NCBI RefSeq assembly: GCF_013391695.1
Contig: NZ_JACBGH010000001.1
Coordinates: 310,001-374,000 of the forward strand
Direction: 5' to 3'
DNA length: 64,000 nt
From: Thiomicrorhabdus cannonii
GTDB lineage: Bacteria > Pseudomonadota > Gammaproteobacteria > Thiomicrospirales > Thiomicrospiraceae
Made by a program: the position numbers and the translations under genes. Within the stretch, counting starts at the first letter, position 1. Each line of letters opens with the position of its first letter. Of this stretch, positions 1 through 64,000 are shown piece after piece. The notes under the pieces are model-generated. The model was given only the letters and a program-made list of their open reading frames with translations, had not been told where the DNA came from and did no database searches.

Positions 1-423
1 ACTCTTACCGGCAAACGCACCTTTAGAGCCGTAGCCCAACGACAAATTCCCCAGGCGCGAACCGATTTCACCAATCACCCCCGGCCCGGTCATGGTCAAA
101 GGAGTCGTGACGCCGTAATCCTGCGAATTGGATTTGTCGTATTTCGCCTCGTCTTTTTTCTTGGCATCAAACTTCTCGGTCAACGAGATGGTAATGATGT
201 CGCCCACACGGTGAGCGCGCGAATCGTCAAACAGGGTCATGGCGCCGGACTGATATAAAGAACCGTTATTAGGCTGCACCTGCTGCGGAATGTTCACCGG
301 ATAATTGGGCTCGAAACTCATCTCCTGCACGCGCTCCGGCGTTGAACTACAGCCGGTTAGCAACGCAACGCCCAAGACCACCAGGCCTGTTGAAATTTTG
401 ACAGGTAATTTAACCAATTTCAT
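1..423 (-). CDS. flgH: Flagellar L-ring lipoprotein FlgH (3' part outside window)
   Basis: FlgH forms the outer-membrane L ring of the flagellar basal body. The 141 visible codons begin with a lipoprotein signal peptide whose lipobox LLTGC puts the acylated Cys at residue 25. They continue with the conserved N-terminal FlgH region, including RVGDIITISLTEK and a Gly-rich stretch near GPGVIGEIGSRLG. An AGAGGA ribosome site precedes the ATG. The gene follows flgG by 46 nt on the same strand, as in standard flg operons, and has no stop codon before the window edge. A degenerate copy of the dispersed repeat lies inside the signal-peptide codons at 380-391. Confidence 0.95.
   Translation of the reverse strand, partial: MKLVKLPVKISTGLVVLGVALLTGCSSTPERVQEMSFEPNYPVNIPQQVQPNNGSLYQSGAMTLFDDSRAHRVGDIITISLTEKFDAKKKDEAKYDKSNSQDYGVTTPLTMTGPGVIGEIGSRLGNLSLGYGSKGAFAGKS
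380..391 (-). repeat. Dispersed AACAGGCCGGGT repeat, copy 1 (1 mismatch)
   Basis: Minus-strand copy inside flgH, ACCAGGCCTGTT on the plus strand, flanked by the usual A/T-rich side (GAAATTTTG). It is read in the frame that gives STGL in the signal peptide. Confidence 0.5.
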
Positions 424-469
424 CTCTCTATCCTCTTACGCTATTACGTTCTTAGGTTACTGCAACCGC

Positions 470-1264
470 TTAGGTATTGTTATTCAAATACTGCATCATG
501 CCGTCTGCGGCTGAGATGGCTTTCGAGTTCATTTCATAGGTGCGCTGCGCTTCGATCATGCCGATCAGCTCTTCTACCGTATTGACGTTAGAGGCTTCCA
601 ACGCGCCCTGCAAAACACTGCCGGCTTCGGCCGTTTGCGGATTATTGATATTCGGCGTGCCGCTGGCGGTGGTTTCCTTGTAGAAGTTCGAGCCAATCGA
701 CTCCAAACCGGCCGGATTGATAAATGTGGCCAGTTCAATCTGCCCCACCTGGTTCTGCTGCACGTTGCCCGGCTGCTTCACAAAAACCGCACCGTCCTGG
801 GTAATCGAGATTTCCGTGGCATCCTGCGGAATATTGATATTAGGCTCCAGCAGATAGCCCGAAGAGGTCACCACATCGCCGTTCTGGTTCACCTGAAACG
901 AACCGTCTCGGGTATACATGAGTTCACCATTGGCATCCAGCACCTGAAAGAAACCCTTGCCTTCAATGGCGATATCCAGCTGGTTATCGGTAACCATCAC
1001 GTTGCCCTGGGTGTGAATCTTCTGAACCCCCACCGCTTTGACCCCTGTACCCAACTGCAAGCCGGACGGCAACGTATTGGACTCGTCCTGCGTGGCCTGG
1101 GCACCCGGCTGGCGCACGTTTTGATACATCAGATCATGGAACTCTGCACGACCGCTTTTGAAACCATAGGTATTCGCGTTGGCCAGGTTATTGGAGATGG
1201 CGGCCAGACGGAACTGCTGGGCTTCCAAACCGGTTTTAGCAACATATAATGCTCTGTTCATCAT
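470..1264 (-). CDS. flgG: Flagellar distal rod protein FlgG
   Basis: FlgG is the distal rod subunit that links the proximal rod to the hook. The 264-residue length is standard for the family. The N-terminus has the rod/hook signature NNLANANTYGFK near residues 26-37, and the C-terminus has SNVNTVEELIGMIEAQRTYE, both hallmarks of axial proteins. AGGAG lies upstream of two consecutive ATGs; the second, at 1261, has the better spacing, so the true start may be one codon inside. It is 12 nt downstream of flgF and upstream of flgH in one transcription unit. Confidence 0.96.
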   Translation of the reverse strand: MMNRALYVAKTGLEAQQFRLAAISNNLANANTYGFKSGRAEFHDLMYQNVRQPGAQATQDESNTLPSGLQLGTGVKAVGVQKIHTQGNVMVTDNQLDIAIEGKGFFQVLDANGELMYTRDGSFQVNQNGDVVTSSGYLLEPNINIPQDATEISITQDGAVFVKQPGNVQQNQVGQIELATFINPAGLESIGSNFYKETTASGTPNINNPQTAEAGSVLQGALEASNVNTVEELIGMIEAQRTYEMNSKAISAADGMMQYLNNNT

Positions 1265-1276
1265 CGACTCCTAAAT

Positions 1277-2020
1277 TTATCTCAATGACAGCAATTGGTC
1301 GGACTTCTGTGCATGCGTTTTTGCAGTCGACATCATCTTCACCTGCATCTCATACTTACGCGACAGTTCAATCATATTCACCAACGCTTCGGCGGTATTG
1401 ACGTTACTCGATTCCAACGCACCGCTGACCACCTTCACGTTCGCCTGCTGCGGCGGCGCTTCCCCCTGAGGCAGACGGATAAAACCATCCAACCCCTTTT
1501 GCAACTGTTTGATATCCGGTTCCACCAAACGCAACTGGTCCAACACCACCAACTGATTGCTCGGCGAACCTTCCGGCACAATCGAAATCGTACCGTCGTC
1601 ACCGATGGTGATATTGCGTGAAGGCGGAATATTGATCGGCGCACCGCCCACATTCAGAATCGGATGACCATTCACATCCACCAGATCGCCGTCAGCCGTC
1701 AGCTGCATACTTGCGGTACGCGTGAAAGCTTCATCGCCCTCCGGTGTCTGGATCGCCAAAAATCCGTTTGGCTGCACCATCACATCCAATTCACGCCCTG
1801 TCACTTTCACCGCGCCGGGGGTAAAGTCGGTTGCCGGACGTTCGTCCAAGGCATAGGTGCGTGTATGCCAACCCGGACCTTGCATATGCTGGGCGCGAAA
1901 TTCATTGAAATCCTGCTTAAATCCATCCGTTGTCGCGTTTGCCAGATTATTGGCGTTATTGGCCTGCGCCAACATCACCTCTTTGGCACCGCTCATTGAT
2001 ATATAGAGCATACGATCCAT
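1277..2020 (-). CDS. flgF: Flagellar proximal rod protein FlgF
   Basis: FlgF is a proximal rod subunit of the basal body. The 247-residue protein starts MDRMLYISMSGAKEVM and carries the axial-protein signature NNLANATTDGFKQDF, with a C-terminal SSNVNTAEALVNMIELSRKYE helix that packs into the rod. A GGGAG ribosome site precedes the ATG. It is the first gene after a sigma54-type promoter at 2208-2224 and a terminator behind flgE, so flgF-flgG-flgH form a unit separate from flgBCDE. Distinguished from FlgG by its length and diverged N-terminus. Confidence 0.95.
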   Translation of the reverse strand: MDRMLYISMSGAKEVMLAQANNANNLANATTDGFKQDFNEFRAQHMQGPGWHTRTYALDERPATDFTPGAVKVTGRELDVMVQPNGFLAIQTPEGDEAFTRTASMQLTADGDLVDVNGHPILNVGGAPINIPPSRNITIGDDGTISIVPEGSPSNQLVVLDQLRLVEPDIKQLQKGLDGFIRLPQGEAPPQQANVKVVSGALESSNVNTAEALVNMIELSRKYEMQVKMMSTAKTHAQKSDQLLSLR

Positions 2021-2207
2021 TTTCGACTCTCCCAGCTTGGCGGGTTAACAAAAAAACTAAAAATGGGTTAAGGCTTTTTGCCTGGTTTATATGCAAGCGA
2101 CACTTAACCCGTGATTTGAAACCTGCTTATCTCGCAGTGCTGTTTCATTTCCCTTGTGTGTTTAGCGTGTTACTTTTTTGACACGTTTTTATTTTCGAAA
2201 AGTATTT

Positions 2208-2224
2208 AGCATTTGGCGTGCCAA
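2208..2224 (-). promoter_or_regulatory. Sigma54-type promoter for flgFGH
   Basis: Minus strand reads TTGGCACGCCAAATGCT. It has the invariant GG and GC dinucleotides separated by 10 nt and matches 15 of the 17 positions of the RpoN consensus YTGGCACGrNNNTTGCW. The predicted start site is about 175 nt upstream of flgF, leaving a long leader. The 2021-2356 intergenic stretch holds only this promoter and the flgE terminator; I see no gene in it. Confidence 0.75.
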
Positions 2225-2296
2225 CTTTTTCAAAACAAAACATTAAAGAATTCAGAAAATGGCCGATATAACCATAAGGAGAGGTTTGCCGGGCGG

Positions 2297-2323
2297 CAAA
2301 AAAGCCGGCAATAAATGCCGGCA
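2297..2323 (-). terminator. Rho-independent terminator after flgE
   Basis: On the minus strand a GCCGGC stem (304-309 with 317-322 of the 2 kb block, i.e. 2304-2322) is followed by six T residues. It lies 34 nt after the flgE stop, separating flgBCDE from flgFGH. Confidence 0.8.
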
Positions 2324-2356
2324 AGACCAGAAAAAAGTTTATTTTACAAAGTGTTA

Positions 2357-3994
2357 TTACAGGTTCAGGATGGTTTGCGTCAAGGTTTGAGACGTTGAAA
2401 TCACCTGCGCAGAAGCCTGGTAGGTACGTTGCGTCTGAATCATGTTCACCAGCTCCGCCGCCACATCCACGTTGGAATACTCCAAAGAACCGGCATTGAT
2501 TGAACCCATACCGTTACTTTGTGGTCTGCCCAACTGAACCGGACCAGAACTGAAAGACTCCGCATACGTCTGACCACCCAGCTTCTCCATCGCATTCTTA
2601 TCGGAGAAGTTGGCAATCGCCAATTGCGCAACCGGCACTGAACGGCCGTTTGAATAACGTGCTTCAATAACCCCGTCCAAACCGGTGGTCAAGCCAACCA
2701 AATCACCGATGGCATAACCGTTCTGCGTGGTACCGCGCTGGTTATAAGAACCGGCAAACTGGGTCATGCTAGTCAAATCCAAATCGATCTGGAACTGAGC
2801 CGGGGTTGTTCCGGGAACCGCGCCGCCCAGCGGATCGGTCGCACCCGTCATCGGATTATCCACGATAAAGTTCAATGTTGGGTTACCCGAAACCCGCGTC
2901 CAGCCAGTTTCACTCGGTGCGGTGACAACCGTTCCCGTCAGCGGATCAACATAGGAGTCAGGCGTTCCCGCTACCGCGGCCAAATCCCCGCCACCGGCCT
3001 GATAATCCACCGGCTGGTAGGCCCCGAGATAATTACCGTTGGTGTCAAAACGGATTTCATAAAGCTGTCCGGCCGCTTTGTTACCGCCACCGTCCAGCAA
3101 TGCTCCTCCGGTTGTCGGGTCAGCCACATGGCCGGTATAGACGGTATTGCCCTGTGCATCGGCACCGGTAATATTGTACTGAACCAACCATGACGTATAT
3201 TTAACCGCCGGATTGCCCGAAGTCGCGACCGGCACCCCGTCGGAGTCGATGCTAGAAGCCGTATCCGGTACGACATCACGCTTGAAGAAGTTGACGTTCA
3301 GCGTGTGCTCACCGCCCAAACTGTCATGAATCGTCATCGGATAGAAATAATCGTTGGAGCCTTGATACTCGCCATTTGATTCAGGGGCGATCAAACTCTG
3401 CAGATTGAGGGTTGAGCCCACGGAATCGTCGTCGGCGGCCAAACCGGTATTCGTACCGGCCGGATCGACATTATGCGTCTCTTCACCATCCAGATTGATG
3501 TCATAAACCATTTCCGAGGTAGCCTTGGGCTGTTTGTTTAATTCATCCAGATCGATTGAGCTCAAACCGGTACTGAATACCGGGTTGGTATCGGTAGACT
3601 GGTTTTGATCCAGCAAATAACCTTGTACGCGGTTACCTTCCTGCGTGGTCAGATAACCTTCTTTATCCAGCTTGAACGAACCGTTGCGGGTATAAACATT
3701 GTCATATTTACCGGTACGGTCTTCCAACACAAAGAACCCTTCGCCGTCGATCGCCATATCCAGTTCACGCCCGGTGCCGTTAATGGTTCCCTGACTGAAA
3801 TCCTGCGTAATCGCGGCAACACGCGCACCGTTACCGGCAGAGTTCTGCGCGCCGGAAAACATATCGGCAAACTCGGCACGCGAGCCTTTAAAGCCGACTG
3901 ACTGCGCGTTGGCCAGGTTATTGGAAATAACGCCCAAGCCGGTCGAGGCTGCGTTAATACCACTCAAAGCGTTTAAGTCAAATGATGCACCCAT
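2357..3994 (-). CDS. flgE: Flagellar hook protein FlgE
   Basis: FlgE is the polymerising subunit of the flagellar hook. The N-terminus has SGINAASTGLGVISNNLANA and QSVGFKGSRAEFADMF, and the C-terminus has NMIQTQRTYQASAQVISTSQ, both diagnostic axial helices. At 545 residues it is longer than the roughly 400 residues of enteric FlgE; the extra length lies in the middle, in Gly/Asp/Thr-rich surface-domain sequence. AGGAG lies 8 nt before the ATG. It follows flgD by about 100 nt and is followed by a terminator, making it the last gene of flgBCDE. Confidence 0.96.
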   Translation of the reverse strand: MGASFDLNALSGINAASTGLGVISNNLANAQSVGFKGSRAEFADMFSGAQNSAGNGARVAAITQDFSQGTINGTGRELDMAIDGEGFFVLEDRTGKYDNVYTRNGSFKLDKEGYLTTQEGNRVQGYLLDQNQSTDTNPVFSTGLSSIDLDELNKQPKATSEMVYDINLDGEETHNVDPAGTNTGLAADDDSVGSTLNLQSLIAPESNGEYQGSNDYFYPMTIHDSLGGEHTLNVNFFKRDVVPDTASSIDSDGVPVATSGNPAVKYTSWLVQYNITGADAQGNTVYTGHVADPTTGGALLDGGGNKAAGQLYEIRFDTNGNYLGAYQPVDYQAGGGDLAAVAGTPDSYVDPLTGTVVTAPSETGWTRVSGNPTLNFIVDNPMTGATDPLGGAVPGTTPAQFQIDLDLTSMTQFAGSYNQRGTTQNGYAIGDLVGLTTGLDGVIEARYSNGRSVPVAQLAIANFSDKNAMEKLGGQTYAESFSSGPVQLGRPQSNGMGSINAGSLEYSNVDVAAELVNMIQTQRTYQASAQVISTSQTLTQTILNL

Positions 3995-4098
3995 GATATT
4001 TCTCCTTATCTGATTCTCAATCAGAAACTGTCATGTGATTAAAACTAATTCGGTTGTTTTTAATACGTTACTGTTAATAAATTCTGTTCATAAATCGT

Positions 4099-4788
4099 TT
4101 AGCCGCTGATCTCTCTGACCGCGCTCATCGCCACCCTTTCTCCGGTGGCCAAGGTCAGGGTGATGGAGCCGTCGGTATTCACGCCGATGGTATTCACACG
4201 CGATCCCACCACGGTGTCAATCGATTGCAGCTCGCCGTTCTCGTCGGTGCCGTAAGCGGTCAGGTTATAAAGACCATTCGGCTTTTCAAGACCGAACTTG
4301 TCTAACCCGTCCCAATCGATCGTTTTGTCACCCTTCTGTAAAGTGCCTACATCGATCTCCTTAACCACTCCACTGGCATCCGACACGACAACCGTCACGT
4401 CAGTCAGCGGCTGCTCGGTGCTCAAACGGAACTGTGACGCCACGCCCTGGTTGTGCGAAAACTGCTCGCCCTCTACCTGCACGTTTTTCCCGATCAATGA
4501 GGCGCCCTGCAACGTCTGCATGTTCTGAAAGCCCAACGTCATCGCCGCCACCGACTCGGTCATGCGTGTGGTCGCTTCCAACTGGCTCATCTGCGTCAAA
4601 TCGGAGACAAAGCTGGTTGGATCCATCGGTTTGGTCGGGTCTTGGTTTTGCATCTGCGTGGTCAACAGCATCAAAAACTCCGCCTGCCCCATGGCTTTGT
4701 TCGGCGCGAACGCCGAGGCATTACCGCCCTGTTGCATTGCTTCCATATAGCTGTTATTGCCACTGGTAACGCTTAGACTATCTGCCAT
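4099..4788 (-). CDS. flgD: Flagellar hook-capping protein FlgD
   Basis: FlgD caps the growing hook and guides FlgE assembly, then is discarded. The 229-residue protein has the family N-terminal block AEFLMLLTTQMQNQDPTKPMDP near residues 35-56 (last residues of a longer conserved run) and a C-terminal FlgD Ig/tudor-like region with GLYNLTAYGTDENG. A full AGGAGGTGA ribosome site precedes the ATG. The gene starts 10 nt after flgC. Confidence 0.95.
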   Translation of the reverse strand: MADSLSVTSGNNSYMEAMQQGGNASAFAPNKAMGQAEFLMLLTTQMQNQDPTKPMDPTSFVSDLTQMSQLEATTRMTESVAAMTLGFQNMQTLQGASLIGKNVQVEGEQFSHNQGVASQFRLSTEQPLTDVTVVVSDASGVVKEIDVGTLQKGDKTIDWDGLDKFGLEKPNGLYNLTAYGTDENGELQSIDTVVGSRVNTIGVNTDGSITLTLATGERVAMSAVREISG

Positions 4789-4798
4789 GATTCACCTC

Positions 4799-5209
4799 CT
4801 ATTTGCCCAGCTGAATCGTGCGTAACAAAAGTTGTTTGGAGGTGTTCATCACCTCGATATTGGTTTCGTAAGAGCGCGAAGCAGACAGCATGTTTGCCAT
4901 CTCCTCCACCGGATTCACGTTCGGTCTGAAAATATAGCCTTCCGCATTCGCCATCGGATGGTTCGGGTTGTATTCCATCTTGGCCGGCGCTTCGCTTTCA
5001 ACAATCTCTTTAATGCGCACCCCGCCCTTTGGCTCCATGGTGGTCTGATCCAGAATCGTCTGGAAAACCGGCTGCTTGGAACGGTAGGTCTCATCCTTGT
5101 TGGAACTGACGCTGTCGGCGTTAGCCAAGTTGGATGCAACCGTATTCAGGCGCACGGTTTGCGCATGCATTGCAGACGCGGAAATATCTAAAATATTAAA
5201 CATCGACAT
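4799..5209 (-). CDS. flgC: Flagellar proximal rod protein FlgC
   Basis: FlgC is a 136-residue proximal rod subunit. It shows the axial signature MFNILDISASAMHAQTVRLN followed by TVASNLANADS, and the C-terminal NPVEEMANMLSASRSYETN motif shared with other rod proteins. Length and order (flgB-flgC-flgD) match the family. It lies 25 nt behind flgB. Confidence 0.96.
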   Translation of the reverse strand: MSMFNILDISASAMHAQTVRLNTVASNLANADSVSSNKDETYRSKQPVFQTILDQTTMEPKGGVRIKEIVESEAPAKMEYNPNHPMANAEGYIFRPNVNPVEEMANMLSASRSYETNIEVMNTSKQLLLRTIQLGK

Positions 5210-5234
5210 AGCTCTTTCCCTCCGACATCACGCC

Positions 5235-5630
5235 TTATTCACCGCGCAAGGCGCCGCGAATCCCGCTGATTTTGCTATCAATAAACTCCAGGGTGGCCTG
5301 GTGCTGCATGGCGTTTTCCATAAACTTGGCCTTCTCAACATGCGCTTCCACCGTGTTGCCGTCCAAGGAAGGCTGGGTCGGCATGCGGTATTTCAGAAAA
5401 CTCTCGGTGGTCGCCTCGGCGAAACCGCTGATATGACGCGCATTGGTCGTGACCATATCCGGTTTGCGGGTGGACAACTCCTCTTGCGCATTCGTCATGG
5501 CCGCTCTGAAATCGATATCACGCGCTTTGAAATTAGGCGTGTCTGCATTCGCCAAATTATTGGCCAGGACTTCACCACGCTGGGTGCGAATCTGTAAGGC
5601 TCTTTCATGTATACCGAAAATAGATTCCAT
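5235..5630 (-). CDS. flgB: Flagellar proximal rod protein FlgB
   Basis: FlgB is the membrane-proximal rod subunit, first gene of the flgBCDE unit. The 131-residue product has RTQRGEVLANNLANADTPNF, characteristic of FlgB, and ends in a helix with MENAMQHQATLEFIDSKI. A GGGAG-like ribosome site (GAGAGAAATA) precedes the ATG. A sigma54-type promoter lies about 75 nt upstream. Confidence 0.95.
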   Translation of the reverse strand: MESIFGIHERALQIRTQRGEVLANNLANADTPNFKARDIDFRAAMTNAQEELSTRKPDMVTTNARHISGFAEATTESFLKYRMPTQPSLDGNTVEAHVEKAKFMENAMQHQATLEFIDSKISGIRGALRGE

Positions 5631-5703
5631 TATTTCTCTCCCGCCTTCATCGTCTTGATCTTATTGATCGTCAATGAACCGCCGTTTTAGTTGGAAACTA
5701 TTT

Positions 5704-5720
5704 AGCAACGCCAATGCCAA
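5704..5720 (-). promoter_or_regulatory. Sigma54-type promoter for flgBCDE
   Basis: Minus strand reads TTGGCATTGGCGTTGCT: GG and GC with 10 nt between them, plus TTGCT at the -12 side. It matches the RpoN consensus at all but two positions. It lies about 75 nt upstream of flgB. The 5631-5970 intergenic region also holds two inverted copies of the dispersed repeat and the flgT terminator, and no gene. Confidence 0.75.
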
Positions 5721-5782
5721 GTTTTAACTTTTTTGAATTTTTTTAATAAAAATAGCTAAAGTTTTACGAAAACGGCCGATGG

Positions 5783-5794
5783 ACCCGGCCTGTT
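5783..5794 (-). repeat. Dispersed AACAGGCCGGGT repeat, copy 2 (exact)
   Basis: Exact minus-strand 12-mer in the flgT-flgB intergenic region. It faces copy 3, 59 nt away, as an inverted pair. Confidence 0.85.
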
Positions 5795-5853
5795 GAGAAA
5801 AATGGGAGGCGAAATCAACAAGACAAAAGGCAAAAACGGCCTTTTTAAAAGTG

Positions 5854-5865
5854 AACAGGCCGGGT
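5854..5865 (+). repeat. Dispersed AACAGGCCGGGT repeat, copy 3 (exact)
   Basis: Exact plus-strand 12-mer, preceded by AAAAGTG. With copy 2 it can form a 12-bp stem around a 59-nt loop. Confidence 0.85.
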
Positions 5866-5916
5866 AATCATGCTTGAAGGTAAATTTTTTGACAGACTGG
5901 AAGCGCTGCCAGAGAT

Positions 5917-5948
5917 AAAAAAACCGGCGGAATTTGCCGGTTTTCTTT
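5917..5948 (-). terminator. Rho-independent terminator after flgT
   Basis: Minus strand: 9-bp stem AAAACCGGC / GCCGGTTTT (5936-5944 with 5920-5928) followed by a T run, 23 nt after the flgT stop. Confidence 0.8.
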
Positions 5949-5970
5949 TAAAAACATAATATTGCAAAAA

Positions 5971-7221
5971 TCACCAGGTTTTGACAATGTCACCAACCTG
6001 GATTGTCGATTTTTTGGCAACCGCCTCTGCAACCGCAAAACGCGGCAATATCCGTTTGATCTTAATGAAAGCCCCCGGGGTTTCGTCCATGCCCAAATTC
6101 ATCCCCTGAAACTGAACAGGCCGGCCCTGCAAACTGTAGACGGCAAGCTGATCCCCCACTTTGGCACCCGAGTCCGCATTCAAATAAATCACATACTCAT
6201 CATTGCGTACATCAATGATTTGCGTCTGCAGAGGTTCGCACTGCAATCCCGAAGCCACATCTTTTACCTGCTGATTCAACAAGGACACAAACCCCTTGCC
6301 GGTATCCGTGGCAAAAAAGGCATTGCTGCCAAAAGGGCGGTCCCGACCGACGCGCACATCCCCATACACCTCCACCTCGCCGCGCTGTTGCGCAAACAGG
6401 GTGTGATTCATTAAATCCACCAGATACCAATCGGCCTGCAAGTAACGGGTATCAGGCTTCACCTCCAGATTATAGAAACGCTTGACCGGATTCAGAATAG
6501 GATGGTTTTCGGCATGAGACGACAGCGAACGCAACACCGTCAACAACGCAAACTGCGCGCCGGTTTGGTCGCGGACAGGATCGAGCACTTGCGGCGAAAG
6601 GTTCGGCGCAATCACGCCGTTCTCATCAACCGTCATCACCGCATCCAATTGCGTTAGATTGCGATAGCCGCTTTCCGTTAAACGACGCTTCAGCTCGGTT
6701 TGAAACCCCGGCAGCAAATTGGCAATATCACGCGCCTCATAGCTCTTGGCCACCACAACGGGCGCCACCGCCAAACGCGGTTGATAACGGTTACCCGAAA
6801 AGTTCTCGCACACCGAAGGATTTTCGGTCAGACAGACCTTCAAGGTCACCTGATAATGCAGCGGGCGTTTTTTCTCTTCACCATATTGGTCAAAAGACTC
6901 CTCATAGCCCTCTTCGACCACCTGGTATCCCTGCACCTTGCTATGCGAAGTGAAACGGGTCGCATCCCGCGTTAATTGATAGGCTTCCAGAGTCTGCTCG
7001 GTATCGATGCTGACGTTACTGTTGAGACTGGCAAACGTCAATGCATTACGAATCGCCATCTGACGGGCAAACGCCTCATCGACACCCTCCGTCGAAGCAC
7101 TGCCCGTCACCGTGACGCAATGCGGCATCGCCTCGTCGGCGGCCTCCTGCTGGACCGGGGCCGCAACGGATGCCCCCAACCAGAAAAGCAACCCCAAACC
7201 TAACAACCAACGACAACGCAT
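5971..7221 (-). CDS. flgT: Flagellar H-ring assembly protein FlgT
   Basis: FlgT is a periplasmic protein that, in Vibrio, builds the H ring around the LP ring and helps anchor PomAB stators. The 416-residue product has a signal peptide (cleavage after about residue 20, ASVAAP) and an N-terminal domain with EAFARQMAIRNALTFASLNS. The middle domain is followed by a C-terminal region, DSGAKVGDQLAVYSLQGRP and VGDIVKTW, that looks like the FlgT C-terminal beta domain. It starts 3 nt after cheV and ends before a terminator. It is longer than Vibrio FlgT (about 380 residues). A two-mismatch copy of the dispersed repeat (6115-6126) is antisense within it. The assignment rests on domain pattern plus context. 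Confidence 0.8.
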   Translation of the reverse strand: MRCRWLLGLGLLFWLGASVAAPVQQEAADEAMPHCVTVTGSASTEGVDEAFARQMAIRNALTFASLNSNVSIDTEQTLEAYQLTRDATRFTSHSKVQGYQVVEEGYEESFDQYGEEKKRPLHYQVTLKVCLTENPSVCENFSGNRYQPRLAVAPVVVAKSYEARDIANLLPGFQTELKRRLTESGYRNLTQLDAVMTVDENGVIAPNLSPQVLDPVRDQTGAQFALLTVLRSLSSHAENHPILNPVKRFYNLEVKPDTRYLQADWYLVDLMNHTLFAQQRGEVEVYGDVRVGRDRPFGSNAFFATDTGKGFVSLLNQQVKDVASGLQCEPLQTQIIDVRNDEYVIYLNADSGAKVGDQLAVYSLQGRPVQFQGMNLGMDETPGAFIKIKRILPRFAVAEAVAKKSTIQVGDIVKTW

Positions 7222-7224
7222 CGC

Positions 7225-8199
7225 CTACTCCCCGCCATTCGAATGTTGTCGTTTGAACTCGTCCACCCTGTTGACAATAATGCGCCCCAGCTCTTCGCCG
7301 TGCCACTTCGATAGAAATACGTTGGCCCCCACCTTTTCCGTCAAGGTTTCATTGAAACCGCCGCTTAAGGAAGAGTTCAGCACCACAAACAGATCCTTGA
7401 GGCGCTCATCTTTACGAATGCTGGTGGTCAAGGTATAACCATCCATCTCCGGCATTTCAATATCGGAAATAACCATCAAAACACGATCGCCGACCGGTTC
7501 GGAAATACCGGTTTCGGCATCATCCGCCCATTTTTTCAGCAGATCCAACGCAAGACGGCCGTTATTCACAATCTTATTGCGAATCCCCAATTTATCGAGC
7601 ATACCCTTCAACTGCGCTCTGGCAACGGCGGAGTCATCCGCCCCCAATACAAAGAAGTCGTGCCCGCCGGTTTCAAACTTATGGCTCGCCACAAACTCAT
7701 CGGACATGCCCTCAGGGACCCCCGACACCTCTGCCAGCACCTTCTCCACATCCACAATTTCCACAATCTGATCGCGCGCCCGGGTGATGCCGGTTAGATA
7801 ATTGACGCTTTGCAGGCTGTCCGGAGGCGGCAGAATATCTTCCCAGCGCAAATGCACAATGCGGTCAACATTCTGTACCAAAAAGCCCTGCACGGAACTA
7901 TTAAACTCCGTCACAATGGTCAAGGTTTCCGAATACTTATCAGAGGGGACCGGCTCCAAGTCCAGGGCTTTGGCCAAATCAATCATCGGCATGGTCAAGC
8001 CGCGAATATCCGACACCCCCACCACCCGTCTGTCGGCCTTGGGAACCGGCGAAATTGCAGGCGTACGGATTACCTCGCGTACCTTGAACACATTGATGCC
8101 AAAAAGCTGTTCCCCTTTAATGGTAAACAGCAACAACTCCATGCGGTTCATCCCGGCCAATGAAGTTCTCTGATCAACCCCTTTAAGAAAGCTAGACAT
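7225..8199 (-). CDS. cheV: Chemotaxis coupling protein CheV (CheW-REC)
   Basis: CheV couples receptors to CheA through an N-terminal CheW-like domain and is modulated by a C-terminal phosphorylatable receiver domain. The 324 residues show FTIKGEQLFGINVFKVREVI and VGVSDIRGLTMPMIDLAKAL (CheW fold). The receiver has the phospho-acceptor motif MVISDIEMPEMDGYTLT and the conserved Lys late in the domain (ANVFLSKW). In Vibrio and Pseudomonas cheV also lies beside flgA/flgB. It is divergent from flgA. Confidence 0.96.
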   Translation of the reverse strand: MSSFLKGVDQRTSLAGMNRMELLLFTIKGEQLFGINVFKVREVIRTPAISPVPKADRRVVGVSDIRGLTMPMIDLAKALDLEPVPSDKYSETLTIVTEFNSSVQGFLVQNVDRIVHLRWEDILPPPDSLQSVNYLTGITRARDQIVEIVDVEKVLAEVSGVPEGMSDEFVASHKFETGGHDFFVLGADDSAVARAQLKGMLDKLGIRNKIVNNGRLALDLLKKWADDAETGISEPVGDRVLMVISDIEMPEMDGYTLTTSIRKDERLKDLFVVLNSSLSGGFNETLTEKVGANVFLSKWHGEELGRIIVNRVDEFKRQHSNGGE

Positions 8200-8296
8200 T
8201 GTTACGCCACCTTATCGATCAAATTTACTATTTCAGCTCGCTACTATATCGCAAGCTGATCTTAAAAGTCTTTTAAACACATGTTAGACTGCACGT

Positions 8297-9007
8297 ATGA
8301 TAAAAACATACTTTAACATTTTCATGTTAGCGGGCTGCTTAACCTGCCCAAAATGGGGCTTGGCGGACGACTCCAGCAGCCAATATGCTTCATTGGAAGC
8401 CATCTACGAACAAGCCGCCGTTTTCCTTAAGCAAAAAGTTGACCAAAAATTACAAGACCCTGTCATAGACATTAAAACTTTCACGACACCACTCAAACTG
8501 CCGGCCTGCGAAAACCCCGTAGAAATACAGGATCGCAACCCCACCAAATACGCGGGCAGAATGACGTTAGGTATAAAATGTTCGCAGCCGGCCTGGCAAT
8601 TTTTTCTAAGCGCCACCGTCGATGGCAAATTACCGGCGGTTATTGCCACTCAAGGAATCTTAAAAGAAGCCGTTATAAGAAGTGACGATGTGCAACGGGT
8701 ATACCTTCCTTATAAAAAGGTGCCGACCGATAGCCTGATCAACGTTGAAAACGTCATCGGCATGCGGGCAAAGAAGGCGATTGCCCCGAATGACATTATC
8801 ATTATTCGCGATTTGCAACCGCCTTACTGGGTATTAAAAAAGCAGGCGGTCACCCTGATCAGCAAAATCGGGCACATTGAAGTCAAAACCAAAGGAATGG
8901 CGCTGGAGGATGGTGTTGAAAATCAACAGGTTGAAGTTGAAAACAATAACAGCAAAAAGAAATTAAAAGGCATAGTTATTGCTCCGAACACCGTATTGAT
9001 TCCTTGA
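8297..9007 (+). CDS. flgA: Flagellar P-ring chaperone FlgA
   Basis: FlgA is the periplasmic chaperone for P-ring (FlgI) assembly. The 236-residue protein has a signal peptide (cleavage near residue 23) and an N-terminal domain. Its SAF-like C-terminal region reads AVIRSDDVQRVYLPYKKVP ... GMRAKKAIAPNDIIIIRDLQ and ends GIVIAPNTVLIP, close to the usual FlgA C-terminus. It is divergent from cheV and followed by flgM and flgN, the Vibrio/Pseudomonas order. Confidence 0.92.
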   Translation: MIKTYFNIFMLAGCLTCPKWGLADDSSSQYASLEAIYEQAAVFLKQKVDQKLQDPVIDIKTFTTPLKLPACENPVEIQDRNPTKYAGRMTLGIKCSQPAWQFFLSATVDGKLPAVIATQGILKEAVIRSDDVQRVYLPYKKVPTDSLINVENVIGMRAKKAIAPNDIIIIRDLQPPYWVLKKQAVTLISKIGHIEVKTKGMALEDGVENQQVEVENNNSKKKLKGIVIAPNTVLIP

Positions 9008-9043
9008 GTTTGTCATCCATGCAAAAAAATTCATAAAAATGAT

Positions 9044-9069
9044 TAAAGCTTTGTGGGTTTTGCCGATAA
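9044..9069 (+). promoter_or_regulatory. Sigma28 (FliA) promoter for flgMN
   Basis: TAAAGCTT at 9044-9051 and GCCGATAA at 9062-9069 match the FliA consensus TAAAGTTT-N11-GCCGATAA, with a perfect -10 element and a spacer one nt short. It lies about 65 nt before flgM, so class III expression of flgM and flgN is expected. Confidence 0.75.
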
Positions 9070-9133
9070 CCTTGTTAGAAGAATTAAAATATTACTGGTA
9101 GAATAGTACCAGCTTAGATGTGAGGCTAAGAAA

Positions 9134-9442
9134 ATGGACATTAAAAACCTAAACCTGAACGTACCGTCCGGACGCACCGAAGCGCCCAAAGCGCAGGACA
9201 AAAGCGGCACGCCAAATAACGGCTCGACTGTCACCAACAGCCCGGCTGACGACAAAGTAACCTTGACCGGCATACTAGGGCAGGTACGCGAACTCGAACA
9301 GAAAGCGGAAAAGGTCAATGTGGACAACGGTGACCGTATCGCAGCGCTAAAAGCATCCATTCAGGATGGCAGCTACCGTATTAATGCCGAACGCATCGCC
9401 GAGAAACTGATTCAGTCTGAAGTTCTGTTTTCTAACGTTTAA
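9134..9442 (+). CDS. flgM: Anti-sigma28 factor FlgM
   Basis: FlgM binds FliA and is exported through the completed hook, releasing late flagellar transcription. The 102-residue product is small and polar. Its disordered N-terminus (PSGRTEAPKAQDKSG) is followed by the conserved C-terminal sigma-binding half DRIAALKASIQDGSYRINAE and ERIAEKLIQSE. It lies between flgA and flgN with its own sigma28 promoter, giving the usual autoregulatory loop. Confidence 0.95.
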   Translation: MDIKNLNLNVPSGRTEAPKAQDKSGTPNNGSTVTNSPADDKVTLTGILGQVRELEQKAEKVNVDNGDRIAALKASIQDGSYRINAERIAEKLIQSEVLFSNV

Positions 9443-9464
9443 TCCTACTTTCTACGAAAACTGA

Positions 9465-9971
9465 ATGAAACTTCTACCAGCTGACTTTGACGCCACCTCA
9501 TTCGCCTCACAGCTTGAAGCGTTGGGTCAGTTGTTACAAAAATTTCTACAACTGCTTGAATCGGAAGCGGAACAACTCAAGCATGGCAATGCCGAATCAC
9601 TGATAGACGTGATCGAGCCCAAAGCAAAACTGGGCGAACAAATCCAATCCTGCTTCGAAAAAATCAGCTCTTTTTTTGCCGATAGCACGCCAGACAATGC
9701 AAACGCCCAATTTTTCGCACTGGCGAAGCAACAGGCTTTTTCCGCTGTATCGACAGAACTGCAAGATAAAGTGAACAAAGTCATTCAGTTGACCGAACGT
9801 TGCCACGACCAGAATATCGCCAATGGCATGTCGATCCGCATCCTCAGCAACATCAACAAAACCTCTTTGCAAATCCTGAGCGGTCAATCCGCCGAAAGCG
9901 TCAATCTGTATAGCGCATCGGGCGACCGGACATCCAATAAACCGCACTCCACCACCCTCGGCAAAGCGTAG
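9465..9971 (+). CDS. flgN: Flagellar export chaperone FlgN
   Basis: FlgN is the cytoplasmic chaperone for the hook-filament junction proteins FlgK and FlgL. The 168 residues form an all-helical protein with heptad-like LGQLLQKFLQLLESEAEQLK and a middle helix HDQNIANGMSIRILSN, followed by a Ser/Thr-rich tail. Sequence match is modest, as is usual for FlgN, but position 22 nt after flgM and length fit. Confidence 0.88.
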   Translation: MKLLPADFDATSFASQLEALGQLLQKFLQLLESEAEQLKHGNAESLIDVIEPKAKLGEQIQSCFEKISSFFADSTPDNANAQFFALAKQQAFSAVSTELQDKVNKVIQLTERCHDQNIANGMSIRILSNINKTSLQILSGQSAESVNLYSASGDRTSNKPHSTTLGKA

Positions 9972-10146
9972 TCTCCTCAATATCCGTTGTTTGAAGCACT
10001 AAATCATTTGTGGCTTTAAATTACTTTTTAAGTTGGCTCATTTTCTGCTAACCTTTCGTTATCTAAAAACCGATGCAGAAACCGATCTGCAAAATCATAT
10101 TGGTGGACATCCGGCCCGCCCAGCTAAGACGAGAAAGTGAGTTGCA

Positions 10147-10734
10147 ATGAAAAACGATCAACGTTCATTTTTTAGAATCGATGTAATGCTGCCCTGCAGC
10201 TATCGAATAGTACCTCAGGATGCCGTTGAACAAACCCCGCTTCCCGGCAGCCCCGATTCTAAATATATTGAAGAATACTTCATGCAGAACTTGGCGGACC
10301 TGGACACGCAGATCAACGAGGTGATTGCCCAGATCAATGTCAAAAGCTCCTTGCTTGCGGCTGCCTTGACCGCGATGAACAGCAAAATCAACTTCATGAT
10401 GCAGACCATCGATGCCAATCAGCTATCGCGTGCGATTCCGCAAAGGCTGGTGAATTTAAGCGGCGGCGGCATCTCCTTCACCATCAATGAAACGATTAAT
10501 CCAACCGATAAAGTAGACCTGCTGTTCAAACCGCTGGAAGACGAATCACCAGTGCTGGTGCGTTGCGACCTCGTCAATATCACGCCGATTGTCGACGAAG
10601 AAAACACCTATAGAGTCTCACTCAGCTATACCAATCTTTCGGAAGAAGACCGCCGCAAGGTTCTGTTCTTTATTCAATCGAAAGAGATCGAATATGCCCA
10701 GATTGAACGCAAAAAAAGTCAGGATATCGACTAG
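10147..10734 (+). CDS. PilZ-domain protein with long helical insertion
   Basis: Predicted c-di-GMP receptor. The N-terminal RSFFR (residues 6-10) fits the RxxxR ligand motif and NLSGGG (103-108) fits [D/N]xSxxG. In classical PilZ domains these motifs lie about 20-30 residues apart; here about 70 extra residues, mostly helix-forming (DLDTQINEVIAQINVKSSLL), separate them. This recalls atypical tetrameric PilZ proteins described in Xanthomonas. It lies after flgAMN and likely tunes motility in response to c-di-GMP. Ligand binding is inferred from motifs only. Confidence 0.8.
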   Translation: MKNDQRSFFRIDVMLPCSYRIVPQDAVEQTPLPGSPDSKYIEEYFMQNLADLDTQINEVIAQINVKSSLLAAALTAMNSKINFMMQTIDANQLSRAIPQRLVNLSGGGISFTINETINPTDKVDLLFKPLEDESPVLVRCDLVNITPIVDEENTYRVSLSYTNLSEEDRRKVLFFIQSKEIEYAQIERKKSQDID

Positions 10735-10815
10735 ATATTCGTGAGGATGCGGTGAAGCTGTTTTAAATCGACGCCTTTAAGCATCCCCCTTCTCCCTCTC
10801 CCATAAACAATAAAA

Positions 10816-10835
10816 AACCCCGCAATTGCGGGGTT
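10816..10835. terminator. Bidirectional terminator
   Basis: Perfect 20-bp palindrome AACCCCGCAATTGCGGGGTT flanked by A and T runs, between the convergent PilZ gene and the minus-strand coiled-coil gene. Confidence 0.8.
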
Positions 10836-10909
10836 AATTTTGAGTCTAATGCATTTTGTTATTGCACCAACCAATCGGAGACATTGGTTTGCTTCAACCG
10901 CAGGAAGAC

Positions 10910-11200
10910 TTAAGGAAAACTGTAACGGTTATCCTGCTTGCCACCCTGTTTCTTGTCGTTCATTTCTTTAACGATGCTTTCAACTTGTTTTTGCAAGCTG
11001 TCCACCTCTTCGAGTTTTTTATCGACCTTGTTTTCATAGGCTTTGCGTGCCGCAGATTCCGCTTGAATCTGCTTATCGTATTTGCCAACCTTATTTTCCA
11101 AGATCCTTACCCGCGTACTGATACTGGCCGCCTGGGCGACTTCCACCCAAGCAAACAACACCACCATTACACCAAGCATCACCATTTTTGGTTTAGCCAT
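10910..11200 (-). CDS. Small secreted coiled-coil protein, unknown function
   Basis: 96-residue protein with a signal peptide (cleavage near residue 24, AQAAS) and no lipobox. The remainder is a single heptad-patterned coiled coil (ISTRVRILENKVGKYDKQI, then KVDKKLEEVDSLQKQVES) and a polar tail. It follows the FlgP-like lipoprotein by 44 nt on the same strand and is the last gene before a terminator. I do not recognise a family; context suggests a periplasmic accessory of the FlgP ring or envelope. Confidence 0.7.
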   Translation of the reverse strand: MAKPKMVMLGVMVVLFAWVEVAQAASISTRVRILENKVGKYDKQIQAESAARKAYENKVDKKLEEVDSLQKQVESIVKEMNDKKQGGKQDNRYSFP

Positions 11201-11244
11201 GTTAATACTCCACTGCCACTCGCTTGCAGACGTTATTTATAGGT

Positions 11245-11829
11245 TTAATACGAGCTTACTTCAAGGCAGGTACCGCAGCTTTCCGAAGGCTCTTTGGCTA
11301 CAACGGTATCGCCACTGTACACAAATGTCTGGTCGAAGAAGTTCTTATCCACATACACTTCCAAAACCGTTTCATAGTTATTATCCGCCATCGGTGTCAC
11401 ACTGACGACACGCGCACCACGCACCACGGCATTGACGCGCGCTCTGAAGCTGTCGTTCTTGGCCGTTAGCGTAGAAATAGCCGTGTTACTGTCAATTTTG
11501 ATACCGTACAGCTGCTCTGCCAAAGCGCGATAGGCATCCAATTTTGAAGCACGGATCGCCATCAGACGACGCTGTCCCGGCGTATAGGCCGAGAACGTAC
11601 TCTCCGCACCGTAGCCAATGGCCGAAATCTTCACTCTTTCAACCGGCTTTTTGACCACCGGAGCAGGAACTGGTGCTGCGGGTGCCGCAACCGGTGCAAC
11701 CGGCATCACCGCCTGCAGAGGAATCATCGGCACTACAGGCGATTCGTTCTTCACTTCAGGGCTGTTTGAACAACCGCCCAGTACAGAGGTCGCGACCAAT
11801 CCCGCGATCAATACGTTTACTTTTTTCAT
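11245..11829 (-). CDS. flgP: LPP20-family lipoprotein, FlgP-like
   Basis: In Vibrio and Campylobacter, FlgP forms an outer-membrane-associated ring around the flagellar motor. This protein has lipobox LGGCS, then a Pro/Ala/Val-rich linker (PVAPVAAPAAPVPAPVV). The LPP20-type domain contains QRRLMAIRASKLDAYRALAE and VNAVVRGARVVS. I place the start at the ATG at 11829 because GGAG lies 6 nt before it; an in-frame start four codons upstream lacks a site. The FlgP name is inference from family plus the flagellar neighbourhood and the presence of FlgT. Confidence 0.75.
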   Translation of the reverse strand: MKKVNVLIAGLVATSVLGGCSNSPEVKNESPVVPMIPLQAVMPVAPVAAPAAPVPAPVVKKPVERVKISAIGYGAESTFSAYTPGQRRLMAIRASKLDAYRALAEQLYGIKIDSNTAISTLTAKNDSFRARVNAVVRGARVVSVTPMADNNYETVLEVYVDKNFFDQTFVYSGDTVVAKEPSESCGTCLEVSSY

Positions 11830-11915
11830 CTTTATCTCCATTATTCATAGACTCAAAATGGTTTTAATCAATGTTCAACATTTAGACTTTTTCGATATGC
11901 CAACCCAGCTTGCGG

Positions 11916-13046
11916 TTAGGGATAACTATCCGGATTGGCTTGGTCATACATCATCGGATCAGGGGCCGAGTACTGGTAAGACGGCTGTTTTGACTCCGGC
12001 TTTTCCTTGTCAGCCTCTTTTTTAGCCTGAGCCTGCACCTGCTGACCTACCAGCTGTTTTTCCACGGTTTTAACACCGTGCAATAACTTGCCGTATTGTT
12101 CTTGCAACTGTTTAACGCGTTTATTGACCTCATCGATACGCTTCTGCGCTTTGACCATGCCCATCTGCACGCTGTTGAGCTTATCCATCATAGCGGCATC
12201 AACTACCACTGCTGGGGCCATTGTCTGCGCAGCGGGCACAAGTACCGCTTGGGTTACCGGCGCAGCTTGATGGGTAGCGGCAGCATGCGCATCATGCGGT
12301 GCCACCGCATGCCCATTATTCACCGCCGGCGGCACAATAGGCTGGGCAACAGACTGCACAGGGCTTGAAGGAGCCTGCTGCGCCAGCGCGGTGATGTCGG
12401 CCGTCATCTGCTCCAGCTGATAACTTAACGCATCAATCTTTTTCTCAACAGCGTTCATGCCCTGAGCATTTTTTGACAACGCCACCGTGTTACTTTCAGT
12501 ACCCAACTTGATCTCTTCGATTTTCGTTTGAGTCTCTTCATCCAAACCGGCTGATCCGGCCAGAGCCGCCCAAATACCGATCCCGATACCAATCAGCATC
12601 AACACCACAAGCGTTGAGCCAAAAATGACAATAAGCTTTTTAATTGAATCCATTTCTGCCGCCGATATTTCTTTAGATTGGTTTTGCGTTTTTCCCCTGC
12701 GCGGAATGTATTCTTCCTCTTGCGGGGGGGGAGCCACAGGCGCTTCCTCAGGCTTGGACTTGGCCTCAGGTTTTGGGTCAGCCGCTTCCTTTACCTGTGC
12801 AGCCGGTGGCGGGACATTGTCTGCCAACTCGGCAGCCGGCGCCGCCTGCTCTATATCCAGCAAATCGCTCAATTCATCATCGATCATGGACGTTTCCGCA
12901 GGCAACTCCTGGACAGCGGTTGCAGGCGCAACATCCTCTACCGTGTCCACGTCCTTGCCGGCCACAACATCCTGCTCCGCCTCATCCAAAAGCGCATCAA
13001 TGCTGTCCAGATCATTAGGATCGAAAGTTTCGTCCGTTGAAGCCAC
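11916..13046 (-). CDS. Single-pass membrane protein with periplasmic coiled coil, unknown
   Basis: 376 residues: an acidic Pro/Ala-rich cytoplasmic N-terminus (1-130), one transmembrane helix (about 137-163, KLIVIFGSTLVVLMLIGIG), then coiled-coil segments (TKIEEIKLGTESNTVALSKN; DEVNKRVKQLQEQYGKLLHG) separated by an Ala/Pro/His-rich linker. GTG start with AAAGGA upstream. It lies between the LppC-like gene and the FlgP-like gene with gaps of about 60-90 nt. I recognise no named family. Topology resembles envelope-spanning linkers, and context suggests a motility or envelope role. Confidence 0.75.
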   Translation of the reverse strand: MASTDETFDPNDLDSIDALLDEAEQDVVAGKDVDTVEDVAPATAVQELPAETSMIDDELSDLLDIEQAAPAAELADNVPPPAAQVKEAADPKPEAKSKPEEAPVAPPPQEEEYIPRRGKTQNQSKEISAAEMDSIKKLIVIFGSTLVVLMLIGIGIGIWAALAGSAGLDEETQTKIEEIKLGTESNTVALSKNAQGMNAVEKKIDALSYQLEQMTADITALAQQAPSSPVQSVAQPIVPPAVNNGHAVAPHDAHAAATHQAAPVTQAVLVPAAQTMAPAVVVDAAMMDKLNSVQMGMVKAQKRIDEVNKRVKQLQEQYGKLLHGVKTVEKQLVGQQVQAQAKKEADKEKPESKQPSYQYSAPDPMMYDQANPDSYP

Positions 13047-13105
13047 AAACTTTTCCTTTAATCACAAAATCGTTTAAGCATCCAATTCGCTGCCAAGTGC
13101 TTATC

Positions 13106-14494
13106 TTATTCGAACTGGAAACGATACCCCGTTATCGGTTGAACGCTTTTGTCGTCCAACCAATACACCTTTGGCAAAAGCGCTAATTGTCCATCTGCCG
13201 TGGTAATCAAGTCGCCGATGGGGGATTCACCCAACCATTGAGCAGGCTTTAATGCTTCGGGCTGATTGACGAGCTTTGCCGCCAACTCACCTAAAGCATA
13301 AAGCAGGCCAGTTTTGTCATCTTGATTATGATCCGCTGGTGCAGACGGGGTGTTGTGAACGGAATTAGGCGGGAGAAAGGCATAGGTCTGCTGCCAGAAC
13401 GGCAAAGACGCGAGGAGGTCCGAAGCGCTAGGAAAGCCGGGCGGATACCATAGATTCAACGCTTCGTTAAGGTGATAAAAAGCCAGCATGGGCTGAACCT
13501 GCATGGCCGCTTCCAGAGGCAGAAAACTGATGACGGCGTCAATATCCTGACGCGCACGCGGTTCAAATTCCAGTTCGGTTTGCAGTGTCGCTTGCAGCCA
13601 GTTTTTACGCCCTTCTGAAGAACGGACATTCAAGACACGGCGCACACTCTGATCCAACGACTGCTCCACCACTTCTGTTTCCAGCCAAACATCTGCACCA
13701 GAACCGAGGCTAGACCCGGCCTGTTGAATTTTTTGTTGCAGATTTTTGGCCGCCTGTGAATTCTCACTCAACAGCAAAATATGCTGCAACGCATAACTGT
13801 TCACAAAGCTGTGCAACTGGCGCAGACCGTCGCTTTTACTTGGCGACAATGCTTTTTCATACGCTTCATAAACATCCAACTGATTCAGGTAGAGCGTTGG
13901 AATGCCCGTTTTCAGCGCCTGCCAAGCCTGCGCCTGATCACGTGTCAGGGGCCCGATAATGAAATCCGGAGCGTACAGTTTGACCAGTTCCCACAGCTCG
14001 AATAGATTGTCGTAGAGCGCGCTGTCCAGCACCTCAAAAGGCTTGCTGAACGGCCATTGCGCCCTCAATCCTGCAAGCACGCGCTCACCGGCCACGGCAA
14101 AATCGCCGCTTAACGGCAACAGCACCACAACGGTACTGCTGGTATCAGGCAGTTTAAACACCGTTTCCGCGTTACTTGGCTGCAGTTCGATGCGCTCGGA
14201 TTGCGCCAGAAAACGCTCGAGCCGCTGAACCCGTTCAGTGAACGCCGCAGGTAACGTCATGGCGCGCAACTGCCGAAGATAACGCTCTACCTCGGCACGC
14301 TCACCGTTCCCCTCTGCCAGTTCGGCGCGCAGCAAAACGATTTCCTGATCAATCTGCTCGATCTGCTCTTGCAAAGCCGATGGCGGCAACGGGACGGTAT
14401 CGGCAAGGCTTGCCGCTGGCACATATAGAGCGATGACATTCAACGCCACACCAAAGCAGCGTTTCAGTGCCTGTTGTCTTAGCCTTTGCCGCAT
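13106..14494 (-). CDS. LppC/LpoA-like periplasmic protein
   Basis: 462 residues with an N-terminal hydrophobic segment and a short coiled coil (EQIEQIDQEIVLLRAELAEG). The periplasmic-binding-protein-like LppC domain carries VVVLLPLSGDFAVAGERVLAG, APDFIIGPLTRDQAQAW and TGIPTLYLNQ, the family landmarks. LppC members such as LpoA activate class A penicillin-binding proteins. No clear lipobox is visible, unlike enteric LpoA. AGGAG precedes the ATG; the gene follows pepN by 28 nt. A dispersed-repeat copy at 13714-13725 encodes IQQAG in this protein. Confidence 0.75.
   Translation of the reverse strand: MRQRLRQQALKRCFGVALNVIALYVPAASLADTVPLPPSALQEQIEQIDQEIVLLRAELAEGNGERAEVERYLRQLRAMTLPAAFTERVQRLERFLAQSERIELQPSNAETVFKLPDTSSTVVVLLPLSGDFAVAGERVLAGLRAQWPFSKPFEVLDSALYDNLFELWELVKLYAPDFIIGPLTRDQAQAWQALKTGIPTLYLNQLDVYEAYEKALSPSKSDGLRQLHSFVNSYALQHILLLSENSQAAKNLQQKIQQAGSSLGSGADVWLETEVVEQSLDQSVRRVLNVRSSEGRKNWLQATLQTELEFEPRARQDIDAVISFLPLEAAMQVQPMLAFYHLNEALNLWYPPGFPSASDLLASLPFWQQTYAFLPPNSVHNTPSAPADHNQDDKTGLLYALGELAAKLVNQPEALKPAQWLGESPIGDLITTADGQLALLPKVYWLDDKSVQPITGYRFQFE
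13714..13725 (-). repeat. Dispersed AACAGGCCGGGT repeat, copy 4 (exact)
   Basis: Exact 12-mer in sense orientation within the LppC-like gene, read as KIQQAGSS together with its A-rich side. Confidence 0.85.
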
Positions 14495-14522
14495 AACTCC
14501 TTCGTGTACCTCTCAAGCCAGT

Positions 14523-17186
14523 TTATGATTTCAACGACTTCGAGACGATCTCAAAGACATCCTTGGACAGCCCTTTGACCGCCATGATCTTTTGCAAGGC
14601 CTGCTGCATATACTGCTGACGCGCCGCATCGTAACGCTTCCAGTGGGTAAAGGGCGCGACCATACGCGCGGCGACCTGCGGATTGAGCTTATCCAGCTTG
14701 ATCACCTGCTCGGCCAGGAAAGCGTAACCCGCGCCGTCGGCACGATGAAAGCCCAGCAGATTGAGGCGTCCGAAGACACCAAGCACACTTCGTACCCTGT
14801 TGGGGTTTTCGTAGTGGAAATCCGCATGCTCAACCAGCGCCTTGACATGCTCCAGCGCATGCAGATGATGCGAACCGGCCTGGATGGCAAACCACTTATC
14901 CAGCACCAATGGATCATATCGCCACTGCATATAGAACCGCTCCAGACAACGCAATCTGGCTTCATGCCCGGTATGGCTTAAACTTTCCAGCGCCGCCAAT
15001 ACATCGGTCATATTCTGTGCGGCGTTAAACTGCGCTTCCGCCAGCGCCGCATGCTGCTCCAGCAACAGCAAATAACCCAAGGCCACATTTTTCAATTTAC
15101 GCGTGGCAATCGCCGTTTTTTCATAGCGGTAGTCACCGGCGCTCTCCGCCCTTAACTGCTCATAAAGCGCCAATAACGGCTCTTCAAAACGTTGCGCCAA
15201 CTCGCGTTTCAGCCAACGCTGCACGGCATACACGGCCTCCACATTGATTTGTCTGTACTGCTCGCCGATATAGGTCAGATCGGGCATCGGCAAGGTCAAT
15301 GCCACCAATCCCCGGTCTGCCTGCCGATCCAGCAAAACACCGGCAAAAGCGTTGATCATCGCCGCCGACAGCTCCAATGGCTGCTGCGCTTCAAAACGCG
15401 AAATATTGCCTTTAATCTCGTTCATCGCCAGCGTCTGAAACGCTTCCCAACGCGCAAACGCATCATCGTCGGCCCGGCTCAGCAAACTAAGCTGCGCGTC
15501 GCTGTAAGCAAACTGCAGATTGACCGGCGCACTGAAGCCGCGCAAAAAGGAAGGTGTCGGTTCCTCGGCAATCCCTTCAAACACAAAGGTCTGCTCGGCC
15601 TCGCGCATCACCAGCAGGACTTCCTGCGATGCCTCGCCAGCCCCGGCCTGTTGAGTTTTCGGCGACAGGGTTTGCGCGGCGGCATTTTGCACCTTCAATG
15701 GCATGGCTTTGCCATTTGCTGCCAGCAAGGCAGTCTTAATCGGCAATAACAACGGCTTGAAGGGTTCTTCCTGTGCCGGCAAATTCTGCCTGCAATGCAG
15801 ACGATACGTCTGGTTGGCGGCGTCGTATTCCGCTGCAATTTGAAGTGTCGGCGTACCTGACTGCACATACCAGTTGTGCATTTGCGTTAGATCAATGCCG
15901 TTGGCATCGGCCATGGCATTGCGGAAGTCCTCGACCGTCACGGCATCGCCGTCATGACGCTCAAAATAGAGTTTCATGCCCTGCTGGAAACCGGCTTCGC
16001 CCAGCAATGTATGGTAAAGACGCACCACCTCGGCACCTTTCTCATACACGGTCATCGTGTAAAAGTTGTTCATCTCGATATACGACTGCGGCTGGATCGG
16101 ATGCGCCATCGGGCCGGCATCTTCCGGAAACTGATGGTTGCGCAGACGCTTGACGTCTTCGATGCGTTTGACTGCGGGCGACAGCATGTCGGCGGTGAAC
16201 TCCTGATCACGGAATACCGTCAAGCCCTCTTTCAAGGTCAGTTGGAACCAGTCGCGACAGGTGACGCGGTTGCCGGTCCAGTTATGGAAGTATTCGTGTG
16301 CAATCACCGCCTCGATGCCCTCGTAATCGACATCGGTCGCCGTTTCCGGTTTGGCCAGCACAAACTTGGAGTTGAACACGTTCAACCCTTTGTTTTCCAT
16401 CGCTCCCATATTGAAATCGTCGACCGCTACGATCATGTAGATATCCAGATCGTAGACCAGCCCGAAACGCTGTTCGTCCCACTGCATCGACTTTTTCAAC
16501 GAACTCATGGCGTGTTCGCATTTGTCGATATTGCGCGGCTCCACATAGATGCGCAAAGTCACATCACGCCCGTCGGCCGTGCGATATTGATCTTCAATGC
16601 ACTCCAGATTGCCGGCCACCAAGGCAAACAGATAACAGGGTTTTCTGAACGGGTCTTCCCACACGGCATAATGACGCCCGGCATCCAGCTCGCCGCTTTC
16701 AATCAAGTTACCGTTGGAGAGCAATACCTTGCAATCCGCTTTCGGGGCAATGATTTTGGTGGTATACAGCGTCATCACATCGGGGCGGTCCAGGAAATAG
16801 GTGATTTTTCTGAATCCCTCGGCCTCGCACTGCGTGCAATAATTGCCGCTGCTGCGGTAAAGCCCTTCCAGTGACGTATTGCTTTCCGGCGCAATTTCGG
16901 TATCGATACTGAGCTCAAACTCGCTTAAATCCGTTTTAACCGTCAAATGTTCATCCGTCACATCGCACTGCGCAAGCACCGACTCACCATTTACGCGCAC
17001 ATCCAAAAGTTGCAACTTTTCACCGTTAAGTACCAATGGCTCACCGGGAGACAAGGCGCGGATCTGCATGGTATTGGTGACTCGCGTGGCTTGCGGCTGC
17101 AAATCAAACTCCAGATAGACCTTATCCAACTCAAACAATGGGGCTTGATAATCACGCAGGTAATGAACTTTTACAGTATCAGACAT
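14523..17186 (-). CDS. pepN: Aminopeptidase N (M1 family)
   Basis: Zinc aminopeptidase removing N-terminal residues from cytoplasmic peptides. The 887-residue length matches bacterial PepN. It has the exopeptidase motif GAMENKG and the zinc site HEYFHNWTGNRVTC with the downstream Glu of the HExxH-x18-E signature. A conserved N-terminal region (NYCTQCEAEGFRKITYFLDR) and the helical C-terminal domain are intact. It is the first gene of the minus-strand run to the LppC-like gene. A dispersed-repeat copy (15641-15652) encodes KTQQAG in a poorly conserved loop. Confidence 0.97.
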   Translation of the reverse strand: MSDTVKVHYLRDYQAPLFELDKVYLEFDLQPQATRVTNTMQIRALSPGEPLVLNGEKLQLLDVRVNGESVLAQCDVTDEHLTVKTDLSEFELSIDTEIAPESNTSLEGLYRSSGNYCTQCEAEGFRKITYFLDRPDVMTLYTTKIIAPKADCKVLLSNGNLIESGELDAGRHYAVWEDPFRKPCYLFALVAGNLECIEDQYRTADGRDVTLRIYVEPRNIDKCEHAMSSLKKSMQWDEQRFGLVYDLDIYMIVAVDDFNMGAMENKGLNVFNSKFVLAKPETATDVDYEGIEAVIAHEYFHNWTGNRVTCRDWFQLTLKEGLTVFRDQEFTADMLSPAVKRIEDVKRLRNHQFPEDAGPMAHPIQPQSYIEMNNFYTMTVYEKGAEVVRLYHTLLGEAGFQQGMKLYFERHDGDAVTVEDFRNAMADANGIDLTQMHNWYVQSGTPTLQIAAEYDAANQTYRLHCRQNLPAQEEPFKPLLLPIKTALLAANGKAMPLKVQNAAAQTLSPKTQQAGAGEASQEVLLVMREAEQTFVFEGIAEEPTPSFLRGFSAPVNLQFAYSDAQLSLLSRADDDAFARWEAFQTLAMNEIKGNISRFEAQQPLELSAAMINAFAGVLLDRQADRGLVALTLPMPDLTYIGEQYRQINVEAVYAVQRWLKRELAQRFEEPLLALYEQLRAESAGDYRYEKTAIATRKLKNVALGYLLLLEQHAALAEAQFNAAQNMTDVLAALESLSHTGHEARLRCLERFYMQWRYDPLVLDKWFAIQAGSHHLHALEHVKALVEHADFHYENPNRVRSVLGVFGRLNLLGFHRADGAGYAFLAEQVIKLDKLNPQVAARMVAPFTHWKRYDAARQQYMQQALQKIMAVKGLSKDVFEIVSKSLKS
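15641..15652 (-). repeat. Dispersed AACAGGCCGGGT repeat, copy 5 (1 mismatch)
   Basis: Sense-orientation copy in pepN, AACAGGCCGGGG preceded by GAAAACTC, read as KTQQAG. Confidence 0.75.
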
Positions 17187-17244
17187 TCAAAGACTCTCAC
17201 AAAAAAACGATAACCACGGGACAAAATGCTTTCCCTGAAACACA

Positions 17245-17276
17245 AAAGCCTTCCGGGCAGTTGCTCGGAAGGCTTT
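17245..17276 (-). terminator. Rho-independent terminator after pal
   Basis: 11-bp stem AAAGCCTTCCG / CGGAAGGCTTT with a 10-nt loop and a short T run, 25 nt after the pal stop and upstream of pepN. Confidence 0.75.
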
Positions 17277-17300
17277 ATGCAAAACGGATCTTATAGGCGA

Positions 17301-17822
17301 TCAGTAAGAAAATTCTGCACGGCGGTTTTGCGACCAGGCAGACTCATTATGGGCTTCAGCCACCGGATTGTCTTCACCGAAACTGATGACTGTAATGCGG
17401 TCGGCAGCAATTCCCTCGGCCATCAACGCCGTTTTGACGGAGTTGGCACGACGCTCGCCCAACGCCAGGTTGTACTCGCGCGTACCGCGCTCGTCGCAGT
17501 GACCGCTCACCGTCACCTTGGCCGCTGCATTGGCTTGCATGTATTCGGCATGCGCTTTAATCACATCAAAAAATTCTGACTTGATTTCAGAACGGTCAAA
17601 ATCAAAACGCACTACCATTCCCGCCAGTTTGGCCTGCATTTGATCCAAATTGGTCGCGGCTGCCGCACCCTGATCAACTACAGCGGTTTCCACAACCGTC
17701 TTGTCCATGACTTCCGCATTGGCCTGCGCATCGGTTTCCGCCGTTGGCGTAGCGCTACAACCCACCAAAGAAGCCGCCATAAAAGCGGCTGCAAACAAAG
17801 CTTTCAAATTCTGCAACTTCAT
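17301..17822 (-). CDS. pal: Peptidoglycan-associated lipoprotein Pal (OmpA-like)
   Basis: Outer-membrane lipoprotein that binds peptidoglycan as part of the Tol-Pal system. Lipobox LVGCS gives an acylated Cys at residue 22. The C-terminal OmpA domain shows VRFDFDRSEIKSEF, VSGHCDERGTREYNLALGER and RANSVKTALM. I choose the ATG at 17822 because GGATGG lies 5 nt before it; an ATG three codons upstream has no site. It is separated from tolB and other tol genes, which are not in this window. A terminator follows. Confidence 0.9.
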   Translation of the reverse strand: MKLQNLKALFAAAFMAASLVGCSATPTAETDAQANAEVMDKTVVETAVVDQGAAAATNLDQMQAKLAGMVVRFDFDRSEIKSEFFDVIKAHAEYMQANAAAKVTVSGHCDERGTREYNLALGERRANSVKTALMAEGIAADRITVISFGEDNPVAEAHNESAWSQNRRAEFSY

Positions 17823-17920
17823 TATGTCCATCCATTAAATTAATTTAAAAAAAACGCAACTAAAGTATAAAAAAGTGTCATTTATGACACGCGCATCACT
17901 GACCCGCAAATTTGGGCTAA

Positions 17921-18670
17921 CTATACCACTTTTGCGCAGGAACTAGAATCACATTCCGTACAGCCGGCCAAGGTTCTTAGTGCCATTTCATCGTGAATCT
18001 GCACTTCCTTTTTCTTCCAGGTAACAACATTGTCCTGATGGAGTTTTGCCAGAATGCGCGAAACCGTTTCAGGGGTCAATCCGAGATAGATCGCCACGTC
18101 ACGGTGCAGGATGCTTAGTCTAAATTCCAGATAGTGATAACCGCGATTCTTGAAGCGCTCGGCCATACCCCACAAGAACTGGGCAATACGCTGATCTGCA
18201 TTTTTTTTCATCAGTAATTCTGAGTGCAGACGTCCATCCACGACCTCTTTACTCAGAATGTTAAACACCTGGTGACTCAAGTGCGGTATTTTTTGCGACA
18301 GGTCGCTCAACTCTTTGAAAGGCAAGGTACAGACACTGGTGACATCCAACGCCATGGCATTGAAGAGATGGATTTTGGATGCCAGCGCATCCACACCGAC
18401 CACATCGCCCGGCAGATAGAAACCGTGCACAACCTCTTCACCGCCATCAGAGAAAGAATAGACCTTGATTACGCCCGCCCGCACCGCGTAAAGCGACGTG
18501 AACTTGTCGCCGCTGGAAAACAGCATCTGCCCCTTTTGCAAAGGCGCCTTGCGCTGCACTATGTGATCCAGGCTATCCATCTCCTGCTTAGACAGCCCCG
18601 TCGGAAAACAGATTTTCTGTAATCCACAGTTTAAACAACTGGCATTAAATGCTGTCTTTACATGCGCCAT
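17921..18670 (-). CDS. fnr: FNR-type oxygen-responsive transcription regulator
   Basis: Crp/Fnr regulator, 249 residues. The N-terminal cysteines C12, C15 and C21 have the exact FNR spacing (CX2CX5C), and C114 can serve as the fourth ligand of a [4Fe-4S] cluster, so oxygen sensing is likely. The helix-turn-helix contains LGLTPETVSRILAKL; the ExxSR core matches E. coli FNR and predicts TTGAT-N4-ATCAA sites. Odd feature: a C-terminal tail with C237, C240 and C245 not present in E. coli FNR. It is divergent from the PfkB-Rieske gene across 498 nt. Confidence 0.92.
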   Translation of the reverse strand: MAHVKTAFNASCLNCGLQKICFPTGLSKQEMDSLDHIVQRKAPLQKGQMLFSSGDKFTSLYAVRAGVIKVYSFSDGGEEVVHGFYLPGDVVGVDALASKIHLFNAMALDVTSVCTLPFKELSDLSQKIPHLSHQVFNILSKEVVDGRLHSELLMKKNADQRIAQFLWGMAERFKNRGYHYLEFRLSILHRDVAIYLGLTPETVSRILAKLHQDNVVTWKKKEVQIHDEMALRTLAGCTECDSSSCAKVV

Positions 18671-18891
18671 AATCGATCACTTTTCTTCCAACGTCGTCAA
18701 TAACATTTGATTTTATAGCTTTTATTTTTTTTTGCACCCCTGTACGCAAAAAAAACAGGTCAGCTTTTTTTATCGTTGTATAAAAACAACAAATCCTACG
18801 TAAATTTAGGACTGTATAAAAATTAGGCAATTTAATATTTATCGGCTAATTTAAAGCACTTAAGTCTCTTTTATTAAGATTACTCACAAAG

Positions 18892-18914
18892 TTATCCACA
18901 GCTTTTGTGGATAA
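18892..18914. promoter_or_regulatory. Inverted pair of perfect DnaA boxes
   Basis: TTATCCACA at 18892-18900 and TGTGGATAA at 18906-18914, both perfect DnaA consensus boxes, 5 nt apart in opposite orientation, followed by AT-rich DNA. Could be a DnaA-regulated promoter, a DnaA-titrating site or an origin-like element. Confidence 0.65.
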
Positions 18915-19036
18915 TACACATTGCCATTAAAAGGTTTTAACAAACCACAAACGATGACTTATATCCATTATTAATCAATAACTTACAATAATTAATTAAA
19001 TCATCTTGAACGAATAAATCCATAAATAAAAAAGCC

Positions 19037-19086
19037 CCTTGTCAAGTTTTTTAATTTTTTTATTCACTTTTATTCACTTGACAAGG
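19037..19086. repeat. 11-bp inverted repeat around tandem TTATTCACTT
   Basis: CCTTGTCAAGT (19037-19047) and ACTTGACAAGG (19076-19086) enclose a T-rich loop with two tandem copies of TTATTCACTT. The right arm contains TTGACA, a possible -35 element for the downstream gene (weak -10 TAAGTA, 17 nt on). Could be an operator or a terminator-like structure. Confidence 0.5.
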
Positions 19087-19168
19087 CAAAACCTGTCGAA
19101 TAAGTAAAGCTATGCTAAAATGCCCGCACTTTAATCCTAACCATTTCTAATGCACCAGAAGGTAAACC

Positions 19169-20374
19169 ATGGCTAAAATTTTGGGTATCGGCAATGCCGT
19201 ACTGGATATTGTTCTTAAAGTCCCGCATGCCGTTCATGATGATGAAGAAATCCGCGCCTCACATCGCCACACACAAATCGGCGGCAATGTCAGCAACTCC
19301 CTGTACGTCTTGGCGCAACTGGGCCACCAAACCGCCATCTGCACCACCACCGGCGGTGACAGCGAAGCCAAGCAACTGATCAACGGCCTGAAAGAGCGCC
19401 AGATTGACGTCGAGCACATCCAACGTTTTATCAAAGGGCGCACCCCGACCTCTTATGTCACACTCAATGCCAGCAACGGCCACCGTGCAATCGTGCACTA
19501 CCGCGATTTACCGGAACTGAGTTTCGAGCATTTCGCCAAAATCGAAATCGAAGAGTACGACTGGCTGCATTTCGAGGGTCGCAATATCGACAACCTCAAG
19601 GGCATGCTCAATATCGCCAAGACCTTTTTGACGCACCAGCCGATCTCGTTGGAAGTGGAAAAACCGCGTGACGGCATAGAAACTCTGTTGCCGCAGGCCA
19701 ATCTGATTTTCTTTTCGCACCACTATGCCAAAGCAAAAGGCCATGACAGCGCCGAAAGCCTCTTGAAAGCCATGCAACCCCAGCTGCCCAACAGTCATCT
19801 AATCTGCACCTGGGGCGACCAGGGCGCCTGGTTCTGCACTGCTGGCCATGCGGGCATTCAGCACCAACCGGCAAAAAGCGTGTCGCCCGTGGTGGACACC
19901 TTGGGCGCCGGTGACACCTTCAATGCGGCGGTCATCCATCATCTGCTCGCCGGCGACACGCTCGATAAGGCAGTCAAAGAGGCGACCGAATTGGCGGCAT
20001 TAAAGTGCCAGCAACACGGTCTGGACAAACTGCTCGAAGCCAAGCAGACACGCAAACCGATCGCTCACCTCAATAAAGTGACCAATGCCAAAACGCTGGT
20101 GGTCGAGGCGCCCAGCATCGGCAAGTCGGTGGTATTGATCAAATATGAAGATCAGGTCAAAGCCTACATCAACAACTGTCCGCATCAGGACGTACCGTTG
20201 AACGAGGCGTATAAGATCGATGTCAATCCATTCGAGAAGACCATGAAGTGTTCGGTACACGACGCCTTCTTTCGCATCGAGGATGGCGTCTGTGTCGAAG
20301 GCCCGTGCTGGGATGAAGCGCTGGAAGCGGTCGACATCCAAATCAATGAGCAAGGCGAGATTTTCATTGTTTGA
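19169..20374 (+). CDS. PfkB-family sugar kinase fused to a Rieske [2Fe-2S] domain
   Basis: 401 residues in two domains. Residues 1 to about 290 are a ribokinase/PfkB-like kinase: IGGNVSNSLYVLAQLG near the N-terminus (substrate/lid region) and DTLGAGDTFNAAVIH, the PfkB signature 2 with catalytic Asp. Residues about 307-401 are a Rieske-like domain with CPH (C337, H339) and CSVH (C361, H364), enough to bind a [2Fe-2S] cluster, then GVCVEGPCWDEAL. The reading frame is continuous through the linker, so this is a real fusion. Substrate unknown; the kinase half resembles ketohexokinase/fructoselysine-kinase-type members. A dispersed repeat and a terminator follow. Confidence 0.88.
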   Translation: MAKILGIGNAVLDIVLKVPHAVHDDEEIRASHRHTQIGGNVSNSLYVLAQLGHQTAICTTTGGDSEAKQLINGLKERQIDVEHIQRFIKGRTPTSYVTLNASNGHRAIVHYRDLPELSFEHFAKIEIEEYDWLHFEGRNIDNLKGMLNIAKTFLTHQPISLEVEKPRDGIETLLPQANLIFFSHHYAKAKGHDSAESLLKAMQPQLPNSHLICTWGDQGAWFCTAGHAGIQHQPAKSVSPVVDTLGAGDTFNAAVIHHLLAGDTLDKAVKEATELAALKCQQHGLDKLLEAKQTRKPIAHLNKVTNAKTLVVEAPSIGKSVVLIKYEDQVKAYINNCPHQDVPLNEAYKIDVNPFEKTMKCSVHDAFFRIEDGVCVEGPCWDEALEAVDIQINEQGEIFIV

Positions 20375-20390
20375 CGCTTTTTGAAAACTC

Positions 20391-20402
20391 AACAGGCCGG
20401 GT
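20391..20402 (+). repeat. Dispersed AACAGGCCGGGT repeat, copy 6 (exact)
   Basis: Exact 12-mer with the full upstream side GAAAACTC, 16 nt after the stop of the PfkB-Rieske gene and before the terminator. Confidence 0.9.
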
Positions 20403-20427
20403 ATGGTTGAGTTTTTGAACCTTAAAA

Positions 20428-20460
20428 AGCAAAAAGCCCTGCACTGCAGGGCTTTTTGCT
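20428..20460. terminator. Bidirectional terminator
   Basis: AGCAAAAAGCCCTGC / GCAGGGCTTTTTGCT palindrome with A and T runs between the convergent PfkB-Rieske and rlmB genes. Confidence 0.85.
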
Positions 20461-20481
20461 TTGATTAATAAAACGTTTCAA

Positions 20482-21219
20482 TCAGCTTTGACGCTGGCGG
20501 AAAGCCTCGTAGAGCGCCACGCCGGTGGCAACCGACACATTCAGACTCTCCACCGTACCCACCATCGGAATTGCTGCCAGATGGTCGCACGCCTCACGCG
20601 TCAGACGACGCAGGCCCGAGCCTTCGGCGCCCATCACCAGCCCGACCGAACCGTTAAAATTCTGGGTGTAAATCGTCTGGTCGGTTTCCCCCGCCAGACC
20701 GATCATCCACATACCGGCCTGCTGCAACTCCTTCATGGTACGCACCAGATTGGAAACGACAATCAGATTGACGGATTCGGCCGCGCCACAAGCCACTTTA
20801 CGCACCGTGGCGTTAATGCCGACCGAGTTATGCTTGGGAATAATCACCGCATCCACGCCTACCGCATCGGCGGTACGCAGAATCGCGCCGAGGTTGTGCG
20901 GGTCCTGCACTTCGTCCAAAAACAGAAACAGCGGTTTGTCGAGGCGCTGCATTAGCGCCTCAAGGTCTTTTTCGTTCATTTCCGGACGCGCCGCCACCAA
21001 GGCCATTACGCCTTGATGATTACCATCCACGCTTTTGAATGCCGATTTAGCGACCAGCTGCGGTGACAGCCCTAAAGACTTGGCCTGATCGAACAACGCC
21101 TGCTGGCGTTTATTGAAAGGCCCTTTTTCAAACGAAAGCTGATACACCAAATGCGGCGATTGCTTAATAAACTTCTCAACCGCATGCAGCCCGAAAATAA
21201 CTTCCTGTTTCACACTCAC
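20482..21219 (-). CDS. rlmB: 23S rRNA (Gm2251) 2'-O-methyltransferase RlmB
   Basis: SpoU-family methyltransferase modifying G2251 in the peptidyl-transferase loop of 23S rRNA. The 245-residue protein has an N-terminal substrate domain (EVIFGLHAVEKFI) and the SpoU motifs LDEVQDPHNLGAILRTADA, VMGAEGSGLRRLT and PMVGTVESLNVSVATGVALY, which form the trefoil-knot SAM site. GTG start with AAGGT upstream. It follows rnr by 52 nt, the same order as in E. coli. Confidence 0.97.
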   Translation of the reverse strand: MSVKQEVIFGLHAVEKFIKQSPHLVYQLSFEKGPFNKRQQALFDQAKSLGLSPQLVAKSAFKSVDGNHQGVMALVAARPEMNEKDLEALMQRLDKPLFLFLDEVQDPHNLGAILRTADAVGVDAVIIPKHNSVGINATVRKVACGAAESVNLIVVSNLVRTMKELQQAGMWMIGLAGETDQTIYTQNFNGSVGLVMGAEGSGLRRLTREACDHLAAIPMVGTVESLNVSVATGVALYEAFRQRQS

Positions 21220-21271
21220 ACCTTATAGGTCAACAAAACGGGTCAAAAGCGCTGATCGGAATCAGCGCAGC

Positions 21272-23608
21272 TTAGGCTTTAGTGCCTTTGCCGCCGCGCT
21301 TTTTCTTACGGTAGTAACGTTTTTTACCGCGTTTTTTAGGCTGCTGATCGTCACCCTCGTCCTGCCCTTCTTCCTCAGAAGAAGGCAACTCTTCCGCACC
21401 AGCGGCCGCGGCAAAATCACCGATAAAGCGCAAATCGACCTTGCGCTCATCCAGATTGACCTGCGCCACCTGCACACGAATGCGATCACCCAGACGGTAC
21501 ACCTTGCCGGTGCGCTCGCCTTTCAGGCAGTGACGCGCGTTATCGTAGTGGAAATAGTCATCGCCCAGCTCGGTGATATGCACCAAACCTTCCACATACA
21601 ACGAATCCAACTCCACAAACAGACCGAAGTTGGTGGCCGCAGTAATGACCGCCTCGTACTCCTCGCCCAAACGGTGCGACAGGAATTCACACTTCAGGAA
21701 GGTCACCGCATCGCGGGTCGCCTCGTCAGCGCGGCGCTCGGTATCAGAGCAGTGCGCACCAAACTCCGCCATCTTGGCATCGTCGTAATAGAACTCGGCC
21801 GGCCCCTGCTTGGTCCACACGTGGCAGATCGCACGGTGAATCAACAAATCCGGATAACGGCGGATAGGCGACGTGAAATGCGTGTAATGCTCGTAGTTCA
21901 GGCCAAAGTGACCTTTGTTTTCCGGCTGATAAACCGCCTGATTCATGCTGCGCAACAACACCGTCTGCACCAGATGCTCGTAAGGCTTGCCTTTGACCTG
22001 CGCGGCCACGGCGGCATAATCATGCGCCGTCGGCTCATCGCCGCCGCCCAACTGCAGACTGAAATCGGCCAGGAAAGTGCGCAGATTTTTCAAACGCTCT
22101 TCCAGCGGCGATTCATGCACACGATACACCATCGGCATCTTATGCCACTTGAGATAACGCGCCGTGGCCACGTTGGCCATCAACATACACTCTTCGATCA
22201 GCTTATGCGCATCGTTGCGCACCACCGGCACAATCGATTCGATCTTGCGCGACTCATCGAAAATAATGCGGGTTTCGACCGTATCGAACTCCAAAGCGCC
22301 GCGCTCTTCACGCGCCTTCAACAGCACTTCGTACAGACCGTTCAACTCTTCCAGATGTGGCACCAGCTCGGCATAGGTTTCGCGATGCGGGCTTTGCGGA
22401 TTGGTCAGAATGTCGTTAACCTGGTTGTAGGTCAGACGCGCTTTGGAGTTCATGACCGCCTGATAGAACTGACTGCGCTCCAGAGAACCGTCGTCGTTGA
22501 TGGACATGTCCGCCACCATACACAAACGATCAACCTGCGGGTTCAATGAACAGATGCCGTTGGAAAGCTTCTCGGGCAGCATCGGAATCACGCGCTGCGG
22601 GAAATAAACCGAGTTGCCGCGTTTGTAGGCTTCCTTATCCAGTTCGCTGCCCGGCTTGACGTAGTGCGACACATCCGCAATCGCCACCACCAAGCGCCAG
22701 CCGTTTTTGCGACGCTTGGCAAATACCGCATCGTCGAAGTCTTTGGAGTCTTCGCCGTCGATGGTCACCAACTGCAACGCACGCAAATCTTTACGTCCTT
22801 CAAAATCGGCTTCGGTCACCTCATCCGGAATATATTCCACTTCGGCCAAGAGCGCATCCGACCAGGTATTCGGAATATTGAAGTCATGAATAGCAGAATC
22901 GATCTCCATACCCGGCGCCATATAGTCGCCCAGCACTTCGATGATTTTACCGATCGGACCGGAACGCATCGATGGCTGGTGAATGACCTCGACCAGCACA
23001 ATCTGCTCTTCCTTGGCATCCATCAAACCGTCTTGCGGCACGAAGACATCCTGCGTAATGCGTGTATTGTTAGGACGCACCCACGCCAAACCGTCTTCAA
23101 AATTCAGACGCCCCAGAATCGTTTGATTGGCGCGTTCGCTGACTTCAACAATCATCCCCTCACGGCGGCCGCGGCGATCTTCACCGGCAATCGAGGCGAT
23201 GACGATATCGCCGTGCAGCACCTTGTGCATCTCTTTGTCGGAAATAAACAGGTCTTTGCTGCCGTCCTCCGGCACCACAAAACCGAAACCGTCCGGATGC
23301 CCCAGAACGCGGCCTTTGATCAGATCCATCTTCGTCAAAGGACCGAAAGCGCCGCGGCGGTTGCGCATCAGCTGGCCGTCACGCACCATCGCCTTCAAGC
23401 GACGTGACAGAGCCTCAAAACGCTCTTCATCATTTTCGTCGACATCGACCAGACGGGCAATTTCAAAAAGACGCAGAGGATTGGACTCTTTTTCGAGCGC
23501 CTCGATAATGAACTCGCGGCTAGGGATAGGATTTTCGTATTTTTCGGCTTCGCGGTCTGCGAAGGGGTCGCGCTGGTCTGCAGCACTGTCTGTGTGTTGA
23601 TTAGTCAC
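21272..23608 (-). CDS. rnr: Ribonuclease R
   Basis: 3'-5' exoribonuclease that degrades structured RNA. The 778 residues include an N-terminal winged-helix-like region (LFEIARLVDVDENDEERFEA), cold-shock domains and the RNB catalytic core, with TIDGEDSKDFDDAVFA carrying the metal-binding aspartates. An S1 domain (GLFVELDSLYVEGLVHITEL) and a Lys/Arg-rich tail of about 30 residues follow. GTG start with a weak site. Co-transcribed with rlmB as in enterics. Confidence 0.97.
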   Translation of the reverse strand: MTNQHTDSAADQRDPFADREAEKYENPIPSREFIIEALEKESNPLRLFEIARLVDVDENDEERFEALSRRLKAMVRDGQLMRNRRGAFGPLTKMDLIKGRVLGHPDGFGFVVPEDGSKDLFISDKEMHKVLHGDIVIASIAGEDRRGRREGMIVEVSERANQTILGRLNFEDGLAWVRPNNTRITQDVFVPQDGLMDAKEEQIVLVEVIHQPSMRSGPIGKIIEVLGDYMAPGMEIDSAIHDFNIPNTWSDALLAEVEYIPDEVTEADFEGRKDLRALQLVTIDGEDSKDFDDAVFAKRRKNGWRLVVAIADVSHYVKPGSELDKEAYKRGNSVYFPQRVIPMLPEKLSNGICSLNPQVDRLCMVADMSINDDGSLERSQFYQAVMNSKARLTYNQVNDILTNPQSPHRETYAELVPHLEELNGLYEVLLKAREERGALEFDTVETRIIFDESRKIESIVPVVRNDAHKLIEECMLMANVATARYLKWHKMPMVYRVHESPLEERLKNLRTFLADFSLQLGGGDEPTAHDYAAVAAQVKGKPYEHLVQTVLLRSMNQAVYQPENKGHFGLNYEHYTHFTSPIRRYPDLLIHRAICHVWTKQGPAEFYYDDAKMAEFGAHCSDTERRADEATRDAVTFLKCEFLSHRLGEEYEAVITAATNFGLFVELDSLYVEGLVHITELGDDYFHYDNARHCLKGERTGKVYRLGDRIRVQVAQVNLDERKVDLRFIGDFAAAAGAEELPSSEEEGQDEGDDQQPKKRGKKRYYRKKKRGGKGTKA

Positions 23609-23627
23609 TCGATACCATCTAAGTTAA

Positions 23628-23690
23628 AGCCCCGTCAAACGGGCCGTGAAACAACTTCCACTCACGGCGCCAACGGGGCTATGGTTAATA
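23628..23690 (-). terminator. Nested inverted repeat behind the Lpd-like gene
   Basis: Outer arms AGCCCCGT (23628-23635) and ACGGGGCT (23683-23690), inner arms GCCGTGA and TCACGGC. It is placed between the flavoprotein stop (23749) and rnr start. T run is short, so it may be a weak terminator or an RNA processing site. Confidence 0.45.
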
Positions 23691-23748
23691 AAACTGCCGG
23701 CATTATACCAAAAAACAGTTTGATTTTATTGCATTACTGTTAATTCTG

Positions 23749-25155
23749 TTATTGCAATACGGTTAATTCCGGCGCACGCGGACGTTCTTCGACCGCATAG
23801 AGCTGTTTGTACAACTCCGTGATGGCCGACTGAATCGCCTCTTCGAGCACCGGATGGTAGAACGGCATGCGCATCAAATCGGCCACAGTGAGGCGCTGCT
23901 CCACCGCCCAGGCCAGCAGATGAACAAAATGCTCGGCATGCGGCATCACCATTTCCCCCCCCAGCAGACGCTTGCTGGATTTATCCGCAAACAGGCAGAT
24001 CATGCCGTGATCCTGATGCATCACAATCGCCCGGCCGTTATTGCGCTCCAAATCAAATTGCGCCACTGCCGTCTGCGTTAAGTCCAAGTGGCGATAGGAT
24101 TCGCCAAACACGCCGATATCCGGCTCGCTAAATGCAATTGCCAGCGACGTTTTGCGCGCATAGGCCTTCACCTCGGGATAATCCAGCGCATTCAGCGCCG
24201 CCATTTTGCCCTCAAAACCGGCTTCATGCAAAATCGGCCGGAAACCATTCACATCGCCGGCAATAAAAAGAGGCTTATCGCCGATTTGCAAAGTATGCAA
24301 GTCAAAATCCGGCAGGCCGGCTTCATTCAGCGCCACCCCCGCCTTCTGCAAGTCCAGCCCGTCCAGATTGGCACGCCGCCCGAGCGCCGCCAACACCACA
24401 TCGACTTCCACATCGGTTTTTGAGGTATAGACACGCACGCCTTGCGCCGTCTCTTCCAATTGCGCGGCCTCACCCAAATACAGCGGAAAATCCTGCGAAA
24501 TCAGCTCCACCGCCTTGGCACTGACTTCCGGCACCGCCAGACCGCCAATGTGATGGGCCATCTCAAAACCGTGCACTTCCACCCCCAAGCGCGCCAGCGC
24601 CTGCCCCAACTCCAATCCGATCACGCCCAGACCGATCACAGCGATGCGCTTGGGCAGGGTGGCCTGTTCAAAAATCTCGTCACTGGTCCACAACTTATTG
24701 CCAAGGGCTTTCCAGGGAGCCGGCACAATCGGGGTTGAACCGGTGGCGATAATAATGCGCTCGGCCTCGATTTCTTCGCCATCTACCTGCAAACGGTTCG
24801 GGCCGATAAAGCGTGCATAACCGCGCATCAATTGCGACTCCGGCAACTTGTCGGTGGTTGCCGCCCGCACCCCGCCGCTAAAACGGTCACGCAAACGGCG
24901 CACACGCTCCATCACTTTGGCGGAATCCACATCCACGTCACCCTGCAACCCAAACTCGGCAAAATCCTCGCGCCGCGCATAAACATTCGCCGACTGAATC
25001 AGCGCCTTGGAAGGCATACAGCCGACGCACGCGCAGGTCGTCCCCAAAGGCCCGCCATCAATCAACACAAAATCATCACTGTGTTTGCGAATCAAACTGG
25101 ACGCCGTCAATCCCGCGCTCCCCGCACCCAAAATGGCATATTTCACCTTGCGCAT
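23749..25155 (-). CDS. Dihydrolipoamide dehydrogenase-like flavoprotein disulfide reductase
   Basis: 468-residue class I pyridine nucleotide-disulfide oxidoreductase. FAD site AILGAGSAGLTASSLI; redox-active C41 and C46 in GTTCACVGCMPSK (C-x4-C) with an extra C43 between them. NAD site IAVIGLGVIGLELGQAL; second FAD motif IAGDVNGFRPIL. The C-terminal YHPVLEE keeps the catalytic His and its Glu partner. The ATG at 25155 (AGGAG 7 nt upstream) is better than the GTG one codon before. It is not next to E1/E2 dehydrogenase genes, so the substrate may not be a standard lipoyl complex. Confidence 0.85.
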   Translation of the reverse strand: MRKVKYAILGAGSAGLTASSLIRKHSDDFVLIDGGPLGTTCACVGCMPSKALIQSANVYARREDFAEFGLQGDVDVDSAKVMERVRRLRDRFSGGVRAATTDKLPESQLMRGYARFIGPNRLQVDGEEIEAERIIIATGSTPIVPAPWKALGNKLWTSDEIFEQATLPKRIAVIGLGVIGLELGQALARLGVEVHGFEMAHHIGGLAVPEVSAKAVELISQDFPLYLGEAAQLEETAQGVRVYTSKTDVEVDVVLAALGRRANLDGLDLQKAGVALNEAGLPDFDLHTLQIGDKPLFIAGDVNGFRPILHEAGFEGKMAALNALDYPEVKAYARKTSLAIAFSEPDIGVFGESYRHLDLTQTAVAQFDLERNNGRAIVMHQDHGMICLFADKSSKRLLGGEMVMPHAEHFVHLLAWAVEQRLTVADLMRMPFYHPVLEEAIQSAITELYKQLYAVEERPRAPELTVLQ

Positions 25156-25330
25156 CACGTTACTCCTCTGGTTTGCCTGCCATTATCACCGCCCCATTGT
25201 AACCCTGTAAACCACAGTTTCAAGCGCGGTCACAACGCAAAAACCCCTGCTCACAACTACGAATTCGTTTGGACAACGCCAAAGAGTTGACTAGAATAAA
25301 AAACTTCAACGACAACATGAGCGCAGCAAC

Positions 25331-26935
25331 TTGTTAAAACATCACTTCAATCGAAGTTGGCAAGTCTGGATTTTTAGCTTACTGATCACCAGCCCGCTTT
25401 CGCTCGCCCAGCCGACCCTGCAAGCCACCCCCGGCAGTACCGGCAGCACCAATTTTACCAGCGACAGCCAGTCGATAATGGCGCGCATCAACCAACCGTT
25501 TATCGGCGACCTCGACCAGATCCGCGAGCGCCGCATTCTGCGGGTACTGGTCAGCCATAACCGCACCAATTTCTTTGAAACCAAACGCGGCAAGCGCGGC
25601 CTGGAATACGACCTGCTGCACGCCTACGAAAACTACCTGAACCGCGGACCGCGCAAAGAACGTTATAAAACCCATATCGTCTTTCTGATCCGCCCATTCA
25701 ACAAGCTGTTTCCGGAACTACAGGCCGGCAAAGGCGACATGATCGCCTCCGGCCTGACCATCACCCCCGAACGGCGGGCGCGCTTTGATTTCACCGACCC
25801 CTATATCAGCAACATCCAGGAAATCCTCATTGCCAACAAAGACGCCGATCCGGTCACCCGTCTGGAGGATCTGGCCGGCAAACAGGTGCTGGTTGTCGCC
25901 AACAGCAGCTATATCATCCACTTGCAGATGTTCAACCAGTTTCTGGGGCTCAACGGATTGCAGCCGATTGAAATCCTCACCGCCGACCCGATTCTGGAGG
26001 CCGAAGACATCCTCGAAATGGTCAACGCCGGCCTCTACCCTTATACGGTGACCGACAGCCATATCGCCAAAATATACAGCCAGATCCTGCCAGACCTGAA
26101 AGTCTACGACGATATCATTTTCCATCACGGCGGTCGCATCGCCTGGGCCATCAACTACAACCTGCCCGAGCTCAAGGCGTCGCTCAACGACTTCATCCGG
26201 CACTTTGCCAAACAGGGCAACTTTCTGGGCAACAGCGTCTTCAAGAAATATTTTGAAAACACCTACTGGATCAAACAACCCCGCCAGCTTTCCGAACTCA
26301 ACAAGATCGACTGCCTGACCTATTTCCTGCAGCTTTACGCGACTTTCTACGACTTTGACTGGTACCTGATCGCCGCCCTCGCTTATCAGGAGTCCAAATT
26401 CAACCAGGCCTTGACCAGCCCGGCCGGCGCTTACGGCATTATGCAGATCAAGCCGCAAACCGCCGAATCAAAAAATGTCGACATTACCGACATCCATAAT
26501 CTGGAAGACAACATCCACGCCGGCGTCAAGTACCTCGCCTTTCTGCGCGACACCTATTTTTCAGGGGAGGAATATAGCCTGGAAGACCGCATCAACTTCG
26601 CCTTGGCGGCCTACAACGCCGGTCCCGGCAGAGTGCGTAAAATGCAGCGCCTCGCCGAGGCGCAAGGGCTGGACCCCTACAAATGGTTTTACAATGTGGA
26701 AGTGATTGCACGCAACACCATCGGCCATGAAACCGTGGATTACGTGACCAAGATTCAAAAGACCAAACTGGCGTTGCAAAGCTACAAGAATCTCTCGGAC
26801 CGCAAAAACCTGCTTAAAGCGCAACATTTTGAAGAGTGGGAAAACACCACCGAGAACAGAGCCGCACCCGACAAGCTAGAAAGTGGCGGTGAAAAAACCG
26901 CCGAAAAAACTCAACAGGCCGGGTCTAGCCATTAA
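25331..26935 (+). CDS. mltF: Membrane-bound lytic murein transglycosylase F-like
   Basis: 534 residues with a signal peptide (1-26). An SBP_bac_3-like domain (RRILRVLVSHNRTNFFET ... DMIASGLTITPERRARFDF) is followed by an SLT catalytic domain with ALAYQESKFNQ (catalytic Glu), SPAGAYGIMQIKP and ALAAYNAGPGRV. This two-domain order is typical of MltF, which cleaves the glycan strands of peptidoglycan. The only start that keeps the signal peptide is the TTG at 25331. The C-terminal tail KTQQAGSSH is encoded by a copy of the dispersed repeat. Its stop overlaps the stop of convergent thiI. Confidence 0.9.
   Translation: MLKHHFNRSWQVWIFSLLITSPLSLAQPTLQATPGSTGSTNFTSDSQSIMARINQPFIGDLDQIRERRILRVLVSHNRTNFFETKRGKRGLEYDLLHAYENYLNRGPRKERYKTHIVFLIRPFNKLFPELQAGKGDMIASGLTITPERRARFDFTDPYISNIQEILIANKDADPVTRLEDLAGKQVLVVANSSYIIHLQMFNQFLGLNGLQPIEILTADPILEAEDILEMVNAGLYPYTVTDSHIAKIYSQILPDLKVYDDIIFHHGGRIAWAINYNLPELKASLNDFIRHFAKQGNFLGNSVFKKYFENTYWIKQPRQLSELNKIDCLTYFLQLYATFYDFDWYLIAALAYQESKFNQALTSPAGAYGIMQIKPQTAESKNVDITDIHNLEDNIHAGVKYLAFLRDTYFSGEEYSLEDRINFALAAYNAGPGRVRKMQRLAEAQGLDPYKWFYNVEVIARNTIGHETVDYVTKIQKTKLALQSYKNLSDRKNLLKAQHFEEWENTTENRAAPDKLESGGEKTAEKTQQAGSSH
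26913..26924 (+). repeat. Dispersed AACAGGCCGGGT repeat, copy 7 (exact)
   Basis: Exact 12-mer preceded by AAAAAACTC, forming the last codons of mltF (KTQQAGSSH). Confidence 0.9.
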
Positions 26936-28377
26936 GCCTGCGGGCGATATACGCGCACATTTTCAAACCCTTTATCGCGCAGATACTGGGCGTGCAACTG
27001 ACTCATCACCCCTTTTTCGCAATACAGCAAATACTGTTTGCTCTGGTCGAGTTTGGGGAACTGTTGATTCAATTCATGGAAAGGAATCGCCAGCGATTCA
27101 ACCCCCGTCAGCGGCTTGGCGCGCTGCTCGGAAGAGGCACGGATATCAATCACTTGCTCGTCGTCACCCACCGCATGCACAATCTCCACCGCAGCCGCCT
27201 GATTGACATCCTCGACAATCTTATCGACCGGCAGCATAGTCGCCTGCGCCACGGCATTATCGAGCACACTGAAATCAAACTTGGCGGCTTCTCTGTGCAT
27301 CCGCTCAAACGAGGCGTTAATGGTCGGGTTCTTAGAAATCACACCGCAGTATTCCGGCATATTTTCGGCAAAATGACGCGTACCGATGGCTTCCGCCATC
27401 GCCATAATATCCGGCTTATTCATGGTCGCCAGCGGACGCAGCACCAGCTTGCGTGTCGCCTCGTCAATCACCGCCAAATTGCGCAATGTCTGGCTGCTTA
27501 CCTGCGCCACACTTTCGCCGGTCACCAGCGCATCGATGCCCATCTGGTCGGCGACCCTTTCCGCCGCCATCAGCATCAGACGCTTCAGAGTCACGCCCAT
27601 ATAACTCTCATGGGTGGAGCGAAAAATTTCCGCCACTACCGCGTCAAACTGCACGCTGACAAACTGCACGCGATGCGATGCGCCGAAGCGGCTCCACAAA
27701 TACAGCGCCACCTGCTTTACGCCGATCTCATGCGCCGCGCCGCCCAGATTGAAGAAAATAAAATGGGTTTTGATACCGCGTTTCATCGTCAGATAACTGG
27801 CAATCGTCGAATCGAAACCGCCGGACATCAACGACAGCAACTCACCCTGCGAACCCATCGGAAAACCACCCAGACCGGGACGGCGCGCGGTGACGATATT
27901 AACCTCATCATTATGGATTTCGATTTCGATCTTGACCTCGGCGTGATCCAGGTCCACACGCAACGGTTTGCCGTGCGTACAAATCTCCCCGCCGATAAAA
28001 CGCTCCGCTTCAAACGAGTTGAACGCATGCTGGCCGCTGCGGCGCGCGCGTACCACAAAGGTTTTGCCCTCGACCCACGGCAGCACCACCTCGACCACCT
28101 GATCGGCGATCGCCTGCAATTCCCTGCCCACGCTAAACTGCATGACCTCCAGCACCTGCTCGATCCCCGGCGTTTGCGTCAGCACGCGGCGCACCGCATC
28201 CGCCAAGGCATCCTCGCACTGCACCTCGATCTTGTCCCAAAAGCGCTTCTGTTGAATCTCCGGACTGATGCGCTGCAACAAGGTGCGCAGATTGTCGTTC
28301 AACTGGCTCACCATCTTCTTCTTGACGGTATCCCCCTTGATCATGATTTCCGGAAACAACTTCACAATAAACTTCAT
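26932..28377 (-). CDS. thiI: tRNA 4-thiouridine synthetase ThiI with rhodanese domain
   Basis: ThiI makes 4-thiouridine at tRNA position 8 and, in enterics, supplies sulfur for thiazole synthesis. The 481 residues comprise an N-terminal ferredoxin-like and THUMP region (VRRVLTQTPGIEQVLEV), a PP-loop SGGFDSTIAS with the conserved MPEYCGVISKNPT, and a C-terminal rhodanese domain with active-site Cys in YLLYCEKGVMS. The rhodanese-containing form is the gammaproteobacterial type. Tail-to-tail overlap of 4 nt with mltF. Confidence 0.97.
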   Translation of the reverse strand: MKFIVKLFPEIMIKGDTVKKKMVSQLNDNLRTLLQRISPEIQQKRFWDKIEVQCEDALADAVRRVLTQTPGIEQVLEVMQFSVGRELQAIADQVVEVVLPWVEGKTFVVRARRSGQHAFNSFEAERFIGGEICTHGKPLRVDLDHAEVKIEIEIHNDEVNIVTARRPGLGGFPMGSQGELLSLMSGGFDSTIASYLTMKRGIKTHFIFFNLGGAAHEIGVKQVALYLWSRFGASHRVQFVSVQFDAVVAEIFRSTHESYMGVTLKRLMLMAAERVADQMGIDALVTGESVAQVSSQTLRNLAVIDEATRKLVLRPLATMNKPDIMAMAEAIGTRHFAENMPEYCGVISKNPTINASFERMHREAAKFDFSVLDNAVAQATMLPVDKIVEDVNQAAAVEIVHAVGDDEQVIDIRASSEQRAKPLTGVESLAIPFHELNQQFPKLDQSKQYLLYCEKGVMSQLHAQYLRDKGFENVRVYRPQA

Positions 28378-28469
28378 AACAACTCACTATGAGACAAGAC
28401 CTTCTGGGCCTTCAACGTAAAAATTTTGCGGCCTATTTTAACAAGGCCGGCCGGGAGTTTTTGATGAAG

Positions 28470-28499
28470 TTGTACCTTTTTGGCCCGGCGTGGTAGAAT
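28470..28499 (+). promoter_or_regulatory. Candidate sigma70 promoter for fbp
   Basis: TTGTAC (28470-28475) and TAGAAT (28494-28499) with an 18-nt spacer and an upstream TGG extension, about 60 nt before fbp. Confidence 0.45.
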
Positions 28500-28560
28500 T
28501 GGCGCAATTTTGTTTTCGTTAAATATCCACTTTAAAACACTTTAAGAAGAGAGCCTCTCG

Positions 28561-29532
28561 ATGAAAAGACTAGACCAAGTATTGGCGGCAGACGGCATTC
28601 CAGCGGAACTGGAGCTGGTAATCGACCACATCATGATCGCGTGTAAAGATATCGCTTACAAATTGGGCCAAGGTGAACTAGCCGGTATTTTGGGCGCCAC
28701 CGAAGACCAGAATGTTCAAGGTGAAACACAGAAGAAATTGGACGTTATCTCTAACGACCTGCTGAAAGACATTCTGGTTTCTAACCCTTACGTTCGCGGT
28801 ATCGCTTCTGAAGAAGAAGATTACACGGTAGCCGGTAACGCTAACGGCAAATACCTGGTGACTTTCGACCCGCTGGACGGTTCTTCTAACATCGACGTTA
28901 ACCTGTCTGTCGGTACCATCTTCTCTGTATTGGAAGCTAAAGACAACCGCCCTGGCGACGACCAGGAAGTGTTCCTGCAAAACGGCCGCAACCAGGTTGC
29001 AGCGGGTTACGTACTGTACGGCCCATCCGTAATTCTGGTCATGACAACCGGTAAAGGCGTTAACTTCTTTACGCTTGACACCAACATCGGTGAGTTCGTA
29101 TTGACCAAGTCAAACGTACAAATCCCGGCCGACACGGCTGAGTTCGCAATCAACATGTCTAACCAGCGTTTCTGGGAACCAGAAATGAAACAGTACATCG
29201 ACGACTGCTTGAAAGGTGAAGAAGGTCCATTGGCCAAGCGTTACAACATGCGCTGGGTAGCGTCAATGGTTGCCGAAGTTCACCGTATTCTGGTACGTGG
29301 CGGTATCTTCATGTACCCATACGACACGCGCGAGCCTTCAAAAGCCGGTAAATTGCGTCTGATGTACGAAGGTAACCCAATGTCTATGTTGGTTGAACAA
29401 GCCGGTGGTGCTTCTTCTACTGGCCGTATGGACATCATGGATGTTGCCCCTAAAGGCATCCACGACCGCGTACCGGTTGTACTGGGTTCTAAAAACGAAG
29501 TTGCAAAAGTCGTCGCTTACCACACTAAATAA
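28561..29532 (+). CDS. fbp: Fructose-1,6-bisphosphatase class I
   Basis: Hydrolyses fructose 1,6-bisphosphate to fructose 6-phosphate in gluconeogenesis and the Calvin cycle. The 323-residue protein shows the metal-binding FDPLDGSSNIDVNLSVGTIF and the substrate region GGIFMYPYDTR, with KLRLMYEGNPMSMLVEQAGG. AAGAAGAGAG lies before the ATG. Codon use is strongly biased to ggt, tct, gaa and aac, unlike neighbours such as thiI, suggesting high expression as expected in an autotroph. A terminator follows at once. Confidence 0.97.
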   Translation: MKRLDQVLAADGIPAELELVIDHIMIACKDIAYKLGQGELAGILGATEDQNVQGETQKKLDVISNDLLKDILVSNPYVRGIASEEEDYTVAGNANGKYLVTFDPLDGSSNIDVNLSVGTIFSVLEAKDNRPGDDQEVFLQNGRNQVAAGYVLYGPSVILVMTTGKGVNFFTLDTNIGEFVLTKSNVQIPADTAEFAINMSNQRFWEPEMKQYIDDCLKGEEGPLAKRYNMRWVASMVAEVHRILVRGGIFMYPYDTREPSKAGKLRLMYEGNPMSMLVEQAGGASSTGRMDIMDVAPKGIHDRVPVVLGSKNEVAKVVAYHTK

Positions 29533-29552
29533 GCTAAAGACCTTGCGCTTTC

Positions 29553-29578
29553 AAACACCCGCCTCATTGCGGGTGTTT
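29553..29578 (+). terminator. Rho-independent terminator after fbp
   Basis: 10-bp stem AAACACCCGC / GCGGGTGTTT ending in T residues, 20 nt after the fbp stop. Confidence 0.85.
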
Positions 29579-29614
29579 TGCTTTAAACCGAATTCATTTG
29601 CGATTTGAAAACTC

Positions 29615-29626
29615 AGCAGGCCGGGT
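29615..29626 (+). repeat. Dispersed AACAGGCCGGGT repeat, copy 8 (1 mismatch)
   Basis: AGCAGGCCGGGT preceded by TTTGAAAACTC, in the fbp-ppa spacer just after the fbp terminator. Confidence 0.85.
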
Positions 29627-29663
29627 AGTTAAAACGCCTGCTCAACAGCATAAGGAAAACACT

Positions 29664-30194
29664 ATGGGTTACGCAGCAGTTCCTGCCGGAAAAGACCTTC
29701 CAAACGACATCAACGTCATTATCGAAATCCCGGCATTCGCCTCTCCAATCAAATACGAAGTCGACAAAGACACCGACTTGGTTTGGGTTGACCGCATTCA
29801 GGGCGCGACCATGCAATATCCAGCCAACTACGGTTACATCAACCACACCCTGGCGAATGACGGCGATCCGGTTGACGTACTGGTTGTCACCCCTCATCCA
29901 TTGATGATCGGTTCCGTTATCCGCTGCCGCCCGATCGGCATCCTGAAAATGACCGACGACGGCGGTGAAGACGCGAAAGTGGTTGCCGTTCCTGTCGACA
30001 AACTGACGCCAATCTACAAAAACATCAACGCTGTGGAAGACATCCCGCTGTTGAAAGAACAGATCGAACACTTCTTCAGCCACTACAAAGCACTTGAGCC
30101 AGGCAAATGGGTCAAGATCGACGGCTGGGGAGATGTTGAAGTCGCTCGCGCCGAAATTATGGCTGGTGCTAAACAGTATCAGGAAAAAGCGTAA
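29664..30194 (+). CDS. ppa: Inorganic pyrophosphatase
   Basis: Family I soluble pyrophosphatase that pulls biosynthetic reactions forward by hydrolysing PPi. The 176-residue protein has [19 protein letters not shown], the metal site [10 protein letters not shown] and VGxxLxx-like [18 protein letters not shown] start at the ATG at 29664 because AAGGA lies 8 nt before it and the family begins here; an upstream in-frame start would translate the repeat region. Codon bias is as strong as in fbp. Confidence 0.97.
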
Positions 30195-30218
30195 TTTTTC
30201 ACGCGACCCTGACACCCA

Positions 30219-30243
30219 AAAGCCCCCGCAGCGGGGCTTTTTT
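30219..30243 (+). terminator. Rho-independent terminator after ppa
   Basis: 8-bp stem AAAGCCCC / GGGGCTTT with trailing T run, 25 nt after ppa. Confidence 0.85.
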
Positions 30244-30278
30244 ATTGCCTGCACAGCCCCACTCTCCTAAAGACTTTC

Positions 30279-30307
30279 TTAACGAAACCCAATAATTCTG
30301 CTATAAT
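30279..30307 (+). promoter_or_regulatory. Sigma70 promoter for ppc
   Basis: TTAACG (30279-30284), 17-nt spacer, TATAAT (30302-30307) with an upstream TG, 38 nt before the ppc start. Confidence 0.6.
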
Positions 30308-30344
30308 CCAGATAATTTTGTTTATGGAAACCGAGAGTTAAACA

Positions 30345-33131
30345 ATGGCTGCAGAAAAGCGAGATAAGCAACTTAGAGCACGCGTCAAATTACTGGGAAG
30401 TCTTCTAGGTGAAATCATTGAAACCCAGGTTGGCAAACCGGTTTTGGATGCCGTTGAAAAGCTGCGCACGGGTTATATTCAGCTTCATGAAAAAGAAGAT
30501 CCCGCCTTGCGTGCCGAATTGACGGAATTTATCGCACAACAGACACCGGAAGATTTGATTCTCATTATCCGCGCTTTCAACATCTACTTCAGCCTGGTCA
30601 ACCTCGCGGAAGAAGAGCACCAGTATTTCGAGCGCCAAAGCCAGTTGAAGTCCGACGGCCCATTGTGGGAAGGCTCTGTCTTAAAAACGGTTGAAGGCTT
30701 CAAAGAGCAAGGCTTCTCGGCTGACCAGGTTCAGTTGCTATTGAACAACCTGAACTATATTCCGGTTTTCACTGCCCACCCCACCGAATCGAAGCGCCGT
30801 GCCGTTATGGAAAACCTGCGTAAGATTTTCCTGACCTTCGGTGAATTGAACGAAGCCGAGGCCTACAACAATCCGTATGCGCAGGAAGAAGTCATCAAGA
30901 AGCTGCAGTACCAGATTCAGGTATTGTGGAAAACCGATGAAGTACGCCGTCAGAAGCCAACCGTCGAGGACGAAATCCGTAACGGTATCTACTACTTCCG
31001 TCAATCGCTTTTTACAGCCGTACCTCAGGTTTACCGTTATATGGAACGTGCTCTGGCGCGTTACTACCCTGAAGACAATATCCAGACACCAAACTTCCTG
31101 ACCTTCGGCTCCTGGATCGGCGGCGACCGTGACGGCAACCCATTTGTCACGCATGATACGACCGTTCAGGCCCTGCTGCTGCAAACGCGTTCCGTGCTGT
31201 ATGAATACCAGAACCGTGTGTTCGATTTGAGCCATAAATTGACGCATTCCAAATACATTACGCCTATCAATCAGGAAATCTTGAACAAAGCGACCATTGT
31301 TGACTCCGCTTTGTTGGAAAGCGTTTTCAAAAAACGCCCGGAGCGTTTCAAGGATGAGCCTTACCGCCGCTTCCTGTATCTGATTCGCGGACGCCTGCAG
31401 CACAACCTCAACTATGTGGAAGCGAAACTCAACGATACGCCGATCCCAAAGAGTCCGTTTGCCTATAATTCGGAAAACGAACTGCTGGCCGATCTGCAAC
31501 TGATCCATCAATCCCTGTGCGAACACGGTGACGAAAACATCGCCAATGCCGATTTGCAGGATTTGATCCGCCTGGTACAGACCTTCGGTTTCTACCTGAT
31601 GCGCCTCGACATCCGCCAGGAATCGACCGTGCACACCGATGCGGTGGCCGATTTGCTGTCTCACCTCAACATCGACTACAAGTCGCTGTCGGAAGCCGAA
31701 AAACTGGAACTGCTGGCAACCCATATCGGTTCTGCCACCATCATCGACACCCAGCACATCAAGCTCGAAAAGATGACCAAAGAAGTGCTGGACGTTTTCC
31801 ATGTCATCCGCAAGATGCGCCGCGAAATCAGCCCGAAAGCCTTCAATAACTACGTTATTTCGATGACGCATGAAGCCAGCCACGTGATGGAAGTCATGTT
31901 CCTGGCGCACCAGGCCGGCTTGGCGGGATACAACGCAGGCAAACCGTACTGCAATATTCAGATCAGCCCGCTGTTCGAAACCATCGAAGACCTTAAACAC
32001 ATCGTTCCGGTCACCACGGCGCTGTTTGAAAACGAAACCTATCGCACCATGCTGCACGCCTCCGGCAACCAGCAAGAGATCATGCTGGGTTACTCCGACT
32101 CGGCTAAAGACGGCGGTAACCTGGCTTCTGCCTGGAACCTCTATCAGGCACAACAGTCGATTATGGCCTTGGCGGACAGCTACAGCATTCACTGCCGTCT
32201 GTTCCACGGCCGTGGGGGCACGGTCGGACGTGGAGGCGGACCGACTCACCACGCGATTCTGTCGCAACCGACCGGCACGGTGCGCGGTGCGATCAAGTTC
32301 ACCGAACAGGGTGAAGTGCTCTCGTATAAATACAGCAATGCCGAAACGGCCATGTATGAACTCTCATTGGGCGTAACCGGCCTGATGAAAGCCAGCACCT
32401 GCCTGATCAAACCGGTGAAACAGGATAATCCGCATCATCTGGAAATCATGCAGAAGCTGGCGGAACAGGGTGAGCAGTGTTTCCGTGAACTGACCGACCA
32501 CACCCCCGGTTTCTTCGAGTTCTTCTACGAAGCCACCCCGGTAACAGAGATCGGTCTGTTGAACATCGGGTCGCGTCCGTCGCACCGCAAAAAAGGCAAT
32601 CTGTCGAAGTCGTCAATCCGCGCCATTCCATGGATTTTCGGCTGGGCACAGGCCCGCTTAACCTTCCCTGCCTGGCAGGGCACCGGTTTTGCGCTGGATA
32701 ACTGGATCCAGGAACATGGCGATAATGACCTGAAAGACATGTACCAGCAATGGCCGTTCTTCAAAGGTCTGTTGAGCAATATCCAGATGGCGCTGTTCAA
32801 AACCGATCTGAAAATCGGCGGCGAATACAGCAAACTGGCGCAAGACCAGCAGATTGCGCAGAAGATTTACAGCATGATTGCGGACGAACACACGCGTGCC
32901 GTCAGCCGCATCCTGGAAATCAGCGGCAACGAATATTTGATGGCGGAAACCCCAGGTCTGGCGCTGTCGCTCAGCCGTCGTACGCCTTATTTGGAGCCAT
33001 TGAACAATATTCAGGTCGTCGTCTTGAAACGTTATAAAAACGCGCAAAGCGAAGAAGATAAATCGGTTTGGCTACCGCCGTTGCTCAACAGCATCAATGC
33101 GATTGCAGCGGGTATGCGCAATACGGGTTAA
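30345..33131 (+). CDS. ppc: Phosphoenolpyruvate carboxylase
   Basis: Carboxylates PEP to oxaloacetate (anaplerosis). The 928-residue protein has the catalytic His motif FTAHPTESKRR, the motif GYSDSAKDGG, the Gly-rich FHGRGGTVGRGGGP and the C-terminal RxTG-like end (GMRNTG). It is about 45 residues longer than E. coli Ppc. GAGAG lies before the ATG. Single-gene unit with its own promoter and terminator. Confidence 0.98.
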   Translation: MAAEKRDKQLRARVKLLGSLLGEIIETQVGKPVLDAVEKLRTGYIQLHEKEDPALRAELTEFIAQQTPEDLILIIRAFNIYFSLVNLAEEEHQYFERQSQLKSDGPLWEGSVLKTVEGFKEQGFSADQVQLLLNNLNYIPVFTAHPTESKRRAVMENLRKIFLTFGELNEAEAYNNPYAQEEVIKKLQYQIQVLWKTDEVRRQKPTVEDEIRNGIYYFRQSLFTAVPQVYRYMERALARYYPEDNIQTPNFLTFGSWIGGDRDGNPFVTHDTTVQALLLQTRSVLYEYQNRVFDLSHKLTHSKYITPINQEILNKATIVDSALLESVFKKRPERFKDEPYRRFLYLIRGRLQHNLNYVEAKLNDTPIPKSPFAYNSENELLADLQLIHQSLCEHGDENIANADLQDLIRLVQTFGFYLMRLDIRQESTVHTDAVADLLSHLNIDYKSLSEAEKLELLATHIGSATIIDTQHIKLEKMTKEVLDVFHVIRKMRREISPKAFNNYVISMTHEASHVMEVMFLAHQAGLAGYNAGKPYCNIQISPLFETIEDLKHIVPVTTALFENETYRTMLHASGNQQEIMLGYSDSAKDGGNLASAWNLYQAQQSIMALADSYSIHCRLFHGRGGTVGRGGGPTHHAILSQPTGTVRGAIKFTEQGEVLSYKYSNAETAMYELSLGVTGLMKASTCLIKPVKQDNPHHLEIMQKLAEQGEQCFRELTDHTPGFFEFFYEATPVTEIGLLNIGSRPSHRKKGNLSKSSIRAIPWIFGWAQARLTFPAWQGTGFALDNWIQEHGDNDLKDMYQQWPFFKGLLSNIQMALFKTDLKIGGEYSKLAQDQQIAQKIYSMIADEHTRAVSRILEISGNEYLMAETPGLALSLSRRTPYLEPLNNIQVVVLKRYKNAQSEEDKSVWLPPLLNSINAIAAGMRNTG

Positions 33132-33179
33132 TCGCCTAACCACTTGTCAGTATTGCTGATTACGCAGTCACTGCCTTTG

Positions 33180-33206
33180 AACCCTGTCATCAGACGGGGT
33201 TTTTTG
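33180..33206 (+). terminator. Rho-independent terminator after ppc
   Basis: 9-bp stem AACCCTGTC / GACGGGGTT (one G-T pair) followed by a T run. Confidence 0.8.
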
Positions 33207-33340
33207 TTGGGTGTTTTTTTGATAAAAATGGGTATAATAATGCGCTAATTTAAGGTTAGCCTAATGTCGATGTTGAGTTCGATATTGGACTTAACTGTTA
33301 AACAGCGCAATCCGATTGCCTCGAATCCTATGAGAGCCGT

Positions 33341-33730
33341 ATGCAAGTAACACTTTTAAAATGTAAATTACACCGCGTTACCGCGACTCACGTCGAACTG
33401 GACTATGAAGGTTCGTGCGCGATCGACGGCCACCTGATGGAAGTCGCCGGGATCCGCGAATACGAGCAAATCCAGATTTACAACATCAATAACGGTGAAC
33501 GTTTCACCACCTATGCGATTCGTGCGGAAGATCACAGCGGCATCATTTCAGTCAACGGGGCGGCCGCCCATAAAGCCAATCCGAATGACCTGCTGATTAT
33601 TGCCACCTACGCCACCATGAGCGAGGCGGAGGCTGACCAATTCAAACCCAAACTGGTTTATGTGGACAGAGAGAACAATATCACGCACACGCGCAATACC
33701 ATTCCGGTACAGATGAAGAAAGCGGTTTAA
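33341..33730 (+). CDS. panD: Aspartate 1-decarboxylase PanD
   Basis: Pyruvoyl enzyme making beta-alanine for pantothenate. The 129-residue precursor has the self-cleavage site YEGSCAIDG, where Ser25 becomes the pyruvoyl group, and the typical N-terminus [37 protein letters not shown] is also conserved. It is convergent with the motB end of the pan/mot run, so three pan genes lie within 4 kb. A TATAAT at 33233-33238 is a possible -10 with no good -35. Confidence 0.97.
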
Positions 33731-33753
33731 GACCAGATTTCCCCATCCGCGTC

Positions 33754-33790
33754 AAAAGCCCATGTAACCAGTAGGTTCATGGGCTTTTTT
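33754..33790. terminator. Bidirectional terminator between panD and motB
   Basis: 11-bp stem AAAAGCCCATG / CATGGGCTTTT extended by AACC / GGTT in the loop, between convergent genes. Confidence 0.8.
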
Positions 33791-33791
33791 A

Positions 33792-34493
33792 TTATTGCGC
33801 CGAAAAGATCAACACATCCACCCGGCGGTTCTTGGCGTAGTCGGCTGGTGTGTCGCCATTTGCCAGCGGCTGGTTGTCCGCCATGCCGACAATTTCAGCC
33901 TGTTCGGGACGGATAATCCCCCGCTCGATCAAACTCGACACCACACTGGCTGCACGCGCGCTCGACAACTCCCAGTTGGACTTGAAACGCCCGCCCAACA
34001 CCGGCGTCTTGTCGGTGTGACCGACCACTTTGACGGTCATATTCTCTTTTTGAAACCCCTTGAAGCGCGCCAGCATTTCGACGAAATCGGGCTTTAAATC
34101 GGCGCTGCCGGGCGCAAAGGCAATCTGCTCGGGAAAGGTCAATTTAATGCCGTTTTTCTTGGGATCAAAATCCATCTTCACATCCGCATCCTGCAGCTCC
34201 TTGGCAAAGGTCTGCAGCAAACTTTCATACAACGGATAGAGTTCCACCTGGCTTTTAGGCGTGTCGCCGGAGCTGTCCTGTTGAGTTTTTAACGAGTTGA
34301 AATAGGCTTCCTGCTGCGGACTGAGCGTAGACGAGTGGCTTAACGCCTCCCTCAGCGATTCGACCGTGGCGCGATATTTGGGAACCTCGAGTGTGGACAT
34401 CGCAAACAACAGCACAAAGACCGCCATCAACAGCGACATCAGATCGGCAAAGGTCACCAGCCAGGAGGAGCCGCCGCCCTTCTTACTCGCCAT
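33792..34493 (-). CDS. motB: Flagellar stator protein MotB (PomB-like)
   Basis: Peptidoglycan-anchored stator subunit. The true start is the ATG at 34493 (MASKKGGGSSW), overlapping motA by 11 nt; the longer frame is an artefact. One transmembrane helix (about residues 9-30) carries the ion-binding Asp in TFADLMSLLMAVFVLLFAMS, which resembles Vibrio PomB more than E. coli MotB, so Na+ coupling is plausible. The C-terminal OmpA-like domain has VVGHTDKTPV and NWELSSARAASVV. A decayed repeat copy near 34274 encodes LKTQQDSS in the linker. Confidence 0.92.
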   Translation of the reverse strand: MASKKGGGSSWLVTFADLMSLLMAVFVLLFAMSTLEVPKYRATVESLREALSHSSTLSPQQEAYFNSLKTQQDSSGDTPKSQVELYPLYESLLQTFAKELQDADVKMDFDPKKNGIKLTFPEQIAFAPGSADLKPDFVEMLARFKGFQKENMTVKVVGHTDKTPVLGGRFKSNWELSSARAASVVSSLIERGIIRPEQAEIVGMADNQPLANGDTPADYAKNRRVDVLIFSAQ

Positions 34494-35253
34494 CAAGCTC
34501 GACCTTCTGCTTTTTGCCGGACAGATACGGCTTAAGCAAATCGCGCATGACCGCCGGGTTAATGCCCTGCGAAACACAGGAAACCGCCTCGATAATCATC
34601 TGCTGGCGATAGGATTCCTCCTGCGCCCAGGATTCGATCTTATCGGCAATCGGCAATGCAAACAGATGCGCTATCATGGCGCCGTACAGCGTCGTCAGCA
34701 TCGCCACCGCCATAGCAGGCCCAATGCTGTTGGGATCGCTCAAATTGGAGAGCATCTGAATCAAACCGACCAGCGTGCCCATCATGCCGAACGCCGGCGC
34801 CGCCTCACCAATCGCACGGAATACGCCGGCGCTGGTTTCGGCACGCTCAATCAGCACCCGGTTCTTTTCGCGCAGGGTCTGCTTGACCAACTCCGCATCA
34901 TAACCGTCCACCAACATGCGTACTCCGTCGCGGAAGAAGTCATGATTGATCTCATAATTCTCCATGGCCAACACCCCTTTTTGACGGTTGAGGCGCAGCA
35001 GGTCCTCGGTAATCGCAATAAAGGTTGGCAGATCCCTGATTTGCTTATCCGACTTGAGCACACTAAACGACATGCCAATGGCAAAGAGGTTTTCTTTCAT
35101 GGAAAAGCGGATCATAGTCGCGGCGATGGTACCGCCAAAAACAATCAACACCGAAGGCACATTGACAAACAGCGCCAGAGACGACCCCATGGCCATCGCC
35201 ACCAAGACAATCGTAATGCCGGAAAAGAAACCTATAAGGGTCGAAAAGCTCAT
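34483..35253 (-). CDS. motA: Flagellar stator protein MotA (PomA-like)
   Basis: Four-helix stator subunit, 256 residues, similar in length to PomA (253) and shorter than E. coli MotA (295). N-terminal helix MSFSTLIGFFSGITIVLVAM, conserved FGGTIAATMIRF, and the torque loop with charged residues RRxxE-like ELVKQTLREKNRVLIERAE. C-terminal helices carry APAFGMMGTLVGLIQML and AVAMLTTLYGAMIAHLF. It starts 26 nt after panC and overlaps motB. Confidence 0.93.
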   Translation of the reverse strand: MSFSTLIGFFSGITIVLVAMAMGSSLALFVNVPSVLIVFGGTIAATMIRFSMKENLFAIGMSFSVLKSDKQIRDLPTFIAITEDLLRLNRQKGVLAMENYEINHDFFRDGVRMLVDGYDAELVKQTLREKNRVLIERAETSAGVFRAIGEAAPAFGMMGTLVGLIQMLSNLSDPNSIGPAMAVAMLTTLYGAMIAHLFALPIADKIESWAQEESYRQQMIIEAVSCVSQGINPAVMRDLLKPYLSGKKQKVELDGE

Positions 35254-35279
35254 CTTATGTCCAGAGTGGATGACGCGGA

Positions 35280-36134
35280 TTAAGCGGCAGTGATCAGAAT
35301 ATTGTCTAATAAACGCGTGGAACCCAAACGGGCCACGGCTAAAATGGCGAACTCGCGCTGATCAACGCTTGCGGGAGCCAGGGTTTGCGGATCAACCACA
35401 CGGATATAATCGACCTGATTAAAACCTTCTCGCAACAACTGTTCAGTTGCCGCCTTTTCCAGGTCGCTAAAATTACGATTACCGGAAGACAAGGCTTGAG
35501 CGATATCATGCAAGGCCACATACAATTTCGGAGCAATCTGGCGTTGCTTTGCATCAAGGTACTGATTGCGCGAACTCAATGCCAGGCCATCCACATCACG
35601 CGCAATCGGCGCGCGGATCAGCGTAATCGGCATGGCCAAATCCTCCACCATGCGCTCAATCACGGCAAACTGCTGAAAATCTTTTTGACCGAAAATCGCG
35701 ATATCCGGCTGCACGATATTAAACAACTTGCTCACTACTGTCGCCACACCGTCAAAATGCCCAGGACGGGTCGCCCCCTCAAATACAACGGTGATGTCAT
35801 CGGCCACTACCACACGGGTCTGGGTTTGCGGGTGCGGATACATTTCCGCCACGGTCGGATAAAACAGCGCATCGGTGCTGGCCAACTGCAGTTTAAGGCA
35901 GTCGTCTTCAAAGGTGCGCGGATAGCGTTCAAAATCTTCATTGGGGCCAAACTGCAACGGATTCACAAAAATACTGGCAACGACCTTATCACAGCGTTCG
36001 CGCGCCATCTTCACCAGACTCAAATGGCCGTCATGCAGGTTCCCCATGGTCGGCACAAAACCGATACTCAAGCCCTGCGCTTTCCAGTCGCCGATCTGTG
36101 TTCTTAAGGCCGCAATCTGTTCAAAAATCTGCAT
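35280..36134 (-). CDS. panC: Pantothenate synthetase PanC
   Basis: ATP-dependent condensation of pantoate with beta-alanine. The 284 residues have the nucleotidyltransferase signature FVPTMGNLHDGHLSLVK, EDFERYPRTFEDD and the KMSKS-like SSRNQYLDAKQR. It follows panB by 25 nt and precedes motA. Confidence 0.97.
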   Translation of the reverse strand: MQIFEQIAALRTQIGDWKAQGLSIGFVPTMGNLHDGHLSLVKMARERCDKVVASIFVNPLQFGPNEDFERYPRTFEDDCLKLQLASTDALFYPTVAEMYPHPQTQTRVVVADDITVVFEGATRPGHFDGVATVVSKLFNIVQPDIAIFGQKDFQQFAVIERMVEDLAMPITLIRAPIARDVDGLALSSRNQYLDAKQRQIAPKLYVALHDIAQALSSGNRNFSDLEKAATEQLLREGFNQVDYIRVVDPQTLAPASVDQREFAILAVARLGSTRLLDNILITAA

Positions 36135-36159
36135 CTCTCATACCCACTCAAAATCGTTA

Positions 36160-36951
36160 TCAGGCCATTTCATGCAGGGCTTGCGGAAAATGCCCCTGCT
36201 TGACTGCCGCCACATAATCGGCCAAGGCCTGCTGAATCGAACCGCCTTCCTGCAAAAAATTCTGCGCAAATTTGGGCGTCTTGCCGACGGTCAATCCCAA
36301 CATGTCGTGCAACACCAACACCTGCCCGCTCGTTTCTTTGCCGGAACCGATGCCGATGACCGGTATGCTTAAATTCGCCGTTATTTCCGCCGCCAGGGCG
36401 CTCGGCACACATTCCAGCACCAGCATCTCGGCACCGGCTGTTTGTAACGCCGCCGCCTCTTCCAACAATCTTTCCGCAGACGTCTGGTCCTTGCCCTGCA
36501 CCTGATAACCGTATTTCTCGACCGATTGCGGCAATAGCCCTAAATGCCCGCAGACCGGCACGCCCATCGCCGAAAGTGTTTCGACCATCGGCAATACACG
36601 TTGCCCGCCCTCCAGCTTAACCATATTGGCGCCGCCCTCTTTCATCAGCCTGCCGGCCGCATGCAATGCGGAGTCCAGAGTCGCATCGGCCATAAAAGGC
36701 AGATCGGCGATACACCACGCTTTGTGGTTGCCGCGCTGCACCATCTGCGTATGATAGACCATCTCATCCAAACTCACCGGCAAGGTCGTCGCATGCCCCT
36801 GCACCACCATGCCGAGCGAGTCGCCCACCAAAATGACATCCACACCGGCTTCGGCAATCCAATGCGCAAAGCTCGCATCATAGGCGGTCAAACAAACCAG
36901 CTTCTCGTCCAGCTGCACCATTTTTTTAAGTTGAGAGAGTGTTTTACGCAT
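36160..36951 (-). CDS. panB: Ketopantoate hydroxymethyltransferase PanB
   Basis: Transfers a one-carbon unit from methylene-THF to alpha-ketoisovalerate, first step to pantothenate. I start at the ATG at 36951 ([11 protein letters not shown]), the family N-terminus; upstream in-frame codons overlap the folK end region and look non-coding. Motifs: [57 protein letters not shown] and [18 protein letters not shown]. 263 residues, standard length. Confidence 0.96.
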
Positions 36952-36988
36952 CGGTAGTGACTTCTTGTATACGATTGGCAGCGTAGGA

Positions 36989-37495
36989 TTACGCCGTGTG
37001 ATTGGAATTTGAAGCAACCCAAGGCACCACAAAGGTCTGCTCGAGTTGGGCAATTAACGTCTCAACGCGCCCCATTCCCGGTATAACCCGGCCTGGTGAG
37101 ATTTCCGCGAGCGGCAACAACACAAAATCCCGTGTCGCCATCTCCTTGTGCGGCACCGTCAGTTCCGGCGTTTGAATAGATTGGTCGCCATACAGCAGGA
37201 TATCCAGATCGATGCAGCGTTCGCCCCAATGGCGCTTTTTGACACGCCCCTGCGACTGCTCTATCTGCTGCAAGGCCTGCAGCAAGGCGTGCGCAGACAG
37301 ATCGGTTTCGAGCAGACAGACTGCATTCATAAAATCCGGCTGATCCTGGGGGCCTTGTGGTTTGGAGGCGTAAAAATGCGACTGCTGCAGCAAGCGCGTA
37401 GCCGGCAAAGCCGCCAGGGCCTGCAGCGCTTCGCTTAACTGCCGCTCCGGGTGATCGAGATTACTTCCCAGGCCGATATAAACGCGCTCAGACAC
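36989..37495 (-). CDS. folK: HPPK, folate pyrophosphokinase FolK
   Basis: 6-hydroxymethyl-7,8-dihydropterin pyrophosphokinase of folate synthesis. The start is the GTG at 37495 ([13 protein letters not shown]) with AAGGAAG upstream, 10 nt after pcnB. Signature [17 protein letters not shown] carries the Mg/ATP aspartates; [13 protein letters not shown] and [15 protein letters not shown] are conserved. 168 residues. A repeat copy at 37086-37097 is read as SPGRVIPG, a conserved folK position. Confidence 0.95.
37086..37097 (-). repeat. Dispersed AACAGGCCGGGT repeat, copy 9 (1 mismatch)
   Basis: ACCAGGCCGGGT on the minus strand, preceded by GAAATCTC, within folK in a different frame from the QQAG copies. 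Confidence 0.6.
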
Positions 37496-37505
37496 CGCAG
37501 CTTCC

Positions 37506-38945
37506 TTACTCGTCCGCCTGACCTTGCTGGCTGCGCTTGCGCAGGAAATTACGGTTGCCGGGCTTTCTGCGGCGTTTGGCCGGCTTGCGCTCCACCGCAT
37601 TGGCAAAGGCGACCTGCTCCACCGGGTCTTTTTCCTGATACTCTGTCCACCAGTCAAACAGCTCGGCAAACTGCGACTCGCCCGCCGCCACACGCACCCC
37701 TAAAAAGTCGTAAGCCGCTCGGAAACGCGGATGTTCCGTCAACTTTTGCGCACGCGCGCCCTGACGCTTCGGCAAACGGTATTGCAAATTCCAGATGTCA
37801 CGCATCTGCGCGCTGAAACGTTTGGGAATGGCGGTGGCGCGTACCTGCTGTTCGAGCACGTCATTGGCTGCCGCGTACAAAGCGTCCTGATGAGTCATGC
37901 CGCTGTCCAGATGCGCCTCCTTGCGCACCTGCATCGGCTCCCAAAGCATGGCGGAAAACAGGAAGGCCGGATTGACCGACTTGCCTTCCTGAAGGCGTGC
38001 ATCGGTGCTTTTGAGGGCTTCAACCACCAACATGCGCGGAAAACCTTCCGACTCCTGCTCCAGGGTTTTTTCCGTCAACGGGAAGAGATATTGAAACAGA
38101 TCATAGTGGCGCAGCTTTTCAAACACTTCCACACCGACGCCGCTATGGAAGAGTTTTAACACCTCTTCAAACAGACGGGCATTGGAAACGTCTTTCAACT
38201 GCTGACCCAGCGACACAATCGGCGCTTCAGTCGCCGCTTCGATTTTGAAACCGAGCTTGGCGGCAAAACGGATGGCGCGGATAATACGCACCGGGTCTTC
38301 GCGGTAACGGGTTTCCGGATCACCGATTAGACGCAGCTGACCGGCTTTGATATCGGCCATACCGCCGACATAGTCGATGACGCTGAAATCGTGGATGTTG
38401 TAGTAAAGCGCATTGACGGTGAAATCACGACGCCAGACATCCTCATCGATGCTGCCATAAACATTGTCACGCAACAGGCGACCGGTATCGTCCACCTCGC
38501 GCGCCAGCCCGCTGGCTTTGCCGTTGCGGCCAAAGAAATCGCGACGCTGCTCACCTTCGCCGTGGCCGCGGAAGGTGGCGACCTCAATAACGGTGCGTCC
38601 GTAACGCACATGCGCCAAACGGAAACGTCGGCCAATCAACTGACAACGGCGTTTAAACACCTCGCGAACCTCTTCGGGCTCGGCATTGGTGACCACGTCG
38701 AAATCCTTGGGTTCCAGCCCCAGCAGCAGGTCGCGCACGCAACCGCCAACCAGGTAGGCCTCATAACCGGCGCGCTTTAAGCTGTACAGTACATCCAGCG
38801 CCGCTTTGTCGATTTGACTGCGCGAAATGCCGTGTTCCTTGCGTGAAAAAACCACTGGCTGACCAGGTGAGGCGGCCGAGGCCGTTTGAAGAGGATTTTT
38901 GGGGCTTGTAAAAAAAGAGGTGATTTTACGAATAATGCGTTGCAT
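37506..38945 (-). CDS. pcnB: Poly(A) polymerase I
   Basis: Adds 3' poly(A) tails that promote RNA decay. The 479-residue protein has the nucleotidyltransferase core AYLVGGCVRDLLLGLEPKDF with DVVT aspartates and the CCA-transferase-like RRFRLAHVRYGRTVIEVATF. RRDFTVNALYYNIHD and GDPETRYREDPVRIIRAIRF complete the catalytic half. The basic C-terminus (RKPAKRRRKPGNRNFLRKRS) binds RNA. Order pcnB-folK-panB-panC matches enterics. Confidence 0.96.
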   Translation of the reverse strand: MQRIIRKITSFFTSPKNPLQTASAASPGQPVVFSRKEHGISRSQIDKAALDVLYSLKRAGYEAYLVGGCVRDLLLGLEPKDFDVVTNAEPEEVREVFKRRCQLIGRRFRLAHVRYGRTVIEVATFRGHGEGEQRRDFFGRNGKASGLAREVDDTGRLLRDNVYGSIDEDVWRRDFTVNALYYNIHDFSVIDYVGGMADIKAGQLRLIGDPETRYREDPVRIIRAIRFAAKLGFKIEAATEAPIVSLGQQLKDVSNARLFEEVLKLFHSGVGVEVFEKLRHYDLFQYLFPLTEKTLEQESEGFPRMLVVEALKSTDARLQEGKSVNPAFLFSAMLWEPMQVRKEAHLDSGMTHQDALYAAANDVLEQQVRATAIPKRFSAQMRDIWNLQYRLPKRQGARAQKLTEHPRFRAAYDFLGVRVAAGESQFAELFDWWTEYQEKDPVEQVAFANAVERKPAKRRRKPGNRNFLRKRSQQGQADE

Positions 38946-39100
38946 AGAGTGCCAAAAATGAGGGTCAGAAAATAAGCCCCCATTTTAGCGGCTTTTTGTC
39001 GTAGTTCAAAGCCTTACCTTGGGTTAGCGACTTTCAGACGTGATATTGATAAGATTCAGATGCGCTTAAGCAGGAATACACCCTTGCACAAGAGCGGATG

Positions 39101-39112
39101 ACCCGGCCTGTT
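39101..39112 (-). repeat. Dispersed AACAGGCCGGGT repeat, copy 10 (exact)
   Basis: Exact 12-mer, preceded on its strand by AATCTG, starting in the stop codon region of the unknown 39112 gene. Confidence 0.85.
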
Positions 39113-39780
39113 CAGATTATTTTTTCATAAATTTGCGGCTCGCCAACCAGCTCTTTTTCTTTTTCGACACACAATGCCAAGAGTTCTTCCAGAAACGAAC
39201 CGAAGAAAGGGCATGAAAGTTCCTGTTTTGAAATCGCCTTTTGAATATCCAGATACGAACCGGTGAGCGAAAGCGATTCCACCCCGTATTGGCGCAACTT
39301 GCGCAGATTCATGTTGAGGTAGCGGTCGAGCTTCTGGGCGCAACGGGTATTTTCCACCCGCTGCAGAATACGGCCGATCACGTCCTGCGTTAAGGCTCTG
39401 AAGCGCATCTCGTTGGCGATCTCAAATACCTCGTGATGACAATTGGTCAAGCGGTAGTGGGCGCAATGGTCGCTGAAAAACTTCACCGCAATGGTGTATT
39501 CCGACGGAATGCCGTGGGAGTTATTGGGTGAATACCAGTTTACCTCGCCCTTCACCACCGTTCTGACCACGAGTTTATCGCCCAGGCTCTGCATGGTTTT
39601 GAGCGCCATCAATTTGGAGAGGCGCGTTTCCTCGCTCATGGCTTGCTTTATGCCAACCGTTCCCCAGTTATACTGCTGCGGATTTTTTTGCTGATTATAG
39701 GCCGCAATCAAATCCTCGCGACTGACAAACTCCAGATAGTCACCGCTGTCATCCTCGAAAACACGAAACAGATAAATCAC
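39112..39780 (-). CDS. Hypothetical protein, unknown function
   Basis: About 222 residues, soluble, no signal peptide or membrane segment. N-terminus VIYLFRVFEDDSGDYLEF, a middle beta-rich stretch ending SEYTIAVKFFSDHCAHYRLT, and a helical C-terminus rich in Leu/Arg (LDRYLNMNLRKLRQYGVESL). I prefer the GTG at 39780 because AAAGGA lies 9 nt upstream; an ATG twelve codons earlier has no site. Stand-alone gene between pcnB and the ICMT-like gene. I recognise no family. Confidence 0.7.
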   Translation of the reverse strand: MIYLFRVFEDDSGDYLEFVSREDLIAAYNQQKNPQQYNWGTVGIKQAMSEETRLSKLMALKTMQSLGDKLVVRTVVKGEVNWYSPNNSHGIPSEYTIAVKFFSDHCAHYRLTNCHHEVFEIANEMRFRALTQDVIGRILQRVENTRCAQKLDRYLNMNLRKLRQYGVESLSLTGSYLDIQKAISKQELSCPFFGSFLEELLALCVEKEKELVGEPQIYEKII

Positions 39781-40003
39781 TGAATTTATTCCTTTATTGG
39801 TCACGCTGCCATGCATTTTTTAATGCATTGTAAGGGGCGATTCGGCAATAAGGAAATCATCTCTAATAATGCCGCGATTACCTATTTTTATCCATCACCA
39901 CCGGATTAATCCGCATTTTGATTGCAACGTACTTTGGCCTGTTTTACAGGTATACTTAAACGCAGGACTTCTTATAAACCTCTTACAAAGAAAGGAATAC
40001 GGC

Positions 40004-40450
40004 ATGACTCCGATCAAACATCCCTTTGCTTCGTTTTCACTGGTCGGCCTGCAATTCGGCTTAATTGCCGCCCTCTTACTGTTACTGCCGCTCAGCCTTC
40101 ATCCGCTGGTGTTGGGCGCGCAGGCCGTTGCCGTTCTCATCGGCTTATGGGCGGTGCAGGCCATGCATCTGGGGCACTTCAACATCATTCCCGATCCGCA
40201 ACCCGAAATAGAACTGGTTACCCACGGCCCCTACCGCTTTATTCGCCACCCCATGTATTTCTCGATTGTGCTGTTTTTCCTGCCTTTGATTATTGCCAAT
40301 CCGAACGTTTGGGCTCTCGGTTTGTATGCGGGTTTATGGGTGATACTGTTGATCAAACTCAGCTACGAAGAACATCTGCTACTGGAACTGTTGCCCGAAT
40401 ATGACGACTACCGCCAGCGCAGCAAAAGAATTATCCCTTTCATTTTCTAG
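40004..40450 (+). CDS. Isoprenylcysteine carboxyl methyltransferase-like membrane protein
   Basis: 148-residue integral membrane protein of the ICMT/PEMT methyltransferase superfamily. It has two or three hydrophobic helices (GLIAALLLLLPLSLHPLVLG first) and the hallmark GPYRFIRHPMYFSIVLF, a SAM-binding motif, followed by a C-terminal EEHLLLELLPEYDDYRQRS. The start is the ATG at 40004 with AAAGGAA 8 nt upstream. Substrate in bacteria is unknown. Confidence 0.88.
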   Translation: MTPIKHPFASFSLVGLQFGLIAALLLLLPLSLHPLVLGAQAVAVLIGLWAVQAMHLGHFNIIPDPQPEIELVTHGPYRFIRHPMYFSIVLFFLPLIIANPNVWALGLYAGLWVILLIKLSYEEHLLLELLPEYDDYRQRSKRIIPFIF

Positions 40451-40546
40451 TCGATAGCTTGTTCCGCGGCGCTTGTGGCTAGTCAGCGCCGCCGGAAAAT
40501 GCGAAAATAGTCGCCATTTATTTTCAAGCGAAGCAATAAGAACATC

Positions 40547-41557
40547 ATGAGTAGCAGCAAACCCACGCTTTTCAGCGGCATTCAACCTTCAGGCGATCTG
40601 ATGATCGGCAACTATATCGGCTCCATCAAAAATTGGGTCAAGATGCAGGATGATTACAACTGCCTGTTTTCGCTGGTCAATATGCACGCCATTACCGTTG
40701 AACAGGACCCCAAGGACCTCTACAAACGCAGTCTGGATTTCGTGGCGCTCTATCTGGCTTCCGGCATCGATCCGGACAAAAGCACCGTGTTTATCCAATC
40801 ACAGGTACCGGAACATGCCGAACTGGCCTGGATTCTGAATTGTTCCACCTATATGGGCGAGTTGAGCCGCATGACGCAGTTCAAGGACAAGTCGCAAAAA
40901 CATGCCCAGAACATCAATGTCGGCCTGTTTGATTATCCGGTTCTGATGGCGGCGGACATTCTGCTGTACCAGACGGAGATGGTACCGGTGGGCGCCGACC
41001 AGAAACAGCATCTGGAACTGACGCGCGATCTGGCGGTACGCTACAACAACCGTTTCGAACAGGAAGTTTTCAAAGTGCCTGAGCCGTTCATCCCGCCGGC
41101 CACCTCGGGCGGGCGCATTATGAGTCTGCAGGACCCACTGTCCAAGATGTCAAAATCGGACGAGAACAAAGACAATTTCATCGCCCTGTTGGACGATCCG
41201 AAGACCATTATCAAGAAATTCAAAAAGGCCGTGACGGATTCCGGCGCGGAAATCCATTACGATGTGGAAAACAAACCGGGCGTCTCCAACCTGCTGACAA
41301 TCTACTCCGTCATCAGCGGCCAGTCGATCGACGAGGTGGTCAAACACTTTGAAGGCAAAATGTACGGCCACCTCAAAGTGGAACTGGGAGAACTGGTTGT
41401 GGAATATCTGCGCCCGATTCAGGAGCGTTTTCACCAGATTCGCGACGACGAAACCGAACTGCGCGCCATTCTGAAAAAAGGCGCCGAAAACGCCCGTGAG
41501 CAGGCGCAGAGCACGCTTAAAAAAGTCCACGAAACCATCGGTTTTGTGTTGCCGTAA
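40547..41557 (+). CDS. trpS: Tryptophanyl-tRNA synthetase
   Basis: Class I aminoacyl-tRNA synthetase charging tRNA-Trp. 336 residues, with the HIGH-like region [39 protein letters not shown] and [19 protein letters not shown]. Standard bacterial length. Convergent with the amidohydrolase, whose stop lies 14 nt away. Confidence 0.97.
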
Positions 41558-41571
41558 AGACGGCTGTCAAC

Positions 41572-42441
41572 TCACTCTTCGCGCGCGCCGGATGACCTCA
41601 AAAACAAACCGGCCGCGTTTTCATACGCCAACTTTCTGGCAACCGGTTCCGGCAGCTGCGCCAGCCAGGCACGGATATCCTTCACCACGCTATCAAACGT
41701 CTGCCAGCGGTTCACACTGAACGTATCCACCGCCACCATAAAACGATCCTGATAATCGATCAACAACTGCCGCCATTCCGGTGTCAGCCCGCGATGCTCG
41801 GAAAAACCATCCGTACCCAGCAACAAAGTATCCCGCACCGAGGTATCGATATAGAGGTGCTGCGGATGGCGCTGCAATATCTCCCGCAAAAACGCCGGCT
41901 CCGGGCGCGTTCCCATGTGCGCCCACAGCACGGTCACATTCGGGGCGATCGCAAAAATCTCATCGATAATCCCGGCATCGCCATGCGCCTGCAACATCAA
42001 ACCGTGTTGCGCGGCCAACTCCACAATGCCTTTGAAAACAGGGCTTTTCCGATCCTGAGAGAAGATATGAAACTCGCCTATCCCGCGATAGATGCCCTTT
42101 TTCAAAGCCGCCTCTACCTTGGGCAAAACAGTTTCATCATGCATCCAGTCGCGTTTGTCTTTCAGCGTTTCATAAACTCCCAGAAAGGGAATAATGCGTT
42201 CGGGTGCATAGCGGTACAACGCCTCGGTGCCGTCATTCGGCGTGCTGGAAATCAATGCATGGGTCACCCGATTGCGATCAAAAATCGCCATAATTTGCGC
42301 CGGCGTAAACACTTGCGCATCCTCGCCGCCATAATGCAAGTGGCTGTCGAAAATCGGCAGACTATCACGCGCCTCAACCGGCATATTCAACAGCAGCCAC
42401 ACACAACCTGTCATTACCACCCGCAATCCGCTAAACATCAT
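41572..42441 (-). CDS. Secreted amidohydrolase-family protein
   Basis: 289 residues with a signal peptide (cleavage near ARDSL, about residue 25). The metal motif FDSHLHYGGED near the N-terminus, EFHIFSQD, LMLQAHGDAG and the C-terminal ENAAGLF place it in the amidohydrolase_2 (TIM-barrel) family. The start is the ATG at 42441, which has GAGG 6 nt upstream and overlaps the phnN-like gene by 11 nt, so the two are translationally coupled. Substrate unknown. Confidence 0.85.
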   Translation of the reverse strand: MMFSGLRVVMTGCVWLLLNMPVEARDSLPIFDSHLHYGGEDAQVFTPAQIMAIFDRNRVTHALISSTPNDGTEALYRYAPERIIPFLGVYETLKDKRDWMHDETVLPKVEAALKKGIYRGIGEFHIFSQDRKSPVFKGIVELAAQHGLMLQAHGDAGIIDEIFAIAPNVTVLWAHMGTRPEPAFLREILQRHPQHLYIDTSVRDTLLLGTDGFSEHRGLTPEWRQLLIDYQDRFMVAVDTFSVNRWQTFDSVVKDIRAWLAQLPEPVARKLAYENAAGLFLRSSGAREE

Positions 42442-43066
42442 CGCTTTCCTCAAGGTTACGCAATAAGGCAACAAAACGCTCGCCGGCGGTCTGAATGGTT
42501 GAACTGTTATCAATTTGATATCCGTTGGCCATATCCAAGCGTTCAAACGCCTTGGCCCGGGCAATGCGCTCTTCAATCTCCAGAGCACTCTCCCGACCGC
42601 GCTTTTTCAAACGCTCCCGCAAAATTGCCTCGCTGGCGGTAATCACCACCGGCACCAATGGTGGATGCAATAACCTGGCCTGTTCAAAATAGCCGCGCGA
42701 ACCGTTCATCACCACATTCAAGCCCATTTGCAGCCAGCTATCGACCTCAATGCCGAGCCCATAATCCCAACCATGACTATGCCAATGAAATTTAAAGCAA
42801 CCGCGCTGCAAACGGTTGATAAACTCGGCTTCAGAAAGATGAATATGATTCTCACCGGCAATCTCAACAGGCCGGGTAATATAACGGTGCGCGAATACCA
42901 CCGGCGCCTGCGTTAAGCGCTCCCGCGCATAGCCCAGCAAAGTGTCCTTTCCCGCGCCGGAAGGCCCCATCACATAAAACAAGCGACCCGGCTTTAACGC
43001 AGGTAAAACGCCACATTCCGTCCCTGGATTATTCACATCCCGCCCCACATGACTTTTTGTTAACAC
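42431..43066 (-). CDS. phnN: Ribose 1,5-bisphosphate phosphokinase PhnN-like
   Basis: Guanylate-kinase-fold protein that makes PRPP from ribose 1,5-bisphosphate in phosphonate catabolism. 211 residues, with P-loop YVMGPSGAGKDTLLGYAR, the conserved HRYITRP, FKFHWHSHGWDYGLG and VVMNGSRGYFEQA. No other phn genes are nearby, as is common for stand-alone phnN. Two dispersed-repeat copies in opposite orientation lie in the gene (42673-42684 and 42866-42877). Confidence 0.85.
   Translation of the reverse strand: MLTKSHVGRDVNNPGTECGVLPALKPGRLFYVMGPSGAGKDTLLGYARERLTQAPVVFAHRYITRPVEIAGENHIHLSEAEFINRLQRGCFKFHWHSHGWDYGLGIEVDSWLQMGLNVVMNGSRGYFEQARLLHPPLVPVVITASEAILRERLKKRGRESALEIEERIARAKAFERLDMANGYQIDNSSTIQTAGERFVALLRNLEESDDV
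42673..42684 (-). repeat. Dispersed AACAGGCCGGGT repeat, copy 11 (1 mismatch)
   Basis: AACAGGCCAGGT in sense within phnN, read as EQARL after TTTTG. Confidence 0.65.
42866..42877 (+). repeat. Dispersed AACAGGCCGGGT repeat, copy 12 (exact)
   Basis: Exact 12-mer, preceded by CAATCTC, antisense within phnN over the ITRPVEI codons. Confidence 0.85.
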
Positions 43067-43093
43067 GCCTCATCGCCTACACCCCACGGCCAT

Positions 43094-43504
43094 TTAGCGT
43101 CTAAAAAAGAAAGCAATAAAGATAACGACAACACCACCGATTACCAGATAAAAAAAGTTATCCCCCATCCACCATGTCGGTTCCTGATAAAGCATCTCGG
43201 TCGCATCATTCAAATAAGGGGATTCTGGCTGAAGCAAGACAATGGTTTTTTGCTCAATACTTTCAACCACCGGCCGTATCACCAACCAAATCGACAAGGC
43301 GGCTCCATTTAGCAATACAGGCGCTGAAACCTTCAACAGCCACCCCACCAAACCGGCACCCAACAGAATAATCGACGAATGCAGCAGTGACGTCATCATG
43401 GCAGTTTCATCTGCCCCTGAACGCCAAGAACCCAAAAACACCAACGCACTGACCAGCAGCACCAAACCCGCCAACATATAAAGCGCCATTTCTTTGATAT
43501 TCAC
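43094..43504 (-). CDS. Small integral membrane protein, unknown
   Basis: About 136 residues with three or four predicted transmembrane helices (ALYMLAGLVLLVSALVFLGS; SLLHSSIILLGAGLVGWLL; LVIGGVVVIFIAFFFRR) and a short extracytoplasmic Pro/Asn region. I prefer the GTG at 43504 because GAGGTGGGA precedes it. No family recognised. It is the last backbone gene before the element's left end. Confidence 0.65.
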   Translation of the reverse strand: MNIKEMALYMLAGLVLLVSALVFLGSWRSGADETAMMTSLLHSSIILLGAGLVGWLLKVSAPVLLNGAALSIWLVIRPVVESIEQKTIVLLQPESPYLNDATEMLYQEPTWWMGDNFFYLVIGGVVVIFIAFFFRR

Positions 43505-43646
43505 ATTCCCACCTCTTCCGGTCGATCGATTTACAATGAAACCGCTTTTCAATCCTAAAAGAATACGGGAGATTTTGAAAATCTTTTTTTCCCAAGAAAG
43601 TGTCGAGAAAATACCAAAAAGAGTTTAAACAAGAGAAGGAAATAAA

Positions 43647-43679
43647 AAAGGCCCGTAACATTAACTGTTACGAGCCTTT
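43647..43679. terminator. Terminator at left att site (original tRNA-Arg terminator)
   Basis: 14-position stem with one mismatch (AAAGGC-CGTAACA / TGTTACG-GCCTTT), 5-nt loop, directly before the left att repeat. By position it is the terminator that followed tRNA-Arg before the element integrated. Confidence 0.7.
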
Positions 43680-43686
43680 AGAATAA

Positions 43687-43700
43687 TGGCGCGCCCGAAG
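43687..43700. repeat. attL, displaced tRNA-Arg 3' end
   Basis: TGGCGCGCCCGAAG, identical to 60434-60447, the last 14 nt of tRNA-Arg including encoded CCA. It marks the left boundary of the element. Confidence 0.85.
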
Positions 43701-43796
43701 AAATTCAAACACAAATCCACACAAGCACAAATACTACATATATTCAATAAGTTAACGTAAATCAAAGTCCATACAAATCCAAAAAATGCATTGCTA

Positions 43797-43827
43797 TACC
43801 GTAAAATTTACGGTATTTTTTACGGTA
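43797..43827. promoter_or_regulatory. Left arm-type integrase sites
   Basis: TACCGTAAA (43797-43805, inverted), TTTACGGTA (43807-43815) and TTTACGGTA (43819-43827), just upstream of int. The same 9-mers with the same 12-bp pitch recur at the right end (60356-60391). They overlap the likely int promoter, so Int may repress its own gene. Confidence 0.7.
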
Positions 43828-43849
43828 TCAAATCCATAAGGGAATATGC

Positions 43850-45055
43850 ATGAAACGGAATCTTACGGACATCGCTGTCAAAAAACTAAAGCCACTGGAC
43901 AAGGCCTACAAAACGACTGATGGCGGAGGGCTCTATATTCTGACCACCCCTACAGGCACTAAAACTTGGCGCTATGACTGTTCAATTAATGGAAAAAGAG
44001 CCACGCTGACCTTTGGCGAATACCCAACATTAAGCCTTGCAGATGCAAGAAAACAACATGAAGAAACCAAGGCACAAATTAAAAGTGGAATAGATCCTCG
44101 CAAGGCAGAGCAAGTTGATGAGCACTTAAGCCTCCCTTTTTCCCACTACGCCCTTGAAATGATGAAAACCCAAGAGCTACGCGACAGCACTTACGCAAAA
44201 AAGCTCAATCGCATGAAAAAGCACCTCTTTCCAGTGCTCGATAAAATGCCTGTTACGAAAATCACCAGTATTGATTTGCTTAACTTAATAAAACCGATTG
44301 CTGTACACGGAAAAAGAGAAACAGCCCAACTGCTAGCAACATACTGCAGACAAACATTCGATACGTTAATGTCTCTACAACTTATTCAGATAAACCCTGC
44401 TGAAAGCATCTCAAGACTAATTCCAAAGCCCAAACAATCACAAAATTTTGCCCACATTACGTCACCTCAGGAATTCGCAAGCCTGTTAATCGGTATAGAT
44501 AACTATCATGGAGACTTTGCCGTCAAAAAGGCCTTACAGTTAGCACCTCTGGTCATACTCAGACCGCATAACATTCGTTTTTTAAAGTGGAGATACGTAA
44601 ACTTTAGGGACAAGCTTATTACCATCCCAGCTTATGAGATGAAAATGAACCGTGACCACAAAATTCCATTATCGAGGCAGGCGCTAGCAATTTTAGAGGA
44701 AATGCATCAAGCCACCTCTGACAAGGAATTGGTATTTATCTCATCACGAAGCAAAAACGATAAAGAAATGAGCGAAAACACGCTTAACCAAGCTGTGATT
44801 AGAATCAAAGACCCAATCACCGGCGAACCATTAGGCAGAGGAACCATGACTTCTCATGGCTTTCGACATACCGCCTCCACCCTTCTAAACGAACTTAAAT
44901 TCTCAGCCGACGCAATTGAGTTGCAATTAGCCCATGTTAACAAAGACCGCATAAGAGCCACTTACAACAAGGCCGAACTCATGGAAGAACGCACCGAAAT
45001 GATGCAAAAATGGGCTGATTACCTAGATAGTTTGAAGAAAATTCAAAATATTTAA
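43850..45055 (+). CDS. P4-type tyrosine integrase
   Basis: Site-specific recombinase for integration and excision. The 401-residue protein starts with the DUF4102 arm-binding domain (KTTDGGGLYILTTPTGTKTW, then RATLTFGEYPTLSLADAR), followed by a core-binding SAM-like region. The catalytic domain has R238 in LRPHNIRFLKW, the HGFRHTAST box (H336, R339), H362 and nucleophile Y372 in RIRATYNKAE. AAGGGA precedes the ATG. It lies next to attL and points into the element. Confidence 0.95.
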   Translation: MKRNLTDIAVKKLKPLDKAYKTTDGGGLYILTTPTGTKTWRYDCSINGKRATLTFGEYPTLSLADARKQHEETKAQIKSGIDPRKAEQVDEHLSLPFSHYALEMMKTQELRDSTYAKKLNRMKKHLFPVLDKMPVTKITSIDLLNLIKPIAVHGKRETAQLLATYCRQTFDTLMSLQLIQINPAESISRLIPKPKQSQNFAHITSPQEFASLLIGIDNYHGDFAVKKALQLAPLVILRPHNIRFLKWRYVNFRDKLITIPAYEMKMNRDHKIPLSRQALAILEEMHQATSDKELVFISSRSKNDKEMSENTLNQAVIRIKDPITGEPLGRGTMTSHGFRHTASTLLNELKFSADAIELQLAHVNKDRIRATYNKAELMEERTEMMQKWADYLDSLKKIQNI

Positions 45056-45381
45056 AAGTACGTTGAATTACCTAGCATCAGCCTTTCTCAATGTGAGCGG
45101 CAATCTAAAATTAATGAGGCTTCTACATACATTTCAAACAGGATTAGGAAGGATTTGGACTAGATAGAATCAGTATCAAGCATAGTAAAATAGATTTTAA
45201 TATCGGTTAAACATCACCCTAGCATTTATGATGGCTACAAGGTTGTGCAACACGATAACGATGACACTAAGAGTCCAAATTGGCCGAGTAAAACATGTAA
45301 TCCTAGCGGAGGGGGAAGAGATAAAACCTGTCAAGACGTTAACATTACAATCACCCTAATCAATCAAAAACAGAACTTAAA
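45056..45381. other. 326-nt region, possible decayed coding remnant
   Basis: No intact gene. One plus-strand frame (about 45222-45395) reads YDGYKVVQHDNDDTKSPNW and on into SKTCNPSGGGRDKTC without a start, which looks like the tail of a lost gene; I cannot name it. Confidence 0.35.
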
Positions 45382-46098
45382 ATGCAGAAGAAAGTATTGA
45401 TTACGCTCGCTCTATTGGCTTTTAGTGCAAGCGTTATAGCCGGGATTTCTGGAAGCTTTGAACAAGCCAAAGCGAATATGTATAAAGGTGTCTATCAGAA
45501 TGTCGGCACAACATTTTATACAGGCTGTGACTGGTCTAAAAAGAAAGTGGATTTAGCTAGCTGCGGGCTACAAAATTCGTTTCCAAAAGGACAGTTAAAG
45601 CGTGCTTCGAGAACAGAAGCAGAACACGTAATACCCGCCAGCTGGTTTTATAAAAAGAACGGAAAGTGGCGTGCTTGTTACAGCCAGGCAAAAGCGATTA
45701 AAGAGAACCCCAGGGAGTATTGCCAAGCTCACGATGATGAGTACCGCAATGCGCATAATGACCTAGTTAACCTTCGACCCGCCGTCGGCCAGATTAATGC
45801 AGACCGCTCGAATAAACCATTTTCAGATAGCGTTTCCGGGGATGGAGTTGAGACCTTTCGAGGAAAGGGATTGACTATAAAAATTACCAGCCGCGTTGCA
45901 ATCCCTGATGTAAAAATCCGAGGCGACATAGCCAGAATCGGCTTTTATATGGCAGAAAAGTACGGTGTTACGTATTCAAAACGGCAGTTGGAGCTGTTCC
46001 AGGAATGGGATAAATCGGACCCAGTTGATGATGCAGAACGTGAATTGAATAACCGGATTATGAAGGTTCAGGGACTTGGGAATGCATTGGTAAAATAA
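45382..46098 (+). CDS. endA: Endonuclease I (EndA/NucM-like) periplasmic nuclease
   Basis: 238-residue secreted nuclease with signal peptide (cleavage near residue 20, SVIAG). The beta-beta-alpha-metal catalytic region has RTEAEHVIPASWF (catalytic His) and NAHNDLVNLRPAVGQINADR (metal Asn). The family C-terminus EWDKSDPVDDAERELNNRIM is complete. Such enzymes degrade incoming or extracellular double-stranded DNA. As cargo of an element with a restriction system it may block entry of other DNA. Confidence 0.92.
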   Translation: MQKKVLITLALLAFSASVIAGISGSFEQAKANMYKGVYQNVGTTFYTGCDWSKKKVDLASCGLQNSFPKGQLKRASRTEAEHVIPASWFYKKNGKWRACYSQAKAIKENPREYCQAHDDEYRNAHNDLVNLRPAVGQINADRSNKPFSDSVSGDGVETFRGKGLTIKITSRVAIPDVKIRGDIARIGFYMAEKYGVTYSKRQLELFQEWDKSDPVDDAERELNNRIMKVQGLGNALVK

Positions 46099-46100
46099 AC

Positions 46101-46558
<458 letters not shown>

Positions 46559-47004
46559 CCCGCCTTAAACCCCGTATCAATCCAAATTTGGTTTCCACAA
46601 TATGTATGTGCACCATTTCCCAACATGTTTTTCTTATACAATTTTTTTCATAAAAATTGGTCAAATAAAGGCATTTTTCCTATCAATTTCAAGGCCTCTC
46701 CCCCTGTTACTCTTGCAATCCTTCTTGATTAAAAAATCTATCAAAATACAGCTCAGAAACGGCTAATATTGTTGCAAATAAAGGCCTCTTTATACCTTTA
46801 AAAGTGCAAAATGGAGTGCGGCCACTAGAAAAAACGGCTCAATCAAACAAAATACGCGCAAAAAACAATCGCTATATGTGTTTGATTTTTTTAAATAAAA
46901 TTCAATATGAGGTACATTTTTTGATTCATTTTGCACATCATTTTATCGCGCATTTTGATAGCCAAAATAGATGAGTTCATGCAAATAATTAGTGAAGAAA
47001 AGAT
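46559..47004. other. 446-nt AT-rich region without genes
   Basis: I see no credible reading frame, RNA or repeat in this stretch. Confidence 0.5.
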
Positions 47005-47337
47005 TTATTCTTTTTGGGGAGGTGCTTGACCTATCTTTACTGTCACTCTCAGCAGTCTAGCCCAATTAATAGCTTGGCCTTTGTCACAATGACAGCTATG
47101 CAACGCGACAAGAATTCGACCCGAAAGCAAAAACCATAAGCTCTTTAAAATGAGCAAAAATGTACTCAGCCAACTGGGAATTCTTTCATAGTCTAAACAT
47201 GCATACCCAAACGACTTACTGGAACATTTGTCAAAAAAGATAAGCTCATCAACCATCCAAGACAAAACCCTATGGATTTTTTCCTGGTCAAGAGGCTGTC
47301 GAAGTCCATTTGCAGTTGTTACGTGTACGCTGTTCAC
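47005..47337 (-). pseudogene. Fragment of nrdA (ribonucleotide reductase ATP-cone)
   Basis: A 110-codon frame. Residues about 5-31 (VTTANGLRQPLDQEKIHRVL, then SWMVDEL) match the N-terminal ATP-cone of class Ia NrdA, including KIHRVLxW. After about residue 35 the match ends and the rest looks unrelated, with a hydrophobic stretch. The fragment keeps the extreme N-terminus of a gene whose functional copy must lie elsewhere, probably carried in by recombination. It could be expressed as a short protein, but I see no ribosome site. Confidence 0.55.
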
Positions 47338-47908
47338 TTTGCTATCGCTATTAATTCTAAATTTACCGTTTTAAACAACCCTCAATACTGCTTTATTGAG
47401 AAGCTATCTGGTCATGAGAAATGATTGTTCCTCATGAATTTCAAGTGTTTTAAATGCCTTTAAAAAAACTGTAGTAAAACATTTAAATCCCTCATTTCAT
47501 GAAATTAAGCATCTGGTTTTATTTAATCGTCCTCATTGCGGCCCCCTATCAAATTTGAGTGGATTGAATCTCTTTTTTAATTCAAAAACCAAGGTAACTT
47601 CTCAAACAATCTCCTTTAAGCAGTAAGACAAAAAATACCCAGCAAAACTTATTCGAGCTAATGCTCAGTAGTACCAACAGAACTAAGTCGTGTATGAACT
47701 TAAATTCGTTCGGTAGCTGTTGATGGATTCTTTTTCTATCTCTATTTTTCAGTAAAGTATGTTTTTTGTTCTTCCTATTCAAAAGTGAATCCCACAATAT
47801 TGAAGAGGAACAAACCAAAAACACTTGAATGCCACAAACGGTAATGGCGAATCTGAATTGAATGGTCTGCTAAAACTGAGTAGCCCTAGCAGACATAACT
47901 ACATTTGA
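47338..47908. other. 571-nt region without convincing genes
   Basis: AT-rich. An 80-codon minus-strand frame (47582-47824) is low-complexity, hydrophobic and lacks a clear ribosome site, so I do not call it. Confidence 0.45.
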
Positions 47909-48139
47909 TTAACCGTTGGTTGTTTTAGGGTCATTGCCGTAGCTGTGTTTTGCACGGATTTTCCCTGTATCCCCTCGATGAATTGAAACCTCGGAACCAG
48001 AGTTTTTTGCAAACTCACGCGTAGCTTCAAAAACATCTTTTTGGGTGCTTCCAACAACACTTGCTCTTGTGGCGTCTTGACGTTTCCCACGCCATTGGCC
48101 ATCAGAACCTTGATATACGTTGTAATCTTTATCAGACAT
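47909..48139 (-). CDS. DUF2188-like small protein
   Basis: 76-residue soluble protein starting MSDKDYNVYQGSDGQWRGKR, followed by a Lys/Asp-rich middle (STQKDVFEATREFAKNSGSE) and VSIHRGDTGKIRAKHSYGND. The pattern V-x-x-x-xGW/QW ... A...A ... G..V.IHxxdGkIr matches DUF2188, small proteins of unknown role common in mobile DNA. The ATG at 48139 has GGAG 8 nt upstream. Confidence 0.75.
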   Translation of the reverse strand: MSDKDYNVYQGSDGQWRGKRQDATRASVVGSTQKDVFEATREFAKNSGSEVSIHRGDTGKIRAKHSYGNDPKTTNG

Positions 48140-48420
48140 CTGATTTTCTCCAAATAAACTAAAAATGATAGTGCCCCTCCTGCGCAAAGCAGGAAAGGCA
48201 TAGAGCTAAATCATCGCGGTAAACGACGACAATGCTGTCTTACGTGCTCCGTTCGCCCATGGCGACGACGAGTGTAAGCTGACACTAAAACAACTTTGCT
48301 TTGAGTGCATTGCATACTTAGCCCTCCTTTTATCTCTGGAGGCTTAATCGACAAACTGATATGAATTCTGTAGAATCGTCAATGCTACTTTTCGATTTTG
48401 TCTATCAGAATCGGTATCAG

Positions 48421-48455
48421 AGACGGGTGTGCCTCTAGTTGCACCTGTCTTTTTC
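48421..48455 (+). terminator. Intrinsic terminator of an unknown plus-strand transcript
   Basis: 10-bp stem AGACGGGTGT / GCACCTGTCT (two G-T pairs) with a CCTCTAGTT-type loop, followed by five T residues. No plus-strand gene precedes it within the 650-nt gap, hinting at a small RNA. Confidence 0.5.
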
Positions 48456-48559
48456 CTAAAAGACCATTTCTAAACTCCTGAAACACAATATAGTGTATTC
48501 ATAACAAAAATAAAACACTATAAAATGAGCATATAGAGCGATATTTTCGGGATATTTTC

Positions 48560-48655
48560 TGTGGATAAGTGCCTAAACCACTTACAAAAACGCGCTTAAA
48601 GCCCTGTGGATAAGACTGTGAAAATTTAAATATTTTTTCTTTTTTATTTCAAATG
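48560..48655. other. Candidate replication origin of the element
   Basis: Two perfect DnaA boxes TGTGGATAA in the same orientation (48560-48568 and 48605-48613), then a tract of almost only A and T (48620-48650). The element carries its own primase and helicase-like ATPase, so autonomous replication is plausible. Confidence 0.45.
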
Positions 48656-48792
48656 CTTAGAAAAAACTAGACTGCATAATACATTGAGAGCTTTCGATTC
48701 TGAAGAAATACTCGTGGAGTATAGAGATAGGCTAATGTGTGATTGATGAGGCTAGAAGCCCCCCCTGCAAATCGGTTGCAATTAAATGTGAT

Positions 48793-49836
48793 TCAATGCA
48801 ACCCTTCTTTTGAGGTTTTGAATTGAGTATCAACGAAGTTTAACGACTCATCCAAATACCATTTATAGACTTGTTCAAAGAGGGCCTTTCCTTCGGAAGC
48901 GGTAGTTTTCGACGATTCAAAGAACTTCAAGTCGTTATTTTCATCTTCAATAGCCGACTCAGTAAATCCATGAATAGCCTTATTCCTGGCTAAGCGCCAA
49001 TCATCAAGACTATTCAGCAACTCTACGACTTCACCTTGTTTGCCAATGCACTCTTTAGATGTTTGGATGAGCTTGGCAAAATTAAGATTTCTGGCATCAA
49101 TTTTTTTGGCTTTTAAATAGTTAAACAGACAATGACTGATTAAACTTTCCTGAAGAGAAATGGCCTCCAAGAAGAAACCAGCAGCCATAGCCTGTTCAAT
49201 TTTATGGGCACCACGCTTATATGCTAACGCTTTCGTCTCCAGTTCAGCCTTAGCCTTGTCGAACCCCTTACCTTCCCGAGTCGACTTGTGCAAAACCTCA
49301 AAATGACTATACCCATACTCTTCTGCCATTTTTCTATCCGCGGCCTTTATGAACGTCCAGAACTTGTCATGAAAAGTTTGGATAAAAGCTTTAACAAGAA
49401 CCCATTCAGGTTTCACCCATGCGTAGTACATGCCTCCGTTTATTGGCTTGGGAATTTTTAATATCGTATGTCCAATACCAGACACCCAGGATTCCATCAC
49501 CTTGACTAGACCTGCCACATGAATAAATGTTCGGGAACCTTCGGGATAAATATGAGCCATATTGGGCGTCCAATCAATTAACGTCTGATGCCGTATCCAC
49601 AGATTCAACTCTTCTTCATCAGAAGAAGAGTTTTTCAAAAGCTTTATCAAAAGACCATGAATTTTCTCTGGAGGTATCTTTGCCTGTTTAACATCATCGT
49701 AAATAAAGCAGGTACTCAACATTACACAAAAATACTCCAAGTCCAATCGTCCTTGAGAATTTATAAATTCATAGTGCTTTATATTCTCAAGAAGCAGCGT
49801 CTGGTCTCTGTAAAACTCACTACCTTGCTTAATCAT
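48793..49836 (-). CDS. HEPN-like protein at the end of the type I R-M operon
   Basis: 347 residues, no signal or membrane segment. The C-terminal half is helical (FFLEAISLQESLISHCLFNY, then KIDARNLNFAKLIQ) and holds RNKAIH (R284-H289). That fits the HEPN RNase motif Rx4-6H with a polar residue after R. HEPN domains occur in anticodon nucleases and abortive-infection toxins. The N-terminal half (YDDVKQAKIPPEKIHGLLIK) is not recognised. It starts 6 nt after hsdR and is the last gene of the operon. RNase activity is an inference from the motif. Confidence 0.65.
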   Translation of the reverse strand: MIKQGSEFYRDQTLLLENIKHYEFINSQGRLDLEYFCVMLSTCFIYDDVKQAKIPPEKIHGLLIKLLKNSSSDEEELNLWIRHQTLIDWTPNMAHIYPEGSRTFIHVAGLVKVMESWVSGIGHTILKIPKPINGGMYYAWVKPEWVLVKAFIQTFHDKFWTFIKAADRKMAEEYGYSHFEVLHKSTREGKGFDKAKAELETKALAYKRGAHKIEQAMAAGFFLEAISLQESLISHCLFNYLKAKKIDARNLNFAKLIQTSKECIGKQGEVVELLNSLDDWRLARNKAIHGFTESAIEDENNDLKFFESSKTTASEGKALFEQVYKWYLDESLNFVDTQFKTSKEGLH

Positions 49837-49842
49837 CTAGTC

Positions 49843-52674
49843 TCACTCCGGCGCCCCATCAATAAACGTCTTGATGTAATCCAGCACTTTGTCTAAAACC
49901 CGCTGCGAAACTGTCTTCCGTTTCAAGATGGTAGGTTTGGTGTTCATGGTTTCCACCACATCATCACGGTATGGCAGTTTTTCTGTGAAGAGGTAACTTG
50001 AGATGAGTTTTTTGACCTTGTCTGAATCCAAGTCTTCTTCCGAACAGAGTCGTTCGATTTCAGCTTTGTCCTGCTCTTTCCAAAATTCTTTGAAGCGTTC
50101 TTCGACATCCGAGCCGCTTTGAAGCAGTGGCATGTTTTCTTGGATGAACTTCTCAATCAATTCTTTCTTGGAGCGCATCTGTACGTCCCCGGAAAGCATA
50201 TCCAAGATGTTCTTCTTGCGCGTTTCCTGTTCCGGTTCTGGGGCATCCTTCATCTGACCCAATAGTTTCAGGATGTAGGTGACATTGATTTCATCTCGGT
50301 GGATGAGTTCAAGCTCAAAATCCACATCATTCAGAATCGAGACTTTTTCTGTCTGGCGGTTGCTCTTTACTTTGTCGTAAAGGTCGAGGTATTTGCTGCC
50401 ATAATCTGCATATTCCTGCTCGTCCATGGCCACATCATTGAAATCGAAATTTGTGAAGGTGACCAACACGTTATAGATGCGCATCAGGTCACGATAGGCT
50501 TTGATAAAGAGGAACTCGTCTTCTTCCGTTTGCAGTTGATTAACGCTATCGACATCAGGAGCAATGGCTTTTAGGTTTGCCAAAGCCTCGTTGAACTGCT
50601 TCACATAGCTCTCATACGGCTCCATTATGATGGTGTCTTTGGCGTTCTTGTCCGAGAACAATCCAATCGCATCATCAGTGGCTTGCTTGAGGTTACGGAA
50701 GCAGACGATATTACCTTGGGACTTCTTGTCGCCCATAATGCGGTTGGTGCGCGAGAAGGCTTGAATCAATCCGTGATATTTGAGGTTTTTGTCCACGTAT
50801 AACGTGTTCAACGGTGGCGAATCAAAACCAGTAAGGAACATATTCACCACCAGCAGAATATCGACCTGCTTTTCTCGAACACGTTTAGCCAATTCGTTGT
50901 AGTAGTTGTAGAACGATTGGCTGTCCTTTGTAGTGTACTTAGTGCCGAACATCGCATTGTAATCGCCAATGTAGGATTCCAATTTATCGCGGCTGTGCAA
51001 GTTAATCTGTTTTCCACTCACATCGGTGGTTTCTTCTGCAATACCGTCGTCAGCATCTTTATCGTTCTCATTGGCGGCATAACTGAAAATAGTACCGATT
51101 CTGAGATTGTGCTCCCCTGCTTCTTTCTTGCGTTGGAAAATATCATAGTAAGCCGTCAGCATTTCTACCGAACTGACACAGAACATACCTGTAAATTCTT
51201 TGGCATGGGTTTTACGGTCATGGTTGGCAATAATGTAATCGACCACCGCTTCCAAACGCTCCGGCGCTTCCATCACCTCTTTTGTGTCGATGGCCTGAAC
51301 TTCTATATCCTGAATGACATTATGCTGTTTGAAGGTACTGATGTACTCCACCGAGAATTTAAGGACGTTCTCATCACGAATCGCATCGGTAATCACGTAT
51401 TTGTGCAGACACTCGCCGAATAGGTCTTTAGTGGTACGTTTACCAAACAGGTTTCCGGTGACGTTCTCGGCAAAGATAGGTGTGCCGGTAAACCCAAACA
51501 TCTGATAGTGGTTGAAGTATTCAGTGATGCGTTTATGGGTTTCCCCAAATTGGCTGCGGTGACATTCATCAAAAATAAAGATGATGTGTTTGTCCTTGAG
51601 CGGTTCCATGGCTGACTTATAACGGTCTTTCATAATCGCCGTGTTCAGCTTTTGGATGGTGGTCACAATCAGCTTGGTATCGGTGTCACCGAACTGTTTC
51701 ACCAGTTTATGGGTGTTGTCGGTACTATCGACACTGCCTTCACTGAATGAGTTGAACTCTTTGGCGGTTTGATAGTCGAGGTCTTTGCGGTCAACGCAGA
51801 ACACAACCTTATCGACATTAGGCAAATTGGTCAGAATCTGACTGGCTTTGAAGGAAGTAAGCGTTTTACCCGAACCGGTGGTGTGCCAAATATAACCGTT
51901 GTGAACCGAGTTCTTCACCTTGTCGATAATCGCTTCTACCGCATAGTATTGATATGGGCGCAACACCATGAGAATTTTATAGGTCTGATTCAGAACGATA
52001 TACTTGGTAATCATTTTGGAGAGATGGCACTTCTCCAAAAACACCCGCGAGAACTGTTCAAGCGGCGTAATCAGGTTATTATCTTTGTCTGACCAAAAGA
52101 AAGTCTGTTTAAAAGACTGTTTGCGGTTGTTGGCGTAGTATTTGGTGTTAACGCCATTACTAATGACGAACAACTGAATGTATTGGAACAGCCCTACTCC
52201 CGAACCGTAGGAATGGCGCTGATAACGATTGGTTTGGTTGAAGGCTTCTTTTAATTCCAGGCCACGTCGCTTCAGCTCCACCTGCACCAATGGCAAACCA
52301 TTAATCAGAATGGTCACATCATAACGGTTTTGATACTCGCCCTCTATGGTCACTTGATTAGTGACTTGGTACTGGTTCTGACACCACTCGACCTGGTCGA
52401 TGAAATTGATATAGAGCGTTGAACCATCATCACGAGCAAGGTTGTATTTGTCGCGCAGGATTTGGGCACGTTCGTACACATTCCCTTTGTTTAGATGATT
52501 TAGAATCTTGGCAAACTCGCCCTCAGAAAATTTCGTTTTATTGTGCTTCTCCAACTGACGCTTGAGATTGGCCAACAGGTCAGATTCGTTTTCGATGATG
52601 ACCCGTTCATAGCCTTGGCCTGCGAGCTGAGTGACAAGGTTGTTTTCGAGGGTTTGTTCAGATTGAGTACTCAT
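49843..52674 (-). CDS. hsdR: Type I restriction enzyme R subunit HsdR
   Basis: 943-residue motor and nuclease subunit. N-terminal PD-(D/E)xK nuclease with D119, E133 and K135 (RYDVTILINGLPLVQVELK). SF2 helicase Walker A HTTGSGKT (K270), DECH box (369-372), GFTGTPIF and motif VI QAFSRTNRIMG. The C-terminus is helical and binds HsdM. Somewhat shorter than EcoR124 HsdR (about 1040 residues) but all motifs are present. It lies 9 nt after the 189-aa gene. Confidence 0.95.
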   Translation of the reverse strand: MSTQSEQTLENNLVTQLAGQGYERVIIENESDLLANLKRQLEKHNKTKFSEGEFAKILNHLNKGNVYERAQILRDKYNLARDDGSTLYINFIDQVEWCQNQYQVTNQVTIEGEYQNRYDVTILINGLPLVQVELKRRGLELKEAFNQTNRYQRHSYGSGVGLFQYIQLFVISNGVNTKYYANNRKQSFKQTFFWSDKDNNLITPLEQFSRVFLEKCHLSKMITKYIVLNQTYKILMVLRPYQYYAVEAIIDKVKNSVHNGYIWHTTGSGKTLTSFKASQILTNLPNVDKVVFCVDRKDLDYQTAKEFNSFSEGSVDSTDNTHKLVKQFGDTDTKLIVTTIQKLNTAIMKDRYKSAMEPLKDKHIIFIFDECHRSQFGETHKRITEYFNHYQMFGFTGTPIFAENVTGNLFGKRTTKDLFGECLHKYVITDAIRDENVLKFSVEYISTFKQHNVIQDIEVQAIDTKEVMEAPERLEAVVDYIIANHDRKTHAKEFTGMFCVSSVEMLTAYYDIFQRKKEAGEHNLRIGTIFSYAANENDKDADDGIAEETTDVSGKQINLHSRDKLESYIGDYNAMFGTKYTTKDSQSFYNYYNELAKRVREKQVDILLVVNMFLTGFDSPPLNTLYVDKNLKYHGLIQAFSRTNRIMGDKKSQGNIVCFRNLKQATDDAIGLFSDKNAKDTIIMEPYESYVKQFNEALANLKAIAPDVDSVNQLQTEEDEFLFIKAYRDLMRIYNVLVTFTNFDFNDVAMDEQEYADYGSKYLDLYDKVKSNRQTEKVSILNDVDFELELIHRDEINVTYILKLLGQMKDAPEPEQETRKKNILDMLSGDVQMRSKKELIEKFIQENMPLLQSGSDVEERFKEFWKEQDKAEIERLCSEEDLDSDKVKKLISSYLFTEKLPYRDDVVETMNTKPTILKRKTVSQRVLDKVLDYIKTFIDGAPE

Positions 52675-52683
52675 GCTAAACCA

Positions 52684-53253
52684 TTAAAACTCAATGCTCG
52701 GCGTTTGGTATTTTTCTAAAATTTTGGGATGAGATTGACATAAAGGAAACAAAAACTTTGTTATAGCACTTTGTATGACGCTGATTAGCTGTTGGATTTC
52801 CAGTAATTCTTCTTCGGAAAGATAAAGCCATTCAATATGCTGTATATGAGGTATTTTTATACTGGAAGAATCGCCAGGTTTGGTGAGCTCTGTATCGATT
52901 ATATCAACCCTAAAGTGCATAGCTTCCTCATCGGTATGGGCAATAATTTTATCGCGCAATTTAATAACCTTGTCCATTAATACCTGCTGCTTTTCATCGA
53001 GCCTTAAGCCAATTAATTTTAAACCTAGTGTACTCGCTCTTCTTGCCTTAACAAAAGGCCTTGCAAAAGAAACTATGGCTTGAGATTCAAAACATCTAAA
53101 TCTTCTAAGCTCTACCTTGCTATACTTTTTATCAAAATCGATGTCCTCCAACAAAAAAGTTAATGCTGATTGTGCTTGCTGCAAATCCCAGGAAGAAGCA
53201 ATAACTCTGTTCAATTGAGTTTCCGTTGGAAGTTGAGAAGTATTTTCTGTCAT
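52684..53253 (-). CDS. HEPN-like small protein between HNH and hsdR
   Basis: 189 residues, helical. LMDKVIKLRDKIIAHTDEEA contains R100-x5-H106 with Asp after Arg, the spacing of HEPN catalytic motifs. N-terminal region with RRFRCFESQAIVSFARPFVK. It sits 9 nt before hsdR and 46 nt after the HNH gene, the slot used by prrC in the EcoprrI operon. No ATPase domain, unlike PrrC. Could be a toxin or a regulator of HsdR; the alternative is a non-catalytic HEPN fold. Confidence 0.6.
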   Translation of the reverse strand: MTENTSQLPTETQLNRVIASSWDLQQAQSALTFLLEDIDFDKKYSKVELRRFRCFESQAIVSFARPFVKARRASTLGLKLIGLRLDEKQQVLMDKVIKLRDKIIAHTDEEAMHFRVDIIDTELTKPGDSSSIKIPHIQHIEWLYLSEEELLEIQQLISVIQSAITKFLFPLCQSHPKILEKYQTPSIEF

Positions 53254-53299
53254 CCTGTGAACCTAAGTTAATTTTCTACTAGAGTTAGATTAATAATGA

Positions 53300-54127
53300 T
53301 TACTCTTTAGGCTTGGCCATATAGGAGAACTTATCACTAAATAAAGTCATCTCATGGTCTTGTGGCATTTCAGGATAGTTCAACGATGGAACCCCGTGCA
53401 AATCAACCAAGGCATGAACTTCACTATCAATCCCAATACTTTTATTTTGCAAAAGACTGCGAAATCCTATCTTGAAATCTTCTGGCTTATCCCACACTAA
53501 CCAAAATCCAAGGGGAAGAAACTTTATGACGTGCCCAAAAATAGATTTGCCTGTCCCCAAAATCCCTTTTGCTACATTTTTCATAACGACCTGATTGTTT
53601 GAAGGATACAACCAATAGTAAATTTCTAATGAATCTGGCAACGGCAAAGTTTCATCTAGGAAATATTCTCTCATAGCAGATGACATAGGTGCGTCTACCA
53701 ACCCAGATTGAGCTTCATCAACTGCAATGGCGGCCAAGACATGCCCAACCACAGACCTCGCTACCCTTTGGGGTTTGATATCTACACCAGTTACTCGTGG
53801 CAACACAACCAAATCACGACTTTTCCCTAAAGCTAATCCGGTTATCGCATTAGAAAATTCAACTAATGAAGGGTCATACTCCGTCCCGAGTAAGTGACTA
53901 TTACAGTTGGTACATATCGTCTGAAAGTGAGTCCCTCCTTGGGACGTAGATTTTTCACTGCTATGCTGTAAAAGAGTTTTCAGCTCAACACTTTTCAGGT
54001 TATTACATTTTTTGGGAGGTACGTGGTCTCTAGTTAATTTGCCATAATCGCCACAGATAACACAGTAACCTTCTTTAGGCCCTCGTGTGGATATTCTTCG
54101 TCGTAATCTATCAGAATAATTGCCCAT
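53300..54127 (-). CDS. HNH-type endonuclease-like protein in the R-M operon
   Basis: 275 residues. N-terminal treble-clef HNH pattern: C22 and C25 (YCVICGDYGKL), DH at 34-35 (TRDHVPPKKC), C72 and C75 with H78 (ICTNCNSHLLG). The remaining 190 residues have no recognised domain (SLEIYYWLYPSNNQVVMKNV; FLPLGFWLVWDKPEDF). It starts 9 nt after hsdS. Likely a DNA nuclease added to the type I system; the target is unknown. Confidence 0.75.
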   Translation of the reverse strand: MGNYSDRLRRRISTRGPKEGYCVICGDYGKLTRDHVPPKKCNNLKSVELKTLLQHSSEKSTSQGGTHFQTICTNCNSHLLGTEYDPSLVEFSNAITGLALGKSRDLVVLPRVTGVDIKPQRVARSVVGHVLAAIAVDEAQSGLVDAPMSSAMREYFLDETLPLPDSLEIYYWLYPSNNQVVMKNVAKGILGTGKSIFGHVIKFLPLGFWLVWDKPEDFKIGFRSLLQNKSIGIDSEVHALVDLHGVPSLNYPEMPQDHEMTLFSDKFSYMAKPKE

Positions 54128-54136
54128 ACCACATGC

Positions 54137-55288
54137 CTACACAAACATCTTCTGTAACAAGCCTTTTTTAAAGGTTTTGGTTTGTTCAAGTTCTACCCCA
54201 ACCTGGTAGATTTTTTGGTCTAGGGCGGTTAGAAAGTCAGCGATTTTTTGCTGCTCACTAATAGAAGGAACTGGTAGTTCAAGCTCTTTGATAATCTGAG
54301 CAGACAAGTTCCCTTGACCACCTTGTAAATATGTAGATAAAATTCTTTGCTTACTAAATCTTAGCCAACTAAAAATGTAACTCTTAACTTGGTCAGTTCG
54401 AATACATAAAACAGCCTGGTTTATGGCTCCTTTGAGCTTTGATATAGCAACCTCACCACTTGTTGCACCGTATAGTGCATACAAGATATCACCGACATCA
54501 ATCATCTTTGCTGATGATTCTTTTAAGGCTTTTTCTGTAATATATTGTTCTGTTCGTTCTGAAGCAATTTCTCCAGATTTAACAAAAGGGATATTTCCTA
54601 AATATAGCTTTTTATTCGTACTTGAAGGAGTACCACCAGAGAAAAATGAGGCTATTTTTTTCAGTTTGACTGTCTTCCACTCAGGATAATCATTCCCTTC
54701 ATCATCTTTAAAGCGGATTTGTTGGGTGAAGATTTGTTGCATGACGCCTTTTTTGTATTCGGTGAGCAGGCGGTGTTTTTCGGTGAGTTGTTCGATTTTT
54801 TTATCGACCGAACTTAAAAAATCAGCGATTTTTTGTTGTTCTTGCTCACTGCAAAAATTAGCTTTAACCCTCTCTATTACATCAACGGAAAGTCCCGGTT
54901 GTGCTTGCCCCGTAGCAAACCTATTAAGATGCAATCTATCCAATTGATAGTAAAGATAAAGTGGAGTGTGGCCTTTTTTGGGAGTTACCGTGACTGCGTG
55001 TTCAGTCGCATGAAATTTCCCATGAGCTAATTGAATATTTCCGCAAAGTGCGCCTTGCCGTCCAATTAAAGGAAACAGACCTTCATGAGTAAAGGATTTG
55101 GTGTAGCCACGTAAGCCATTGCCACCATAACAAGGAAAGGTTTCATCAGATGCCTCATCGAAAATATTTTTTGCAGCGACAAACTTTCCAGCTTTTAATT
55201 TACAAACCTCAAATAAGGGCTTCTTAACCCAATCATCTTGAAACTCAGAAAACCTTAACTCAGGGACACTTCTCTTTACTGCATTCAT
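54137..55288 (-). CDS. hsdS: Type I restriction specificity subunit HsdS
   Basis: 383 residues with two target-recognition domains. Each is followed by a conserved helical repeat: EQQKIADFLSSVDKKIEQL near residue 155 and EQQKIADFLTALDQKIYQV near residue 345. The first domain contains CYGGNGLRGYTKSF, the second FSGGTPSSTNKKLYLGNIP. The TAATG overlap with hsdM couples translation. The two near-identical repeat segments at DNA level (54237-54259 and 54822-54838) could allow domain exchange. Confidence 0.95.
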   Translation of the reverse strand: MNAVKRSVPELRFSEFQDDWVKKPLFEVCKLKAGKFVAAKNIFDEASDETFPCYGGNGLRGYTKSFTHEGLFPLIGRQGALCGNIQLAHGKFHATEHAVTVTPKKGHTPLYLYYQLDRLHLNRFATGQAQPGLSVDVIERVKANFCSEQEQQKIADFLSSVDKKIEQLTEKHRLLTEYKKGVMQQIFTQQIRFKDDEGNDYPEWKTVKLKKIASFFSGGTPSSTNKKLYLGNIPFVKSGEIASERTEQYITEKALKESSAKMIDVGDILYALYGATSGEVAISKLKGAINQAVLCIRTDQVKSYIFSWLRFSKQRILSTYLQGGQGNLSAQIIKELELPVPSISEQQKIADFLTALDQKIYQVGVELEQTKTFKKGLLQKMFV

Positions 55289-56862
55289 TAAAATGGCGCC
55301 TCAATACCCAGTTGTTTGCAATAGTCAGCAATCACCGCATCGGTTTGCTTCATGTCTTTATCGATGGTTTTGATTTGTGCGGTGACGGCAGCAAGGTCAA
55401 TCGGCTCTTCTTCCTCAAAGGTATCAACATACCTTGGAATATTGAGGTTGTAGTCGTTCTCTTTGATTTCACTTAATGGTGCGACGTAGCTGTATTTCTC
55501 AATCGTTTGACGGTTGTGGTAAGTCTGAACAATCTTTTCAATGTGCTCAGGTTTTAGGACGTTCTGGTTTTTGTTTTTCTCAAAGTCATTGGAGGCATCA
55601 ATAAACAGAATGTCATCGGGATTGGTGCGGCACTTTTTGAACACCAAAATACAGGTTGGAATTGAGGTGCCGTAGAAGATATTGGCAGGTAAACCAATGA
55701 CGGCATCCAGATAGTTGCGGTCTTCAATCAGATATTGGCGAATATGCCCTTCTGCCGCACCACGGAACAAAACGCCATGCGGAAGTACGACTGCCATAGT
55801 GCCGTTATCCGCCAGGTGATGAATCATGTGCTGTACAAAAGCAAAGTCGGCTTTGGTTTGTGGAGCGAGTTTGCCGTATTGCGAAAAACGGTCATCACTT
55901 AGAAACAGTTGATTGGCTGACCAATGCGCAGAGAATGGCGGATTGGCAACAATCGCTTCAAACTGCATGCCCAAATGCTGGGGATGTTCTAGGGTGTCGT
56001 CCTGTTTGATGTCGAACTGTTTGTAGTTCACATCATGCAGAATCATATTCATGCGTGCCAAGTTATAGGTGGTACGATTAAGTTCCTGACCATAGAAATG
56101 ACCGACTTCGTTGACCTCTTTGGCCACGCGCAGTAACAGCGAGCCAGAACCGCAAGTTGGGTCATAAACGGATTTGAGATAACTCTTATCGTCGGTGACG
56201 ATTTTAGCCAAGATGGTAGAGACAGTTTGCGGAGTGTAGAACTCCCCTGCTTTCTTACCTGCACCGGAGGCAAATTGGGCAATCAGGTATTCGTAGGAAT
56301 CACCCAACACATCGGCATTGGCGTTTTCCAATTCGAAATCGACCTTATCCAAGTGTGATAGGATTTTAGCGACTAGCTCGTTCTTCTGTTTTTCAGTCTT
56401 GCCGAGCTTGGTGGAGTTGAGGTCCAGGTCTTCGAAGAGCTTGTTGAAGTCATCCTCGGACTCAGTACCCATGGTGGACTGTTCAATATTGTTCAGGATA
56501 TTTTGCAGGTCAGCCAGGATGAAATTATCGGATGCCTCGCCTTCTTTGGACGCGCCCTTTTTGGCAATGGCTGAAAAGAGTTCAGAAGGCTTTAGGCTAT
56601 AGCCAAGTTTCTCAATCGCTTCTTCAGAAACAGCGGTGACAATCTCTTTGCCATCGGCACTGTTTTCATCAATATCAGCGTAGCTTAGTCCATCTTCGGC
56701 CAACAGACTGTCGGCATACAAGCAAAGCTTTTCAGAAAGATATTTGTAAAAGATGAAACCAAGAATGTAATCACGGAATTCATCCGCATCCATCTTGCCG
56801 CGCAAGGCGTTGGCAATATTCCAAAGTTGTTGTTCGAGGAGTTTCTTTTCTTCTTCTGACAT
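55288..56862 (-). CDS. hsdM: Type I modification methyltransferase HsdM
   Basis: 524-residue N6-adenine methyltransferase. The N-terminal helical domain has QQLWNIANALRGKMDADEFR, SAM motif I DPTCGSGSLLLR (234-245) and catalytic motif IV NPPF (307-310). C-terminal SYVAPLSEIKENDYNLNIPR is typical of the EcoR124 (type IC) branch. It is the first gene of the six-gene operon; a TATAAT at 56925-56920 (minus) with a weak -35 is a candidate promoter. Confidence 0.96.
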   Translation of the reverse strand: MSEEEKKLLEQQLWNIANALRGKMDADEFRDYILGFIFYKYLSEKLCLYADSLLAEDGLSYADIDENSADGKEIVTAVSEEAIEKLGYSLKPSELFSAIAKKGASKEGEASDNFILADLQNILNNIEQSTMGTESEDDFNKLFEDLDLNSTKLGKTEKQKNELVAKILSHLDKVDFELENANADVLGDSYEYLIAQFASGAGKKAGEFYTPQTVSTILAKIVTDDKSYLKSVYDPTCGSGSLLLRVAKEVNEVGHFYGQELNRTTYNLARMNMILHDVNYKQFDIKQDDTLEHPQHLGMQFEAIVANPPFSAHWSANQLFLSDDRFSQYGKLAPQTKADFAFVQHMIHHLADNGTMAVVLPHGVLFRGAAEGHIRQYLIEDRNYLDAVIGLPANIFYGTSIPTCILVFKKCRTNPDDILFIDASNDFEKNKNQNVLKPEHIEKIVQTYHNRQTIEKYSYVAPLSEIKENDYNLNIPRYVDTFEEEEPIDLAAVTAQIKTIDKDMKQTDAVIADYCKQLGIEAPF

Positions 56863-57220
56863 AGTTCTCTAGCTTGATTAACTTGTTCTGACGGGGATAA
56901 TTATTTTTAATGAAGATGAATTATAAGTAACTTGACGAATTCATAAAAAGTTTTTTGAGATTCTTTGAATGCCTCCCCCTCCTAGGTACATCATTTTTAG
57001 ATATGAGAGTTAGCAATCTGACCTGACAAGATATTCGTCGGCTAGTAGTTTAATTAGTTTATTTGTTTAAATTCCAAGATGAAGGTACCGTACAAACACC
57101 CCGCATTTTTCTTGGAATTTTTCTGAAAAACCTACCTAATGTCAGAATTAAACCAATTAAACTACCTAAAACAAAAAGGGGCCATACAGCCCCTAGATAT
57201 CCAAATATCAACAACCCAGA
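56863..57220. other. 358-nt gap: hsdM promoter region and upstream terminator
   Basis: Holds a minus-strand TATAAT (56920-56925) about 60 nt before hsdM with a poor -35, and the terminator of the ATPase gene. No gene seen. Confidence 0.45.
57172..57194 (-). terminator. Rho-independent terminator after the helicase-like gene
   Basis: Minus strand AGGGGC / GCCCCT stem with a 6-nt loop and TTTTTG, 26 nt after the stop of the ATPase gene, isolating the hsd operon. Confidence 0.75.
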
Positions 57221-58870
57221 CTAACTTGTCACCATCTTTTCAACACGCCAAAGCATCTTGTTACCCTCCTTCGTTACAGAACGCAACACTAAATCCTTAA
57301 CCTGCCTATCCTTTCGATATGTTAGCAATCGTCCAATTGAGCGTGAATTGAGCTTATTATTTGTCCAATCTACTAAAATATCATGTAAATCTGTGCAACT
57401 TTCAGAACCGCCCGAAGAATTCACAGAATCAACAAGCTGACGAGAGGAAAATACATTACCGTTATAAATCGCATCCACTGCCACCAACAATTCATACAAT
57501 GCTTCTTGCTCAGGGTCACTCTTCTGAGCTCTATCAAATGCATCCATTGGGTCATGCTTCAGCCATGTCCAGTTATGTTTTGCCAGCCACGCCACGGGCT
57601 GTCTCACAAGACTATCCCACTCTTCAAATGATGCAAGACTTCCGATAGAGTAAACACCATTTTTATAATCCGAACTAGTTAACCACGCTTTTACAATCGT
57701 TAGTCCAGCCGCAACCAATTTGATACGATTAGTTTTGACGTACTGAACAGGGTCAAAATCAAAGCGTCTTTTATATGGTTCCGGAGTCTTGGGGTCAATT
57801 CGGATAATTGGAATACGTCTTGGCATGTCACCAGCCAGCACAACATTATTTCCGGTCATTAGAAACAGTAAATTTACTGGCAGTGTTTTTGTCTGACTTT
57901 CACCCAAAACCCTATCAGTTAAAGATGAAGATGTCATCGCAGCTGCAAGCGCGGGACTATCGAACTGACCAACTACATTGTCCAAAATAATTGTTTTAAC
58001 TCCTCTTAACAACTCTGCGAATAGGCGTTTGCGATTCTCGTCATCGCTTTTAGAGGCAATATACGGTAAGACGCTTGGACTCTCGGTTTCTGGATACATT
58101 AATGAAGCAATCGCCGTAGCCAGAAGGGTTTTACCGGAAGCTTGGTAAGGAGCATCAATTGCAAAGCCCGGACTAGTCGCTAAAACGGGTCGCATAATCG
58201 CGCTTAACAGTGCCGTCAAAAGTAATTCTTTGTCTAAATCATTAGCAAATGTGAAGTCTTTAAAAGGAAACATGACCTCTTTAAGAGCACAACTAATCTC
58301 TTTTTGCGTTAGAACATCGGGGACATTAAAGTCTTTAACACAATACTCTGTTAAGAAAAGACCCGTCTTTGAATCGTAACCAGGATTGCGCAAAAGAGAA
58401 CCATCTTTTCGCAGAACTGGAGCAGAGATAACACCTCTCAATTTCTTGAGGCCTCTTTGACTTCCAAGACTCAGTAGTTGCTTAACCAACTTTACGGGTG
58501 GATCTATATATTCTTTAACTGTCTCTTTTTTTACCCTTTTTTCGATGACAAATTGAATATTCTCACCCAACCAGTATGCAAGTAAATTTTCATTTTGCGG
58601 TTGCACCGATAAGTCTTTAATCACAACCAGCTGTTCGCCTAAATCAAATACATTTTGATGGTCTTTTAAAATTTCAATAGTTGCGTTGACAGCCTGACTC
58701 ATTTTTCCATCAGCAACAGTGATAAATGGCTTAGATTTTGCCTGAAGCTTTGAATCATTAGACGCTAAAATGTCTTGTCTATTCAGTTCAGCATCCGCTA
58801 ACAATGCCTGTCGAATTGGCAATACCGTGGCATAAATCGATTCAACTTCATTATCCAAAAAATTATGCAT
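57221..58870 (-). CDS. P-loop helicase-like replication ATPase of the element
   Basis: About 549 residues. A P-loop with GKT at 246-248 (FAIDAPYQASGKTLLATAIA), a Walker-B-like KTIILDNVVG and a sensor-like LLFLMTGNNVVLAGDMPRRI. This arrangement is common in phage/plasmid replicative helicases fused or paired with primases. I start at the ATG at 58870 because GGAGG lies 6 nt upstream and it overlaps the primase stop by 8 nt. Likely unwinds the element's origin. Confidence 0.8.
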   Translation of the reverse strand: MHNFLDNEVESIYATVLPIRQALLADAELNRQDILASNDSKLQAKSKPFITVADGKMSQAVNATIEILKDHQNVFDLGEQLVVIKDLSVQPQNENLLAYWLGENIQFVIEKRVKKETVKEYIDPPVKLVKQLLSLGSQRGLKKLRGVISAPVLRKDGSLLRNPGYDSKTGLFLTEYCVKDFNVPDVLTQKEISCALKEVMFPFKDFTFANDLDKELLLTALLSAIMRPVLATSPGFAIDAPYQASGKTLLATAIASLMYPETESPSVLPYIASKSDDENRKRLFAELLRGVKTIILDNVVGQFDSPALAAAMTSSSLTDRVLGESQTKTLPVNLLFLMTGNNVVLAGDMPRRIPIIRIDPKTPEPYKRRFDFDPVQYVKTNRIKLVAAGLTIVKAWLTSSDYKNGVYSIGSLASFEEWDSLVRQPVAWLAKHNWTWLKHDPMDAFDRAQKSDPEQEALYELLVAVDAIYNGNVFSSRQLVDSVNSSGGSESCTDLHDILVDWTNNKLNSRSIGRLLTYRKDRQVKDLVLRSVTKEGNKMLWRVEKMVTS

Positions 58871-59945
58871 ACACAACCTCCTCACTGACTTTCAAATTCA
58901 ACCTGTTAAAGTCATTCCAATCAGTACCTTTTTCTCCATGCTTAAAATAAGGGATAAAGAGTTTGCCTTTGACTGCAGCTGCCGCATCCATCGCGGCTTT
59001 CAAGCCTGGATTAGCCGGATTTTGATGGTCGTTATCACCAGCAATCACTAACAGAGCATCTGGAAATGTCTTGCGTAAAAACTTACTGACTGATTTAAGA
59101 TTGTTCGATGTAAAACAACACACAACAGTACAGCCCTGAGCTTGATGCTCTGCCAAACTGGCGCTCGTTGCATACCCCTCGCAAATAAAAATCACTTCTG
59201 AACCTACCCATTGAGTGACAAAAAAACCACCGCCGATTTTGCTGCCTTTGAAGAAGGACTTCTGGCCATCAGGTGAAATCATCTGCACGCTTTGCAAGTC
59301 TGCTTCAAAAGGAGCAACCGTTCCGTAAATCGGGATTATCAACTGATTCTTGCGACCGGCGAAGTCACCTACAAAAATCTCACCTTTACATTGCACCTGT
59401 TTGCTCAACAAATAAGGATGCTCATCCGTGGCGGGGTTGAAACAGCTTAGAATTTTAAAAAGCCGTCCAGCGACTTCGACGTATTGCGCTTCCTTGCCCC
59501 CTTCATCGACAGTCGCCTCGTCTCGTTTTTTAAGATTTGACATCTGTCTTTGAAAGGTCGCGTCTCTGGCAAAAACCTGATACCCATTCTCTTTTGCCAT
59601 GTAGTACAGCGTTCCGATTGAGATTTGGCCATCTGAACGGATGCTTTTCCACGTCGATTCAAAATCCTTGGCAATATAGCTATCTGAACCCGCAGACCAA
59701 TTCCGAGTAACCTCTTTGGCGGCATCGCCAAACTCACTTTTGATGGCCATCATTACCTTGACCCAATCCGCTCTAGGCATGCCTGGGTCTAAGCAATTCA
59801 ACATGTCATCTGCCTGCTCTAAAGAAAAACCTGGCATCTTTTGATTTTGAATGTTAATATTTTTTTGCACTTTGAAAGAACTTTGCTTGCCGGCATCCAC
59901 TTCTGTTAAAGTGCAAATCTCTTTTTCTAGTATGTTTGTACTCAT
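58863..59945 (-). CDS. Primase with PriCT-2 and Toprim-like domains
   Basis: 360 residues. A PriCT-2 segment (GMPRADWVKVMMAIKSEFGD, then SYIAKDFESTWKSI) precedes a Toprim-like domain: EVIFICEGYATSASLAE (catalytic Glu), VIAGDNDHQNPANPGLKAAM (DxD-type) and GTDWNDFNR. Typical of primases encoded by plasmids and phage satellites. It overlaps alpA by 4 nt (ATGA) and the ATPase gene by 8 nt, so the three form one replication/regulation unit. Confidence 0.85.
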   Translation of the reverse strand: MSTNILEKEICTLTEVDAGKQSSFKVQKNINIQNQKMPGFSLEQADDMLNCLDPGMPRADWVKVMMAIKSEFGDAAKEVTRNWSAGSDSYIAKDFESTWKSIRSDGQISIGTLYYMAKENGYQVFARDATFQRQMSNLKKRDEATVDEGGKEAQYVEVAGRLFKILSCFNPATDEHPYLLSKQVQCKGEIFVGDFAGRKNQLIIPIYGTVAPFEADLQSVQMISPDGQKSFFKGSKIGGGFFVTQWVGSEVIFICEGYATSASLAEHQAQGCTVVCCFTSNNLKSVSKFLRKTFPDALLVIAGDNDHQNPANPGLKAAMDAAAAVKGKLFIPYFKHGEKGTDWNDFNRLNLKVSEEVVYA

Positions 59946-60136
59946 ACACTGTTCCCTCTTGCTATTCTGATTTTGCTATCAATCCACTCATTCACTTCAG
60001 AAAAAATCCAGAACGAACTACTTCCCAGTTTAATTGGCGCTGGAAATTCAGACGTCTTCGCTAGAGCGTAAATCTGAGATTTACTCATGCTTGTAATTTG
60101 AACAACATCACGAATTCTTATTAATTTTTTAATCAT
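59942..60136 (-). CDS. AlpA-family DNA-binding protein / excisionase
   Basis: 64 residues with a MerR/AlpA-like helix-turn-helix: RIRDVVQITSMSKSQIYALA, then FPAPIKLGSSSFWIFSEVNE and WIDSKI. AlpA-type proteins act as regulators of int or as excisionases in P4-like elements. The ATG at 60136 has AGGAG 9 nt upstream; the longer GTG frame would place that site inside the gene. It lies beside the right arm sites. Confidence 0.9.
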   Translation of the reverse strand: MIKKLIRIRDVVQITSMSKSQIYALAKTSEFPAPIKLGSSSFWIFSEVNEWIDSKIRIARGNSV

Positions 60137-60355
60137 CTTTAAAATCTCCTTAACAAACACAGAATTAATAGACGAGTACCAGTTAGATAATCGCTTAATT
60201 CATAAGTTAGAGATTTAGAATTAAAAAAACGAGCGTTTTTTTAAAATTGTGTGCATTTGAAGAAAAAAATTAAAAATTTAATCAAACCTGCATCAAATGA
60301 GTGGAAATAGAAGAAAAGAACAAAATTGATTGCGTAAAAAAGAGAGACGAGAAAA

Positions 60356-60391
60356 TTTACGGTATCTTTTACGGTATATGAATGCCGTAAA
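60356..60391. promoter_or_regulatory. Right arm-type integrase sites
   Basis: TTTACGGTA at 60356-60364 and 60368-60376, and inverted TGCCGTAAA at 60383-60391 (one mismatch). It mirrors the left-end set. The sites lie between alpA and attR. Confidence 0.7.
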
Positions 60392-60398
60392 AACAAAA

Positions 60399-60427
60399 AA
60401 GGCCAAGTAATTCAATTACTTGGCCTT
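60399..60427 (-). terminator. Element-borne replacement terminator for tRNA-Arg
   Basis: Perfect 12-bp stem AAGGCCAAGTAA / TTACTTGGCCTT with a 5-nt loop, 7 nt from the tRNA 3' end, inside the element. It replaces the original terminator left at 43647-43679. Confidence 0.8.
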
Positions 60428-60433
60428 TGAATA

Positions 60434-60447
60434 TGGCGCGCCCGAAG
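60434..60447. repeat. attR within tRNA-Arg
   Basis: TGGCGCGCCCGAAG, the 3' end of tRNA-Arg, identical to attL at 43687-43700. Confidence 0.85.
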
Positions 60448-60510
60448 GGAGTCGAACCCCTAACCGCTCGGTTCGTAGCCGAGTACTCTATCCAATTGAG
60501 CTACGGGCGC
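60434..60510 (-). tRNA. tRNA-Arg (anticodon ACG)
   Basis: 77 nt including encoded CCA. Acceptor GCGCCCG / CGGGCGC, anticodon stem CTCGG-CCGAG with loop CTACGAA, T arm with GGTTCGACTCC. Restored intact by the element's right end. Pairing with tRNA-Ser and csrA matches the E. coli csrA-serV-argV locus, a known integration hotspot. Confidence 0.97.
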
Positions 60511-60601
60511 GTTGTTTGATGTGGCGTATTATAGAGCTTTTTAATTAGCTGTCAACTCTATTTTTACCGTTTTATTTCAACTTTATGCAACTTGAAATAA
60601 A

Positions 60602-60695
60602 TGGCGGAGACGGAGGGATTCGAACCCTCGATAGAGCTACAAACCCTATGCACCCTTAGCAGGGGTGTGCCTTCAGCCAACTCGGCCACGTCTCC
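60602..60695 (-). tRNA. tRNA-Ser (anticodon GCT)
   Basis: 94 nt including encoded CCA, with the long variable arm of class II tRNAs. Acceptor GGAGACG / CGTCTCC, anticodon loop CTGCTAA, T arm GGTTCGAATCC. It lies between csrA and tRNA-Arg on the same strand. Confidence 0.97.
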
Positions 60696-60862
60696 GTTCA
60701 GGCGCGTATAATACAGTCTTAGGCGGGCGTTGTAAACCAAAAAGACGATTTTATGGGGATTTTTTTGTAGTGACTAATAAAGCCTTAAAAGCCATTATCA
60801 CCGCCGGACATAATGGACTTCACAACAATAAAGCGTTCAAGCAATTTAAAACGCCGAAAGCA

Positions 60863-61069
60863 TCACCTTCCAACAATCGAAAATTCGACCAACTCATTTT
60901 TAACCGTTTCCGTCTGAGGCTTCAGCAACAGCTCTTCACGATGAATCGGCACCTCTTGCGGCGCTTCGATGCCAACACGAACCTGCCCGCCTTTCACGGC
61001 CAGAATGGTTAACTTGACGTTGTCACCAATTAATAAGGATTCGCCTTCCCTGCGAGTAAGCACAAGCAT
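60863..61069 (-). CDS. csrA: Carbon storage regulator CsrA
   Basis: 68-residue RNA-binding dimer that controls translation by binding GGA in leaders. [20 protein letters not shown] is the family N-terminus, with RNA-contact Leu4 and Arg6. The second contact region is [15 protein letters not shown], and the tail is slightly longer than in E. coli. In this lineage it may govern flagellar and carbon genes. Lies between lysC and tRNA-Ser. Confidence 0.97.
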
Positions 61070-61194
61070 TGTCTATTCCTGCTATCATTTAGAATGAGTG
61101 ACAATCAGTGTATGCTTATTTTTATGCCTATATAATTCAGTTTTTTTATTTTACCCGATAAGTAAGCCTAACACTCGAAACCTCTTATCAGGCA

Positions 61195-61220
61195 TAAAAA
61201 AACCCGCCGGAGCGGGTTTT
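61195..61220 (-). terminator. Rho-independent terminator after lysC
   Basis: 9-bp stem AAAACCCGC / GCGGGTTTT with a CGGA-type loop and a seven-T run on the minus strand, 20 nt after lysC. Confidence 0.85.
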
Positions 61221-61239
61221 CATGAAACCAACAAGAATA

Positions 61240-62466
61240 TCACTTGTCCAGTTCAAAAGCGTCGTGCAAAGACTGTACCGCCAACTCCAAATACCGCTCT
61301 TCAATCACCACTGAAATCTTGATTTCAGTCGTGCCGATCATCTGGATATTGATATTGTTGTCCGCCAAGGTCTTGAACATACGGCTGGCGATGCCCGCGT
61401 GCGACTTCATGCCCACACCGACCATCGAAATCTTAACGATTGAATCGTCAGACAACACTTCGCGTGCGCCCAGTTTATTGGCTGTGCTTTGCAGCAGTTC
61501 CAAAGCCGGTGCCAAGTCGCCGCGCGCTACGGTAAAGGTAAAGTCTGTAGTACCGTCAACACCTTGGTTCTGGATAATCATATCGATATCGATATTCGCA
61601 TCCGAAATCGGCCCTAAAATCTGATAAGCCACGCCCGGCTTGTCAGGCACACCCAAAATCATCAACTTTGCTTCATCGCGGCTAAACGCAATACCGGAGA
61701 TCAGAGGTTTTTCCATCTCGTTGTCCTTAAAATTCTCTTCTGAAGTAATGAGGGTACCGCCACCGTCTTGCATCGAAGACAGTACACGCAACGGCACATT
61801 GTATTTGCTGGCAAACTCTACCGAACGGATTTGCAATACTTTGGCGCCTAAACTGGCCATTTCCAACATTTCGTCGAACGTAATGCGATCCAGTCGTTTC
61901 GCTTTGGGCACCACACGAGGATCGGTGGTGTAAACGCCGTCCACATCCGTGTAAATCTGGCACTCGTCGGCATTCAAGGCCGCAGCCAGAGCCACCGCAG
62001 TCGTGTCCGAACCACCACGCCCTAACGTCGTAATATCCCCTTCCGGCGTCACGCCCTGGAAACCGGCAACCACTACCACTTTACCGGCATTCAGCTGATC
62101 GAAAATCTTCTGCGAATCAATCGCTTCGATACGCGCTTTGGTATGTGCCTCATCGGTTTTGATCGGCACCTGCCAACCGGTATAAGAAACGGCCGGATAA
62201 CCTTTCTCCTGCAACGCCATGCTCAGAAGGGCGATCGTGACCTGCTCACCCGTCGTCAACAGCACATCCATTTCACGTTTTGAAGGGCGCTTTTGCACCT
62301 CATTCGCTAAAGCAACCAAACGGTTGGTTTCACCGCTCATTGCTGAAACAGCGACCACCACCTGGTGTCCTTCATCGACAAATTTGGCGACTTTATTCGC
62401 CACATTTTGGATACGCTCAATATTGCCTACCGAGGTACCGCCGTATTTTTGAACAATCAATGCCAT
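61240..62466 (-). CDS. lysC: Aspartate kinase
   Basis: Phosphorylates aspartate, first step to Lys, Thr and Met. The 408-residue protein starts ALIVQKYGGTSVGNIERIQN, with TTLGRGGSDTTAVALAAALN and YTDVDGVYTTDPRVVPKAKR in the kinase domain and two ACT domains (MILGVPDKPGVAYQILGPI; SMVGVGMKSHAGIASRMFKT) for feedback control. The mono-functional length and class resemble Pseudomonas LysC, where it also lies between alaS and csrA. Confidence 0.97.
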   Translation of the reverse strand: MALIVQKYGGTSVGNIERIQNVANKVAKFVDEGHQVVVAVSAMSGETNRLVALANEVQKRPSKREMDVLLTTGEQVTIALLSMALQEKGYPAVSYTGWQVPIKTDEAHTKARIEAIDSQKIFDQLNAGKVVVVAGFQGVTPEGDITTLGRGGSDTTAVALAAALNADECQIYTDVDGVYTTDPRVVPKAKRLDRITFDEMLEMASLGAKVLQIRSVEFASKYNVPLRVLSSMQDGGGTLITSEENFKDNEMEKPLISGIAFSRDEAKLMILGVPDKPGVAYQILGPISDANIDIDMIIQNQGVDGTTDFTFTVARGDLAPALELLQSTANKLGAREVLSDDSIVKISMVGVGMKSHAGIASRMFKTLADNNINIQMIGTTEIKISVVIEERYLELAVQSLHDAFELDK

Positions 62467-62502
62467 GATTTTTTTATGTCTTCTTCGTTATCGCTATACA
62501 AC

Positions 62503-64000
62503 TTACTTGGATGAAACCCAAGCTTCCACCGAAGCCAACGCCTCATCCAGTTTACTTGGATCTTTACCGCCGGCCATCGCCATATCCGGACGCCCGCCGC
62601 CTTTACCGCCAACCTGCAGGGCAACATGATTGACCAGCTCGCCGGCTTTGAAACGATCGGTCACCGACTTGCTGACGCCGGCCGCCAAACTGACCTTATC
62701 GCCTTCTACCGCCGCCAGAATAATGACGGCTGGTTCCAACTTGTCTTTCAGCTTGTCCAGCGTTTCGCGCAGGGTATTGCTATCCGCGCCTTCCATCTTC
62801 GCCGCCAGCATCTTCACGCCGTTCACTTCCTTGGCACTGCCGGCCAAATCCGCGCCTTGCGATGCCGCCATCTTGGCTTGCAACTGTTTCAGCTCTTTTT
62901 CCAGCGTGCGGTAATCGGCCATGACCTGATTCACTTTGTCGGCGACCAGGTTTTTATCGGATTTAACGGTTTGCGCGATCTGCTCCAGACGCGCTTCGTC
63001 TTCGTAGATCATCGCCCAGGCTTTTTCGCCGGTGGCCGCTTCGATACGACGCACCCCGGACGCGATACCGCTTTCCGAAACAATACGGAAAGGCCCGATT
63101 TCGCCGACCGATTTAACGTGCGTTCCGCCGCACAGCTCGACCGAGAAATCCCCCATATCGACCACGCGGACGATATCGCCGTACTTCTCACCGAACAACG
63201 CCATCGCACCCATCGCCTTAGCCGATTCGATATCCATCTCGTTAGTGCCAACCGGATTGTTCAGCATGATGTTTTCATTGACCATCTGCTCGATCTTGCG
63301 CAAATCCGCCGCACTGATCGGCTCAAAATGCGAGAAGTCGAAACGCAGGCGATCCGGACTTACCAAAGAACCTTTCTGCTGCACGTGCGTGCCTAAGACA
63401 TTACGCAGTGCGGCGTGCAACAAGTGTGTGGCCGAGTGGTTCTTCTCGCTGGCGCGGCGATCCTGGATATTAATCTTGGCGTGAATGGTTTGACCCACGA
63501 CAATCGTGCCCGTCGTGGCTTTGCCGTGATGCAGGAAAAGCTTGCCTTGCTTATGCACATCATCCACATGGAAACTGTGCATGCCTTCGGTCAAACTGCC
63601 GCTGTCGCCGACCTGACCGCCCGACTCCGCATAGAACGGCGTCTGATCGAGAATGATGATGGCCGCTTCACCCTCAGTGATGCTCTGCACCGATTGCCCG
63701 TCCACAAAGATAGCCAAAATCTTCGCATCCGCCTCGTCGTTCATATAACCGATAAACTGGGTTTCACCTTCAAAATCCACACGGCTTTGCGCAGTACCGG
63801 CAAAGCTGCTGGCCGAACGCGCACGCTCACGCTGCGCTTCCATCGCTTTTTCAAAACCGGCTTCATCCACGCTCAACCCGCGTTCACGGGCCACATCGGC
63901 CGTCAAATCCACCGGGAAACCGTAGGTATCATACAATTTGAACGCCATCTCGCCTTCAATGACCGTTCCCGTCATCCCGGCAATGTACTCTTCCAACAGC
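62503..64000 (-). CDS. alaS: Alanyl-tRNA synthetase (N-terminal part outside window)
   Basis: The visible C-terminal 499 codons include the end of the catalytic region (YDTYGFPVDLTADVARERGL) and the editing domain with HSATHLLHAAL and CGGTHVKSVGEIGPFRI zinc/catalytic motifs. A coiled-coil linker and the C-terminal C-Ala domain GGKGGGRPDMAMAGGKD follow. The start lies beyond base 64000. The stop is 36 nt upstream of lysC. Confidence 0.97.
   Translation of the reverse strand, partial: LLEEYIAGMTGTVIEGEMAFKLYDTYGFPVDLTADVARERGLSVDEAGFEKAMEAQRERARSASSFAGTAQSRVDFEGETQFIGYMNDEADAKILAIFVDGQSVQSITEGEAAIIILDQTPFYAESGGQVGDSGSLTEGMHSFHVDDVHKQGKLFLHHGKATTGTIVVGQTIHAKINIQDRRASEKNHSATHLLHAALRNVLGTHVQQKGSLVSPDRLRFDFSHFEPISAADLRKIEQMVNENIMLNNPVGTNEMDIESAKAMGAMALFGEKYGDIVRVVDMGDFSVELCGGTHVKSVGEIGPFRIVSESGIASGVRRIEAATGEKAWAMIYEDEARLEQIAQTVKSDKNLVADKVNQVMADYRTLEKELKQLQAKMAASQGADLAGSAKEVNGVKMLAAKMEGADSNTLRETLDKLKDKLEPAVIILAAVEGDKVSLAAGVSKSVTDRFKAGELVNHVALQVGGKGGGRPDMAMAGGKDPSKLDEALASVEAWVSSK

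What the first reader, a model, noticed from the sequence alone, without database searches (positions are those of the whole stretch)
48793..56862. Six-gene type I R-M operon with an HNH nuclease and two HEPN-like proteins
hsdM-hsdS-HNH-(189 aa)-hsdR-(347 aa) are spaced by -1, 9, 46, 9 and 6 nt, so they are almost certainly co-transcribed. The 189-aa protein has RDKIIAH (R-x5-H) and the 347-aa protein RNKAIH (R-x4-H), both fitting the HEPN RNase motif Rx4-6H. In EcoprrI, prrC (a HEPN anticodon nuclease kept silent by the R-M complex) lies between hsdS and hsdR, the same slot. A type I enzyme guarding one or two RNases plus an HNH nuclease would be a layered defence that kills the host when phage disables restriction. 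I know of no described system with this gene set.
Basis: partly seen in the sequence, partly recalled or inferred. Interest (0 to 1): 0.88.

Follow-up and report, generated by a model that had tools for sequence, protein, structure and literature searches.

The report
R-M operon with swappable RNase-like cargo
A DNA-cutting bacterial immune operon, carried on a mobile island, has picked up one DNase-like gene and two genes that look like RNA-cutting toxins; related operons carry different extra genes in the same slot, so this is one load-out of a known kind of carrier and not a fixed new system.

Summary
The six genes, strand, spacings and both Arg/His motifs are as reported. hsdM-hsdS-hsdR is an EcoR124-like (type IC) system. 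The HEPN idea mostly survives. In the 347-aa family RN-x3-H is invariant in 6 of 6 aligned sequences, and its C-terminal domain is modelled as a HEPN-like bundle. In the 189-aa family R-x5-H is invariant in 9 of 9, but fold searches were inconclusive.

The 'six-gene system' does not survive. The five closest operons (HsdR 81-86%) hold other genes between hsdS and hsdR, such as Fic, NYN, putAbiC and HipA/DUF3037. Of 22 operons with the slot visible, 17 are filled and 5 empty. Sampled relatives of the accessory genes mostly have no hsdMSR operon beside them. The operon sits in a 16.7-kb tRNA-Arg element with an empty site in a relative.

HEPN genes in R-M operons and defence cargo between hsdS and hsdR are published (PMC3710099, PMC12255303). 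Best reading: an R-M carrier with exchangeable, probably independent cargo. A PrrC-like guard is not excluded, least of all for the 347-aa protein, which follows hsdR in two genomes.

The parts
55288..56862 (-). hsdM, type I (IC-like) adenine methyltransferase, 524 aa
   Evidence: Pfam N6_Mtase E 2.3e-113 and HsdM_N; TIGR00497 hsdM above cut-off; PDB EcoR124II M protein E 5.1e-116; 84-90% identical in the 5 closest operons
54137..55288 (-). hsdS, specificity subunit, 383 aa, two Methylase_S stretches
   Evidence: Pfam Methylase_S E 1.2e-40, 2 stretches
53300..54127 (-). accessory gene 1: HNH_5-like putative nuclease, 275 aa
   Evidence: HNH_5 E 0.0018, below cut-off; phrog_21495 (unknown function) E 5.2e-26; C22-x2-C25, H35, C72-x2-C75-N76 invariant in 5 of 5; relatives in 8 of 340 class genomes, own included, and 74 plasmid records
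52684..53253 (-). accessory gene 2: 189-aa predicted HEPN-type (AbiU2-like motif) RNase
   Evidence: HEPN_AbiU2 E 0.0097, below cut-off; R100, H106, D108 invariant in 9 of 9, own included, and R-x5-H-x-D kept in a tenth sequence; AF2 model pLDDT 80 with the motif at the end of the third long helix
49843..52674 (-). hsdR, restriction/translocation subunit, 943 aa
   Evidence: HSDR_N, SWI2_SNF2, T1R_D3-like, EcoR124_C; PDB HsdR 2w00 E 4.2e-186
48793..49836 (-). accessory gene 3: 347-aa protein, N-terminal part without known family plus HEPN-like C-terminal domain
   Evidence: no Pfam, PADLOC, NCBIfam or PHROGs match; R284 N285 H289 invariant in 6 of 6, own included; best Foldseek hit is a HEPN domain, 1o3u, TMt 0.69, E 0.32; 44% homologue directly after hsdR in G005
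52675..54136 (-). hsdS-hsdR cargo slot (1,462 nt), variable between related operons
43850..45055 (+). tyrosine integrase of the island
   Evidence: Arm-DNA-bind_3 and Phage_integrase
43686..43700 (+). att-like direct repeat, left end of the island (15-nt exact core)
60433..60447 (+). att-like direct repeat, right end, at the 3' end of tRNA-Arg(ACG) 60434-60510 (- strand)
   Evidence: empty site in G036
58863..59945 (-). island primase (PriCT_2 + Toprim_3)

Best explanation
This is a type IC-like R-M operon carried by a 16.7-kb integrative element in a tRNA-Arg gene. The operon acts as a promoter-sharing carrier: ready-made defence genes sit between hsdS and hsdR and after hsdR, and are swapped over evolutionary time. 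Here the cargo is an HNH-type putative DNase, a 189-aa HEPN-type protein with an AbiU2-like motif and a 347-aa protein with a C-terminal HEPN-like domain. Shown: gene order, co-orientation, R-M domain set, conservation of the Arg/His motifs, HEPN-like predicted fold of the 347-aa C-terminus, different cargo in closely related operons, island ends with an empty site in a relative. Inferred: co-transcription, metal-independent RNase activity of both HEPN-type proteins, DNase activity of the HNH protein, and a phage-induced dormancy or death role as independent extra layers that sense infection on their own.
For: The five closest operons (HsdR 81-86%, HsdM 84-90%) carry different cargo in the same slot. 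DNA similarity to them ends within 4 nt of the hsdS stop, at the hsdM ATG, and within 2 nt of the hsdR stop except in L018, which shares the 347-aa gene. Of 22 operons with a visible hsdS-hsdR interval 17 are filled (630 nt or more) and 5 empty (45 nt or less), with recognisable toxin/defence families: Fic, RhuM, AAA_13, YhcG, NYN/HEC-09. Sampled relatives of the accessory genes mostly have no hsdMSR beside them. GC3 of the accessory genes is 0.32-0.41 against 0.52-0.57 for hsdM/hsdR. Motifs conserved. HEPN hits for the 347-aa model; weak CARF_HEPN and HEPN_Cthe2314 profile matches over the same part in relatives. Published parallels: TgvAB (PMC11411939), DarTG2 (PMC12255303), HEPN-RM linkage (PMC3710099).
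Against: No activity data. For the 189-aa model none of the 50 PDB hits shown (of 273) is named HEPN, and none of the 50 BFVD hits shown (of 456), many of which have no useful name. Profile comparison with two AbiU2 proteins aligns only 16 columns around the motif, probability 4%. For the 347-aa model no Foldseek hit reaches E 0.001, 5 of the 50 shown (of 208) bear HEPN in the title, and designed or coiled helical proteins stand among them. On the hsdR side DNA similarity between operons starts only 27-97 nt inside hsdR, so that junction is not sharp. hsdS also has low GC3 (0.32), so composition alone does not mark cargo. The 347-aa gene follows hsdR in two genomes and these two form one clade, which hints at more than free exchange. 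Two plasmid neighbourhoods do hold other DNA-modification or restriction genes. One distant relative of the 347-aa family has lost the Arg.
Confidence: 0.6

Rival explanations
1. PrrC-like guard: the assembled HsdMSR complex holds one or both HEPN RNases silent, and release (anti-restriction protein, complex disassembly) unleashes RNA cleavage and abortive infection. Most plausible for the 347-aa protein, whose N-terminal part would be the docking or sensor part.
For: prrC is embedded in a type IC R-M locus and its product is silenced by that R-M (passages of PMC12707154 and PMC3710099); the R-M here is EcoR124-like. The 347-aa gene lies directly after hsdR in two genomes (+6 nt here, 4-nt overlap in G005), and the two hsdR-linked proteins are sisters, support 1.0, on a six-sequence unrooted tree. 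PMC3710099 proposes this release model for HEPN-RM pairs.
Against: Sampled relatives of all three genes occur without an adjacent hsdMSR. No ABC-ATPase domain. 44% identity of the 347-aa pair against 86% for HsdR gives no sign of tight co-evolution. 4 of the 5 closest operons lack the 347-aa gene and 5 of 5 lack the 189-aa gene.
Confidence: 0.2
2. Selfish or TA-like stabilisation: the cargo makes the island hard to lose, with the R-M or a neighbour acting as antitoxin, and phage defence is secondary.
For: Integrative island with integrase, att repeats and an empty site. Related operons carry toxin-type genes.
Against: No family match marks an antitoxin in this operon. The plasmid and genome relatives fetched show no constant partner gene by eye in the tables; no systematic partner test was made.
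Confidence: 0.1
3. Ordinary hitchhiking: accessory genes landed in the operon and have no function linked to defence, or the HEPN-like proteins only bind RNA.
For: No functional data. Some HEPN domains are thought to act without RNase activity, mainly those that lack the motif (PMC3710099, passages).
Against: Catalytic-type motif invariant in 9 of 9 and 6 of 6 aligned sequences. Slot content of related operons includes recognised toxin/defence families again and again.
Confidence: 0.1

Closest known systems
EcoprrI-PrrC (type IC R-M with embedded HEPN anticodon nuclease; PMC12707154, PMC3710099, passages)
   Same: EcoR124-like R-M with a HEPN-type gene inside the locus
   Different: No ABC-ATPase domain, two different HEPN-type genes, one of them after hsdR, an added HNH gene; silencing by the R-M untested
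RptR-RMS-DarTG2-M48 island of EPEC (PMC12255303, passages)
   Same: Toxin genes embedded between hsdS and hsdR; the authors call the site a potential recombination hotspot
   Different: DarTG2 and an M48 peptidase instead of HNH and HEPN genes; RptR was not looked for here
TgvAB embedded in the type I R-M of V. cholerae VPI-2 (PMC11411939, abstract and sections 5, 10, 11)
   Same: Defence module embedded in a type I R-M operon on an island; also found outside R-M
   Different: GmrSD-type type IV restriction pair, not HEPN/HNH
HEPN-R-M associations incl. AbiU2, PrrC/RloC with RhuM or Fic/Doc (PMC3710099)
   Same: HEPN genes in R-M operons as a second, suicidal layer; Fic and RhuM also seen in related operons here
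   Different: The 189-aa and 347-aa proteins and the relatives scanned stay below the cut-off of every Pfam HEPN model

Membership tests
Type IC R-M (EcoR124 family) | hsdM, hsdS and hsdR with full domain sets, EcoR124-type HsdR C-terminus | tested here: met
   EcoR124_C E 1.6e-66 and the other HsdR/HsdM/HsdS domains; best solved HsdR is 2w00, followed by entries named EcoR124II R; HsdM matches EcoR124II M, second to 3lkd
HEPN superfamily (347-aa protein, C-terminal domain) | R-(N/D/H)-x3-5-H conserved in the family | tested here: met
   R284 N285 H289 invariant in 6 of 6; kept in a 147-aa domain on three viral contigs; lost (C for R) in 1 distant relative; not checked in the split relative L054
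HEPN superfamily (347-aa protein, C-terminal domain) | four-helix bundle with the motif at the end of helix 3 | tested here: met
   helices 192-218, 222-243, 269-294 (motif 284-289), 301-332; block pLDDT 79-94 over 191-330 except 58 at 291-300; Foldseek rank 1 is HEPN 1o3u, probability 1.00, TMt 0.69, though E is 0.32
HEPN superfamily (189-aa protein) | R-(N/D/H)-x3-5-H conserved in the family | tested here: met
   R100, H106 invariant in 9 of 9; a tenth sequence keeps both
HEPN superfamily (189-aa protein) | four-helix fold related to solved HEPN domains | tested here: inconclusive
   helix order and motif position fit, but no HEPN is named among the 50 hits shown of 273 (PDB) or of 456 (BFVD)
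Pfam HEPN_AbiU2 | score above the curated cut-off | tested here: not met
   15.8 bits against 26.8; four relatives scanned also below or without match; profile comparison aligns only 16 columns
HNH_5 nuclease | score above the curated cut-off | tested here: not met
   18.6 bits against 27.5; relative L085 20.6 bits; the Cys/His frame is conserved 5 of 5
PrrC-type guarded anticodon nuclease | ABC-ATPase domain fused to HEPN | tested here: not met
   no such domain in either protein
PrrC-type guarded anticodon nuclease | silenced by the R-M complex; cleaves tRNA | not testable with these tools
   needs experiment
Defence cargo embedded in type I R-M | accessory gene(s) between hsdS and hsdR, absent or different in related operons | tested here: met

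The most novel reading that the evidence does not exclude
The 347-aa family is a new kind of R-M-coupled RNase: an uncharacterised N-terminal sensor/docking part fused to a HEPN domain, held by HsdR and released when restriction is inhibited, a PrrC-like guard without an ABC-ATPase. A second, independent HEPN-type protein and an HNH nuclease in the same operon would make a three-layer response.
Probability: 0.17. Interest if true: 0.75.

Novelty: new variant of a known kind. Interest (0 to 1): 0.45.

Why it matters
It adds two predicted RNase families that the libraries searched here do not name (nothing above a Pfam cut-off, no NCBIfam match for the window proteins, no convincing PADLOC or PHROGs match). 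It also gives a natural series: operons with 81-86% identical HsdR whose slot content differs, with several junctions within a few bases of gene ends. That makes two questions testable: how cargo enters a type I R-M operon without breaking it, and whether the R-M merely shares its promoter or actually guards the toxins.

Tried and rejected
Close-relative scans for the 189-aa and 347-aa proteins in viral contigs found nothing, nor did the single-protein genome-contig scan of the 347-aa protein. Alignment queries gave 5 genome loci for the 347-aa family, 4 viral-contig loci for the 189-aa family, none and then 3 viral-contig loci for the 347-aa family. Plasmid tblastn of the 347-aa protein: none; phage tblastn of the 189-aa protein: none, of the HNH protein: 3 records. 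Sequence searches of solved structures with the three family profiles gave no HEPN or HNH entry.

I rejected 'conserved six-gene system' because no other genome searched had the set. I rejected the bare motif as evidence because 31 of 49 ORFs carry it, and a firm AbiU2 assignment. A scan for AbiU2 relatives in viral contigs found none, so the AbiU2 profile rests on two sequences. Paper searches: (listed 20 of 49, 25 of 54, 1 of 1, 8 of 8, 15 of 3,124, 15 of 33, 15 of 2,864). No title or abstract start in those listings describes this gene set; I read only the passages or sections named in the report.

Slot survey, rows left out: one search gave 23 matches, one of them the window's own. I fetched 11 operons; one fragment lies inside L018; I left out 10 matches (G002, G016, G034 twice, G044, G045 twice, G053, and the second hits of G043 and G054). 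From all 6 others were fetched. From, 7 of 9 others (G467 and G674 have next to no upstream sequence). Three of the 24 fetched loci (L060, L064, L066) are cut at a contig end before hsdS and are not in the count of 22. Interval ends were typed by hand; the printed 1460 for the window should be 1,462.

Neighbourhoods: I fetched 4 of 9 plasmid records for the 189-aa protein and 4 of 74 for the HNH protein. The test for R-M neighbours was BLASTP against the six window proteins plus the record annotation, so a very different R-M could be missed.
Full report
Observation. The six ORFs, their strand and spacings are as stated. hsdM, hsdS and hsdR are clear type I genes with an EcoR124-type HsdR. The HNH gene is a weak HNH_5 match and the 189-aa gene a weak HEPN_AbiU2 match, both below the curated cut-offs; the 347-aa protein matches nothing in Pfam, PADLOC, NCBIfam or PHROGs. 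The HNH protein belongs to phrog_21495, function unknown (E 5.2e-26). The bare R-x4-6-H motif has no weight alone: 31 of 49 window ORFs of 150 aa or more contain it.

Is the 189-aa protein HEPN? Relatives on plasmids and viral contigs (20-33% identity to it over the alignment) and the protein itself keep R100, H106 and D108 in 9 of 9 sequences; these are 3 of only 7 invariant columns. A tenth sequence keeps R, H and D. The AF2 model (5 sequences, pLDDT 80, pTM 0.74) has long helices, with the motif at the end of the third one and a beta hairpin soon after it. [quoted passage not shown] But no HEPN is named among the hits shown (50 of 273 in the PDB, 50 of 456 in BFVD), and hhalign against two AbiU2 proteins aligns only 16 motif columns, probability 4%. 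The motif and helix order fit; the fold is not proven.

Is the 347-aa protein HEPN? R284, N285 and H289 are invariant in 6 of 6 full-length sequences, its own included, of 33-81% pairwise identity. A 147-aa domain, identical on three viral contigs, is a stand-alone version of its C-terminus and keeps RNTAVH. One distant relative (G109) has lost the Arg. The AF2 model is poor over the N-terminal half (block pLDDT 35-65 up to residue 170) and good over 191-330 (79-94, except 58 at 291-300). Its best Foldseek hit is HEPN protein 1o3u (probability 1.00, TMt 0.69, rmsd 3.6, E 0.32); 5 of the 50 hits shown bear HEPN in the title, beside designed and coiled helical proteins. Relatives weakly match HEPN_Cthe2314 (two of the four full-length ones scanned, E about 0.02) and CARF_HEPN (one of three scanned, E 0.007) over this part. 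I take the C-terminus as HEPN with good but not final support.

Is it one system? In 62 genomes of the order the 189-aa protein occurs only in its own genome and the 347-aa protein in two. In class samples the counts, own genome included, are 3 of 274 for the 347-aa protein, 2 of 340 for the 189-aa family and 8 of 340 for the HNH family. I looked at 4 of 9 plasmid records for the 189-aa protein and 4 of 74 for the HNH protein; no hsdMSR operon lies within the fetched flanks of up to 8 kb. The neighbourhoods are not free of DNA-modification genes: L007 has a gene annotated restriction endonuclease 1.1 kb away, and L009 a cytosine methyltransferase 2.7 kb and an N-6 methylase 7 kb away. Seven further HNH loci and one 189-aa locus gave no BLASTP hit to the other window proteins; in one of them (L088) the HNH gene runs off the contig. 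Of the 5 genome loci of the 347-aa family none is next to hsdMSR by the same test; one of them (L053, the same contig as G099/L019) has a Schlafen-type gene with weak HsdS-like similarity upstream.

What sits in the slot elsewhere? The five closest operons, HsdR 81-86% identical, carry: a 191-aa ORF plus an hsdR N-terminal fragment plus Fic (L018); putAbiC plus NYN/HEC-09 (L044); a 310-aa ORF plus Fic (L045); a 347-aa ORF with a sub-threshold pentapeptide match, unrelated to ours (L046); two small ORFs that I read as a RelBE-like pair (no call behind that), then HipA_2 and DUF3037, PADLOC PDC-M66A/B (L047). None has the HNH or 189-aa gene. Only L018 has the 347-aa-family gene, again directly after hsdR, and that operon lies between two Mutator-family transposase genes of equal length and score. 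DNA similarity ends within 4 nt of the hsdS stop, at the hsdM ATG, and within 2 nt of the hsdR stop except in L018; on the hsdR 5' side it starts only 27-97 nt inside the gene. I fetched 24 further operons; with the window, 22 show the whole hsdS-hsdR interval, of which 17 are filled (630 nt or more) and 5 are empty (L063, L065, L068, L070, L074). One of the 17 (L059) holds only a 125-aa ORF without a Pfam match. Among 25 cargo proteins of 11 operons only 6 pairs are similar at E 1e-3, three of them Fic pairs. More distant operons (HsdR about 40%) carry RhuM, AAA_13, YhcG, AAA_14/DUF4143 and Fic, some also between hsdM and hsdS; a zeta-toxin-like gene precedes hsdR in L064, where hsdS is not visible.

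The two hsdR-linked 347-aa proteins are sisters with support 1.0 on a six-sequence unrooted tree, at 44% identity against 86% for the neighbouring HsdR. This could be one acquisition followed by fast divergence, or two from one pool; I cannot tell which.

The carrier. A tyrosine integrase (43850-45055), a 15-nt exact repeat at 43686 and 60433 (the latter at the 3' end of tRNA-Arg) and a second repeat pair at 43803 and 60352 mark an element whose repeats are 16,747 bp apart. In relative G036 the two flanks (80% and 87% identical) abut, overlapping by 20 bp, so the site is empty there, and G036 has no HsdR match at E 1e-30. The element also holds a primase and an endonuclease I gene.

Known or new? 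PMC3710099 (passages and section 10) reports at least 16 HEPN clades linked to R-M, lists AbiU2 in R-M operons, and proposes the PrrC-like release model. PMC11411939 (abstract, sections 5, 10, 11) shows TgvAB inside a type I R-M operon and cites RloF between hsdR and hsdS. PMC12255303 (passages) shows DarTG2 between hsdS and hsdR and calls the site a potential recombination hotspot. PMC12707154 (passages) covers PrrC, embedded in a type IC locus. So the arrangement is a new combination in a known category, with two HEPN-type families that the libraries do not name above cut-off.

Mechanism. I think most likely that the R-M cuts unmodified DNA as first line, while the cargo proteins are separate abortive-infection layers with their own triggers, kept together by a shared promoter and by mobility. 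Guarding by the R-M remains possible, most of all for the 347-aa protein. No step of RNA cleavage, sensing or silencing has been tested here.

Noticed in passing
window 43686-60447: 16.7-kb integrative element in tRNA-Arg(ACG) with tyrosine integrase, 15-nt direct repeats, second repeat pair (43803-43828 and 60352-60377, 96%) and an empty site in relative G036.
   Followed up: yes
L018:182-13399: The related R-M operon of G005 lies between two Mutator-family transposase genes of the same length and Pfam score, like a composite transposon, and holds an 80-aa hsdR N-terminal fragment ahead of a Fic gene.
   Followed up: partly
L062:4103-5561 and L067:6320-7810: The same two-gene cargo (337/342-aa protein plus a small Fic, 47% and 45% identical) sits before hsdR in two different genomes: a possible Fic module with its own partner.
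   Followed up: no
L060:158-574 and L067:11969-12379: NTase_sub_bind (PF08780) genes next to hsdR or between hsdM and hsdS in two related operons.
   Followed up: no
L085:5989-7599: An HNH relative (51%) lies 48 nt from a NYN/OST-HTH gene, a possible DNase plus RNase pair.
   Followed up: no
window 47909-48187: Small DUF2188 gene just downstream of the operon, inside the island.
   Followed up: no
G000:C1:113345-114280: A second N6_Mtase gene with a strong match (E 1.4e-92) elsewhere in the same genome, possibly another R-M system.
   Followed up: no
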